Of a DNA stretch of 64,000 nucleotides, positions 1 to 64,000 are shown one piece after another (within the stretch, counting starts at the first letter, position 1; each line of letters opens with the position of its first letter). Under the pieces are notes generated by a model. That model made no database searches. It worked only from the letters and a program-made list of their open reading frames with translations, and was not told the origin of the DNA. This stretch comes from Daucus carota subsp. sativus (taxonomy: Eukaryota; Streptophyta; Magnoliopsida; Apiales; Apiaceae): NCBI RefSeq assembly GCF_001625215.2, contig NC_030385.2:35055598-35119597 (forward strand), given 5' to 3'. The translations under genes were made by a program, and so were the position numbers.

Positions 1-851
1 CAATGCTTGTTATGAATGTCACCGTTCACATATTTGTCCTCGAGCTCATTAGCCTTGCAACTTTTCTCCACATTTACCAATCGGAGAATTATATTGAGCA
101 CATAATTATATTTCAGTTGGCAAAATATTTCTATGGAAATCATTTTGAAGGATTTGGGAAGCTAATTGAGGAGCACTTATGCCATAGAATGTAAACAGAA
201 ACAAGTTAGTTATTTGACTGCAAGCATTGTCTTCAGCCAGGAGTTAAAAAATCTTGTTAGACAAAAGAAAAGGGCTGGTGCCTATGGCTTGCAAATCGAA
301 TCTATTAGAACATTGCATAACCTCCCCCTCCTCTTCTGCTGTGTACTATCAAAGAAATACTATCATGCCGTGTTCACTTGGATGAAATGGAATGGAATTT
401 GTACTCTATTTGAAATTTATTTGTAATTTTTTATTCCATTTTATCCAAGTGAATGCAACCTTAGTGGCTTCCTGATGTTGATCAAGCACTTCTCTGCATT
501 AATATTACACAGATATATTGACTCAATCGATATGAAGAAATTATTATGTATGCTCTTTTTGTTCAGATCATTTTATTGTATTTCTTTGTTATTAGCTAAT
601 TAGGAAAGGACTTATAAAACAAATCACACAAGGTTATATCCGCATTGACTCAGGGAGTCAGGGTGCGAGCTGTCAGAAAACAAGCTATAACTCTACTACC
701 TCTTTTTCCTTTTTTTTTCCTCTTTCCAAAACGTTAATGCTTTTTCCTAAATTATAAGATATAAATGATTAAAATTTCTAAAAAACCCGAACATATTACC
801 CGACCATTCAGCCTACCTTGATTGAGAAATCGATTCAACTTTACCTTCTCG
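1..851. other. 5' edge of window, no gene recognised
   Basis: Short open frames near 3-194 and 166-426 show no domain and no splice structure that I can follow. They may be the 3' end or UTR of a gene lying to the left. The last 100 bases are AT-rich and would hold the promoter and 5'UTR of the F-box gene that follows. Confidence 0.4.
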
Positions 852-1964
852 ATGGCAAAGTCTCTTGACGATTGTCCTGAAGAAGTTGTTACCAAAACAC
901 TTCTCCGACTTGAGGTAAAATCATTGCTCCTGTGCAAATCTGTCTCCAAGACATGGTTGTCAATAATCTCAGACCACAATTTCGTTAGATCTCACCTCAG
1001 CCGTGCCGTCGTAGCTTCCTCGAGTAATCCCACACTACTCATTATTAAAAATCTGCATCGCGATTATGGTACTATTGACGCTAATGTGCAACAGCAAAGC
1101 CGAGGACAACTAATGGAATTAAATGTGCCCGACTTTCCCATACGGGTTAATTATCTTATTCTTCCAGATGCGTTAGAGGTATATTCAGTTGTTGGTTCCT
1201 GTAATGGCATTATCTGTCTAAATTGTGTAGTTCGTAATTTTCTCGCCCTTTGGAATCCAGCCACAAGGCAGTGCAAGGAAATTTATGGTCCATTTCAAGA
1301 ACCATTTGAAAATAATGTAGGGTTTGGTTATGATTCCGTCTCAAATGACTACAAGATCATTAAGATTGTGGAGAAAACTGGGTCTGTTGATATACCAGTA
1401 GTCCTGGTGTATTCCACAAATGCTACTTGTTGGACACAATTGAAGGTGCCTATTCTGAAAAATGAGAAGGTATGCGGCAAAAATATTATTTTCATGAGTG
1501 GGGTAGTGTATTGCGCTTTAAACAATAAGCTATTCTTAGTTGATTTGCACAAAGAGGTTGTTGGACTAGTTCCATTCCCTAAATCTACGGGACAACGGGG
1601 GTCGGAAATTATGGATTTTAATGGTTCTGTTGCTTGTGTCTTTTTTGACAATGGATCTGGAGCTAATCTATGGACATTGGATGATGTTTCTGGAAAGATG
1701 TGTTGGACTAAAAAATTCAGTCTTGAGACTAATAATATATGGCTATCTTGTTACTTGGGTGCAGGAAAGTTTTATGGTAAAGTACTATGTCAAAATGATC
1801 AGGTATTGTACGACTATGAGAAGAAAATTGTTAAATTTTATCAAATTCATGGACGTATAAATAGTTTTGTAGCTCTGAAATACATAGAGACGCTTGTTTC
1901 ACTGGACGGTTTTAAACAGGTGGAGAAAATCCAAATTAGTCATCCTCATGGGAAAACAATATAG
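852..1964 (+). CDS. F-box protein, FBA (F-box associated) type
   Basis: Predicted substrate receptor of an SCF ubiquitin ligase: the F-box binds SKP1 and the C-terminal FBA region selects the target. The target is unknown. From the Met at 852 the protein has 370 residues in one exon, the usual length for this family. The F-box spans about residues 5-48 (PEEVVTKTLLRLEVKSLL, then W in KTWLS). FBA landmarks follow in order: NGIICL, LWNPATRQC, GFGYDSVSNDYK, LVYSTNATCW, WTLDDVSGKMCW and a final ETLVSLDGFKQVE. The open frame extends ten codons upstream, but the Met at 852 (MAKSLDD) aligns with the starts of the paralogs. This is the most diverged member of the window's F-box family and shares its 3' flank layout with the gene at 6707. 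Confidence 0.9.
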   Translation: MAKSLDDCPEEVVTKTLLRLEVKSLLLCKSVSKTWLSIISDHNFVRSHLSRAVVASSSNPTLLIIKNLHRDYGTIDANVQQQSRGQLMELNVPDFPIRVNYLILPDALEVYSVVGSCNGIICLNCVVRNFLALWNPATRQCKEIYGPFQEPFENNVGFGYDSVSNDYKIIKIVEKTGSVDIPVVLVYSTNATCWTQLKVPILKNEKVCGKNIIFMSGVVYCALNNKLFLVDLHKEVVGLVPFPKSTGQRGSEIMDFNGSVACVFFDNGSGANLWTLDDVSGKMCWTKKFSLETNNIWLSCYLGAGKFYGKVLCQNDQVLYDYEKKIVKFYQIHGRINSFVALKYIETLVSLDGFKQVEKIQISHPHGKTI

Positions 1965-1966
1965 AG

Positions 1967-2957
1967 GTAACTTGAGAACACATTTTTTATGAATTTGTGT
2001 ATAGTTTTTAAATGCCTTCTGGTGTTATCTAGTACTTCCCTACTTTTATTGCACACTTGATTATGCTTTTATTGCACACTTGATTCAGTATTCTATACCG
2101 GCACCTACATCATTCTTGAACTATTTCTTGTTACAGTCTGCATCACTTGAGTACATGTTTGATTTGATATGTCCCTGTTAGGTGTGACTTTTCTTTAGCT
2201 ACTCCTTATCCACCACATTAATCTTCTTTCTTTACTTGGTTAACTGCCTTTGGCACAATTTGTTCATAAGACACAAGCTTTCTGATATAACATAAAATAT
2301 TACCCTTAAGATCAATTATCTTTGTAATGACCAGAAAGCTTCACATTTATTGTTCGATCGACATTTATAATATAGAGGACTCCAGGGTTGTATACTACTA
2401 TACTCTACACTCCACAGGAATTCCTTTCTTCATCTTTTTTGAGAAATGATATGCCACATTATTTCATTTGTGTAATTAACTGTCTTGATCTGCAAATTGA
2501 AATGCATGTCTACTATATCTCGTAAACTCACAAAGTTACGAAGAAATGATATCATCACTCAGATTCACATAGAATGAAACATTTCTTGCAAAATAGAGTT
2601 CTACGAAATCATATAATTATTTAATCCCCAAACAAAGCTATTGATATATTAGGGAATGCCAGTGACTTTCTTCCTTACAAACCTTAAATAATATATAGAG
2701 GCATAATCTTAAAAAGGGCTTTTTTTTAAGAACTTGGAAATATTGGTAGTTTGGAAACATCTCATCCTTGCACATCTCAGTCGAGGTGATTAATTTTTAC
2801 CTTTATCTTTTTTTATTATAATGAAATAATTTACAGCCTCATTCAGCTGTTACATAGTTACAGATACGTTTCATTGCCATTTAAGTTGGTGTTATCGTCA
2901 CACCACTCTCGCTTCAGTGTTTGAAGATTTATCTGACATTCATCTCAACATTTGCAG
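1967..2957 (+). other. Probable 3'UTR intron of the first F-box gene
   Basis: The donor ATAGAG|GTAACTTG lies two bases after the stop codon, and the acceptor TTTGCAG|GATACC lies at 2957. The same pair (CTAGAG|GTAACC and TTTGCAG|GAAAAT) frames the region after the F-box gene at 6707, and the exon sequences after both acceptors are similar. This supports a conserved 3'UTR intron of about 1 kb. It is an inference from sequence only. Confidence 0.5.
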
Positions 2958-4399
2958 GATACCATACTTGACCAAAAGCTATTGCTGGGCAAAGTTGCTG
3001 GTATCTTTGTTTGGTTTAAGCTGGAAGAACCTAAACTTCTGTTTTATACTTTTTAAGTATTTGAGTACATTTACTAAATTGTATCCTCGCAATGGATGGA
3101 TTTCTTGCCTTGTAACAGATGTTAATGGTTGTGTTTGTTTAATCATGGATGCAATCTCCTGTACCTGTCCATGAATTTCAATTCTGAACTTGAGATTTTG
3201 GCAGCACATTCTTCGTTTGCACAGATTATTACTTTTCTTAATAAAGATAGGTCAAATGTCTAAAAGTGATCTCCCAAATTATAGGCAAGATAATAACCTT
3301 TTGTGTTCACTCAGATGGAATGGAAAGGGGAAGAATGACATGAAATTTGTACTTTACAATTGGGGGTGATGAGAGGAAATGTCTATAATTTTCATTCGTT
3401 CGATCATTCAATTCCAAATTATTTGAAGTGAAGATCTAGCCTAATGTTTTAGAAGGAATGATCATTACACTTCTTCATCATATTTCCCTACAATCTTGAA
3501 TCATAAAAAATTTTGACTCACCTATATTTTGTCACTATTTTCTCGTACCTTATTCTTTTTTCATAAAACTTTTTTTTCCAATTTTTCATTTTATTCTCTA
3601 TTCATTTCATCATCTATTCAAATGAACGCAACTTTATCATCGTATCGGAAAAACTTCTGGTTCCTGCCATGTTCTAGAAAAAAAAAATTCAACTTTCTCC
3701 GAGTAGCAACCCAAGTAGCTCCTTTCAGTCTTTGACAGCCCAATTAGCTCCGTTGTCTGTACTATAAGTGAATCCACGTTCATGAGGCAAATTCATGAAG
3801 CAAGTGCGATACTGTTTAATCCTCGTGTTGCAACATACATGCACTAGCTAGCCTCTGGGACAGAAAACTGAAACAGTCCCTGCAGCTACAAAATGCCATG
3901 AAAGTTTAGATAGTCCATTAATAGGTGATTGACGAGAAGCATTAATATTAGACAAGCTAAACTGTTGTATAAAATTTAACCTACTAAGAGCATCTCCAGT
4001 CCTATGAAAATTGAAACAGTCTCAAGTTCTTGCTGTACAGGAAAAACCCTTCCATGATCCATCCATCTTAAGGTAAAATCTAACAAATAATCTTATACAA
4101 ATTGATAAACGCGTAATAGCATCTCCAACTCATAAGAAACCTTATCAAAAGATTTATGTGACATATATTGTATGGCATTATATGGTCGGTTATTGGAATC
4201 TGTGTCACAAACCTAACTAACATTTAAGAAATAAAAAAATATATAGTTATATCTTCTATTAAATATGAGAAATGTATAACTAATTAAAATAATATCAATT
4301 AAAATATAATATATAATATTAAGATTTGGATTAATTATAACATTCGTCTGTGCTCTTGTTTCAATCCTATAAATAGTATGCTTTAACATTTCACATTTT
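2958..4399. other. 3'UTR exon and intergenic DNA
   Basis: The first 250 bases resemble 18625-18900 (for example TGGATGGATTT...TTGCTT) and are the likely 3'UTR exon of the upstream gene. Beyond that lies AT-rich DNA. Motifs GAGCATCTCCAG near 3990 and AGCATCTCCAAC near 4115 look like ends of Harbinger-type MITEs, but no full pair was resolved. Confidence 0.4.
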
Positions 4400-5419
4400 A
4401 AATTATTGAAGATTTTTTTACGAAATACAGCAATAGGCCATCCGGGGTTGATCCTGATATACTGCTAGCCATACAGAGTTCATTTGTTTTTGCTTGAAGG
4501 TAGGCATACATGTATGTTTTTTGACCATTGATTCGATTCGATAAGTTGGAGTCTTTTGGAGGAGAAGTATAGATTCTCACTTCACAAGATTTTTCGCACA
4601 CATATTTAATCTTCCTCCCATAGTTTGGCACTAGTTCTATTGGCCCCACCGTCCATGATTGCATGATTTTCCACAGCTATCCTAAATATGTGAGAATTTT
4701 TAAACAACATACCTAACTCAAAAATAGGACTTTTCATGTCAACTTCTTCATTGAATTTGGGAAAATTAGGCTCATCTTTATCAATAAAATTAGCTGTCAT
4801 CCTCTCTTCATCACTCCCGATATACACACTTTCATCATATGTATACATATTGTCATCCTTCTCTGCAGAGATTTCATGATCTTCAAAAACCAGCTTATCC
4901 ACATTTTTATCAATTATCAAATCATCATCACTTTCATCCATGTTTGAAGCATCTAAATGTCAATTTTCATCATCACTATCACTCCCATTTAATTTATAAT
5001 CTTCACTATCTTCATGGTTTGAAAAATCTTTATACAAACCCTTTAAATACCCAAGGTCCTGTTCAAAATCTATTTCTTGCTATGTAGACTCTCCAAAAGG
5101 ATTGTTCTTATTGATTTCTTCTTTGTTCGATTGAATTTGCAGTGCCTCAGAATGTTTGTTCACAACAACCTCTACAAACCTATGAGTCACATGCCTCTCT
5201 TTTAATTATTGATGAACACATTACTATAAGCTCATCATCACTCACTAACTCAAATAACCCCTTTTCATTATAGCTTCTGGAAGCTTATACCTCATAAAAA
5301 TCATCACTTATAGAATTTATCTTTAGTAGACTAATAACATCATAATCACAGAAGTACACATAAATCAACATATCACCATCATAATATAGTTTAATTATGA
5401 AAAACTCATCACCTGACAT
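4400..5419 (-). pseudogene. MuDR-like (MULE) transposase relic, N-terminal part
   Basis: Read on the minus strand, the relic starts at a Met at 5419 with the typical MULE opening (MSGDEFF then KLYYDGDML). It continues with a segment reading ELVSDDELIVMC, then an acidic stretch, and then the MuDR DNA-binding domain (GMLFKNSHIFRIAVENHAIM, then KYVCEKSCEVRIY). The frame is broken: stops follow near 5300 and 4960, and the DNA-binding domain shifts frame near 4640. No DDE catalytic domain or terminal inverted repeats are visible, so this is a dead, truncated copy of a Mutator-superfamily element. The family is clear; the exact ends are not. Confidence 0.75.
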
Positions 5420-6706
5420 TAAAAAAAACGCAAACACCAATAATTAAGTTAACATCCATTTTAACACATAAATTACACCATTAAATCATTATAATTTTAA
5501 GAACAAAGTATATACAGTCAACTATCATATTGTCCATTCATTAATTAAATCTAATCAAGTACAAAAACTTCAAAACACACGTAAAAAACACAACAATATA
5601 TATCACATATCATATTCATTGTATAAAATCCCCAAATATGCATGTAGAAGAGGAGAATAAGGGTTATCTGTATATTATGGACAATTGTAAGTTTTGAACA
5701 AGTCAGTTTCTTCTCTGGAGAGTAGAGCATAAACCTAAAAAAATTAACAGGGCCCATTCAGGAACAAGAAAAGGACATTGTGATTTGGATTAGATCTCGA
5801 TGAAACAATATATCAATAAGAAGTTAATTCAATAATCCGTCGACAAAAGGATCACCCTAAGATGATCATCTCATGGCTATTGAGAACGAATCAAATCAGA
5901 TGGTTCTATTTCTCAATCTTTCTGATTTGCTCCTACGGAACCAAGACCGAAAAGATTGAAAAACAAGTCATTCACAACCACTGATGAAGGATTCCTCGAA
6001 AAGTTAAGGATTAGTAATCTTTTTTAGAGCTCAGTTTTCACGTCATTTTGCTATGATTGCAACTTCAAATTAAGCTAGACTTGAGAATTGCTGATTAGAT
6101 GGATGTGAGAGAATTGAAAAATTTATTTTAAAGAAAATTATTTTAGAGGTTATTAGAGCAAAAAGGTTCCCGTCAATGAAATTTCTCCTTTATTCTCTTA
6201 ATTAACTAAAAAATTGAGATTGTCTATCATTTGATAAGTCACTGTATCTATTATTAAAATTTAGATATTTTCATAAAAAAAATTGTAACCGAAAGATCTT
6301 CTTCAATTAAGTCAAAAATATATACATATCCTCGGCGAGAGTCCGTGGCCATAATGTATAAAGAGGCTTATGTGTTGGCTCGCAAGGCGTAACAAGAAAC
6401 ATAGAAAGACACACAAATAGCGATGCTTCAGAAAAAGGAACATACGCTGTATTTCTAATTTCATTTCTACTATTTTGTAAACTGATCTTCATCGACGCAC
6501 ACATACCCACTCTGATCTTGAAACATCTCATCTGGGTTTGCGTGAAAAAGATGCACAAATCTCTTTTCTGAGGCAAAGATAATGATTGTTCGGTATGTGT
6601 TTGTTTTTATGTCCCAGTGAATATTCAATATAGAATTCTTGTTTCTATGTGCCTCTTTTGAATGACCCTCTTAAATACCCATCTCAATAGAAACCCACCT
6701 CAATAT
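5420..6706. other. Intergenic, with an organelle-like patch
   Basis: AT-rich sequence with no supported gene. A patch at about 5820-6035 looks plastid-derived and is listed separately. The 6300-6700 stretch would be the promoter and 5'UTR of the next F-box gene. Confidence 0.4.
5820..6035. other. Possible plastid-derived insert (NUPT)
   Basis: This stretch (AAGGATCACCCTAAGATG, CTCCTACGGAACCAAGACCG, AAGGATTCCTCGAAAAG) reads like the non-coding part of the plastid inverted repeat as I remember it, and it has a higher GC content than its surroundings. No alignment was run, so the call rests on recall of plastid sequence. A chance resemblance or another repeat is possible. Confidence 0.4.
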
Positions 6707-7762
6707 ATGGCCAAGAAGAAGGTTGCAGTCTATTTACCTGAAGAGCTTCTTTTTAATATTTTCTTGAGACTTGGAGTGAAATCTTTGCTCCGATGCATGT
6801 CCGTTTGCAGGACATGGCTATCCGTAATCTCGAGCACTCATTTCATTAAGTCTCAACTTCAGCTTGCCATCAAGAACCCCACGCTACTCATTATTGATTA
6901 TCGGGGTGGATATGCTGCAAGTCTTTCGAGTAGAAGAGGTTATCATAATAACTTTCCCCGTGTTGTTCTGCCTTATGATTTGAAGAACTGTGAAGTTGTT
7001 AGTTGTTCTTACAATGGCATTATCTGTTTATGCGATGATAAAGATGTTTTTTACCTCTGGAATCCATCAATCAGGAAGTACAAGACACTCCCTCCTGCTC
7101 CCCCGCGAGAATTGGCTGCTCGTGATAACACAGGGTTTGGTTATGATTCTATCTCTGATGATTACAAGATCGTTAGGATCGTGTATGAAAGGTCTGAAGA
7201 TGATATGCCTACAGTGCATTTGTATTCCACAAATGCTAATTCCCGGAGACAGTTTCGGGATCCTATTGTGAAATCGGTGCCTGGAGGCAAAACTAACACT
7301 GATATTGTTGTAAATGGGGTACTGTATTTTAATGATGGGGATGGGCTGATCTCATTTGATTTGCACAAAGAGGTGTTTGGACGAGTTACGCTTCCTGGTT
7401 TTTGGGAAACAAAGAGGTCAAATGTCTTGGATTTCGAAGGTTCTGTTGCTATAGTCTTTGAACCTGATGGTGATGAACAAGGAATATATCTATGGACGTT
7501 GGATGATGTTTCTGGCCGGATGCAGTGGACTAGAAACTTCAGGATTCACGCTTATTCCGAATCGCGTTTGTGGCTATATTGTTATTTGGGTGCAGGAGAT
7601 TTTTATGGAAAAATGGCATCTTATGATTACTTCTTGCATAATATCTTGTATGACTATAAAAGGGAAGAGACCGAAATTTGTGGAGTTCGAGAAAATGTGT
7701 GTGCAACTCTAAAATACACACAGACACTTGTTTCACCAAATGGTTTTGAACGAGTGTACTAA
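6707..7762 (+). CDS. F-box protein, FBA type
   Basis: Predicted SCF substrate receptor, 351 residues from the Met at 6707 (MAKKKVAVYLPEEL). That Met is preferred over the one at 6662 because it sits just before the F-box as in the paralogs. The F-box covers about residues 8-50 (PEELLFNIFLRLGVKSLL, then CRTWLS). FBA landmarks include NGIICL, LWNPSIRKYKTLP, GFGYDSISDDYKIVR, LYSTNANSRRQF, LISFDLHKEVFGRV and LWTLDDVSGRMQW. It is single-exon in its coding part. Its 3' flank carries a GTAACC donor at 7802, and the matching acceptor is 10.8 kb away at 18624 because a gypsy element lies between. It is intermediate between the first gene and the four close paralogs. Confidence 0.9.
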   Translation: MAKKKVAVYLPEELLFNIFLRLGVKSLLRCMSVCRTWLSVISSTHFIKSQLQLAIKNPTLLIIDYRGGYAASLSSRRGYHNNFPRVVLPYDLKNCEVVSCSYNGIICLCDDKDVFYLWNPSIRKYKTLPPAPPRELAARDNTGFGYDSISDDYKIVRIVYERSEDDMPTVHLYSTNANSRRQFRDPIVKSVPGGKTNTDIVVNGVLYFNDGDGLISFDLHKEVFGRVTLPGFWETKRSNVLDFEGSVAIVFEPDGDEQGIYLWTLDDVSGRMQWTRNFRIHAYSESRLWLYCYLGAGDFYGKMASYDYFLHNILYDYKREETEICGVRENVCATLKYTQTLVSPNGFERVY

Positions 7763-8030
7763 TTACCAACTAAATCATTTCATGGAAGAAACAATCTAGA
7801 GGTAACCTGGGATAACTTTTTTATCTGTTTCTGTATAGTTTTGAATATTGTAATGGTATTCAGTACTTTTTTACTGTTGGCAGTTCCTGAATTATGCCTT
7901 TATTGCTTACCTGTTAATTATTTCATATGCTGCCCATATCATTCTTATACTTATTTCTTCTTACACTTTTTATTAATTGTGTACTTGCTTAATTAGATAA
8001 GTCTGGTCTCGAGATTTCTTTTAATTAACT

Positions 8031-8849
8031 TTTTTATGCACATCCATTGCTGCATCCTTATCTTAATTGTATCACATTGCTGGTACATATTAGCTCTACT
8101 CTTGGTAATATGACAAAAAATTTAATATACCCAAAGGTAATCTAATATAACATAGACATATACCCTCGGGTGATCTAATTTAACATAGATATGTACATTG
8201 TAGTGATATGTCCTTTAACTCTGTGGTGACGAAATAGGCCCTCTGTATGTAATCTTTTTAATTACATGTTTTACTGGACACTTCAGTGTTTTTGATTTTT
8301 AACTTGTCGCATGTCTTTATGTTTAATTTTATTGTAGTCTACACTATTCTGCAGAAATTACTCATTGTTTTCAAATATTGACGCATGAATTTTTGGCACA
8401 CAGCCACACACTTTTGAGAGGGTTGACCATGTAACTAGAATTGTTAGTTTTAAAATATTTTTCTGTGAATAAAAGTATTAGTTAAATAGTTTTATTCAAA
8501 AAGAAAATTTAAAAGATAATAATTTTAACTATGTGGTCAAAGCTCTTAAAAGTATCTGCCAAAAAGTCGAACATCAATTATTTGAAAAGAGAGGGAGTAT
8601 GTGTTACAACTTGGAGGACTCTGAAGTGGCCTTTCATCAATTTGATATATTGCATTAATTGTTGTGCAAGGTCATCTAAAGGCCCATTGTTTTATGATGT
8701 ACTAATTCAAATTAATTTTTAGTTATTTAGTTTAATCTCTTTGGCCTTATTTTCGTTGTATTACATTGCTGGTACATATTGGCTTCAGTTTTCTTGGTAA
8801 TATGACACAAAGTTTCTATAATGGCCTCAAGTAATTTAATTAACATGGA
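8031..8849. repeat. Local direct duplication in the F-box 3' flank
   Basis: Sequence near 8080-8240 (ATTGCTGGTACATATTAGCT, TTGGTAATATGACA, then the TATACCCTCGGGTGATCTA motif) recurs at 8760-8849 and resumes after the gypsy element at 17411 (TATACCCTTGAGTGATCTAG). An old duplication of about 0.7 kb therefore existed first, and the retroelement later landed in its second copy. Confidence 0.65.
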
Positions 8850-10010
8850 TGTAACACCCCACTTTTACAATAGGGCTAAACAATTTAACAATTCTAATTT
8901 CATTCGGAAATATGATAATTTACCAAACCAATTGTCATACTAGATAATAAAGTCTGAAACTGCATAATGATAAATCTAACAAAGTCTTAGATCAACATAA
9001 ATATCGGCTCTAAAGGCTCAATATAGCCCCTAACAAAGAAAAGCAACTAGAGTGGGTGTCACTCATCACTCTCCCCGCTATCCCTGATTACCTGCGGAAA
9101 GGAAACAAACGGGAGTGAGCCAATGCCCATTACGAATATAAAAATATTGTAGGTGCAAGGAGTATCGATAATCTCGAAACAATGATTTCAATAAATTGGT
9201 ACAAATAAGTACCCCAAGTCACAATAATGGAGATAAACAATGAACTATAAATAAGACTCAATGATGAATCAATGACACAATACGGGTCTCTTACACAAAA
9301 CTGTACTTGCTCAACTCCAATCACCGAGCAAATACAGAACAATGATTTCTTCTTCAGTTATCCACAAGAAGAAATAAAGAATGTATAAAACATTCCACAA
9401 AACAATAACGATCATGATCTTCTCACGTCTCATACCCCAGAAACGTGCTCGTATGCTTAAATCACCGATACGAGTTGGTGTCTAGTTCACCTTTACTACG
9501 AACTCCATGTGAACATTGTCCGTGATTTACCCACACGGATAAGTTTAAGAGCCCAAACAATTACAAAAGTTGCCGACTCGAGAAACAAAATAAGTATAAT
9601 GATGCAATAATAGTGCAAAGAGAAACAATTCATTATGAGCCAAGGCAATAATAACTTAAATATATGGAGGCCAAATGAAGAGAGTAGTGTGCAACAATAA
9701 AAGAGATTTTAAGGATGTCACAATAATAAATAATAAATATAATAAATATTTATTATTTAAATAAAAGAGAGAAAGGAATAGAATCCGTACCTTATATTAT
9801 TGAGCTAACTTTTAAAAATAAAAATCCAAGATCAGGTGCACCGCTAATAGCCTCTATCTAGATTGAAAAACGGAATCCATGTCCAAGTATTAGTACCAGA
9901 TACAATGTACTTATATACTATTAGTACTAATATTAAGTACTAATCCCAGAAATACATATTTATAATAATATTATAATATAATAATATGATTGCAGATTAC
10001 AACAATACCA

Positions 10011-10042
<32 letters not shown>

Positions 10043-11072
10043 TATGACTAAAAGGTGAACCTGACTAACTAAATGGACACTAGCAGTTACGACCAAGTCT
10101 GTGAAATTGAGAACAATAACATTGATCACTATGTATAACTAATAAGATAATCAAAATAATGATAATTAAATATTAGTTAACTAGGTAGAATTAATAAGCA
10201 ATGCTAAGTCACTGTAGCAATTCAGTCGAACAATCAACAAGCTAAAGAACCGAGAGAAGCAATAGCCGACAGATTGTTTAACCGACTGTCCCAATAATAA
10301 TAGTAATAGTAATAGTAATAGTAATAATAGTCGTCTTTTGTATCGCGCCAAGAGAAATGACATAGATAAGATCATTGCTTAAAGAGTTTCATTGTCGAAT
10401 TTTTATCATCCCAATAGTAGCTGCTGCCCAAAGGATCTCCAGTAACAGTAACTTGTTTACGGGTAACAGAGCCAACAGGTTAGGTTCCGGTCTTTCTGAA
10501 AGAAAGCTACTCACTTATAAACTATTAGAGTTTTCTTCCTTTAGCTGACTTATCAGAGATCGAGAGAATTGCCATAAAGTGAAGACAGAAACCACGCAAA
10601 GGTGTACTAGTACCAAAAGTGAGTAGACAAGAAGGCTGTCATTGGGGGACCCTGCTTTGAGACTCTATTACCTATAAGATATGAGGAAGTTCATGGAAAA
10701 AGAAAGCATAGTCCTTAGGTACAATGATCGGGAAATAATAAATAAAAAAACCATTGCTTTCTTTCCAACACTCCGGATAGGCGGAAGGATCTATGTCCAT
10801 CCCCAACTTCCTTTCAATCCACATCGGAAAATTGAGGCTTTCTCTACTGGGAGTCCTCAAAGGAGGAATAAGGCATACGCTGGTTCGATAAGCCAAGGAA
10901 AAACAACCACCGCTTGGTTTTGACACTCAAGCGACCCGCCCTGCTAAACATCGATGCAAAGGTTATATTTCACCACCTCTATCTACCTCGACATTTTTAT
11001 TTTTGCAAACACCGAGTAGTAAAAAAATAATAATAATAATTAATAGTAGTAGTAGTAGTAAAAAAATAATAA

Positions 11073-11103
<31 letters not shown>

Positions 11104-12334
11104 AAAAATAATAATAATATCATCTCAAGCTCTTTAACATAATAGCGAGATGCAGCAAAATCACGTAATACGGCGACGTTTTACAATTATATATTATATA
11201 TATAAAAAAAACAAAACACATTTTTAGATAAATAAATAAGAAAACAAATAAAATCGTCAGTCACAAAATCCCTTAATGCGAAGTAACACATCATACAAGC
11301 TTACTAAGCTACAACCACATAGATGCTTATTTAGGAAGTAAATCAAGTAAGCTATAAAATTGACTAACCGAGACTAAACATATGCCAACCCATCAACCAA
11401 GCTAGTATATTAATAATAAAAGAAAATAACAAGTTAAATGCTAAAAGATGTTTTCTTCCTCGACAATCATATTGTACTTTACAAAGTAATATTTTAAAAG
11501 TGATCAAAATAAAATGTATTTTAAAATCCCACTCTCAAAATATAATCATACACCACTCGTAAATCTCGATATTAATGAATACTTATATGTTGTGCTCAAC
11601 ATTAAAAATAACAAATAAACCTTAATATTAAACTAATAACAAATCATAACACATATATAGGTACCAAAATTAGTAGGGCATTTCGAATATTTAAAATCAT
11701 GTACTTTAATATATTGAATATATAAATCGACATATAGTATGATGAAAGGTACGTCAAAACTTACAATTTTATGCCCTGAATTTAACTCAAATATTATGTG
11801 TGAACAGAGATACGGAGCGCTGCAACCTACATACATGATGAGAAAATCAATATCTTAAATCAATACCACATAAGCATAATTAATTTAATATTTTATATAT
11901 ATTTTAACCATACATACCTTGTGCTATAATGAAGGCTAAGATAGAACACCTAGCTATGACTTAGAATAGCTTAGCCCCTGCATTTAGTCAACACACAATA
12001 TGAATACAGAGTCACCTCTATTAACTTGGCTACATAAAACTCATTGTCATCCTTACCTGACACCATACTACTTAATCCCTTCGATGCGGCTGTACACCAT
12101 GTATGAGACTATTAACTTATATTTATAAGTATATACCGATAGACATTACCTTAATATTGAGATCACGCAACTAACTAAGCCTTATCACTATAATTTCGGT
12201 ATTTGATTACGGCTCCAAAAGTAGTTTCTAGAATATTCTAGAATTATAAATATAAACAAATATATTTTAATACATAATTACAATTAATATAGATTTGATG
12301 ATAAAATACTTAATTAAAATATTGGGGTATTATA
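8850..12334 (-). repeat. Long 3' LTR-like end of the gypsy element
   Basis: This 3.5-kb segment starts with TGTAACACCCC on the plus strand, lies against the polypurine tract and ends in GGGGTATTATA, which looks like a decayed GGGGTGTTACA. The length fits Tekay/Del LTRs. It is not similar to the 234-bp repeat at the other end apart from the terminal 11 or so bases. It holds several AAT/TAG trinucleotide runs (near 10010, 10290 and 11020-11120) and a higher-GC island at 10385-10960. Confidence 0.55.
10385..10960. other. Higher-GC island of unknown origin inside the long LTR
   Basis: The composition changes sharply from AT-rich LTR sequence to a balanced stretch. It is open in overlapping frames on both strands (80 residues on plus, 84 on minus at about 10672-10926). 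Neither frame matches a family I know, and the plus frame lacks any upstream context. The texture suggests organellar DNA captured in an LTR, but I could not identify a source gene. Confidence 0.3.
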
Positions 12335-12347
12335 TTCTTCCCCCCTT
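12335..12347 (-). other. Polypurine tract of the gypsy element
   Basis: On the minus strand this reads AAGGGGGGAAGAA, directly upstream of the long terminal repeat segment. This is the expected plus-strand primer of an LTR retrotransposon. Confidence 0.7.
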
Positions 12348-12383
12348 AATAGAATTTCGTCCTCGAAATTAAAGGCACGAACC

Positions 12384-15300
12384 TTATTCAAAAAGATATG
12401 GATACTTTGTGCGAACAGACTCCTCGGTCTCCCACGTAGCTTCTCGAACCTCATGGTTCTTCCAAAGAACCTTAACAAAAGGAATCGTGTTTTTACGCAA
12501 GACTCTCTCCTCTCTCGCCAATATAGCCTCGGCCTCTTCTTCACAAGACAAGTCCTCTCGAAATGCGTCCAAAGGATACTGAACAATATGATGTGGATGA
12601 TAAACATATTTTCTCAAAAGTGATGCGTGGAATACATTATGAATCCGTGATAACTGTGGTGGCAATGCAACTCTATACGCCACTGTTCCGACTCTCTCAA
12701 GAATCTCGAAAGATCCAATATACCTCGGACTCAATTTACCCTTTTGACCGAACCGCTGAATGCCCTTCGAAGGAGATACTTTTAGAAAAACGTTGTCACC
12801 AACTTTAAACTCATATTCTCGTCGACCTTTATCTGCATAACTCTTTTGTCTTGACCGGGCCTGTCTCAGCCTCTCTCGAGCTACCTCTACCTTATCAGTA
12901 GTGACCTGAACCAGATCGGGACCCTCCAAAAGTTTCTCACCCACTTCATTCCAACAAGTTGGTATCCTACACTTGCGCCCATAAAGTGCCTCAAAAGGAG
13001 CCATACCAATACTCGCCTGCCAACTGTTGTTGTAAGCAAATTCCACCAACGGCAAATACTCATCCCAATTTCCCGACCAATCTAACGCACATGCTCGTAA
13101 CATATCCTCCAAAGTCTGAATCGTCCGCTCTGACTGTCCATCTGTCTGTTGATGAAAAGCTGTACTGTAGTTTAGTTTGGTACCCCATGCTTTCTGAAAT
13201 CCTTGCCAAAATTTTGAAGTGAATCTAGGGTCTCTATCGGAAACAATAGAAACTGGAATCCCATGAAGTCTCACAATTTCATTCCTGTACGCTAGTGCTA
13301 AACCCTCCAAGCTCGTACTACCACGAATAGCCAAAAAGTGTGCTGACTTAGTAAGCCTGTCCACGATCACCCATATTGCATCATTCTTCCTCAAAGTCCT
13401 CGGCAATCCAATCACAAAATCCATACACATGTGCTCCCACTTCCAAGTAGGCATTTCCAAAGGCTGTAACAATCCACTAGGTCTCTGATGCTCTATCTTC
13501 ACTTGCTGACAAGTCAAACACTTCGAAACAAACTCGGCTATATCACGCTTCATACCAATCCACCAAAAATGTTCTTTTAAGTCATGATACATCTTTGTTC
13601 CACCTGGATGAATTGAAAATGGTGACCGATGAGCTTCCTCCATCACTTCCTCCCTAAGTTCCTTGTTATCGGGCACACATAATCGGTTACCCATCCAAAC
13701 AATACCCTGATCATCAATGCGAAGTTCGGGTTGCTTTCCAGCTTCCATGCTCTGTATAAGGTACCACAACTCTCCATCACCATCCTGAGCTGCCTTAATC
13801 CTCGAGATAAGACTAGGCTCCACGTGCATACTTGCCACCATACCAACAACATCATGATGATAAAACTCCAAGCCAAACTTCTCAATCTCGCGTTGAAGAG
13901 GTCTCTGTTGTGTCATCAATGCTGCCAAATTCCCAAAGTTCTTCCGACTCAAGGCATCTGCTACCTTATTAGCTTTCCCTGGATGATACTGAATACTCAC
14001 ATCATAATCCTTCAATAGCTCAATCCATCGCCTCTGCCTCATGTTAAGCTCCCTCTGGGTAAAAATATACTTCAGACTTTTGTGATCAGTAAATATCTCA
14101 CATTTATCGCCATACAAATAGTGTCGCCAAATCTTTAGTGCAAAAATCACGGCCGCAAGCTCCAAATCGTGTGTCGGGTAGTTCACCTCATACGGTTTTA
14201 GTTGCCTTGAAGCGTAGGCGATCACCTTCCCATGCTGCATCAGTACACATCCAAGTCCCTTCTTTGAAGCATCACTGTAAATCACATAACCATCCATTCC
14301 AGATGGTAGAGTCAACACTGGAGATGTCACAAGTCTCTTCTTCAATTCCTGAAAACTAGCCTTACATTCGTCAGTCCATATAAATTTGTTGCTTTTCCGA
14401 GTCAACTGCGTCAATGGCATAGCAATGGTCGAGAAACCCTCAACAAAACGTCAATAATAGCCAGCAAGTCCAAGAAAACTCCTCACCTCCGTCACAGTGC
14501 TAGGTCTTGGCCAGTTTGTAATAGCCTCAACCTTTCCAGGGTCCACCTTGATTCCATCTGCTGATACGATATGTCCCAAAAAGGCAACCTGATCGAGCCA
14601 AAATTCACACTTCTTGTACTTTGCATACAACTTGTGCTCCCGTAACGTTTCCAATACCACTCTAAGATGCTCTTCATGTTCTTCTTTAGTCTTCGAGTAC
14701 ACCAAGATGTCATCAATAAACACGATCACAAATTTATCTAGGAAATCTTTGAATACCCTGTTCATCAAGTCCATAAAAACTGCTGGTGCGTTGGTCAACC
14801 CGAAAGACATTACCAAGAACTCGTAGTGCCCATACCGAGTCCTAAATGCTGTCTTAGGGATATCACTTGCCTTCACTCTCAACTGATGGTAGCCTGAACG
14901 AAGATCAATCTTTGAGAAATATTTTGCCCCCTGTAGCTGGTCAAATAAATCATCAATCCTGGGTAGTGGGTACCTATTCTTCACAGTAATTCGATTCAAC
15001 TCCCGATAGTCAATGCAAAGCCTCATCGAACCATCCTTCTTCTTCACAAATAATACTGGCGCTCCCCATGGTGAAACACTAGGTCTGATGAAGCCTTTAT
15101 CAAGTAGTTCCTGCAGTTGTTCCTTTAACTCTTGTAGTTCAAGCGGAGCCATTCTATACGGAGCCTTGGAAATTGGTTGTGCACCGGGTATCAAATCAAT
15201 AGAAAATTCCACCTCTCTATGTGGTGGTAATCCATCCAAATCCTCTGGAAATACATCAGGAAACTCACGAGCCACACTGACGTCATCAAGTTTAGTCTGC

Positions 15301-16838
15301 TCTATAGAAGAATCAACCATATGAGCCAAGTATCCCTCACAACCATGTGCAATCATCTTCCGTGCCTTAATGGCTGAAATAAATTTTCCCAGAGAAGCAA
15401 GCTTAGAACCTTGGAACTCAAACTCGGGTGAATTTGGATTCCCGAAAATTATCTTCTTTCGCTGACAATCGATAGTAGCCTTATGTTGTTCCAACCAATC
15501 CATCCCCAAAATAACATCAAAGTCTCGCATCGGAATAGGTAAGAGATCGACAGATAATTCCCTATCTTCAATTCTAACCACACACTCAAGATATTGAACA
15601 TTCACAGACATATTTAACCCCATAGGGTTAGCAACAGAAAATTCAGACAACAATGTAGTAGGTGCAATGCATAGATGTTTGACGTAAGATGTAGAAACAA
15701 ATGAATGTGTAGCACCAGTGTCAAATAAGACTGTAGCATCACAATTACCAATCGAAAGTGTTCCTGTAATGGTACCTGAAGAGTTAGCCGCATCCTTTGC
15801 AGTGAGAGAAAACACGCGTCCAGAATTTTTCTGCTCATTCTTCCCATTATTATTATTCTGGTCCCCAGACTTCTTTAATGGTGCCTTGCAGTCCTTGATA
15901 GTATGGCCTTGACGGCCACAATTGAAACATGCTCTAGAAATCCAGTGACAAACACCACTGTGCATTTTCCCACAGTGTGCACAAGCAGACCTTCCTCCAT
16001 TCTGACCAGTTTGACCGCCTGACTGACTCCCAGATTGACTGCCTGACCTGTTTTGCTGATTCCCCTGATTCTCATTTTTCTGCTGAAAACTGCGGGTGTT
16101 GTACCTTTGATTGTTCTGTCTAAATCCGCCCGAAGATCCACCATTATTCTGGAATTTGGGCGGATCATCATCCCTCTTCCTCTTCTGACCCTGCATGTCC
16201 TTTTGTTTACGAAAATCAGCCTGATGAAGCTCCTGGTCCCTGGCACTATCAACTAAGCTGTCCATAGTGGTGTAGCGGTTAGCAATAATATGATTCCGGA
16301 TTGAAGTCTTTAGAGCCCACTTGAACTTCATAATTTTATCAGCGTCGTTCCCAGCAATAGACCGAGCATAATTGGCAAACCTCTGAAATCGAATCTGAAA
16401 ATCTGCCACAGACTTATCCTCCTTCTGAGCAATATTCTGGTACTCACGAGCATACTCCTCACGAACACTAGCAGGAAAATATCTCTGATCAAATTGTGCC
16501 TTGAACACATTCCAGGTGAGAGTGTCCTCATAGCCAGCTGCATGAGAAGCAACCATTGACTTCCACCAAGTACTAGCATCCCCTTCAAGACGGTAGATAC
16601 CAAAACGAGCTTTCTCCACCTCAGAACAATTTAGGACCCGAAATATTTTCTCCATGTGATCAATCCAAGCCTCAGCATCCATAGGGTGTTTAGCTTCCTT
16701 AAAAACATTGGGCCGCTGATTCATAAAACGGTCAAACATAGTCTGGCCTTCTTGATTGGGCACATTACCAGGAGGATTCTGCCTTTGCTGATTAGCTACC
16801 TCCCTAACCATGTCCAAGAAAGTTTCCCTGTCCATCAC
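12384..16838 (-). mobile_element. gag-pol coding region of the gypsy element
   Basis: Domains in element order, with approximate positions: gag with the WWKSM motif (16.8-16.1 kb); a CCHC zinc knuckle reading [14 protein letters not shown] (15.93-15.89 kb); an aspartic protease with LFDTGATHS (about 15.72 kb); a reverse transcriptase with [19 protein letters not shown] (about 15.0 kb) and FIDDILVY (about 14.7 kb); RNase H with [10 protein letters not shown] (about 14.3 kb); an integrase with an HHCC finger (about 13.6 kb) and the DDE core, including [12 protein letters not shown] (about 13.2 kb); and a chromodomain ending KYPYLFE (12.5-12.4 kb). The order with integrase last is Ty3/gypsy. The region is almost fully open, with about one break. 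Confidence 0.9.
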
Positions 16839-16907
16839 AATCTATTGTCCCCCTGCATTATTTCTCAAGGTATCTCTTCTAGGCGGCATCCTGCAACATT
16901 TATTATG

Positions 16908-17153
16908 AGAACACATATATAGTGAATATTATCGAGTAAATATTGCAGTTATATCAAAATCTTACTTCTACCCATACGAAGTCAACCTAGAACTCACAGG
17001 TCAAATGCCCTAAGGCTAGTCTACAGAATCAGAACACATATATAGTGAATATTATCGAGTAAATATTGCAGTTATATCAAAATCTTACTTCTACCCATAC
17101 GAAGTCAACCTAGAACTCACAGGTCAAATGCCCTAAGGCTAGTCTACAGAATC
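16908..17153. repeat. Two tandem copies of a 123-bp unit in the gypsy leader
   Basis: The sequence beginning AGAACACATATATAGTG at 16908 is repeated at 17031 with almost no change. The pair lies between gag and the primer-binding site, in the leader that would hold the packaging signal. Confidence 0.9.
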
Positions 17154-17157
17154 ATAA

Positions 17158-17173
17158 CCTCGCTCTGATGCCA
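17158..17173 (-). other. Primer-binding site, initiator-Met tRNA type
   Basis: The minus strand reads TGGCATCAGAGCGAGG, three bases inside the 234-bp LTR. It closely matches the plant initiator-Met tRNA primer site (TGGTATCAGAGC...), which is usual for plant LTR elements. Confidence 0.75.
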
Positions 17174-17176
17174 AAA

Positions 17177-17410
17177 TGTAACAACCCGGGTCAAATCCCG
17201 AGTCTTTTTCAGAAATCGGGTCAAGTCCCGAATTCCGAATTCGAATATAAACCCAAATAAACTGGCCCAACTGCAACAACTTGGGTAATCTACAAGCCCA
17301 CCACAGGCCCGCAAAAGATCATGATTTGTTGGTGCAATTAGTAGTAGTAGTTATGCTTATAAACTGAACTAAAGTCTCCACACTTCTCGATATGGGACTG
17401 GGGTGTTACA
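17177..17410 (-). repeat. Short 5' LTR-like end of the gypsy element
   Basis: A 234-bp unit bounded by TGTAACA and TGTTACA and lying flush with the primer-binding site. It is much shorter than the opposite end and shares only the terminal bases with it. It contains GGGTCAAATCCCGAG and GGGTCAAGTCCCGAA, a short internal near-repeat. Confidence 0.7.
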
Positions 17411-17414
17411 ATGG

Positions 17415-17536
17415 ATATATACCCTTGAGTGATCTAGTAACTTAGAATTTAGATATATACCCTTGAGTGATCTAGTAACTTAGAATTTAGATATATACCC
17501 TTGAGTGATCTAGTAACTTGGAATTTAGATATGTAC
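17415..17536. repeat. 38-bp tandem repeat, about three copies
   Basis: The motif ATATATACCCTTGAGTGATC starts at 17415, 17453 and 17491, and a decayed fourth start lies at 17529. A single diverged relative lies near 8145. It belongs to the duplicated F-box 3' flank, next to the retroelement's target site. Confidence 0.9.
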
Positions 17537-18624
17537 ATTCATTGTACTAATATGATCAATAATCTTGCTGTGACAAATTAGGTCCACCGTCTGTGATCTG
17601 TTAATTACATTAGTTACTGGACTTTTGACTGTTTTTGTACTTATTGCATGACTTTATGTTCACATTTTCTACAGTCTACAGTATTCTGGCAAAATTATGT
17701 TACAGGACTAAGTTATCTTTAATTAAATTTCTTATATAGCATTGATTGTTGTTCAAGAACTTGTGAAGGCCAATTATTTTTTAATGTATCAAGCCAATCA
17801 ATTATGCATAGAAGCTAAATAATTTTGTTGACAGTTATTATCTGCATAAGCATCCACAGTCAACAAGATATGTGTAATAATCACACGATCTATGTTTTGG
17901 TGCATCTTACTAACCTTGACATGAACACTTATCAAGTTGTCTTTGTGTCTTTACAATCCATCCTGTGCTGATTTAAATAAAAACGAAGATAATACAGTGA
18001 CTAGTACTCCTTTAATTAAATTGATAGATAACAGGCCATACATGTTGAATATTGATTACTTCATTATATTGCCCTATTTGTAAATTTTATTTTCCACATG
18101 CTGATGGAGAAAGAAACTCATGAAGTATAACAGAAAGTCTGAATGCATTATTTACATACAGACCCTGTTTTTTGTCTACTTGTTCGGTGAAACATGATCT
18201 GGTATTCATGTAGTTCATGTTATTAAACTAAGTTGGCAGTCTTTGTCCTCAACCAGCTATTATCATTAGTGGGAGAAATAACAGAAAAATCCTTCCTTTT
18301 ATGTTATATTGTGTTCTTACTGTATTTGGAAGTTCCAGTACAAACCTTAATTTGTTTCCACTGCATAGTATTTACAAGGCAACTCTACTATCCTGTTATT
18401 TACAACTTGGAGATGCTTCTAGTTCCCCTTTTATCTTTCATTAGTTATTATAATATTAATATAATGGAAGGCTGTAAGCTGGGGTTTAAACACAATGACA
18501 CCAAACCTGTTTATTTACATTATGATTAGATTTTTTACCATTTGGCTTAATCAATTTTCTAGTCACATAACTCTAGCTGCAATGTTTGAAGATCTTGCTT
18601 TGATGTCCATCTATTTTTTTGCAG

Positions 18625-18960
18625 GAAAATACATTGACCAGAAGCTAAACTGCAGCATGTCAACTGAGTGTCATTAGTAGCAGAACTGTTGCAATTTTTT
18701 GTTTGTTGTATGCTTCACCAATAGCCTATTAGCAAAGTATATTCAAGGCATTTGAAATACTTGCCATTGTCTTGGATGGATTTGTTGCTTATTACCAATC
18801 TACCATCTGTGGATGGTTGGGGTTTGTGTGATGATAGACAAGTAAAAGTTTTTTGTATGAAAGGGATATTTTGTTTACATGGATTGTTAACGACTTGTTG
18901 CTGATCACTGTTAATTCTTACCATGGCTGGCTTATAGCATTTGTTACTTTATATTATACT
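18625..18960 (+). other. Probable 3'UTR exon of the second F-box gene
   Basis: The sequence after the acceptor at 18624 (GAAAATACATTGACCAGAAG) resembles that after the acceptor at 2957 (GATACCATACTTGACCAAAAG), and similarity continues to a TGGATGGATTTGTTGC-like block. It holds no open frame of note. Confidence 0.4.
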
Positions 18961-20420
18961 AGCTTATAGCCCGTGCAAGGCACGGAAACTTTTTAATTAT
19001 TTATAAATTTTTAAATATATTTTAGATGGCTTAAAAAAATTTAATTTATAGATGATAAATTAAAATTGTATGTATCATGCCAAAATATTAAATTTTTTCT
19101 ATCAAATTTTAAATTGTTTTAAGTGAAATATGTGACGCCAACTCCTATTAGATAAAAATAATTTTGTGACGGCGCGATTTATATGATTCTACAAATAAAA
19201 TTGGTAGAAAATATTTATTTTCGATTAAAAAAACATAAACACGTGAAATATAGAATTTGTTTTGGATTCAGAAAAGAAATTATAAACATGCAAGTAGATA
19301 TCAGTTGTCTTATGGAACGGAAGTTAATTTTGTTCTAATCAAACGGTGCTTATTTGTTCAATATACGATCCGATGGATAAAAATAATTTTGTAACATTGC
19401 GATTTATACGATTCTACAATTAACTACAAATATTTGTATTGGATTAAAAGAAAACCAAAAACACATGAAAGATAGAATTTGTTTTGGATTCAGAAAAAGA
19501 ATTATAAACATGCAAGTAGATGTCAGTTTCCTTATAGAACATAATTTAATTTTGTTCTAATCTAACGGTGCTTATTTGTTCAATATACGATCCAACGGAT
19601 GATAAGCTTTGGGACTATAGGACCATGCGACCAAATTATCTCCCTTACGCTTATTATATATAAGTATATAATAGTAAACTAATATTATTGTGAGAACAAA
19701 ATCATGATATATGTAGCCCGTGTTAATTGTAGAAGATCTGTTTTTTTGTTAGAATATATAAAAAAGATGATGTGTTTTAGTTAAAAAGGTAATTACTATG
19801 TTTTTCGATGATATTTTAGATAATGGAGTTTTTTTAGTTAGAAAATATAAAAAAAGATAACATATTTTAGTTAAAAAGAATAATTGGTATATAGATAGCC
19901 CGTATTTTGACCCAATTACCGACTGACCAAACTTTCAATGTTTCGACTTTAATAGTATAGTATAGATAGTATAGATGCCTATGTATTTTTTAAGGTTTGA
20001 CTTTAGTTTTTGATATAGTCAAATAGGTCTTATATTTGTTTTATGTTTTGATCTTATATTTGTTTTATGTATTGATTTGTTTATATTTTGTTTGAAACCC
20101 GCTAATTATAAAAGTCCGTATAAAAGCCCGCGTACCGACCGATCAAAATTTTAATGTTTCGGCTTTGATAGTGTAGTATTTTTTAAGGTTTGACTTTGGT
20201 TTTGGTATAGCTAAATAGGTTTTATATTTGTTTTATGTTTTGATCGTAGATTTGTTTTATGTTTTGATTTGTTTATATTTTGTTTGAAGCCCACTAATTT
20301 TGTTTGAAGCCCGTTAAGTATAAAAGTCCGTATAAAAGCCCGCGTACCGACCGACCAAACTTTTAATGTTTCGGCTTTAATAGTATAGTATAGATATATT
20401 TTAATTGTTAATATTATTGT
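18961..20420. repeat. Dispersed-repeat region with GCCCGTGC motifs
   Basis: It starts with the palindromic block TAGCCCGTGCAAGGCACGG and holds repeated blocks reading TAAAAGCCCGCGTACCGACC (near 20125 and 20333), each followed by ATGTTTCGGCTTT and a TAGTATAGTATAGAT-like end. The GCCCGTGC...GCACGG motif is common in plant non-coding repeats. I cannot assign the element to a superfamily. No gene is present. Confidence 0.5.
19151..19600. repeat. 225-bp unit in two tandem copies
   Basis: GATAAAAATAATTTTGTGAC at 19151 recurs at 19376 with TAACATTGCG variation. Both copies carry GAATTTGTTTTGGATTCAG and CGGTGCTTATTTGTTCAAT in the same order. Divergence of several percent suggests an older duplication. 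Confidence 0.8.
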
Positions 20421-20541
20421 GGAGATAAAATTGTATTAGAATAATGTGTGTTTTAATTAAAATTGATTTTTAAATAATTATAATTGTGTTTTGATTTTTG
20501 CAAAACATCGTTCTATTTTATTTAAAACATAAATAGGAGAC

Positions 20542-21372
20542 ACTCTATCTATAGATAAAATATCGCTCTCTCTCCCAGCCGCCTCTCCTCTCTTCCTCTT
20601 CTACTAAGGTTTGTCTTTTTTCAAGTAAATCGAGGGGCTTCCACTGGTTTTCTCCGGTGGAAAGCCCCAACCCCTTTATTATCTATTTTTACTCTCGTTA
20701 ATTTCTTTTCAATAAAACCCAATCTTTTGGGTATTTGTGTGTCTCTCCTCTTGGAGTGTGTGGTTGTGTCTCTCCTTTTGGAGTGTTTGTTATGTCTTTG
20801 TTTAGTCATGATTGGGTTGATTTCGTGTTGGATCAGTTGAAAACGATTTTATTGATATTTTTGGTGATCTATAAAAACTGTATCGAATCTGAGACGGTGG
20901 TGATTATTGCAAGAGCTCACCTTTCACAATCAAAGATTGTTCATCATTTACGAGTTTACACTTTCGGCATGTCTATAGCTGGTATCCGGCATGTAGATAG
21001 CTGGGGTGCCTTCGGCAAGTCTATAGCTGGTATCCGGCATGTACATAGCTGTGGTGCCACTTCTCCAATCTCGATTTATGCGGTTGGTGTTTCTGAACAT
21101 TGGGCTATCAATAGTTTTTATGTGATATGGTCAATTGCGATGTTACTGTTTCCAGAGATTTTGGTGCAATTTGGATCGCTTGGGATGTCTTTGATTTCGT
21201 TCTTAGCTTCAAGAATTATTGAATTCTATCTGTTAAACGATCAGGAAACAAATCATCTAATTGTTTTTAGCATGCTATTTGTTTTACCACCTGGTTGTAT
21301 CGACAGTTGGGGGCTTGTCCCGACTGTATTATATTCGAGTTAATGAAATCTTCTTGCATTTGTCAAAAAAAA
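20542..21372 (+). mobile_element. Poly(A)-tailed retroposon of about 830 bp
   Basis: The insert begins with a CT-rich leader, ends TTGTC followed by a run of A, and is flanked by a target duplication with core CATAAATAGGAGAC (20528-20541 and 21377-21390; up to 18 bp counting shared A). The related flank near 27770 has no insert, which confirms the empty site. This is the signature of LINE-driven reverse transcription. The body holds a 202-codon open frame (20735-21343) without a recognised domain, and an internal near-duplication of about 53 bp around the motif CTATAGCTGGTATCCGGCAT. It could be a processed copy of a host transcript or a non-autonomous LINE-type element. Confidence 0.8.
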
Positions 21373-21548
21373 AAAACATAAATAGGAGACTGTATTTTAT
21401 TTACAAAACCTACTTGTATTCGATTTAGAAATCAAAAATATAATTTATTTACCAAACATGTTACCCTCCATAGATTTGTATATAAGGGATATAATGCGTG
21501 CAAAAACCTAAAGACAAATCGTTAATCTGTTCCACCTGTTCTACGTCT

Positions 21549-22670
21549 ATGGCCAACAATTTCGACGGCGATATACCTGAAGACATAGTTAGAGAAATAC
21601 TTTTGCGGCTTCCCGTGAAACTATTGTTACAATACACGTCGGTTTGCAAGACATGGCTATCCATAATAACAAGCCCGGATTTCATAAGCTCTCATACTCA
21701 CCGTGCCTTGATGGTCTCCCGGATAGATCCCACACTACTCGCTATTAGAGTTAATGAACTAATACTATTCTCTCGGGCTCGGGATGGACTAACTAGTAAT
21801 AATAATCATTCAAATAATCTCCTTGTCATGCCTCGTCTTTTTGGCATCAAACCTTTTGTTATAAATTCTTGTAATGGCATCATCTGTGTTGCTAATTTGG
21901 TTAACCATAATGATTTATTCTACCTATGGAATCCAGCGATCAGGAAGTGTAGGAAACTTCCTGATCCTCCTAGGCGGCGCAGTTATAGATATATAATAGG
22001 GTTTGGTTATGATTCTATCTCAGCCGACTACAAGGTAGTTAGGTGCGAGTATGATTATTCAAGGTACTTTAAAGCCCGAAAAGTGCATGTGTACTCCACG
22101 AATGCTGATTGTTGGAGAGAAATTAGGCCTACTATACCTCTAGAGTATAGCAGTTGGATACCTCTAGAGTATCGCGGTTGGAGATCAAAAAGGGCTGATA
22201 TTGTTGTGAACGGGGTAGTGTATTTTGATAACTTTGATGAGCTTATATCATTTGACCTGCACAAAGAGATTTTTGGACGAATTCCACTTCCTAGCTCTCA
22301 TCGACTACAGCTGTCAAAAGTCTTGGATTTTGAAGGCGCGGTAGCTATGGTATTTGGATATATTGGTGATGAAGTGGGAGCTCATCTATGGACATTGGAT
22401 GATGTTTCTGGCCGAGTAACTTGGACCAAAATATTTAGCATCGATGCTGATCCGGACTCATATTTATGGCTAAAATGTTATTTGGGCGGGGGACAATTTT
22501 GTGGAAGAATTACAAACAAAAAAACTGATGATGTGTATAACATCTTGTATAACTATGAGAAGAAAAAGACTAAACTCTACAGAAATGATCTAGATGACTC
22601 CACTGTTTTAACAGGTATGATACACACAGAGACACTTGTTTCTCTTGGAGGTTTTGAACAAGTGGAGTGA
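21549..22670 (+). CDS. F-box protein, FBA type (array copy A)
   Basis: Predicted SCF substrate receptor, 373 residues from the Met at 21549 (MANNFDGDIPEDIV), in one exon. The in-frame Met at 21498 is less likely because copies B, C and E start at MANNFDG. The F-box lies at residues 8-50 (REILLRLPVKLLLQY, CKTWLS). FBA motifs are NGIICV, LWNPAIRKCRKLP, GFGYDSISADYKVVR, YSTNADCWREI and LWTLDDVSGRVTW. It is unique in carrying an in-frame 24-bp tandem duplication (22134-22157 and 22158-22181) that doubles a PLEY-type segment in the FBA region. The 3' flank lacks the GTAAC donor of the two older genes; the equivalent site reads GACAAC. Confidence 0.92.
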   Translation: MANNFDGDIPEDIVREILLRLPVKLLLQYTSVCKTWLSIITSPDFISSHTHRALMVSRIDPTLLAIRVNELILFSRARDGLTSNNNHSNNLLVMPRLFGIKPFVINSCNGIICVANLVNHNDLFYLWNPAIRKCRKLPDPPRRRSYRYIIGFGYDSISADYKVVRCEYDYSRYFKARKVHVYSTNADCWREIRPTIPLEYSSWIPLEYRGWRSKRADIVVNGVVYFDNFDELISFDLHKEIFGRIPLPSSHRLQLSKVLDFEGAVAMVFGYIGDEVGAHLWTLDDVSGRVTWTKIFSIDADPDSYLWLKCYLGGGQFCGRITNKKTDDVYNILYNYEKKKTKLYRNDLDDSTVLTGMIHTETLVSLGGFEQVE

Positions 22671-23030
22671 AATGCCAACTAGAGACAACTTACCATCACT
22701 CTTATATCTTTTTCTTTATTGCTCTCGAATTGTACTTGTTACTCACTATGTAGCTATTTTTCATTTTCTAGTTCCTGAATTATGCTTTCCAGTTTGATTA
22801 ATCTGTCCTGTGGTATTTGATTAATATGTCCATTGATGTTTATTACTCTGTCCTTTGTTGATATTAATTAGTTGGATTAAACATATATATGTTTGTAATT
22901 AGTAAGTCTTGATTTAACTTGCTAGATAACAAGCATTGCAGTTTGTGTTAAAATTTAACAATAGTTTAACAGCTTAACATTCTTATGCAATTGCGTATTT
23001 CTTTGTCACTTCGTGGTCACTGCAAACCAA

Positions 23031-23640
23031 AATCTTTCCTAAAACTCCTCTGCTGTAAACTTAATTTGCTTTCTTCCTCCTGCTTGGTGGATGTTGCTGG
23101 TCATAGACTGCATTCCCAACCATGGCCAGGGGATGATCTAGCCAAGAACATTCATGTATTGTCCAAATCTGTTCTTCATTAGCCAACACTTGTACGGTCA
23201 TCACTCCCCTGTACAAGACGTGCATCTTCCTCCCTATAGTTACTGCATAGCCTCTGTGCAGGAGGTCGGGTATTTAAATCCACACATTAGTACATGGACA
23301 ATACATTTCTGCGTGCTTGACTGGAGTTTGTAGATCACTATCACTGAAACATGTGAAATTTTTACGAGCCAAAATCAAGGGCGCACAAAGCGTCCACCAT
23401 CTGGTGACATGCTCATACGACCACACCTGATTGGTTGCATTCTTTTCTTGTTAGCCTTCACTATAATCATCAGGATCATGCCATCGAAACATACATCTTT
23501 CCTGCCATTGACACAGCCCTAAAGTAGGAAAGACATCTACTTTGTGAAGGAAGAACAGGGTGGTGATCCACACACACACTATGCGGGACAATGGGCATTA
23601 TCAAGCTGCCACAATTTTAGGTACGAGGGACCACACACAT
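23031..23640 (-). pseudogene. F-box/kelch-repeat gene relic (unit A)
   Basis: The minus strand carries kelch-type text seen more fully in unit C: an ATNQVWSYE-like block, an AEMY block, a GGKMHVL-like block and IWTIHECSW followed by PLAMVGNAVYD. The frame is broken many times and no F-box remains. A dozen bases present in unit C are missing near 23250. It travels with the FBA-type gene in every unit of the array. Confidence 0.65.
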
Positions 23641-23895
23641 AAATGTTGGAAAATGTGGAGAGAAAACATTTGCAAGTTGTTTTGAGCCAAGATTTGAGTA
23701 GGCTTGTGTGTGTGTTTGCAACAAGTTACGGTTGGGATGCGTTATTTCTTGTGAGAGTTTGCCAAGGTTTATTAAAGTACTCAAAACGACTAAAAGATGG
23801 ATGTGTTGTGATGATCCAAATATCTTTATCTTTAGCTATGGAGATGGTCCAAGTATCTTAATCTTCTCAGTTTTCAGTTTTTAGTTTGAACAACT

Positions 23896-23943
23896 TCAAT
23901 ATTTTCTTCTGCCAAAAAAAAAAAAAAACCTCAATATTTTCTT
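23896..23943 (+). repeat. 22-bp poly(A) micro-insertion with target duplication
   Basis: CTGCC plus fifteen A and CC (23909-23930) sits between two copies of TCAATATTTTCTT (23896-23908 and 23931-23943). The same place in unit C (about 31165-31180) has one copy and no insert. It looks like an extremely 5'-truncated retroposition event. Confidence 0.75.
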
Positions 23944-24828
23944 AAGTTTACCTAAACCGGCTCTGAATCAGCATTTAGTTTTATATGCAATCTACAGTAC
24001 AACATTACGAAATATAAGAAAAGCACACGATTTTTGGTTCGGTCTGACTGCGGAAGAAGAAAGTAACTTATTGATTTCACTCATGGGATTGTAGACTGCA
24101 ACCTTCACCTTGTGGCTGGTTAGATCCTGCATTTAACACCCATCCAAACACCTGATTTATATAGGATAAAGGTTTTATAAATAAAATTAGGATAAAGGTT
24201 TTATAAATAAAATTATGGATAATATACAGGTAAAAAAGGAACTCACTCCATCCCTCTTACAAATATTTTATTGTCATATCAAAATAATATTATTTTATTT
24301 ATAATAACTTGAACTATTAATTATATGTTATTTTTAGATACAATCAAATATTACAACCGGGTTCATTAAACATGTTGGTTCCTATCAAAATATAAAATCT
24401 CATAGTTCATATTTATTCTATCGTATTTTGAACATATAAAGAATGAAAATCGTATTCTAATTATAAAAACTAGTTGAATTTTGCAAAATATCATTTTATT
24501 TTGTTTTGAAAAAAAAAAGAAGAAATTGTATATGACTTACAAAACCTACACATATTTGATTTGAAACAACAAAGGTATAATTTATTTTATATATAAATAT
24601 TTATTATTAATATATAGAGTTAAGTTTTTTGGAGTCTTGGAATACTCATTATTTGTAATTTGATAGAATATAATTTAATGGTTCCAAATTTAATTTTGTT
24701 TTTCTTTACAATATTTTTAAACATACCACAAGTCATAACTATATTATCATGTTAGACTTGTAGTTAGGATACAATGCGTGCAAAAACCTAAAGACAAATC
24801 GTGAATCTGTTCTCCTTGTTCCACATCT
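23944..24828. other. Spacer upstream of F-box copy B
   Basis: AT-rich spacer shared in part with the upstream regions of copies C and E (for example TAGATACAATCAAA and CGTATTCTAATTAT). The last 60 bases (ACAATGCGTGCAAAAACC) are conserved before copies A, B and E and are the probable 5'UTR and core promoter. No other gene is seen. Confidence 0.5.
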
Positions 24829-25965
24829 ATGGCCAATAATTTTGACGGCGATATACCTGAAGACATAGTTAGAGAAATACTTTTGCGGCTTCCCGTGAAA
24901 CTATTGTTACAATACACATCGGTTTGCAAGACATGGCTATCCATAATCACAAGCCCGGATTTTATAAGCTCTCATACTCACCGGGCTTTGATGGTTTCTT
25001 TGATAGATCCCACACTACTCGCTATTAGAGGAGTTGATGAACTAATAATATCTGGAGTTGATGAACTAATGCTATTTTCTCGGGCTCGGGGTGGACTAAC
25101 TAATAATAATAATAATAATCATTCAAATACTAAGTTTGATCGCCTTGTCGTGCCTCATCTTTTTGGCATCAAACCTTTAGTCGTAAATTCTTGTAATGGC
25201 ATCATCTGTCTTGCTAATTTGGCTAATCAGAATGATTTAGTCTACTTATGGAATCCGTCGATCAGGAAGTGTAGGAAACTTCCTGATCCTCCTAGGCGGC
25301 GCAGTTTTAGATTTAAGATAGGGTTTGGTTATGATTCTATCTCAGCTGACTACAAGGTGGTTAGGTGCGATTATGATTATGATTATTTAAGGTATTTTGA
25401 AGCCAAAGTGCATGTGTACTCTACGAATGCTGATTGTTGGAGAAAAATTAGGCCTAATATACCTCTAGAGTATCAGAGATTAGGGAGGGCTAATCTTGTT
25501 GTGAATGGGGTAGTGTATTTTCAAGACAATGATGAGCTTATATCATTTGACCTGCACAAAGAGAGTTTTGGACGAATTCCACTTCCTGGCTCTCGTCGAC
25601 TACAGCTGTCATATGTCTTGGATTTTGAAGGCGCGGTAGCTATGGTATTTGGATATGTTGGTGATGAAGTAGGAGCTCATCTATGGACATTGGATGATGT
25701 TTCTGGCCAACTACCTTGGACCAAAAGATTTAGCATTGATGCTGATATGGACTCAGGCTTATGGCTAAGATGTTATCTGCGCGGAGAACAATTTTGTGGA
25801 AGAATCACAAACAAAAAAACTTACGATGTGTATAACATCTTGTATAACTACAAGAAGAAAGAGACTAAACTTTACAGAATTGATCGAGATGACTCCACTG
25901 TTTTAACAGGTATGATACACACAGAGACACTTGTTTCGCTTGGTGGTTTTGAACAATTGGAGTGA
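24829..25965 (+). CDS. F-box protein, FBA type (array copy B)
   Basis: Predicted SCF substrate receptor, 378 residues in one exon, starting MANNFDGDIPEDIV. The F-box is nearly identical to copy A (residues 8-50). FBA motifs are NGIICL, LWNPSIRKCRKLP, GFGYDSISADYKVVR, YSTNADCWRKI and LWTLDDVSGQLPW. An in-frame 24-bp tandem duplication (25030-25053 and 25054-25077) doubles GVDEL, and an Asn run (five Asn) is longer than in the other copies. Both changes lie between the F-box and the FBA region. Upstream DNA is shared with copy E. The gene appears intact. Confidence 0.92.
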   Translation: MANNFDGDIPEDIVREILLRLPVKLLLQYTSVCKTWLSIITSPDFISSHTHRALMVSLIDPTLLAIRGVDELIISGVDELMLFSRARGGLTNNNNNNHSNTKFDRLVVPHLFGIKPLVVNSCNGIICLANLANQNDLVYLWNPSIRKCRKLPDPPRRRSFRFKIGFGYDSISADYKVVRCDYDYDYLRYFEAKVHVYSTNADCWRKIRPNIPLEYQRLGRANLVVNGVVYFQDNDELISFDLHKESFGRIPLPGSRRLQLSYVLDFEGAVAMVFGYVGDEVGAHLWTLDDVSGQLPWTKRFSIDADMDSGLWLRCYLRGEQFCGRITNKKTYDVYNILYNYKKKETKLYRIDRDDSTVLTGMIHTETLVSLGGFEQLE

Positions 25966-26544
25966 GATGCCAACTAGAGACAACTTACCAACACTCCTAT
26001 ATCTTTTTCTTTAGTGCTCTCCAATTCTACTTGTTAATCTGTCCTGTGGTGTTTGATTAATATATCCTTTGATGTTTATTACTCTGTCCTTTGTTGTAAT
26101 TTGCTGGATTAAACATATATATACATGTTTGTTATTAGTACGTCTTGATTTAATTTGCTAGATCAAGCATCGCAGTTTATGTCAAGATTTAACAATAGTT
26201 TAACAGCTTAACATTCTTCTGCAATTGCATATTTCCTGGGAGCTCATGTTGACAAAGATGGAGTATTACCTCATGTATCCCTGATCCGTCTTTCTTATAT
26301 CTGTTAACAACTACATGTTGATGGAAAAAGAAATTAGACATAATGCTATGCCCTCAGTGGTGTAAAACGCGAAATAATTCCCCAAAAACGAGTCATGGGA
26401 TTGGCCTTGTGCCCGAAGTGGTAAGTTCCTCCTAACTAAGTTACAATAGTAACATCAGATGACTCAGATATTCTCGGCCTTGCAAATAAACTATCTGCTG
26501 CTCCCTATTATAATATATATTATCTACAAAACTTATCACTGCAA

Positions 26545-27470
26545 ACCAAAAGCTTTCTTAAAACTCTTCTGCTATAAACTCAATTTGCTTTCTTCCTCCT
26601 GCTTGGTGGATGTTGCTGGTCATAGACTGCATTCCCAACCATGGCCAGGGGATGATCTAGCCAAGAACATTCATGTATTGTCCAAATCTGTTCTTCATTA
26701 GCCAACACTTGTACTGTCATCGCTCCACTGTACAAGACGTGCATCTTCCCCCCTACAGCCACTGCATAGCAAGGCCAAAAGCCTCTGTGCAGGAGGTCGG
26801 GTTTTTTTTTTTTGTTGACAAAATGCATTCATTAAAAACACTGAATCACAGTCATCACAAATATCTGAACTGACAATACAACCTGATTTAGAATTAAAAT
26901 GAGCTAAATAACTAGTCATTTTATTTTCAGCTTGCTTAACAAACAAAATATTAATATTCGCGACAATAAAAATGATTACAATGGTTTCCCGAGCAATCCA
27001 GTCGACACTAACATTTCTGAAAATAGTAGCGTCACAATTGATCAGCACGCATAAAAATCATGTGATACACCAACCGATGCTGGAGGTCCCATATATTTAT
27101 ATTGAACAATCTTTCGTTGTGCAGGGTGAGCTCTTAGTATATGGATAATAATTTTTTGCCTGCTTGATTGGAGTTTGTAGATTACTATCACTGAAACATG
27201 TGAAATCTGTACGAGCCAAAATCACGGGCGCACAAAGCGTTCACCGTCTGGTGACAGGCTCATATGACCACACCTGATTGGTTGCAATCCTTTCTTGTTG
27301 GCCTTGACTAAAATCATCAGGATCATGCCATCAAAACATACATCTTTCATGCCATCGACACAGCCCTAAAAGGAAGAACAGGGTGGTGATCCACACACAC
27401 TATGCCGGACAATGGGCATCATCAAGCCGCCACAATTTTAGGTACGAGGGAGTAGGGACCACACACATAT
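26545..27470 (-). pseudogene. F-box/kelch-repeat gene relic (unit B), split by a LINE
   Basis: The minus strand reads GGKMHVLYSGAMTVQVLA, then EEQIWTIHECSWLDHPLAMV and GNAVYDQQ, a good match to the C-terminal kelch region of F-box/kelch proteins as I know them. The upstream kelch blocks (27140-27400) are shifted in frame and separated from the rest by a LINE fragment at 26811-27125. It is a dead copy, about 0.6 kb without the insert. Confidence 0.65.
26811..27125 (-). mobile_element. 5'-truncated LINE (L1-type) with RNase H tail
   Basis: On the minus strand this reads INCDATIFRNVSVDWIARET, then NILFVKQAENKMTSYLAHF, the pattern of the RNase H domain found at the 3' end of plant L1 LINEs. It is followed by a short 3'UTR and a poly(A) tail, seen as a T run at 26812-26823. 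Short similar flanks (TGTGCAGG) may be the target duplication. The equivalent place in unit C has no insert. Confidence 0.7.
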
Positions 27471-27556
27471 AAATGTTGGAAAATGTGGATAGAAAACATT
27501 GGGAAGTTGTTTTGAGCCAAGATCTTAAATAGGCTTGGGTGTTTGGGTGTGTTAGC

Positions 27557-27660
27557 GATCAGGTGCGGATCTAGACCTTTTAACACTTTTGTAAAATTTA
27601 AAATAATCAAAAATTGTAAAACAAAATTTTAAGGGGACACGGGCTTCCTAAATCCGTCCC
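27557..27660. mobile_element. Small MITE-like insertion
   Basis: About 105 bp present here but absent from the equivalent place in units A and C. The ends AGGTGCGGATCTAG and CTAAATCCGTCCC form an imperfect inverted repeat, as in small hAT-type MITEs. The family is uncertain. Confidence 0.45.
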
Positions 27661-28428
27661 GGTTTGCAACAAGTTATGGTTGGGAATGGGTATGCCTTAT
27701 TTCTTGTGAGAGTATAATATGTGTTTCTGTTTGATTTTTGCAAAATATCATTCTATTTTGTTTAAAACATAAAAAAAGAGGAGATTATATTTTATTCACA
27801 ACACCTACTTGCATTTGATTTAGAAAAATTGAAAATATAATTTCTTTTATATATAAATATTTTTATATTTTTTATTATTTAATCGGTGCTCATACCCAAC
27901 ATGTTACCCTCCATACTATATTATACTATAATAAGCCAACATGAGTATAATTTGTAGTCCAAATTTTTAGTTATATTTTTTGGTTTGGTACTCTCTAAAC
28001 CTACAAGTCTACAACATGTGGATGTCTATTACTCTTACATTGTTAAATAATTTTATATAATGACAATATGATATCATACAATTTTATAAAAAAAATATAA
28101 TGATGTTAAAAATAAAATTAATAATATTCAGTTTTGAATATATTTTTTTTAACAAAACCTTCATATAACTGTTTTTTAACTCTAACGTGTTCTATTTTAA
28201 TACAAACACTAACATTACATAACCCTTTCTAACTCTAATCTGTTACACGACAAATATCTTTTTTCATACTTATAAAGATATACAAAATATGAAATATCGG
28301 ATTTAAATTTAATTGAATAATAAGCATCACATATTAATAAATCATAAAAGTTAAATTTTCGTGAGAACATATAATCAGTTGGTTAATATAATTTAATTAA
28401 AATTTAACTCATTAATATTAAAAAATTA
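27661..28428. other. Spacer upstream of F-box copy C
   Basis: The first 240 bases match the flank around 20480-20540 and 21391-21470 (CAAAATATCATTCTATTTTG, ACCTACTTGCATTTGATTTA), which shows what that site looked like before the retroposon inserted. The rest is AT-rich with no recognised feature. Confidence 0.5.
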
Positions 28429-28723
28429 CTCCCTCCGTCCCTATTTATCTGTCCATTTTGGAAGTAAAAATTTGTCCCTATTTATCTGTCCATTTATACT
28501 TTCAAAGCTAATTTAATGATAGTTTTTCAAATATATCTCCATAATTTCAATTTTCAAGACTTGACTTATTTAAAACTTGGTTGAATTCATGTTTTCAAGA
28601 CATAAAGTAGGGGTATTCCACTATTTTCAAGATATTAATTAGAGGTATTTAATGAAAAAATTCATACAATCAATTATTCCTTGGTATGTGTTTTTTTTTC
28701 CAAAATGGACAGGACGGAGGGAG
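28429..28723. mobile_element. Stowaway-type MITE (Tc1/mariner)
   Basis: 295 bp with inverted ends CTCCCTCCGTCC and GGACGGAGGGAG and a TA target duplication (28427-28428 and 28724-28725). It lies 120 bp upstream of F-box copy C, within its likely promoter. Confidence 0.9.
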
Positions 28724-28843
28724 TAATAAAATAATGTTAAACTTTGAAAAATAAATTACCAAAAAGGCTAGTATACATAAGGATATAATCCGTCCAAAGA
28801 CCTAAAGACAAATCGTGCATCTGTTCCACCTTGTTCTTCGTCT

Positions 28844-29938
28844 ATGGCCAACAATTTCGACGGCGATATATCTGAAGACATAGTTAGAGAAATACTTTTG
28901 CGGCTTCCCGTGAAACTATTGTTACGATACATGTCGGTGTGCAAGACATGGCTTTCCATAATCACAAGCCCGGATTTTATAAGCTCTCATACTCAGCGTG
29001 CCTTGATGGTGTCCTTGATAGATCCCACACTACTCGCTTATAGAGGAGTTGATGAACTAATATTATTCTCTCGGGCTCGGGATGGACTAACTAATAATAA
29101 TCATTCAAATAATCTCCTTGTCATGCCTCGTCTTTTTGGCTTCACACCTTTAGTTATAAATTCTTGTAATGGCATCATCTGTGTTGCTAATTCGGTTAAT
29201 CATAATGATTTATTCCACCTATGGAATCCAGCGATCAGGAAGTGTAGGAAACTTCCTCATCCTCCTAGGCGGCGCAGTTATAGATATATAATAGGGTTTG
29301 GTTATGATTCTATCTCAGCCGACTACAAGGTGGTTAGGTGCGAGTGTGATTATCCAAGGGACTTTAAAGCCAACAAAGTCCATGTGTACTCCGCGAATGC
29401 TGATTGTTGGAGAGAAATTAGGCCTACTATACCTCTAGAGCACGGTTTGAGATCAGGAAGGGCTGATATTGTTGTGAACGGGGTAGTGTATTTTGAAAAC
29501 TTTGATGAGCTTATATCATTTGACCTGCACAAAGAGATTTTTGGACGAATTCCACTTCCTAGCACTCATCTACAACCGAAGTCAGATTTATTGGATTTTG
29601 AAGGCGCGGTGGCTATGGTATTTGAAAATGTTGGTGATGAAGTGGGAGCTCATCTATGGACATTGGATGATGTTTCTGGCCGTGTAACTTGGACCAAAAG
29701 ATTTAGCATCGATGCTGATCCGGACTCACGCTTATGGCTAATATGTTATTTGGGCGGGGGACAATTTTGTGGAAGAATCACAAACAAAAAAACTTACGGT
29801 CTGTATAACATCTTGTGCAACTATGAGAAGAAAGAGACTAAACTTTACAGAATTGATCGAGATGACTCCACTTGCTTAACAGGTATGATACACACAGAGA
29901 CAATTGTTTCGCTCGGTGGTTTTGAACAATTGGAGTGA
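28844..29938 (+). CDS. F-box protein, FBA type (array copy C)
   Basis: Predicted SCF substrate receptor, 364 residues in one exon, starting MANNFDGDISEDIV. The F-box is at residues 8-50 (REILLRLPVKLLLRY, CKTWLS). FBA motifs are NGIICV, LWNPAIRKCRKLP, GFGYDSISADYKVVR, YSANADCWREI (Ala replaces the Thr seen in the paralogs) and LWTLDDVSGRVTW. It lacks both 24-bp duplications seen in copies A and B. A Stowaway MITE ends 120 bp upstream and may supply or disturb promoter sequence. The frame is intact. Confidence 0.92.
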   Translation: MANNFDGDISEDIVREILLRLPVKLLLRYMSVCKTWLSIITSPDFISSHTQRALMVSLIDPTLLAYRGVDELILFSRARDGLTNNNHSNNLLVMPRLFGFTPLVINSCNGIICVANSVNHNDLFHLWNPAIRKCRKLPHPPRRRSYRYIIGFGYDSISADYKVVRCECDYPRDFKANKVHVYSANADCWREIRPTIPLEHGLRSGRADIVVNGVVYFENFDELISFDLHKEIFGRIPLPSTHLQPKSDLLDFEGAVAMVFENVGDEVGAHLWTLDDVSGRVTWTKRFSIDADPDSRLWLICYLGGGQFCGRITNKKTYGLYNILCNYEKKETKLYRIDRDDSTCLTGMIHTETIVSLGGFEQLE

Positions 29939-30284
29939 GATGCCAGCAGCCAACTAGAGACAACTTACTAACACTCTTATATCTTTTTCTTTAGTGCTCT
30001 CGAATTCTACTTGTTACTCAGTATGTAGCTATTTTTCATTCACTAGTTCCAGTTTGATTAATCTGTCCTGTGGTATTTGATTAATATGTCCATTGATGTT
30101 TATTACTCTGTCCTTTGTTGATATTAATTAGTTAGTATAAACATATAAATGTTTTTAACAAGTGCGTCTTGATTAACTTGCTAGATAACAAGCATTGCAG
30201 TTTGTGTTAAAATTTAACAATAGCTTAACAGCTTAACATTCTTCTGCAATTGCGTATTTCCTTGTCACTTCCTGGTCACTGCAA

Positions 30285-30910
30285 ACCTAAATCTTTCTTA
30301 AAACTCCTCTGCTGTAAACTTAATTTTCTTTCTTCCTCCTGCTTGGTGGATGTTGCCGGTCATAGACTGCATTCCCAACCATGGCCAGGGGATGATATTC
30401 CAAGAACATTCATGTATTGTCCAAATCTGTTCTTCATTAGCCAACACTTGTACGGTCATCACTCCCCTGTGCAAGACGTGCATCTTCCCCCCCATAGCCA
30501 CTGCATAGCAAGGCCAAAAGCCTCTGTGCAGGAGGTCGGGTATTTAAATCCACACATTAGTACATGGACAATACATTTCTGCCTGCTTGACTGGAGTTTG
30601 TAGATCACTATCACTGAAACATGTGAAATTTTTACGAGCCAAAATCAAGGGCGCACAAAGCGTCCACCATCTGGTGACATGCTCATACGACCACACCTGA
30701 TTGGTTGCATTCTTTTCTTGTTGGCCTTCACTAAAATCATCAGGATCATGCCATCGAAACATACATCTTTCCTGCCATTGACACAGCCCTAAAGTAGGAA
30801 AGACATCCACTTTGTGAAGGAAGAACAGGGTGGTGATCCACACAGACTCTGCCGGACAATGGGCATTATCAAGCTGCCACAATTTTAGGTACGAGGGACC
30901 ACACACATAA
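30285..30910 (-). pseudogene. F-box/kelch-repeat gene relic (unit C, best preserved)
   Basis: On the minus strand one frame gives QWQERCMFRWHDPDDFSEG, ATNQVWSYEHVTRWW, PLILARKNFTC and AEMYCPCTNVW, and another gives AMGGKMHVLHRGVMTVQVLA and QIWTIHECSW. These follow the order of kelch repeats in plant F-box/kelch proteins of the SKIP30/At1g16250 kind. At least one frameshift separates the two blocks, and no F-box remains. It ends about 350 bp from the stop of copy C, tail to tail. Confidence 0.7.
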
Positions 30911-31526
30911 ATGTTGAAAAATGTGGAGAGAAAACATTTGCAAGTTGTTTTGAGCCAAGATTTGAGTAGGCTTGTGTGTGTGTTTGCAACAACTTATGGT
31001 TGGGATGCGTTATTTCTTGTGAGAGTTTGCCAAGGTTTATAAAAGTACTCAAAACGACTAAAAGATGGATGTGTTATGATGATCCAAGTATCTTTATCTT
31101 TAGTATTGGAGATGTTCCAAGTATCTTTATCTTCTCACTTTTCAGTTTTTAGTTTGAACAACTTCAATATTTTCTTAAGTTTACCTAAACCGGCTTTGAA
31201 TCAGCATTTAGTTTTATATGCAATCCACAACATTACAAAATATAAGAAAAGCAAACGGTTTTTGGTTCCCTCTGACTGCGGAAGAAGAGAGTAACTTATT
31301 GGTTTCACTTTCATGGGATTGTAGACTGCCTAAACCTTTACCTGTTAGATCTCGCATTTCCCGCCCATTCAAACACCTAACTAAAATAGGATAAAGATTT
31401 TATAAATAAAATCACTCACTCCATCAACATATTGCCCTCTTGCAAAGACTATATTATCATATCAAAATAATATTATTTTATTTATAATTACTTGAAATAT
31501 CAATAATATATTATATTTAGATACAA
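30911..31526. other. Spacer between units C and D
   Basis: Matches the flank downstream of unit A (23660-24240) closely, including TTTAGTTTGAACAACTTCAA without the poly(A) micro-insertion. No gene is seen. Confidence 0.5.
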
Positions 31527-32207
31527 TCAAACATTACAGAATTGATCGAGATGACTACACTGTTTTAACAGGTATGATACACACAGAGACACTTGTTTCT
31601 CTTGGAGGTTTTGAACAAGTGGAGTGAGATGCCAACTAGAGACAACTTACCAACACTCTTATATCTTTTTCTTTAGTGCTCTCGAATTCTACTTGTTACT
31701 CAGTATGTAGCTATTTTTCATTTTCTAGTTCCTGAATTATGCTTTCCAGTTTGATTAATCTGTCCTGTGGTGTTTGATTAATATGTCCATTGATGTTTAT
31801 TACTCTGTCCTTTGTTGATATTAATTAGTTAGTATAAACATATAAATGTTTTTAATAAGTACGTCTTGATTTAACTTGCTAGATAACAAGCATTGCAGTT
31901 TGTGTTAAAATTCAACAATAGTTTAACAGCTTAACATTTTTCTGCAATTGCGTATTTCCTGGTCACTGCAAACCTAAATCTTTCTTAAAACTCCTCTGCT
32001 GTAAACTTAATTTGCTTTCTTCATCCTGCTTGGTGGATGTGGCTGGTCATAGACTGCATCCCAACCATGGCGGGGGATGATCTAGCCAAGAACATTCATG
32101 TATTATCCAAATCTGTTCTTCATTAGCCAACACTAGCTTGTACAGTCATCACTTCCCAGTACAAAACGTGCATCTTCCCCCCTACAACCACCGCATCAAA
32201 CATTACA
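31527..32207 (+). pseudogene. Inserted F-box gene fragment (unit D)
   Basis: About 657 bp holding only the last 29 codons of an FBA-type gene (31539-31627, ending GMIHTETLVSLGGFEQVE), its 3' flank and part of the antisense kelch relic. It is flanked by a 12-bp direct repeat TCAAACATTACA (31527-31538 and 32196-32207). The sequence outside both repeats is continuous with the uninterrupted spacer before copy B (about 24340-24370). The fragment most resembles unit E downstream of the stop codon but resembles units B and C at its first 20 bases, so it is mosaic. It cannot encode a protein. Confidence 0.85.
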
Positions 32208-32224
32208 ACCAGTTTCATCAAAAG

Positions 32225-32870
32225 TGGTACAATCTCTTAAATTTTTATATAATAAATATATTGGGGTTTTTTTTACTAATAATCAAGTTTAGAAGAATTT
32301 TTGCAAAAATACTGTCACTGTTTAAAACAACTTGTAAAAATACTATATTTCAAAATTTTTTTTGCAAAAATATGGTAGTTGCATATGCTCCCATATCTGC
32401 AATTGCTAGCAATCATATATGCAACTACAAATGCAACTTTGACGAAATCGGTTGAAAATTACATTTAGTTGCAAATAAGTTGTAAGCGGTTTCAAATGAC
32501 GAAAAATGAGTGCCCCTGCAGGGCTAATACTAATATTACAAAAGCAATCATGAAATCAACTAAAATCAAATCAAAAATCGTCCCAAACCAGCAAATTGAA
32601 ATCGAAGAGATTTAGGAGAGAGAGGGAGATTTCGAAGTTAAGTTATAATTTAAAAGAGAGATAAAGATATGGAGTGAAATCGGAGAGAGAGTATAGGGAG
32701 GAAGACAAAGCGAGAAGGGGGAAGCGAAGATTTACTCAGTTTGTTTAAAAAGTTTGTTTTTTAAAGAAAACGTAAACATGCATGCAACAAATAGAGGAAA
32801 ACCCTATTACTACAAATATTATGCTAAAAATAGCATGAGTGACAAATACCTTAAAATATTTTCTATCATA
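32225..32870. other. About 650-bp insertion of unknown type upstream of copy E
   Basis: This stretch is present before copy E but absent from the matching spacer before copy B. It contains a purine-rich block (GAGAGAGAGGGAG near 32610) and repeated GCAAAAATA and TGCAACT words. The ends are not clear and no terminal repeats were seen. No gene is present. Confidence 0.5.
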
Positions 32871-33605
32871 TTAACTTTTATCAAGCTATAAAATCTCATG
32901 GTTCATATTTATTCTCCTGTATTTTGAAAATATAAAGAACGAAAATCGTATTCTAATTATGGAAACTATTTCTGTTTGATTTTCGCAAAACATCATTTTA
33001 TTTTGTTTAGAACAAAAAAAAGAAGAAATTGTATGTAATTTACAAAACCTACACATATTTGATTTAAAACATAAAAGGTATAATTTATTTTATATATAAA
33101 TATTTTTTATTAATATATAGAGTTAAGTTTTTTAGAGTTGGTGGAGTCGAAATTGGATAAAATATAATCTAATGAATCTAATTTGAATATTTTTTTTGTC
33201 TAATTTTTCTTCTTTTCTTTTGTGTCAGGGCCTAAAATTTTTTTAAACATACCACAGCTATATCAGAGCAACCATAAGAAGCCATTAGCTAAAAGTTTAG
33301 GTGGCTTTCCAAAATTAAAAAATTTAGCCAATGCCCACGAAAAACACCACTCCAACCATAGCAAGCCATTGTCTATAGTTATAGCCATCCCCTGTGGATG
33401 ACTATATTTGTCAAAACACTACAGATCTGTAGTGAATTCCACGTCATCTCCTGCAATTTATTTTCCTCCTTCTCGCTGATTACATATAAATTATTACCAT
33501 ATTAAACTGATATATTCTATTTATAACAATCTAAATATTAATAACATACTATTTTTAAATTACAGTCAACCAATATAGCCAATATCATTGAAGCAAACTG
33601 TCTTA

Positions 33606-34283
33606 GAGCATCTCCAACCATCTAATGCCCTTGGCTAAAAGATGAGTTGGCATACTTAAAATAAAAAGATTTAGCCAACAGCTCCAAAAACTCAACTCCA
33701 ACCATGATGAGCTGTTGTCTATAAATTTAGCCAACCTCTTATGGATGGCTAAATTTGTCGAACCTCTACAGGTCTGTAAGAAAATCTGTAGGAAGATTGT
33801 ACATCATTTATTACCATATTGAACTGATATATTCTATTTTAACAATTTAAAACATTAATAACATACTCCCTCCGTCCCATCCAATTCTTTACATTGGGTT
33901 TGGGCACGGAGGTTAAGAAATATGTATAAAGTAGTAGAAAAGAGAAAAAAAAGTGGGTGAAGTGGTGGGACCCACTGATTTTTAATATATAAAAGAGAGA
34001 TAGTGGAGTAAAAGTAGTGTGAAAAGGGAGAAAAAGTGGGAAAGTGGTGGGACCCATTAACTATTTTAGGAAAGTTTTGTAATGTAAAGAAATGGGTGGG
34101 ACGGCCAAATAAGGAAACTGTAAAGAACCTGGTGGGACGGAGGGAGTACTATTTTTAATTTATAGCCAACCAATATAGCCAGTACTATTGTAGCAAAATG
34201 TCTTACAGATTCAGCAAACTTTACATAATGTCTTACAGGTCCAATTTAGCCAACGATTATAGCCAACACCGTTGGAGATGCTC
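33606..34283. mobile_element. Harbinger/Tourist-like MITE (inner copy)
   Basis: Inverted ends GAGCATCTCCAAC and GTTGGAGATGCTC with TTA target duplications (33603-33605 and 34284-34286), the signature of PIF/Harbinger elements. It is 678 bp long, of which 281 bp is an inserted Stowaway. No transposase is present. Confidence 0.8.
33866..34146. mobile_element. Stowaway-type MITE nested in the Harbinger-like MITE
   Basis: 281 bp with ends CTCCCTCCGTCCC and GGGACGGAGGGAG and a TA duplication (33864-33865 and 34147-34148). It is younger than the element it interrupts. Confidence 0.9.
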
Positions 34284-34314
34284 TTACAAGTTCAGCAAAT
34301 TTTACATGGGTCCT

Positions 34315-35786
34315 GTTCCCTGACAACTGATTGTCAGGGAACATTTACACAACACATTGTGTCCCAGCCGTTGGATCGACGATCCAACGGCTGGGACAAA
34401 AGGAAAACTTTTTAAGTATCCGCGGTAAATAACCGCGGACACTAGGTCTTTCCGCTTGTTTCTTACGCGGACACACAGGGCTATCCGAATAACAGCGGAC
34501 AACACAGACATATGTATTAGCTGTCAAAACCCTAACCCCAGGTCTCTCCATCTCTAAAAAAATGAAATTATACTCTCCTTTTTAAATTTATGGATTTAGA
34601 TGATTATTATGATTAAACTAATTTTGTTTTGAATAAATAACAATTAACATTATTTTATATTATATGTTTAGAATTTTTTGTTTATATATTTTTAATAGTT
34701 AGTAGATTATTATTAAAATTATCATTATTACCTATACATTCTTATGTTAGTATTTTATTATAAATTTAATTATTTTCTTAAAATTTTTTTAATTGATTAA
34801 CTAATTTTTTTGTCAATAGTTAATATATAATTTTTATTCTTATCACATATTATATATTATAAGTATTATTTATTTTTTGTGTTATATAAAATATATTTAA
34901 ATTTAATTTATTTAACAAAAATATATTGTTAAAATATATTATATTGTTTCTCTCTTTTACTTTAACAAGGTTGTGTAATGTTGTAAAGAACTTCGTGGTT
35001 AGGGTGATATTTATGTACTTAAAGTGAATATATAATAAATATTATTCTCTTTTATGTGATATATATAACACATCAATATTATTCTCTGTAATATATATAA
35101 ATATTATTCTCTTTTATGGAGTATATATACCACATAAATATTATTCTCTTTTAAATTAATTTAAAACTTAAAACAAGAAAAACGTTTAAAAAAATACATT
35201 GTTTAAGTAGCATTTTATATTTTTGTTAAATAAATTAAATTTAAATATATTTTATATAACACAAAAAATAAATAATACTTATATTATATAATATGTGATA
35301 AGAATAAAAATTATATATTAACTATTGACAAAAAAAATTAGTTAATCAATTAAAAAAACTTTAAAAAAATAATTAAATTTATAATAAAATACTAACATAA
35401 GAATGTATAGGTAATAATGATAATTTTAGTAATAATCTACTAACTATTAAAAATATATAAACAAAAAATTCTAAACATATAATATAAAATAAAATTAATT
35501 GTTATTTATTCAAAACAAAATTAGTTTAATCATAATAATCATCTAAATCCATAAATTTAAAAAGGAGAGTATAATTTCATTTTTTTTGAGATGGAGAGAC
35601 CTGAGGTTAGGGTTTTGACAGCTAATACATATGTCGTCCGCTGTTATTAACCGCTGATAACTCTGTGTGTCCGTGTAAGAAACAAGCGGAAAGACCTGTC
35701 CGCGGTTATTTACCGCGGATACTTAAAAAGTTTTCCTTTTGTCCCAGCCGTTGGATCACACTGTGTAAATGTTCTTGTCAGGGAAC
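34315..35786. mobile_element. Foldback element with very long inverted arms
   Basis: Arms of about 0.57-0.61 kb (34315 to about 34925 and about 35215 to 35786) are inverted copies of each other at high identity. Examples are GTTCCCTGACAA at the left against TTGTCAGGGAAC at the right, and TATCCGCGGTAAATAACCG in both. The left end has an extra local palindrome (CAGCCGTTGGATC and its complement) not present at the right. The loop of about 290 bp has repeated ATATTATTCTCTTTTATG words. No transposase and no clear target duplication were found. It lies about 125 bp upstream of copy E's start codon. Confidence 0.85.
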
Positions 35787-35911
35787 AATTATAGCCAATA
35801 TGTAGCCAAAATCATTGGAGATGGTCTTATATCATCATATTTGTAGTTAGGATACAATGCGTGCAAAAACCTAAAGACAAATCGTGAATCTGTTCTCCTT
35901 GTTCCACATCT

Positions 35912-37006
35912 ATGGCCAATAATTTTGACGGCGATATACCTGAAGACATAGTTAGAGAAATACTCTTGCGGCTTCCCGTGAAACTATTGTTACAATACAC
36001 GTCGGTTTGCAAGACATGGCTATCCATAATCACAAGCCCGGATTTCGTAAGCTCTCATACTCACCGTGCCTTGATGGTTTCCTTGATAGATCCCACACTA
36101 CTCGCTATTGGAGGAGTTGATGAACTAATGTTATTTTCTCGGGCTCGGGGTAATAATAATCATTCAAATATTAACTTTGATCGCCTTGTCATGCCTCGTC
36201 TTTTTGGCATCAAGCCTTTAGTCATAAATTCTTGTAATGGCATCATCTGTGTTGCTAATTTGGCTAATCAGAATGATTTAGTCTACTTATGGAATCCGCC
36301 GATCGGGAAGTGTAGGAAACTTCCTGATCCTCCAAGGCGGCGCAGTTACAGATTTAAGATAGGATTTGGTTATGATTCGATCTCAGCTGACTACAAGGTG
36401 GTTAGGTGCGATTATGATTATAATGATGTAAGGTACTTAGAAGCCAGAGTGCATGTGTACTCCACGAATGCTGATTGTTGGAGAGAAATTAGGCCTACTA
36501 TATGTCTAGAGTTTCGGGGATTATGGGGGGCTAGTATTGTTGTGAATGGGGTAGTGTATTTTGAAAACTATGATGAGCTTATATCATTTGATACACACAA
36601 AGAGATTTTTGGACGAATTCCACTTCCTAGCTCTCATCGACTACACATGTCAAATGTCTTGGATTTTGAAGGCGCGGTAGCTATGGTATTTGGATATGTT
36701 GGTGATGAAGCAGGAGCTCATCTATGGACATTGGATGATGTTTCTGGCCGAGTAGCTTGGACCAAAAGATTTAGCATCGATGCTGATCTGCACTCTGGCT
36801 TATGGCTAAAATGTTATTTGGGCGGAGGACAATTTTGTGGAAGAATCTTAAACAGAGGAACTTGCGATGTGTATAACATCATGTATAACTATGAGAAGAA
36901 AGAGACTAAACTCTACAGAAATGATCTAGATGACTCCACTGTTTTAACAGGTATGATACACACAGAGACACTTGTTTCGCTTGGTGGTTTTGAACAATTG
37001 GAGTGA
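35912..37006 (+). CDS. F-box protein, FBA type (array copy E)
   Basis: Predicted SCF substrate receptor, 364 residues in one exon, starting MANNFDGDIPEDIV. The F-box is at residues 8-50. FBA motifs are NGIICV, LWNPPIGKCRKLP (differing from the AIRK/SIRK of the other copies), GFGYDSISADYKVVR, YSTNADCWREI, LISFDTHKEIFGRIP (Thr where the others have Leu) and LWTLDDVSGRVAW. The 60 bases before the start match copy B, but everything farther upstream has been replaced by the nested transposon complex. The frame is intact. Confidence 0.92.
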   Translation: MANNFDGDIPEDIVREILLRLPVKLLLQYTSVCKTWLSIITSPDFVSSHTHRALMVSLIDPTLLAIGGVDELMLFSRARGNNNHSNINFDRLVMPRLFGIKPLVINSCNGIICVANLANQNDLVYLWNPPIGKCRKLPDPPRRRSYRFKIGFGYDSISADYKVVRCDYDYNDVRYLEARVHVYSTNADCWREIRPTICLEFRGLWGASIVVNGVVYFENYDELISFDTHKEIFGRIPLPSSHRLHMSNVLDFEGAVAMVFGYVGDEAGAHLWTLDDVSGRVAWTKRFSIDADLHSGLWLKCYLGGGQFCGRILNRGTCDVYNIMYNYEKKETKLYRNDLDDSTVLTGMIHTETLVSLGGFEQLE

Positions 37007-37364
37007 GATGCCAACTAAAGACAACTTACCAACACTCTTATATCTTTTTCTGTATTGCTCTCGAATTTTACTTGTTACTCACTATGTAGCTATTTTTCAT
37101 TTTCTAGTTCCTGAATTATGCTTTCCAGTTTGATTAATCTGTCCTGTGGTGTTTGATTAATATGTCCATTGATGTTTATTACTCTGTCCTTTGTTGATAT
37201 TAATTAGTTAGTATAAACATATAAATGTTTTTAATAAGTACGTCTTGATTTAACTTGCTAGATAACAAGCATTGCAGTTTGTGTTAAAATTCAACAATAG
37301 TTTAACAGCTTAACATTTTTCTGCAATTGCGTATTTCCTGGTCACTGCAAACCTAAATCTTTCA

Positions 37365-37915
37365 TAAAACTCCTCTGCTGTAAACTTAATTTGCTTTCTT
37401 CATCCTGCTTGGTGGATGTGGCTGGTCATAGACTGCATTCCCAACCATGGCCGGGGGATGATCTAGCCAAGAACATTCATGTGTTATCCAAATCTGTTCT
37501 TCATTAGCCAACACTAGCTTGTACAGTCATCACTTCCCAGTACAAAACGTGCATCTTCCCCCCTACAACCACCGCATAGCAAGGCCAAAAGCCTCTGTGC
37601 AGGAGGTCAGGTATTTAAATCCACACATCAGTATATGGATAATACATGTCCACCGTCTGGTGACAGGCTCATATGACCACACCTGATTGGTTGCAATCTT
37701 TTCTTGTTGGCCTTCACTAAAATCATCACTATCATGGCTGCCACCAAAACATACATCTTTCCTTCCATCGACACAGCCCTAAAGTAGGAAAGACACCTAC
37801 TTTTTGAAGGAAGAACAGATATGGTGATCCACACACTATGCCGGGCAATGGACATCTGCCGGGCAATGGACATCATCAAGCTGCCACAATTTTAGGAACG
37901 AGGGACCAAGCACAT
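37365..37915 (-). pseudogene. F-box/kelch-repeat gene relic (unit E)
   Basis: Matches the unit C relic but lacks its central part around the AEMY block. The minus strand still reads FRAVSMEGKMYVLVAA and SPDGGHVL-like text with frame changes. A local duplication of GCCGGGCAATGGACATC lies near 37850-37875. It cannot encode a full kelch domain. Confidence 0.6.
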
Positions 37916-38676
37916 ATAATTGTTGGAAATTGTGGATAGAAAACATTGAGAAGTTGTTTTGAGACAAGATTTGAGTAGGCTTGTGTGTGTGTTTGCAACA
38001 AGTCGTGGTTGGGATGCGTTATTTCTTGTGAGAGTTTCCCAAGGCATTTAAGTACTCAAAACGACTAAAAAATGGACGTGTTATGATGATCCAAAGTTGC
38101 TCCCTTAGAAGTGGAAAATGAAAGTTAAAATGTTCTATTCCACATTGGAAGGAAAGAGAATTTTTCAAGGCTTTCTTGATGTATAAACATTATTAGTGTA
38201 TTTACAAAGATAGTTAAGGGATCTTTAGCATTGGAGATGCTCCAGGTATTTTTATCTTCTCACTTTTCAGTTTTTAGTTTGAAAAACTTCAAAATTTTCT
38301 TAAATTTACCTAAACCGGCTCTAAATCAACAGTCAGCCCTAAATTAAATTATCAACAGGACCAAGTGTATATTGCTCAAAAGTAATATATTCTTCTACAT
38401 AATTTCAGAGTTTTCTTTCACAGAAGCTAAAAAACATACAAATGAACTCAATCACAAGGAAGGATCTTAAAAAAACATAGCAAGAAATATAATAAAGAAG
38501 TGCAATCTCAATCTGGAATATTACATTTCACTATTACCTAAAATGGTCCTTTGATAAACATATACAGTGCAATAATGTATAATGGTAGAAACAATATATT
38601 AAGAACATCAAAAGCAGTAAATTGTATACGAAAAACCAATGCACGTCGAATACTTAGGAGCTCAAACAATGATGGC
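37916..38676. other. Spacer at the right end of the F-box array
   Basis: The first 400 bases continue the array flank (CTTGTGTGTGTGTTTGCAAC, CTAAACCGGCTCTAAATC). After that the sequence is unique, and this marks the right edge of the duplicated region. No gene is seen. Confidence 0.5.
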
Positions 38677-39365
38677 TTAGAAGATAGTGGCCGAAATTAA
38701 AGCATATGTTGTCATGGATATGTATAAGAACACTAAAGAAGTTGAGAACTTGGAAGCACTTGAGTCTGCTCCTGGTGATGGTATATTCTTTGATCCAGTT
38801 CCTGTACAGTCCAGCAATGATCTTAGTATGATGATCATAGTATTGCATATGCATGGATAAAGATGCAACATGTCAAAGATGAAATAAAGCTAATTATTAG
38901 TGAATTTGCAGATAACCTGATGTTCCTGATGGCGTGTCAGTGGGAGAAGCAGCTGTGAAGTTTCACAAGACATTTCAGTAAGGTTATTGAAAGAAGACTT
39001 GTTAAAACAATGGAGGAAAGTGTTATAGATCTATCTTAATTCTTACCTATACAATGGCTAATTGGAGGAGTTTCGACCTTGCAAGCACTGGGAAGGGCCA
39101 AAGCCTGAGTCTGATTCAGGTTGATTCCGAGAGATGAACTGCCACCATTGATTACTTGACAAAGACACTGTGGTTGTGACCGGACAACAGTAGCAAACTG
39201 AGTGCAACATCCAGAAGATGGAGTAGAGGAATTTCCTGTAACGTAGTCCAAGCATGGAGATAGACTAATGATCACAGTGCTGCAGCTAGATTGAGCCGAA
39301 GACATTGTAATTCCTGCTGCCACAATGACAATTGCCAGTAAAACGTTTATCCTTTTTGCAGCCAT
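38677..39365 (-). CDS. GPI-anchored non-specific lipid-transfer protein (LTPG type)
   Basis: Secreted lipid carrier, held at the outer face of the plasma membrane and involved in wall and cuticle lipids in this family. Three exons on the minus strand: 39365-39047, 38952-38917 and 38801-38677. All join in phase 1 and total 480 nt, giving 159 residues. Residues 1-25 are a signal peptide ending SSAQ. The eight-cysteine motif is complete with spacing C-X9-C-X14-CC-X12-CXC-X25-C-X9-C. A Ser/Pro/Thr linker follows, and the C-terminus is a hydrophobic GPI signal ([19 protein letters not shown]). A TATA-like box lies at about 39440-39445. The first exon alone would read through to a false stop after GKN. 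Confidence 0.88.
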
Positions 39366-41182
39366 TGAGAATCCTATTTTGGTTCACTTGTGTAATACTA
39401 ATGGAGTGATGGTGTTTAGAGGAGATGCTTGTCTGTACTTTTATAAACAGAAATATATGAGAGAATGAAAGGTTGGGTCACCTAATTTCTCTTTACAGTG
39501 CCAGATGTTTTCACAAGCACCTGCTTTTGTTACTTTATTAGTGTTTTTAACTTAATCAACTAAGATTATAGCATGCGTTTTTCTAGTTTGATGTCAGTTC
39601 AAAGATATGCTTGGTGTGACTAAAAGCATGGCTCTGCATATGCATAATAAGTCCGAATGCCTAATCCTATTCATATCAATTCTTTACTTCATAGACAAGG
39701 CTATGCTTTTTAGCTATGAAAGGGACATATTGTATATCATCTCATATGCTACAGTTCTGTGTTAAAGTTCCCAAAATGTTCGGAGAAGGGTTTCATATGG
39801 ATATCATGCTAACTTGATAAAACAGCCACACTCGAATCTCATGGTGGAATTGAAGTATTCAAATTTCTTGTAGTTGAACTGACCAGATGGAACAAAAAAT
39901 CACGTCTCAAAATGCTTAATCATTTGAATGTTCTGAACTGGAGTCATCTATAATAAGCGGCTTTTAGTTAAACTTCTCACTTACTAAAACCAGTTACATC
40001 TGAGATTTAGAGTATGAAATGTACTTGTTATACTGGAGGCTTATGAATTCCGCGAACATATCTTGCAGGTAAAACTGCCTTGAACATTTACAAGAAACTG
40101 CTATATTTTTCACGGACCCCGGGGTGGGGGTACTCTTCTAGCTGAAAATTGCATCAGATTTTGCTAGTGTAAAAATAGGGGGAGTTCGTTCCCTAGTCTC
40201 AATAAAATATCTTCTGCAATTCAGTTACTTAACAGAGCCAGGTACTTAAACGCTATTTTTGCGTTTAAAACAGGTACCTTTTCTCAAAACGCATCACGTT
40301 CTAAATAGAAGCAACTATTAAGTAGATCAGTAATGCTGTTATAAATTTTTTCTAAAAGATGAACAGAACCGCTATATTGCATAATCAAGCTAAGAACGAG
40401 CCGGGAACATGAATATGGCAGGATAAATAGATTCTGTTGCATACTTTCATCTTCATCAGGTACATAACTTAAATCAGTTTGTCCTCGCTCTGAATTTTCA
40501 TAAAGAATTAGTTCTTGACAACTTGCTCGTACAGGCTCTTCCCAGTTATTCCTACTAATTAGCAATATCAGTAGACAAACAATAACCAACTGTTACATAC
40601 AGAGATACATATGGGGTTTGCAAAAAAGATCTGAACTCTAGCTGCACTTTCCATTGCTCATTAGGTTTAAATTTAATACCTCCGGTGCTAGTAGCACCGT
40701 GCTACAGACTTACTGTAAAATTTGGTAGTTATAAGTGGGACTGGAGTGCTCTTTCCTTAAATTCAACCTTTTTTCGTAAATCATATTTGATGGCAGCACC
40801 ACTTTTCTGCCAATGTAGCATGAAGTTTATATTTATCTTCTTATTCTTCTTGTTTTTTTTCAGGAGGTCTATATTTGTCTATTAATTGTTATATAGCATC
40901 TGAAATCTTTGCAGAAAAGATATCCATTAATTTATTTGTAGAGATGCAATGTAGTATTATACTATGTGCTTGTAAATTCTGTTATATCATCTATAAACAG
41001 TAATACAGATTTGCAATTCATATATTTAGATGCAAAATACCCAATACATAATCATCCTAATAAGAAAAGAATATAAAAAAAAAATCGTTACAGAGGTGGA
41101 ATGGTGTAAAATACTCTGACAAATTTCTTACAAGTAAATATATGAATGACAGAACTATTATAAGGCCTGAAGAGTACAGGAC
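39366..41182. other. Intergenic between two lipid-transfer genes
   Basis: Promoter region of the left gene, then AT-rich DNA. An open frame at 40284-40589 on the minus strand has no recognised domain or start context. No repeats were resolved. Confidence 0.4.
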
Positions 41183-42192
41183 TCAAAATTTGCTGGCTGC
41201 TGAAGCACATGATGCAATGAAGAGAGCAAAAAGTACAATATGAACGGGCACTTTGATGTTTCCGCCAGCAGATGTGGTTCCATCTGTCGAGGGAACTGTT
41301 TTAGATCCTCCTCCTGCAGTTTGTAATGAGTTAGCTACTATACGGATCATGGACACGGTTTTGCAGATTAGTAATATAATATAAATATATCATATAATTC
41401 AATTAATATCTCAGTTATAAATCTTAGATTTGTTTTTACCTTGTCCATGATCATGTAGAAATTATTTATATAACTTTAACAGATTCATCATGATCATTAT
41501 ATATCTAAATTTGGCTTAAATTCCTTTGCAATTTCATAGTTCCTTTGTATTATTTATCTATGAAGCTTAGTAAGAAAATAGTTTCCAGGGAACTATTTAT
41601 GAAGCTTCTCCATGACTACCTGATGGATCGTTTGAGTCTGACGGAGTGCTCGGAGTGTCAGGTGTTTCATCAGAAGTATCAGATGGAGATCCCTCAGGTG
41701 AACTTGCTGGTGTGGCTGCTGAACTTGTTGGTGGTCCATTTGCAGCTGTTTTTTAATAAAAAAACAAATTTAATAAATATTGTCCAAGGTAGACCAACCT
41801 CTTTACAGATAAGGTTAATTTCAATAAATAAAAAATAATAATATGTGAAATTTAAAAGTAAACTTGAGCTTACTGTTGCATTGACTTAGGGGTGGAGTTT
41901 GCACATTGCAAACCCTAGGAAGAGTTAAAGCTTGAGTTTGATTAACATTTAAACCCAGAGCAGCAGCACCACCACTCAAAACTGTGCAAAGGCATTGTGG
42001 CTGTGATTGAACAACATTGCCGAGTTGTGAGCAGCAAGAAGATGACGGAGTTGATGAATTCCCCGTGATGTAGTTAAGGCACGAGGACAAGCCAAGAAGT
42101 GCACTAGTACAGCTTGACTGAGCCATGGCTCCTCCACATAACATTACTACTAGAACTAAAACTAGGCTCATTTCAATCGCTTTAGAAGCCAT
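41183..42192 (-). CDS. GPI-anchored non-specific lipid-transfer protein (LTPG type)
   Basis: Three exons on the minus strand: 42192-41874 (319 nt, the same length as exon 1 of the left neighbour), 41745-41620 and 41313-41183. They total 576 nt and 191 residues with phase-1 junctions. The signal peptide ends near GGAMAQ. The eight-cysteine spacing is identical to the left neighbour, so the two are tandem duplicates. Exon 2 is longer (126 against 36 nt) and encodes a linker rich in Ser, Thr and Pro (SPSDTSDETPDTPSTPSD). The tail KVPVHIVLFALFIASCASA is a GPI-type signal. The start at 42192 (MASKAIEM) is chosen over the longer upstream frame because it opens the signal peptide. Confidence 0.88.
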
Positions 42193-42883
42193 TGCAGAAT
42201 CTTTTTGATTTCTAAAATTCACAAAAAAAGGATGGCTTGGAGAACCTTTATGTGCAGAAGGAGAAGTATATGCTAGCTTATGGCTGTATTGTTGATTGAT
42301 GTGAAGGAAAGGGAAGGCCTTGTAGTTTAAATATGTGAAATTCACTAAACAGGACATAAATTATAGGTAAACTTGGGTGACCAACCAATTTCTTCTTCTT
42401 CTTCTTATTATTATTTATTAATACATATATTTTAGAGAGAAAAGAAGTTGTTAGAGTACTGTAGCTGTTATTAAGACTCAATATTTTTAGTTATCAAGCC
42501 AAATTTATCAGGAAAAAATCCAGGGCAACAAATAAGTGCCCACTATTTAGAAAATTACAATCTTTCTTAGTAACAACATGTTACTTGTAAAAGTTACAAA
42601 CCAATTGCAATATGCCAAACCTACCTATAACCAGAAGGTCCAGAACAGTTGAACTTCCTTGTGTTGTAGTCAAAACAATCAAGAACTGGTATGTCATATA
42701 CATAAAGTAGTTGGTTAGAAGTAGTTGAGCTCCAATAACCACTTCAAATCTCCCATTTTCCCTCCAAACCTCTAGAAACACCCACCACCCCATGCACTCT
42801 ATTAAAGACCACCATCTCATAATTTTAACTGCAAGGGCCTGGTAAATATCTCAGTTCTGCGTTGTGCCCTCACTTTCTTAGCT
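42193..42883. other. Shared promoter region of a divergent gene pair
   Basis: About 690 bp lies between the start codons of the second and third lipid-transfer genes. It includes a CTT trinucleotide run near 42392-42410 and AT-rich DNA. It probably holds both promoters. Confidence 0.5.
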
Positions 42884-43877
42884 ATGGAAACAGCCAATTC
42901 GTTTTTGCGTCTAAACTTAGTATCAGTAACTATGTTTCTCTTTTTTGTTGTTCCTGGTGATTGCCAAATTAGCACACCATGCACTATTTCAATGATAAGC
43001 AGCTTCACACCATGTATAAATTTTATCACTGGAAGCACCGGAAATGGTGCATCTTCACCATCGACAGCCTGCTGTGATTCTCTCAAGTCTCTAACGAGCA
43101 GTAGTGTAGATTGCACTTGTCTCCTAGTAACGGGAAATGTTCCCTTTCAACTGCCAATCAATCAGACATTAGCAATCACACTTCCCCGAGCATGTAATTC
43201 TGCTAGTGTCCCAATACAATGCAAAGGTAAAGACTTTGCTTAAATCATATAATTAGACCTCTGTTATTTAAGTTAGTAATGAATCATTAACACCCAATTT
43301 TAACTATAAATATACGTTGCAGCCTCGGGTGTCCCTTTACCAGCTCCAGGTATGTTACACTTTCATTACAAATCAGAACAGTGAAATTTCATAACTGGAA
43401 CACTGAGTTGAAATATCACTATCTTCTGAAACATTGCTAGGTCCTGTTCTGTTCGGGCCAACTCCGCCACCTACAACAGCTGCTTCTCCTTTCAGCCCTA
43501 CAGGTAAAAATATTCAACTAATACAGAAGTTATTAACAGTTATGTCTCCCGAATTTTGAACCTGCAACCGCCACTGCGTGTAATCAAATTTGCATTAAGC
43601 TGATTACTTGTCACAGTGTGCTAAATTAATTATTATAATTTTTTTTATATCTGTAGCTTCAAAAGCATCAGCACCAGCACCAGCAAATGCACCGGCTAAA
43701 ACGATTACTGGAATGGAACCAGCCAGTGCACCAGCCGATACAACTTCAGAGAATTTAACGCCAACTGCAACTCCAGGGATTCGGCCAGTGCTGAATCCAA
43801 CGTCCGCCTCAAATCGTCAATCTTTTTATGTTTTATCACCATTTCTCTTGCTGGCATTTCTTGGAATCTTGTCTTAA
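42884..43877 (+). CDS. GPI-anchored lipid-transfer-like protein, diverged
   Basis: Four exons: 42884-43226, 43323-43349, 43441-43503 and 43657-43877. They total 654 nt and 217 residues, and every junction is phase 1. The signal peptide ends near VPGDCQ. All eight cysteines are present but spacing differs from the two neighbours: C-X10-C-X18-CC-X12-CXC-X24-C-X8-C. The extracellular linker is long and Pro/Ala/Thr-rich (ASAPAPANAPAK), like arabinogalactan-type glycoprotein sequence. The tail FYVLSPFLLLAFLGILS is a GPI signal with no residues after it. It is transcribed away from the other two genes. A 27-nt second exon is unusually small. Confidence 0.85.
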
Positions 43878-44640
43878 TTCACTTAGTCGAGGCCTAATTA
43901 ATAAACTGTATGCAGAATATTATACATGAAAAATAGAGTATTTCTTTGCAGCATTATCTCATATGTAATGTACACTTCCATGGTCCCATGTACATAGCAC
44001 TGTATGTGTATCAGATTGTTCAAATGATAAAAGTGTTATACATAACAAAACACTAATCTGGTTAGTTTAAAAACAAAAAAAAAACACTAAAAAAGATAAA
44101 GTTCTTTGTCGTGCAATTTTTTCTGAAAAGGATTGCGATAAAATGAAATAAAACGAAATCAATCAAGAGTGTTAGATGCACAAAATTGTATAACAGAAAA
44201 TTGGCAGATAATGACATGACAATTGATGCGGTGAGTTTTAATTGGCATTGTTGATGTAAATACAAGGTCCATTCCGATTAAAACCGCACAAAATTTTATA
44301 CATAATTATGTAAACCAAACAATTTCCATCAATTAAAATCACAATTTTCTATCTTATCATTTTCCTATTACCAACTTATTATCTTATGCATAATGTAATA
44401 TCACATACTACTCCTTTTTACAGTAATTATCGTTTTGATCTGATATTTCTACGAACTTGTCTTCAATTATTTTTTTAATCTTAAAATTTTATATTTACAT
44501 TTTTATTTAGACCCGAGTGCACGAACTAAATACATAAACCGGTAAAGCAAGTACGTTTATTTCAAAAAAAATACATAAACCGGTAAAGCACAGTTATTTT
44601 ACAGCGAGGTGAAAATAATTCATCAGCGGTGAAAATTGAA
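43878..44640. other. Intergenic
   Basis: AT-rich. A short direct repeat of AAATACATAAACCGGTAAAGCA lies in two copies (near 44528 and 44570; a part of it is quoted). No gene is seen. Confidence 0.4.
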
Positions 44641-44678
44641 AGGGGAAAAAGGCCAAATAGAATCAAGACCCCAGTGAT

Positions 44679-44686
44679 AAACCCTA
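44679..44686 (+). promoter_or_regulatory. Telo-box upstream of the uL24 gene
   Basis: AAACCCTA, the telo-box common in plant ribosomal-protein promoters and 5' leaders, lies about 220 bases before the start codon. A likely 5'UTR exon ends at TTTTAG|GTACCC near 44760, with an acceptor AAATTAG at 44896, just before the ATG. Confidence 0.5.
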
Positions 44687-44902
44687 GGCTCCATCAAATC
44701 AAAGATCGAAACGAGACTTGAAGAATCTCCCAATCGCAATAGCTGCTGTTTCATTTTAGGTACCCCATTCAATTTATAACTGTATGTGTATACATGTATT
44801 CTCACACCTGTGTATTATTCAATCGAAATATATGCTTGTACTATAAATTTTTGTCGGATTGATTGTTCGAGTTTGGGTTAATTTATGTTAAATTAGGTCG
44901 AA

Positions 44903-47900
44903 ATGGGTTGGAAAGCAGCTCAGAAACTTATCCATCACTGGAAGATTCTTCGCGGCGATAATGTAACACCTCATATTTCTCCCTTTATAATTAGTTATTA
45001 TATGTATTTAGGTAAGTATTTATGTATATGTAAGCTAATGAATTGTATTCATATATCTAGTTGATTTTGTGTATTTTCAGCGCGAATGGTTATTTTGTTT
45101 ATCAGATTTGCATTTTGCGGTCATTTTTTATTATTGTATATTGGTTCATGATGGTTTGTAGAGTTTGTTGTTTAAGATGCTTTGTATTAGAACTTGAGCA
45201 TGTATAATGGAAATTATTTTTGTGTTATGTGTTTTATGTTGTGTTTGATGTTTAGATGTAGAAGTTGTGTACCTTTATTGGCTTTGCAGGTGATGGTTAT
45301 GAGAGGCAAAGATAAAGGGGAGACTGGTGTTGTGAAGCGTGTTATTCGTTCTCAAAATCGTGTGATTGTGGAAGGCAAGAATCTGGTAAAGTTTACCTCA
45401 CTGCATTATCCAATCAGACAAATATCTGTTTTTATACCATAACGTTGTGTACGGATATTTAGTTTGGCTTTGCCAAATTCTGTAATTTGAGATCCTTTGG
45501 GTGATGGCCATGTTTTTGGCCAGGAGAAGAGGTAGTTTAGATAGAAACTGTTATGGATAAGACATATATATCTCTTGTGAAATAAGGCAACAATTGACTA
45601 GTGAGGTTCTGCTTGTCTGGAGGAGCACTAATGTTAAATGTTTTCCCTCTGGAAATCTGGCTATCATGAATACACTCTAAAAGCATGTGTAATAACTTGG
45701 GGCAAAAATAAATGCAGTTATTTGTGTCATGCAAGGCTGCAATAACCTCACGCCAAGGGTCATGTCTTGTACATGAATTGATTTGTGATGTCAAACATCC
45801 ACACACATCCACTGTTGAAATATAAGTATAAGATCCATAAAAGGCCTTCCTCTAACACCTTAAGGTTTTAGATGGAAACCTTAAGGTTTTAGATGAAGGC
45901 CTCTTATGGATCTTATACTTATGTTTCAACATCCACACTAATAAAACCTACATGTTCCGATGTGGATAAGGGGTTACATGTATACCTTCACAATGTCTGA
46001 GTGTTTGTCACAATAAATATGTGGCATTCATTCAAGTTACCTGAGCAGACTTGTGATTAATATAATAGTATTATAGTCTGTATGTTCAATTGTCTCTGTT
46101 TTTTCCCATTAAGTTGATAAATAATTGGCGCAAGTTAAAAATATTGTCTTTAACTTCTTTAGATTATCCATCTTGAGTCCTTCACAGCCACAAGGATATT
46201 TGCTTTCTTCTTTTTTTGCTAAATGGATTTGAGATTTACATTTTTCGATTCACTATATTCTCTTCTTGCAGGTTAAGAAACATATTAAGCAAGGTCAAGG
46301 TCATGAAGGTGGAATTTTTACCGTAGAAGCCCCACTGCATGTCTCAAATGTGCAAGTTCTAGACCCAGTGACAGAGTCTGTAATCTGAAAAAAACAAGTT
46401 TCCTCTGGCTTTTGCAACTATATATTTGTTTTATTATATAAGGTGATATTTATTGATGTTTCATATAGGAAGCCATGTAAGATTGGTATTCGATATCTAG
46501 AAGATGGCACCAAGGTCAGAGTTTCCAGAGGCATAGGTGCATCAGAGTCCATAATCCCTCGCCCTGAAATCTTAAAGATAAGAACTACTCCAAGACCAAC
46601 AATGGGTAAGTGGCAACATGTGCACTATCCACTCTAATTTATATCTCCTGACTATAATGTTATGATGTGTCATAGGCCAATTTCAAAGTTTAAAACATAT
46701 ATATTCTTATATTTGGAATAGACAGTCTAACTATATACATTTACTTAATTTTTTTATTTTAACTTTTTAAGAGATTTGGTGCTTATTTTTCTAATATTGA
46801 AAGCAGAGGGCGAAACATGGTTGTTTGTTATCCATTGTTAATTATATGTTTACTTCTTTTGAGTTCTAGGGAGGAGGGCTATTTGTAGACTGTGTACTGT
46901 AAATCTTCTTTAAACTCCAGGGAAAGTTTTTTCTAGTCCTGTAGAGGTTAGCGCACTGCTTTGTTCATCCAATTATTTGAACAAAAATTTTATTTTGTAT
47001 AGCTATTGTTGCATAATCATGGCTTCTTTGATCATAAGAGTTATTGAGAAAATACACGAGTTGTATGCACTAGTTGAGTTGGTAAAGGACTAGTGGGCAG
47101 TGCAGTAATAGTCCTTGTTCAGTATTGTTTTACCTTCTATATTCATATGTATTTTGTAAGATCTCCTGAATGGATAACGATGTAAACAACTACTCTTTGC
47201 ATAGATCAAGTATTACTCTTCTAAAAACTTGTACAAGAGATTGTAAAATGAGAAGTTTGCAATTATTATAGTACTTCTTTAGATCGTTTCTTGATTTTTG
47301 CTAAATTGTAAGAGGTGTCCAGAGAATACCTTATATAGAGCATCTAATTTGTGGTGATGGCATGTGAGAAAACTTTTAGGCTAGAATTATATATGAAATA
47401 TATTAACAATTATTAATATTTAATCAGAGGGGATAGCAATGAGAATATGTTATTGGTTATTACTTTATAATTTAGATTGGTGATTTAGGTAATATTGTAC
47501 ATTACTAGTTATTTAAGTTATAGCTCTTATTAGTTAACTAGTCCATAATCCATATGTACAATAGTTGTCAGCTCTCTCGGATCAACATCTAGGATGTTGA
47601 ATGATCTGTATGCATGTACGCCCTGTCGGCTTTGCTTGCAGTGTTACAATTATTTTGAATCATCCAACAGTATAATTTATATGTAATTTTCATTCAGCCC
47701 AATCACATTTATTCTCTTAACAGTATAAATAAATTTGATCTCCCTTAGAGTCTTAGTACTCCATTGTAAAATAATATTGGGATATGTAAACGATGATCTC
47801 AATTAAGATTTAATCTGCTGGACTTTATGGTTACTTGAAAACATTTGCTTCCAATTCTCTGTGCATGCACACAAATTTTAATATGGGTTGATGGAATCTT

Positions 47901-48016
47901 TTTATTAATCTTCTTATATTTCTTTTGTTGCAGTTGGTCCCAAAGACACGCCTATGGATTTGGTATTAGAGAAGACGTTTGATTCTAAAGTTGGGAAGGG
48001 CATGCCCAATCTTTAA
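44903..48016 (+). CDS. Ribosomal protein uL24 (L24), KOW domain, mitochondrial type
   Basis: Component of the large subunit of the organellar ribosome, binding rRNA early in assembly. Five exons: 44903-44962, 45290-45385, 46272-46375, 46469-46605 and 47934-48016. They total 480 nt and 159 residues. The product starts MGWKAAQKLIHHWKILRGDN. The KOW motif covers about residues 21-50 (VMVMRGKDKGETGVVKRVI). Later landmarks are GGIFTVEAPLHVSNVQVLDP, IIPRPEILKIR and a final GKGMPNL. Length and sequence agree, from memory, with the Arabidopsis KOW protein At5g23535. The exon 3 donor is GA|GTCTGT, a weaker site, but it is the one that keeps the frame. Intron 2 (886 bp) holds a strong hairpin, and intron 4 is 1.3 kb. 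Confidence 0.93.
45814..45930. repeat. 117-bp near-perfect hairpin in intron 2 of the uL24 gene
   Basis: Arms of about 39 bases (GTTGAAATATAAGTATAAGA at the left against its complement ending GTTTCAAC) differ at about three places. The loop holds a direct repeat of ACCTTAAGGTTTTAGATG. It could be a tiny MITE or a small-RNA precursor. ATCCACAC flanks both sides, a possible target duplication. Confidence 0.85.
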
Positions 48017-50600
48017 TTAGTATGATACTGGCTTTTATCATTTTAAGCAATATTTTTCCCTAAAGTGAATTGATTTTATAAGGATATAAATATTCTGTAA
48101 TGTACTATATACTTGATTGGTCATCCTCTAGGTGTGCTGGTCATCGATCAAATTAAAAAGATATTATGATTTAATCAGCTGATAAGAGTTTTTTCATGGT
48201 TTTGCCAACGCAGTTTCATTATAAATGGCAGTGTGCAACTGTTATTCGTTATGTTCGTCAATAACCTTTTCTTTTCCAGATATGTTAGTGATCAATTAGG
48301 AAGATATCCTGATTGTTTACTATTTCTAGGAGGTACTTTAAATTCAATGTCCTGTAAAGGACAAAAAACTCATTTACTTTGTGACGAACATAACGAATAA
48401 TTGTTATATCCAATACACCATTATTGGCTATGTGTTACTTGTGTTAGTAGGTCTTATTATTGGTCTAGGTTAATGGTACAATATATTCCATTTTTGTTGG
48501 ACATATATTGTTTGGTGGGCGTTCCGCTGTCAAATACATGGTTTATGTCAGTGACATAGGAAATTATAAAGTAGGAACAAAATTAGCAAGAGATGCATGC
48601 TTGAGGTATTTTTAGCTAGCCACATGTTCATTGTTATAAGATTTACTCCCTCTCTAAGGCTTATGCTAACCATTATATATTCACCTTGTAAGTCGCTAAA
48701 TTATAATTTATTGTCTTCTGACATTGTTTTTAATTAAAATTTGATAGCTATCAGCTATGTATCTAGGAGACGTAATCATTTTTCAGTGCATGGTAGATAT
48801 GGGCATTAGCCTCGTGAAATTTAAAATTGCCATGCTGTTTTGTGATATCCTATATGAATAATTTTTTGAATTTAGGGACATCGAACACAAATTTCTCTAG
48901 TGAATCATCTACGATAGGATTTAGCATTATATCTTTATTTACAGGGTAACAGGCAAGTAAACAGGGTCAAAGGGATATAATGTACTTCGCTGCAAGTCCT
49001 TGGAATGCAACAAATGATTTGTTGCGGATATGCAACATATGATTTGTTGCTCGTGTGGTAGGCTGGTAGCCAGAAGTAAACTGACAGGGAAATAACAAAA
49101 CTAGTTGGGTAGTGCAAGTATCACCGAGAAAACCATATTGGCATGACTACTGTTACTCAAGTATTTTGTGTTTATAAAGAGAAAAGTGTACTTTGTGTAC
49201 CTGTACTTTGAGCTTTACAACACTTGTAATATTGTATTTGAAAAATTTACACTTTCAAGACTACTTTTCAAGATTTTCCTTAGTTTATGTACTTGTGTCA
49301 AGTGTTGGTAACGACGTTGGGTTAAAATACAGGTACACAAGGTTTATAGCACATTTTGTGTATTTGCATTTTGGACTTAACAGCACTTGTAATATCATAC
49401 TTTCAATGGTGCTATTAACTATTTGCATCTTAGTTCAATGCTGGTAGCAACACTTGACGGAGATACACAAATTGAGGGGAATTTTGAAGAGTAGTATTGG
49501 AACTGTAGGTTTTTAAAATACATTATTGCAGGTGTGATAAAGCCCAAATCGTACCTATTTCATACAATTTCTTGTTTAACATACAGACTCGTTTTTAGCT
49601 ATTTCACATTCAGATGTCCACAATGAACGATCTCTTTCTTATACGAAATTAGCATACAAGTTAAGCCACAACATTTATAGATACGTTATAAGAGTAAACC
49701 TGGATTGCGTAGCCAATTTTTTTTTCAAATGATATTATTTCTTGATGATATGTCAATATTAAATGTTTTAGTTAATGAAATTGTTTTATACATAAATCAT
49801 CTATTACATTTAGTAAATATCTAGTCAATGATAGATGAAATTTATTTCGATAACTAATCTGAAATACTCAAAAAAATTTAAGTTGGCAAAGATGTAGCTT
49901 TCCTGACTTCAAATTAAAGTTAGGATATAATAATGAGCGCAACAAATTCGTCAATCAGTAACTTTCGGAAATTCATTTAGTTACCTTTCATATTATGAAA
50001 AGAATAAATAATTATATTTCTGCATAAACTCAGACTACCTTTGTTTTTAACTTTTTATGAAGCATAAACTTCCTCAAATTGAAGCATCGATAGATTTTGA
50101 GAAGTCAAGAAATGATATTCTTTTATCTCACGACTGATATATAATAATTTTTTAAATTTCAAAATCGAACACATCATTATCAAATGTAGAGCATCTTTTA
50201 TGAAAAATCTGAGTTTTTTTTTTCTTTTCGAAATTTGTTTGCTGAGTGATAGAGTCAAATTTGGGACTTATCCGCACGATCGAAAGATATAATTGTAGAG
50301 TTATTGAAATTTGTTTTGATGACATGTAATTTTGCATGGACTTTTGTCGTCGAGTTCTCACGGGCAAACTGAACTGTACAGCCACGTATCCCCTGTTTAA
50401 TCTCTGCATGCGCCTCTTGTCCTTTTGTTTTCACCTCTGATTCATATCTCACATGGATGCAATTGTGGTACAGATACATCCATATCCTAAACTCACCTCT
50501 CATCTTCCTATATTTTCTCATTATAAAATTCTGCTGCATATTTGTCTGTGTTCATACGCGGCGATAACACTCAGCAAAATCACACCACGTAGTATTATCA
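48017..50600. other. Intergenic between the uL24 and vicilin genes
   Basis: AT-rich spacer. Short repeated words occur, for example TTTGTGTACCTGTACTTTG near 49190 and TTGTGTATTTGCATTTTGGA near 49355, which suggests a diverged local duplication. No gene was supported. Open frames of 60-94 codons on both strands near 50055-50540 lack features. Confidence 0.4.
48236..48406. repeat. Inverted repeat, MITE-like
   Basis: The left arm CTGTTATTCGTTATGTTCGT (from 48236) is matched by TGACGAACATAACGAATAA (48382-48406) in inverse order. The loop is about 120 bp. No clear target duplication. Confidence 0.6.
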
Positions 50601-50619
50601 AAGGACACCTGGCTTCTTG

Positions 50620-50625
50620 CATGCA
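50620..50625 (+). promoter_or_regulatory. RY element (CATGCA) of the vicilin promoter
   Basis: CATGCA lies about 45 bases before the TATA box and 98 before the start codon. RY elements bind B3 factors (ABI3/FUS3) in seed storage protein promoters. An ACGT core (CCACGTAG) lies 35 bases farther upstream. The position fits seed-specific expression; this is inferred. Confidence 0.55.
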
Positions 50626-50668
50626 ACTCTTCATTTCATCTCTATCTTTTCTCCTCACTCTCTCCAGC

Positions 50669-50676
50669 TATATATA
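50669..50676 (+). promoter_or_regulatory. TATA box of the vicilin gene
   Basis: TATATATA in a CT-rich setting, 49 bases before the start codon. This predicts a 5'UTR of only about 20 bases, as is common for storage protein genes. Confidence 0.65.
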
Positions 50677-50717
50677 CCTCCTTCCCCTTCTCCATTCTTC
50701 ATAGATCAAGTAGACCA

Positions 50718-52898
50718 ATGGCCAAAATGATCAAGCCCTTAGCTTTCTTTTTGCTTCTCTCAGTTTTGCTAGCTTCGGTTAGTGCTTTCACTCATCATGA
50801 CCCGAGTCAGGGTGGTCACCAGGGTCAAGATCCCGAAAAGGAATACAAGTACTCCCGTCTTTCACTGAAACTCGAACTCTCGACTGTTCTTGTATTTTTG
50901 TCATGTTTTTAATATTTGGATTTGTATGATAAATTGTGAAACAGGGAATGTAAACAGCAGTGTAAGAGACAGGCCGATCCGGGGAGGAGGCAGGAGCAGG
51001 AAGATTGTCAACGTCAGTGTAAGGAGAGGTACGATGAGCGCCGACAAAAGGGTGGTGACACGGACCCTATAACAGGAGGCGAATCACAACAAGACAACAA
51101 CCCTTATGTTTTTCAAGAGCAGCATTTCCAAACACTTAGCGCTCAACATGGCAAGCTCCGAGTTCTTCCCAGGTTCTCTGATCATTCCAAGCTTCTTCGA
51201 GGTTTCATCAACGCCTTCCGTTTTGCTTACCTTGAGGCCAACCCGCAAACTTTCTTGCTGCCTCAGCATGTGGATGCCGAGCTCCTCTTAGTCGTTGTTC
51301 AAGGTGAGTTTGTACATTAATATGCATATATTGTTTGATTGAATGATGAAGTTATTCGAAGGATTTGAGATTAAGTTGAGTGATTGTTATAGGAAGGGGA
51401 AGAATCAGCTTGTTGCGTCCCGGTGGAAGGCAGAGTGTGAATCTCAGAGTAGGAGATATTATCAGAGTTCCTGCAGGAACAACTACTTATCTGATCAATA
51501 GTGACAATAACGAGAAGCTTATCATAGCCAAGCTCATCCAGCCTATCTCCACGCCAGGCGAATTCGAGGTACTTATATATGATCAGCAAAGAAGCTCCTG
51601 TTAAGTCATGAAAAGTTAGCTTGTTTGAGACTATTTCTGATTATTTACTTTGTGTGTAATGTTAGCCGTTCTTTGGAGTTGGAGCGAAGAATCCAGAGTC
51701 CTTCCTCAGGGCTTTCAGCACTGAGATACTGGAAGCCGCATTAAATGTGAGCCTCCTAACATGGAAGTTTAGTACTAATAATTATTAATTCTTCGTTTTT
51801 AAAGTATTAACATGGGATTCATTTGGTTTTAATTTGGAATATAGGAAAAGAGGGACAAGGTTCAGAGGTTGCTTGATGCACAGAAGGGTGATTTTATAGT
51901 GAAGGCTTCGGAAGAGCAGATCAGGGCTCTGGACAAGAAAGACGAGGAAGGAGGTAAAGGCATATGGCCTTTGCCTTTCGGTGGTGGTGAATCAGAGAAC
52001 AAGATTAATATTTTAAGGCAAAATCCTGTTGAATCGAATGAGTTTGGTGAGCTCCGCGAGGTTAAACCCAGTGACTTTAGGCCGCTCGAAGATTTTGATG
52101 TCACTGTTTCCTTTGCTAACATCACACAGGTACGTTCATTTCATTCTCACTGGATATGTAGACGTTTATGAATGTATTATTTGTGTGATCTTGATTGATG
52201 TGTTTGTTCAGGGAGGCATGTCAACTATCTTCTTCAATTCCAAGGCAATTAAGATCTCTGTGGTGACGAATGGAGCTGGGGAACTTCAAATGGCATGTCC
52301 GCATTTGGCACAGGAACATGGCCAAGGACAGCAAGGCCGTGGTGGCTCTCAGGAGGGCCAAGGACAACAAGGCCGTGGAGGCTCACAGGAGCAGGGCCAA
52401 GGAGGCCGTGGTGGCTCCCAGGAGGGACAAGGACAACAAGGGCGTGGAGGCTCCCAGGAGCAGGAGCAGGGCCAGGGCCAAGGAAGCCATGGTGGTTCAC
52501 AACAGCAAAGCTATGAGAAGGTGCAAGCACGTTTGACGCAGGGTGTGGTGTTTGTAACCCCTCCCGGCCACCCTCTAACTTTGGTAGCTTCCAAAAACCA
52601 GAATCTTGAGGTTCTCTGCTTCGAGATCAACGCTAGAAACAATGAGAGAATTGCTCTGGCAGGTAATCAAGTGATTACGAAATTGTTAAAAATTGTTCCT
52701 ATATGTTTGATAAAACAGCTAACAAACTTCATTCTAATTTCAGGGCAAGACAACATATTCCAACAGATGGAGAAGGTTGCAAAGGAGCTGGCTTTCAACA
52801 GACCATCTCAAGAAGTGGATGAAACATTCGGGGCAAACAGGAAGAAATGGTTCTTCAAGGGTCCTAACCAGCAGCAACCAGGCCGCGCCTACGAGTGA
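50718..52898 (+). CDS. Vicilin (7S globulin) seed storage protein
   Basis: Seed storage protein of the bicupin family, sent through the ER to protein storage vacuoles. Seven exons: 50718-50848, 50945-51303, 51393-51568, 51666-51746, 51845-52129, 52212-52662 and 52744-52898. They total 1,638 nt and 545 residues. Residues 1-23 are a signal peptide ending SVSA. Residues 46-69 hold C-X3-C-X14-C-X3-C, the pattern of the antimicrobial-type N-terminal peptides of vicilins. The first cupin begins near residue 94 (NPYVFQEQHFQTL) and includes GRGRISLLRPG. The second spans about 300-520 (NEFGELREVKP, GGMSTIFFNSKA) and carries a Gly/Gln-rich tandem insert. It ends GRAYE. The donor after exon 1 is AA|GTACTC. 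The frame is intact across all junctions. Confidence 0.92.
52310..52500 (+). repeat. Gly/Gln-rich tandem repeat inside vicilin exon 6
   Basis: Four or more imperfect copies of a unit coding for GQGQQGRGGSQE. They lie in a surface loop of the second cupin, just after the ELQMACPHL segment, where many vicilins carry acidic runs instead. All frames in this stretch stay open because of the repeat, so the antisense and shifted open frames here are artefacts. Confidence 0.9.
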
Positions 52899-53455
52899 AG
52901 GAGAAGCTAGCAACATCAATGGAGTAACGGGCGATGCATCAGTAGCAGGGCTACTTTTCTTATGTTATCTATAAATAAGACGTGATGTAAATTTCGAGTG
53001 AGTTTTTATGGAGAAGAATGCAGTAATGTGGTTTTGTACCGTGTAATCCTAACTATGATGATGCATTATATATAAATAAATATTGCCTTGCTCCCAATTA
53101 AAGCATCTCCATGTTGCTGGATGAGTCTATATTCTTGAAAGTTTATAAATCTATCATTTTTAATCACTTCTTGAAAATATAAAACTGTATTTCTCGTCTA
53201 CATGTACTATCCATAGGAGTTAAAAACTATCAAAATCTCGGAAAAGTTATCGTTCCCCGTTTACATGCCAACGTTTCTTGTTTATTCTTCAAGCTGCAGT
53301 TCACCTTGTAAAGTCTGATACCTGAAAACGCAAAAATAAAATGCCACCAACAAAATCTGAAAGATGGCCCATAATAACGAAAATATGGAAGGTAATGCCC
53401 AGAATACCTCAGTTTGATAAAATGACCGTGAATGACGCCAAGAGACGTGCAGGAA
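52899..53455. other. 3' flank of the vicilin gene
   Basis: Contains AATAAATA-type polyadenylation signals near 53075-53085 and then AT-rich DNA. AAGCATCTCCATGTTGCTGG at 53101 may be a worn Harbinger-type MITE end. No gene is seen. Confidence 0.4.
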
Positions 53456-53529
53456 GTAGCGTTTTTATATAATAAAAACACGCTACTTCGTGTAGCGTCT
53501 TCTACTTTTAATAAAAGAGAAGACGCTAC
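53456..53529. repeat. Two adjacent hairpins built on GTAGCG
   Basis: Hairpin one is 53456-53486 (GTAGCGTTTTTAT and its inverse). Hairpin two is 53492-53529 (GTAGCGTCTTCT and AGAAGACGCTAC). A third half-copy, ACTTTAAGTAGTG, follows. Such palindromic blocks occur near the ends of CACTA transposons, but no CACTA terminus was seen here. Confidence 0.7.
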
Positions 53530-53587
53530 TTTAAGTAGTGTTTATAAATTTTTTATTATATGTTTGTTTATAATGCATGCCAAACAT

Positions 53588-53843
53588 AATTAGAAAATAT
53601 GATTTTGATTGGAAAATGTGGTTTTATTTATTTTTGTGCAAGCATACTTCAATATATAGCGAGTTTTATATTTATACAAAAAAACCACAATCTAAACGCA
53701 TATTAAATCAAGTAAAACAACGCATGAAAAACGCAATTGAAAAATGTGGTTTTATTTATTTTTTGCAAACATACATCCAGTTTAATACAAGTTTTATATC
53801 CATACAAAAATACACTACAGTCTAAACACATATTGAAAATCTC
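53588..53843. repeat. 128-bp unit in two tandem copies
   Basis: AAATGTGGTTTTATTTATTT recurs with period 128 (starts near 53613 and 53741). In both copies it is followed by GCAAGCATAC/GCAAACATAC and TACAAAAA. Moderate divergence. Confidence 0.8.
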
Positions 53844-55362
53844 GATAGTTCAAAATTTTTCATGTTGGTTAAGAAAGTTATTCTTCTAAACATGTTTTGG
53901 TGGAACCTAGCCTTTTAATTTTGTGATGAAGACTTGCCGTCATATTACTTTTTTTATATCCTCTTTCCATTTTTTTATATCTTCTTTAGATTCTTTAAGT
54001 TATATAATGATACACATATAACTTTACATAAGTATACACTATAAAATATTTTAAACTTAAAAATGATGATTCTAAGTGCAAAATTAGATAATAAGAGAAA
54101 TAAAAAATATTTTTAATTATTTTTTATTTGTTATAAATAGATTTAATAATAATTGAAAAAATTCCTAAATTATATTTATAGTGACTCATACAAGCATAAA
54201 TGTGTGTCAAACTTCATTTTAAATAAAATCACAATATTTATGCATACATAAGATAGAGGAAATTTGAAGCTAATAATCTTGAAGACACGGCTAAAAAATA
54301 GGCAAATTATGACAGAAATTAATGCTTCAATCCGTCATAAAACATCAACTTACGAGAGAAAATTTACAAATTATTTGATCATAGTAAGTTCATAAAAGCA
54401 TCACAAAAACATGGTTTTATCATAAATTGAAAACATAGATGGTAAGTTCTGAGTAGGTGGAGCCCGCATTAGTGTCAAAGTAATTGACAAACTTATGATG
54501 CCTTGTCCATCGTAAGATGGATGAATTACGACTGAACCCTTCAATCAGAGTCTTGTACTTGTGATCATATGATGTTCGGGAAGATATGTATAAACACCGT
54601 AACCGATGAGTCATTTTAAAATGTCTCAATACTTTATCGGAATAATACTATTCTTGGCACTTCTCTTTATCAACTTCTTTCGATCAATTTCATTTGTTGA
54701 TGCACTTCTCACCAATCATATAGAATTAGTTAGGATATCTTTTTTCCAAATTTGGAGCACTTCACTCTATTTTAAATGCACAATTTTTCTTCAATATCAT
54801 GTTAATTAGTCTTTATGATTTAAGAAGTATATCGAAAGAGTTTATATATATAGTGCTGCACCAGAGCTTGCATATATAGGTTAGCATAAGATATAATTTT
54901 ATTATTCTTTATTCTAACAACACCTTCATGTTTATCTTGGTGCATTTTAAAGACATGCTCACAAACAGCATATTTAGAAAATGAATCTAAGAGTCTCAAG
55001 TGGCTCCAAATCAACATTCTCTTTGCTCATAATATTTTGTTACAACTGTATAAGAACAAAGCAAAGCATCTGTGGAATGCCTCCTGAACTTTATTACATC
55101 ATCATGTCACGAATTTCCGGCAGCACCTATACATATTTCATTTGCCGGAGCAATCATGCATCACATAGAATCTTTGCTCATTGCTGGCAGCTTAAAAAAA
55201 GATGCACGCAGATTATTGTAATTAAAATGCTATTGCTACAACTAAGACTCCAACCATCAAGATAACTCAAATTACTGCCATCTCTTTGTCCAAGAAAGTA
55301 TATTAGCTCTTAAAGTTCTATTGCTACAACTAAGCTCTTAAAGTTGTGGGGCTTCTTTAATT
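53844..55362. other. Transposon-rich spacer before the 4-kb array
   Basis: Contains words CCGTCATAAAAC and ACTTACGAG near 54330, related to those in the array's CACTA-like block. A patch of normal GC at 55050-55265 has an open frame of 94 codons without a recognised domain. No gene is supported. Confidence 0.4.
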
Positions 55363-55639
55363 AAAGTTTGTCTTTTAAGAAGATGAAAACTGCATTTCTA
55401 CTTCTACCAATCAATCTTGGTAAGCCTAGATAGGACTTTTATTGTCTGCTAATTGCAACAAAGTATACTGCAGGTACCTCCTGGTGGCCGCCCTAAGATG
55501 TTTAAATTATTGTGCTCCTATAATTATATTTAAAGAAATGTAAGGCCAATCAAATAACAAAAAAAATCTAATAACACTATATATAATAGATACTTCTTCA
55601 ATTTATATGATGGAAAACAAACAACAGAAAATGTGGGCG

Positions 55640-56265
55640 CTCATAATTTATAACCGACAAGACATTCGGTGGTCACTTGGGCCATAATAGTCCGACGGAA
55701 GGGGTTTCCATCATAAGTTTTATATTTAATATTAAATTCATAGCACGGAAATATAAACTAATGCTTTTTATTGCTGCGAAGCATTTCGTAATAAGTAACT
55801 TGTCTAGTTTGGATATTTTGTTGAAACAAAAAATAATAAAAAAATAGGTTTTTTTTACCTGGCCAATTTTGTCATAAACTATCCGTCGTAAGTTTAAATA
55901 TTTTCAATAGTTAAAGAGTTCTGTCGTAAATTGACTGTCATAATATGTTGCCTTAATATTAAGTAAAGGAAGATTAATTTTTCCCCACAATTGTTTTTTT
56001 ATACATTTTCTATGAGAAATTAAAATTTTAAAATATGAAGTTCAAATTAAAAACTAAAAGAATGAAAGAATTTTTGTTTAATGACCTTCCGTCGTAAATT
56101 GATTGTCGTAATATGACATGCTAGTATTAAAATATAAAAATTAACTTTTTGGTCATAAGTTTTCCGTCAAAAATTCTCATTTTAATATGAATATCAAACT
56201 AAAAAAATGGAAAGTAAATTATTCAGCATTTTTCGTCGTAAATATCAGTCGTAAGTTTGCGACAG
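55640..56265. repeat. Clustered GTCGTAA motifs, CACTA-like subterminal block
   Basis: Ten or so words of the type CCGTCGTAA, GTCATAA or TCGTAAG in both orientations lie within about 600 bp, for example TTTCGTCGTAAATATCAGTC followed by GTAAGTTTGCGACAG. Dense short motifs in two orientations are typical of the subterminal regions of En/Spm (CACTA) elements, where the transposase binds. No CACTA terminus or target duplication was found. Repeated in copy 2 (about 59640-60235). Confidence 0.45.
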
Positions 56266-56329
56266 CATTTTGTTACATGAGGTATTAATATAATGCCAGA
56301 CCAAGGAATCAATTCGATTAAGGAGAATT

Positions 56330-56600
56330 GTAAGGATTTTGGGACTGGGAATGAACCCCGAGATGGGCCTGAACAGGGTCTAAGTGGGGCCTAGTAGGGT
56401 CGGGACGGGGCCTAGTGGGACCATGGTGGGGCCAAGTTTTGACTCTTAAGGCTGTCTGGAGCCTGTCCAGGGCCAGTGCGGAGCCTTGGCGGGGCCCTAG
56501 CGGGCCCGGGGCGGATTGAGTGGGGGCGAGGGTGGGCCCGAGATGGGTGATGACATATAGGGGGTGGGTGATGACATATAAGAAGGTGGGTGATGTCATT
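56330..56600. repeat. GC-rich minisatellite-like block
   Basis: A sharp GC-rich island in AT-rich DNA. It is made of degenerate GGGGCCTAGTGGG-type words and ends with three GGTGGGTGATG blocks. The 93-codon antisense open frame here is a result of the repeats. Repeated at 60295-60565 without visible change. Confidence 0.8.
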
Positions 56601-56604
56601 TAGG

Positions 56605-56746
56605 TATAGTTTCTCTTGGTTTGTATTTTAGTTTTTATCTTCGTGGTTTATCTTTGAGCATTTGCCTTTATATATATATATATAGGCAAATGCTCAAAGA
56701 GAAACAACAAAGATAAAAACCAAAATGGAAACCAATAGAAACTATA
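56605..56746. repeat. Long hairpin with AT loop
   Basis: Arms of about 63 bases (TATAGTTTCTCTTGGTTT at the left against AAACCAATAGAAACTATA at the right, and GAGCATTTGCCT against AGGCAAATGCTC) enclose an AT dinucleotide loop. Repeated at 60570-60711. Confidence 0.9.
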
Positions 56747-56946
56747 AAAGTTATAAACTAGGGATCCGAATATTCTTCAAAATAGGGATCCGAATTAAAT
56801 AGGGATCCGAATATTCTTCAAAATTAACAAATTTTGATAAAGTTATAAACAGAAGAACAATGATTACATAAGGTTTTATGTTTCCTCTCGAAATACATAT
56901 TTTTTAGAGTGGAACGTTATCAATCTATGTTTGCTTTCTTGTTATC

Positions 56947-57170
56947 TCGATGAAGATCATATCATTTTCTCGGCAAGAGTCTAAAGCTATATGTATTCTC
57001 TCAGGAAGTGGTGCCATGTCCAATGTCACTGTTAGAGCTATATATATTCTCTCAGCAAATGGTCTTCAACTTGTGAACATTGATGAGAGAATACATATAG
57101 TTGTAAAAGTAACATTTGGAATGACACCATTTCCTGAGAGTACATATAGCTCTAAGCTCTTGCTGCGAAA
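56947..57170 (+). pseudogene. Captured AHL (AT-hook nuclear-localized) gene fragment as an inverted repeat
   Basis: The plus frame reads VISMKIISFSRQ, then KAICILSGSGAMSNVTVR, a strong match to the PPC/DUF296 domain of plant AHL proteins (family text MKIISFSQQGPRAICVLSANG, shortened here). A second partial reading, IYILSANG, follows. The DNA is a nested inverted repeat: 56985-57029 pairs with 57109-57151, and 57038-57054 pairs with 57084-57100. There are thus two forward and two reverse copies of the CTATATGTATTCTCTCA region. No AT-hook and no full gene are present. It looks like exon capture by a transposon followed by inverted duplication. Confidence 0.75.
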
Positions 57171-57467
57171 CGACACGATCTTTATCAAGACATCATGCAA
57201 TCAAACAAAGATAGAAAATGTTCGACTCTAAAAATTTTTGCATTCGGATAAACCTTCTATAATAATAGTTATTTTGATTATAACTTTATCAATTTTATTA
57301 ATTATGAAGAATATTCATATCTCTATTTTGTTTATACATTTATAATTATGGTACGGTTATTATGAAGGTGAGTATAGTTTAAGATATCTTAGGAGTAAAA
57401 AGAATCCTAATATGTGGTTTACATAAACACAATTAATCATAAAAAGGAGTACCCCCTAACACCATCT

Positions 57468-57470
<3 letters not shown>

Positions 57471-57529
<59 letters not shown>
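57471..57529. repeat. (AT)n microsatellite
   Basis: A pure AT run of about 58 bases. The equivalent in copy 2 (61435-61486) is a few bases shorter. A second run is at 58401-58440, and its copy 2 equivalent (62360-62434) is nearly twice as long. Confidence 0.95.
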
Positions 57530-57533
<4 letters not shown>

Positions 57534-58407
57534 ATAAATAAATATATAATGTATCTCTTAGCAAAATGATGGTGGTCAACAGTCTCAACCACAACCATAA
57601 CCATATAAAGGGCTCAATCAACCTTTAAAAGCACAATACAGAGAATTTCAAGATATATAATCAAATAAATAAAGATTTAATTACTAAAATTTTAAGCCAG
57701 GTCAAGGATCCACAGAATGAATGGCTGAGTGTTCAATTATAAGAGAAAGAATCAAGTGAAAAAATTGCACACACAGACATTTGTATGTGATTATGAAAGG
57801 GAAAAAAGAAAGAATAATCAAACCCATCCTCATACATGAACATAATCTTAATTATATATATCATTTATACAAAACAAAATGAGAGAGAAAATGTGTCATC
57901 CCCCAAGATAGCTTTGAAAGAAAGATTTAAACAACTGATATTGCAATGAAACAATATTTAAACAATTGATATTATATATAACACCCACACAAACAGAGAG
58001 AGATTGACCAATTATACTCTCACAAATGATGTTTTAAACTTCATAAAAAAATGGGTATTTATACTAGTATAAGAAGTTTCTAGATAGAACGGGACACTGT
58101 TTCTAGATAGAACGGGACACTGTTGTTGAGCTGAACCAATCAAAATTAAAGAAATTTATACAGAGCCAATGAAATTAAGATACATTTAGAGAGAGCCAAT
58201 ACAAGTTGATCTTTACAATAGTATGACATGTTAAAACCAATTAAAATTTGAGATGATGACATGATTTTTTAATTATACTATTTAGTCAAAAAAATGTTAC
58301 ATAAACTTTTTTGTATATATATATACTATTTACAAAATAGCATTACCAAACTTTGCGTAAAATTTTATTGGGATAATTAAACTAATAATTATTTATACGA
58401 TATATAT

Positions 58408-58441
<34 letters not shown>

Positions 58442-58949
58442 TATTTTACTTATAATTGATGGTTATAAATTGAAACCTTTTATCATGATCAATAATATAT
58501 ATTGCAATATATTAAAATTCCATCAAAATATTATTCATTTATTGATATAAAAAAATCAATATAAAGAACAAAAAAAATTAAGTAAATAATTATTAACTCA
58601 AAATGAGTCTTTAGAAGAATATTAAATCTTTTCATGTGTAGTTAAATTTAAATAATTATACAATACTGGAGAAATTATGATAATACAATTTGATTTTAGA
58701 ATAATATAAATTTTAAAAAAATTTATAGAAATTTATAAGTCTATACTATGAAATTTCTAATTTAAGTTTTATGCATTTCATAAATATACACAACAAAATC
58801 TACAATAAAGTTCAGTTTTGTATAAGATTAAAAAGACACAATACATAGAATATTTGGGGGTGTTATACATTTTTTCTTCTAAAAGTTTAATATTTGTTTA
58901 TTAAAAAAACTTATATCAATTAGTTAAATTCCTTACAATATTTGTAATT

Positions 58950-59340
58950 TTATTGAGATGTTGAAATTTCCACATTTTTTTGAGAAAGTTTAGCAAGTTT
59001 TTTCAAGCGAAATCTGCTTATAATTAATAAGTTTAAGCTCAAAACTAGCACCATTGGATAGCCCAGTGGTCTCAAATTGTAACGCACCTGCATAATCCAG
59101 CTTAACGCTTCCCTTATTCCTAGAGCTTCAGACACATGAATTTCTGGATTGTCCTTGAAACAAGCGGCCGTAGCATAATTATTGTCCCTTGCAATGCAAC
59201 CCACTCCAAACTGTGATGAGTGCCTGAAAACCTGTCTTTATCTGAGGTTTGATCCAATGTTCATTAACACTGGCTCTGACCTGGACATGCTTCATTTGGA
59301 TGACCTGGACATGCTTCATTTGGAGGTTGCACAGGCTCCA
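58950..59340 (-). pseudogene. RNase H-like (RVT_3) relic, LINE-type
   Basis: The minus strand reads SQFGVGCIARDNNYATAACF, then EIHVSEALGIREALSWIMQ, the pattern of the RNase H-like domain at the end of plant LINE polyproteins. An internal 24-bp duplication encodes QVIQMKHV twice just upstream. There is no reverse transcriptase and the frame is broken. It lies at the right end of copy 1 and recurs at 62908-63330 in copy 2. Confidence 0.6.
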
Positions 59341-60911
59341 AACTAGCCCTACCGTGAATTTTTTTCTCAAAGTTTGTCTTTTAAGAAGATGAAAACTGCA
59401 TTTCTACTTCTACCAATCAATCTTGGTAAGCCTAGATAGGACTTTTATTGTCTGCTAATTGCAACAAAGTATACTGCAGGTACCTCCTGGCGGCCGCCCT
59501 AAGATGTTTAAATTATTGTGCCCCTATAATTATATTTAAAGAAATGTAAGGCCAATCAAATAACAAAAAAAATCTAATAACACTATATATAATAGATACT
59601 TCTTCAATTTATATGATGGAAAACAAACAACAGAAAATGTGGGCGCTCATAATTTATAACCGACAAGACATTCGGTGGTCTCCATCATAAGTTTTATATT
59701 TAATATTAACACGAAAATATAAACTAATGCTTTTTATTGCTGCGAAGCATTTCGTAATAAGTAACTTGTCTAGTCTGGATATTTTGTTGAAACAAAAAAT
59801 AATAAAAAAATAGGTTTTTTTACCTGGCCAATTTTGTCATAAACTATCCGTCGTAAGTTTAAATATTTTCAATAGTTAAAGAGTTCTGTCGTAAATTGAC
59901 TGTCATAATATGTTGCCTTAATATTAAGTTAAGGAAGATTAATTTTTCCCCACAATTGTTTTTTTATACATTTTCTGTGAGAAATTAAAAATTTAAAATA
60001 TGAATTTCAAATTAAAAACTAAAAGAATGAAAGAATTTTTGTTTAATAACCTTCCGTCGTAAATTGATTGTCGTAATATGACATGCTAGTATTAAAATAT
60101 AAAAATTAACTTTTTCATCATAAGTTTTCCGTCAAAAATTCTCATTTTAATATGAATATCAAACTAAAAAAATGAAAAGTAAATTATTCAGCATTTTCCG
60201 TCGTAAATATCAGTCGTAAGTTTGCGACAGCATTTTGTTACATGAGGTATTAATATAATGCCAGACCAAGGAATCAATTCGATTAAGGAGAATTGTAAGG
60301 ATTTTGGGACTGGGAATGAACCCCGAGATGGGCCTGAACAGGGTCTAAGTGGGGCCTAGTAGGGTCGGGACGGGGCCTAGTGGGACCATGGTGGGGCCAA
60401 GTTTTGACTCTTAAGGCTGTCTGGAGCCTGTCCAGGGCCAGTGCGGAGCCTTGGCGGGGCCCTAGCGGGCCCGGGGCGGATTGAGTGGGGGCGAGGGTGG
60501 GCCCGAGATGGGTGATGACATATAGGGGGTGGGTGATGACATATAAGAAGGTGGGTGATGTCATTTAGGTATAGTTTCTCTTGGTTTGTATTTTAGTTTT
60601 TATCTTCGTGGTTTATCTTTGAGCATTTGCCTTTATATATATATATATAGGCAAATGCTCAAAGAGAAACAACAAAGATAAAAACCAAAATGGAAACCAA
60701 TAGAAACTATAAAAGTTATAAACTAGGGATCCGAATATTCTTCAAAATAGGGATCCGAATTAAATAGGGATCCGAATATTCTTCAAAATTAACAAATTTT
60801 GATAAAGTTATAAACAGAAGAACAATGATTACATAAGGTTTTATGTTTCCTCTCGAAATACATATTTTTTAGAGTGGAACATTATCAATCTATGTTTGCT
60901 TTCTTGTTATC

Positions 60912-61135
60912 TCGATGAAGATCATATCATTTTCTCGGCAAGAGTCTAAAGCTATATGTATTCTCTCAGGAAGTGGTGCCATGTCCAATGTCACTGTTAG
61001 AGCTATATATATTCTCTCAGCAAATGGTCTTCAACTTGTGAACATTGATGAGAGAATACATATAGTTGTAAAAGTAACATTTGGAATGACACCATTTCCT
61101 GAGAGTACATATAGCTCTAAGCTCTTGCTGTGAAA
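60912..61135 (+). pseudogene. AHL inverted-repeat fragment, copy 2
   Basis: Same structure as 56947-57170. Both arms of the inverted repeat are unchanged. A single base difference near 61131 ends the open frame after SKLLL, outside the paired arms. Confidence 0.75.
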
Positions 61136-61432
61136 CGACACGATCTTTATCAAGACATCATGCAATCAAACAAAGATAGAAAATGTTCGACTCTAAAAAT
61201 TTTTGCATTCGGATAAACCTTCTATAATAATAGTTATTTTGATTATAACTTTATCAATTTTATTAATTATGAAGAATATTCATATCTCTATTTTGTTTAT
61301 AAATTTATAATTATGGTACGGTTATTATGAAGGTGAGTATAGTTTAAGATATCTTAGGAGTAAAAAGAATCCTAATATGTGGTTTACATAAACACAATTA
61401 ATCATAAAAAGGAGTACCCCCTAACACCATCT

Positions 61433-61490
<58 letters not shown>

Positions 61491-62356
61491 ATAAATAAAT
61501 ATATAATGTATCTCTTAGCAAAATGATGGTGGTCAACAGTCTCAACCACAACCATAACCATATAAAGGGCTCAATCAACCTTTAAAAGCACAATACAGAG
61601 AATTTCAAGATATATAATCAAATAAATAAAGATTTAATTACTAAAATTTTAAGCCAGGTCAAGGATCCACAGAATGAATGGCTGAGTGTTCAATTATAAG
61701 AGAAAGAATCAAGTGAAAAAATTGCACACACAGACATTTGTATGTGATTATGAAAGGGAAAAAAGAAAGAATAATCAAACCCATCCTCATACATGAACAT
61801 AATCTTAATTATATATATCATTTATACAAAACAAAATGAGAGAGAAAATGTGTCATCCCCCAAGATAGCTTTGAAAGAAAGATTTAAACAACTGATATTG
61901 CAATGAAACAATATTTAAACAATTGATATTATATATAACACCCACACAAACAGAGAGAGATTGACCAATTATACTCTCACAAATGATGTTTTAAACTTCA
62001 TAAAAAAATGGGTATTTATACTAGTATAAGAAGTTTCTAGATAGAACGGGACACTGTTTCTAGATAGAACGGGACACTGTTGTTGAGCTGAACCAATCAA
62101 AATTAAAGAAATTTATACAGAGCCAATGAAATTAAGATACATTTAGAGAGAGCCAATACAAGTTGATCTTTACAATAGTATGACATGTTAAAACCAATTA
62201 AAATTTGAGATGATGACATGATTTTTTAATTATACTATTTAGTCAAAAAAATGTTACATAAACTTTTTTGTATATATATATGTACTATTTACAAAATAGC
62301 ATTACCAAACTTTGCGTAAAATTTTATTGGGATAATTAAACTAATAATTATTTATA

Positions 62357-62438
<82 letters not shown>

Positions 62439-62907
62439 TTACTTATAATTGATGGTTATAAATCGAAACCTTTTATCATGATCAATAATATATATTGCAA
62501 TATATTAAAATTCCATCAAAATATTATTCATTTATTGATATAAAAAAATCAATATAAAGAACAAAAAAATTAAGTAAATAATTATTAACTCAAAATGAGT
62601 CTTTAGAAGAATATTAAATGTTTTCATGTGTAGTTAAATTTAAATAATTATACAATATTGGAGAAATTATGATAATACAATTTGATTTTAGAATAATATA
62701 AATTTTAAAAAAATTTATAGAAATTTATAAGTCTATACTATGAAATTTCTAATTTAAGTTTTATGCATTTCATAAATATACACAACAAAATCTACAATAA
62801 AGTTCAGTTTTGTATAAGATTAAAAAGACACAATACATAGAATATTTGGGGGTGTTATACATTTTTTCTTCTAAAAGTTTAATATTTGTTTATTAAAAAA
62901 ACTTATA

Positions 62908-63330
62908 TCAATTAGTTAAATTCCTTACAATATTTGTAATTTTATTGAGATGTTGAAATTTCCACATTTTTTGAGAAAGTTTAGCAAGTTTTTTCAAGCG
63001 AAATCTGCTTACAATTAATAAGTTTAAGCTCAAAACTAGCACCATTGGATAGCCCAGTGGTCTCAAATTGTAACGCACCTGCATAATCCAGCTTAACGCT
63101 TCCCTTATTCCTAGAGCTTCAGACACATGAATTTCTGGATTGTCCTTGAAACAAGCGGCCGTAGCATAATTATTGTCCCTTGCAATGCAACCCACTCCAA
63201 ACTGTGATGAGTGCCTGAAAACATGTCTTTATCTGAGGTTTGATCCAATGTTCATTAACACTGGCTCTGACCTGGACATGCTTCATTTGGATGACCTGGA
63301 CATGCTTCATTTGGAGGTTGCACAGGCTCC
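62908..63330 (-). pseudogene. RNase H-like relic, copy 2
   Basis: Repeat of the relic at 58950-59340 with a few base changes, one of which lengthens the tail of the open frame. Not functional. Confidence 0.55.
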
Positions 63331-63359
63331 AAACTAGCCCTACCTTGAATTTTTTTCTC

Positions 63360-64000
63360 AAAGTTTGTCTTTTAAGAAGATGAAAACTGCATTTCTACTT
63401 CTACCAATCAATCTTGGTAAGCCTAGATAGGACTTTTATTGTCTGCTAATTGCAACAAAGTATACTGCAGGTACCTCCTGGCGGCCGCCCTAAGATGTTT
63501 AAATTATTGTGCCCCTATAATTATATTTAAAGAAATGTAAGGCCAATCAAATAACAAAAAAAATCTAATAACACTATATATAATAGATACTTCTTCAATT
63601 TATATGATGGAAAACAAACAACAGAAAATGTGGGCGCTCATAATTTATAACCGACAAGACATTCGGTGGTCTCCATCATAAGTTTTATATTTAATATTAA
63701 CACGAAAATATAAACTAATGCTTTTTATTGCTGCGAAGCATTTCGTAATAAGTAACTTGTCTAGTTTGGATATTTTGTTGAAAAAAAAATAATAAAAAAA
63801 TAGGTTTTTTTTACCTGGCCAATTTTGTCATAAACTATCCGTCGTAAGTTTAAATATTTTCAATAGTTAAAGAGTTCTGTCGTAAATTGACTGTCATAAT
63901 ATGTTGCCTTAATATTAAGTTAAGGAAGATTAATTTTTCCCCACAATAGTTTTTTTATACATTTTCTGTGAGAAATTAAAAATTTAAAATATGAATTTCA
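63360..64000. repeat. 4.0-kb tandem unit, start of copy 3
   Basis: The first 641 bases of a third copy, cut by the window end. It shares the deletion near 63672 with copy 2, so the array continues to the right. Confidence 0.95.

Follow-up and report, generated by a model that had tools for sequence, protein, structure and literature searches.

A tandemly amplified inverted duplication of AHL intron and exon DNA in carrot as a candidate small-RNA hairpin locus

Small RNAs made from gene-derived hairpins can silence the gene of origin, and inverted duplication of the target gene is a leading model for how plant miRNA genes are born. MIR161 and MIR163 of Arabidopsis are MIRNA genes born in this way. 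IR71 of Arabidopsis and the CHS inverted repeat of soybean represent the long inverted-repeat siRNA loci, while Pack-MULEs and other transposons carry gene fragments. Here, we describe an inverted repeat of AHL sequence in a window of carrot DNA, which is the whole stretch of 64,000 nucleotides at C5:35055598-35119597. The window was compared with its own genome (441,086,747 bases in 11 contigs), and positions given without a contig name are those of the window.

In common with inverted-duplication MIRNA genes, the subject of a genome survey (PMC3237417), the locus contains part of a protein-coding gene that was inverted and duplicated. It also shares with them an imperfect hairpin, arms that can be aligned to the parent beyond 21 nt, and sequence antisense to parent genes. 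Unlike those genes, the carrot hairpin was amplified in tandem to at least 16 copies and is known from sequence alone. The long inverted-repeat siRNA loci resemble it in forming a long hairpin whose arms extend over hundreds of bases and are related to a gene family, but the arms in carrot are only about 80% alike (over about 265 nt, or about 400 nt or more in copies c14-c16). As in a Pack-MULE, a gene fragment with its intron is found away from its source and near repeats; in contrast to a Pack-MULE, the fragment makes both arms instead of the interior between terminal repeats, it was found at a single locus, and no terminal motifs were seen by eye in three copies. The inverted-duplication type of locus is already known, while its tandem amplification is unusual. 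We estimate a probability of about one half that this is an AHL-derived inverted-duplication hairpin locus, amplified in tandem, whose transcripts would be diced into small RNAs.

The preliminary description had placed the feature at 56947-57170. Global alignment of the two halves showed that the imperfect inverted repeat really runs from 56797 to 57328, AHL intron included, with arms of about 265 nt, and that 201 of 252 aligned bases were identical between the left and right arms. In self-BLAST, the palindrome extended over 551 columns with about 76% identity, gaps counted. The left arm (56797-57063, + strand) is sense to AHL and consists of an AHL intron piece (about 56797-56848), an intron end with exon (about 56894-57033), and a repeat of part of the exon motif (57033-57063). 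The right arm (57064-57328, - strand) is the reverse complement of the left arm, and is therefore antisense to AHL on the + strand. The exon parts form an inner foldback of 234 nt (56947-57180), which was the region singled out at first. A motif had been reported there with two forward and two reverse copies, and this was borne out, the forward ones lying at 56982-57012 and 57033-57063 and the reverse ones at 57087-57106 and 57136-57155; nested inverted repeats were also present.

The proposed folding check was run on 56947-57180, and both strands folded far more stably than shuffled sequences. The + strand reached -107.2 kcal/mol (z -12.5) and the - strand -118.1 kcal/mol (z -14.6), and in each case none of 200 shuffles folded as well. 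For the whole inverted repeat of 532 nt, the fold energies were -210.2 and -222.5 kcal/mol. A foldback was predicted in all 16 copies, the inner part ranging from -86.1 to -107.3 kcal/mol (+ strand, energies without a shuffle control).

The origin of the arms was analyzed at the protein and DNA levels. The first 29 codons from 56950 matched the Pfam PCC profile (PF03479) with an E value of 6.8e-5; the score of 23.6 bits falls slightly short of the curated cut-off of 25. The AHL match of this open frame was settled by DNA identity: the 234-nt query was 83% identical over 87 nt to an AHL exon at C5:32149821-32149907, which was also matched by the opposite arm at 77%, and 77% identical over 83 nt to an AHL exon at C6:37352172-37352254. 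The closest relative found, on whose identity the AHL reading had been made to depend, was therefore an AHL gene, which lies on the array's own chromosome at a distance of 3 Mb (C5:32.15 Mb). This gene has PCC matches in neighbouring exons (C5:32149794-32149916 and 32149029-32149217), both flanked by GT and AG intron ends. Its exon and intron end were aligned by both arms (donor positions 5044-5180 for the left arm and 5060-5180 for the right arm), and a piece of its upstream intron was aligned separately (4636-4694 by the left arm and 4653-4698 by the right arm). Both foldback arms can thus be aligned to a protein-coding gene over more than 21 nt, as is looked for in an inverted-duplication MIRNA gene. 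The preliminary description had spoken of a captured AHL exon; the AHL piece stood, while the exon alone gave way to intron and exon together in both arms.

Further traces of the donor were found in the diverged copies. Copies c11-c16 (6/6) retain CAGCAAGAG, matching CAGCAAGG of the C5 gene, where c01-c10 have CGG. The right arm of c11, c13, c15 and c16 retains TTGCTTGCATGATGTCT where the C5 gene has TTGCTTGCAGGATGTCT; the former reads as the splice acceptor of TTGCTTGCAGGATGTCT with its AG altered, which indicates that the copy was derived from unspliced DNA. We also constructed a tree of the two arms with 20 AHL exon regions picked as exon-sized, namely the C5 and C6 genes and 18 fetched regions; PCC matches in the genome numbered 137 in all. 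The two arms paired with each other (support 0.87) and then joined the C5 gene (0.81). The left arm was identical to the C5 gene at 70 of 84 positions and to the next, C6, at 63 of 84. The right arm, whose end was imperfectly cut and aligned, had 55 of 75 identities to the C5 gene and to L071 alike. We regard the AHL origin and the hairpin structure as firm, and DNA comparison confirmed that both arms come from the intron and exon of an AHL gene by inverted duplication at the DNA level.

The same genome contained dense clusters of PCC-domain frames at C9:28.0-29.7 Mb, C2:10.4-10.5 Mb and C2:18.4-18.5 Mb. Most of these frames match nearly the whole profile in a single frame and are intronless, and the clusters mark an apparent large local expansion of AHL-like genes in carrot.

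The hairpin lies within a tandemly amplified unit, in agreement with what had been described. Both full units of about 4 kb carry it: unit 1 (55703-59676, 3974 bp) and unit 2 (59677-63667, with its hairpin at 60762-61293), which differ by 22 substitutions and 7 indel events. The start of a further unit follows (63668-64000), and the array continues past the window. At least 16 copies were found in the genome, all on the + strand and within 124 kb (C5:35112344 to 35236263). With a 714-nt query, ten copies, the first window copy counted, were 97-100% identical to that copy, and c11-c16 were 92-97% identical, c12 and c15 being in pieces. In c14-c16, the arms are about 400 nt or longer, and the right flank (57329-57448) is mirrored on the left. 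The window copies are without this outer left part of the arm. Since the reverse complement of the outer right flank (57329-57470) is present on the left in c14-c16, the ancestral arms were probably longer. An 18-nt tandem duplication was observed within the left arm of c04 (C5:35124260-35124991).

Upstream of the array, the window contained six similar long frames that look F-box-like by eye and form a local gene cluster (822-1964, 6662-7762, 21495-22670, 24805-25965, 28781-29938 and 35888-37006), and a 23-bp tandem repeat of GTTTGATTAATCTGTCCTTTGAT type follows each of the last four. Two long adjacent frames on the - strand (12384-16841) look like Ty3/gypsy gag-pol by eye. Frames resembling vicilin-like seed storage proteins (50940-52898), the first of which matches solved vicilins, contain a Gly/Gln-rich 36-bp tandem repeat.

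Repeats in the neighbourhood of the hairpin bear on the possibility that the inverted repeat represents a transposable element in its own right, of foldback or Pack-TIR type, with captured AHL sequence. On its left, the hairpin adjoins a piece of a G+C-rich palindromic element (56307-56746) that is not AHL. Among the 40 of 540 candidates scored, the first part of this element (to 56604) recurred outside the array at no fewer than 25 places on 8 contigs, with 86-91% identity. The element is palindromic in diverged copies (c14: C5:35221654-35222421), and it is probably a foldback or MITE-type repeat. This dispersed neighbour, together with A+T microsatellites located at the arm ends of c14 and c15 and, in c16, at the right end, would suit a transposable element. 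However, the arms themselves are AHL sequence, and inspection by eye of the arm ends in three copies revealed neither a clear terminal motif nor a target-site duplication. With the 714-nt query and all 18 candidates scored, no paired arms were found outside the array, and the only other matches were pieces at two AHL genes. Among the 40 of 435 candidates scored, strong matches to the unit part 57560-59676 were likewise confined to the array locus; the remainder consisted of A+T repeat and a single short C3 piece. We consider a transposable element with captured AHL sequence very unlikely.

A CACTA-like end was considered at about 55674-56300 because CCGTCGTAA words recur there, near a CACT start; going by this motif, we presume that 55675-56300 may be a CACTA transposon end. 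In a search of 53001-64000 against Rfam, all 49 matches were under the gathering scores of their families, and most of them fell on an A+T-rich palindrome (56624-56727) and its copy. An assignment of the hairpin to MIR5304 was dropped, as the match (24.9 bits against a gathering score of 75, E 0.095) was taken as chance.

We then asked which small RNAs the hairpin could supply on paper. Windows of 21 nt were scored against the 20 AHL exon regions including flanking intron bases, a set from which intronless AHL genes were left out. Guide-like pairs with a score of 5 or less numbered 55 (+) and 185 (-) from the 532-nt hairpin, and 20 (+) and 8 (-) from 2117 nt of the tandem unit. On the - strand, 23 nt (56947-56969) match the C6 AHL exon perfectly in antisense. 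Such a match is expected by descent, and antisense sequence of this kind is looked for in an inverted-duplication MIRNA gene; against the C5 AHL exon there are 2 differences over the 23 nt, one a would-be G:U pair. This perfect match is retained in 14 of the 16 copies. The best guide-like match of the + strand was 57088-57108 against the C5 AHL exon, with a score of 2.5. Because all guide-like matches follow from descent, they are not independent evidence. On paper, the antisense strand could guide cleavage of AHL transcripts, and it is possible that small RNAs from the array act on AHL genes. A - strand transcript (the complement of 56947-56969) would supply the strongest guide, directed at the C6 and C5 AHL genes.

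Eligibility as a small-RNA precursor calls for a stable foldback with duplexes of five or fewer mismatches. In all 16 copies, each strand was predicted to have 115-177 eligible 21-nt positions for such duplexes; c01, with its inner foldback of less than 300 nt, had 176 (+) and 177 (-). So many eligible positions mean that no single duplex is prominent, which counts against a functioning young miRNA or trans-acting siRNA locus with AHL genes under its control and a copy number raised for dosage. Such a locus would fit the compact inner foldback, the antisense matches to the C6 and C5 exons, and the changes among copies, which were least frequent in the right exon part (11 per 113 columns, against 18 per 117 in the left exon part and 26 per 150 and 31 per 152 in the intron parts). 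Further evidence against it came from the comparison of all 16 copies, in which 107 changes were counted over 652 columns. The quietest 100 nt (57056-57155) had 6 changes against a mean of 16.5, and no significantly conserved stretch was found after scanning (P 0.14). Changes were not significantly rarer at paired sites (58 of 416) than at unpaired sites (19 of 116; P 0.64), and pair-keeping changes (20 of 54 scorable, 18.0 expected; P 0.067) were not above chance. We consider a working locus of this kind unlikely.

The hairpin arms had been described as unchanged between copies while nearby sequence had changed. Of the 22 substitutions between the two full units, none lies in the innermost part (56980-57155), so this held for that part. 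It did not hold for the arms, where two were found (56916 and 57166). About 3 would be expected in the inverted repeat by length, and the probability of 2 or fewer is 0.42, so there is no sign that the arms are protected. Against the first window copy, the mismatch rate of the 532-nt hairpin was below that of the downstream unit in c11, c12, c14 and c16 and above it in c02, c05, c08, c13 and c15; for the inner 234 nt, it was below in 6 of 9 compared copies. Selection on the hairpin, whether sought in pairing, in the rate against the rest of the unit or in the reading frame, gave tests that were negative or not significant.

These tests would suit an inert array, a fossil rearrangement spread by unequal crossing-over that is silent or of no consequence. 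Deletions in c11, c12, c14 and c15 point in the same direction, as does the unit itself, which is largely A+T-rich and microsatellite DNA. Against an inert array stand the foldback still predicted in every copy and the widely retained 23-nt AHL exon match, although recent common descent could explain both. We regard an inert array as possible, if somewhat doubtful.

We examined whether the frame starting at 56950 encodes a short protein that contains part of a PCC domain. The frame is open for 93 aa in the window copy, carries the weak PCC match noted above, and is 93 or 99 aa long in 11 of 16 copies. However, only about 30 of the 117 profile positions were matched, so that the domain is incomplete and the locus is not a complete AHL gene, and most of the frame is formed by the antisense repeat. 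In c02 (72 aa), c11 (83 aa), c12, c13 and c14, the frame is broken or shortened, and the variable sites by codon position (21, 9 and 10) show no third-position excess. A PDB search with the 93-aa frame gave no matches. On the frame breaks in diverged copies and the codon positions, the coding explanation was rejected, and we regard such a protein as extremely improbable.

In the literature, AHL or AT-hook was absent from the main text of two carrot miRNA papers (PMC10700493 and PMC6405255). The former, which describes 24 small-RNA libraries, states that among unique reads the 24-nt class was the most abundant. In radish, a table lists AHL19 as a predicted target of miR2111a-3p, an unrelated miRNA (PMC4956657). 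Words of the hairpin sequence, in RNA or DNA letters, had no match in main texts, and no case of AHL with an inverted duplication or hairpin miRNA was present among the literature matches listed.

While the homologies are observed, we infer the order of the steps by which the array arose. A piece of AHL intron and exon, of which the closest relative found is at C5:32.15 Mb, would have been copied as DNA, and its exon motif would have been partly doubled, since the doubling is visible in both arms. Head-to-head duplication would then have produced a hairpin with arms of about 400 nt or more, which came to adjoin the dispersed palindromic repeat. The outer left arm would have been partly lost, and the hairpin would have spread in tandem to at least 16 copies. 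Transcripts from either strand would fold as an imperfect hairpin and be cut by Dicer-like enzymes into small RNAs, mostly siRNAs directed at the array itself, while AHL-antisense small RNAs among them could dampen the two closest AHL genes.

We infer that the array most likely serves as a hairpin small-RNA locus with itself as the main target, and we place it somewhere between a decaying repeat and a proto-MIRNA. A true regulator of AHL genes is possible, and its positive support is the homology of the predicted guides. That it is a species- or lineage-specific regulator, in which an AHL gene's own antisense hairpin would tune AHL repression through copy number and dosage, we judge improbable.

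If inert, the array would be a tidy case in which a palindrome of gene origin was multiplied as a repeat. Its copy number may offer a natural test of dosage. With at least 16 copies of differing divergence, the decay or recruitment of a hairpin could be traced inside one genome, and hairpin intermediates with the intron still visible in both arms would be useful for the model of miRNA birth.
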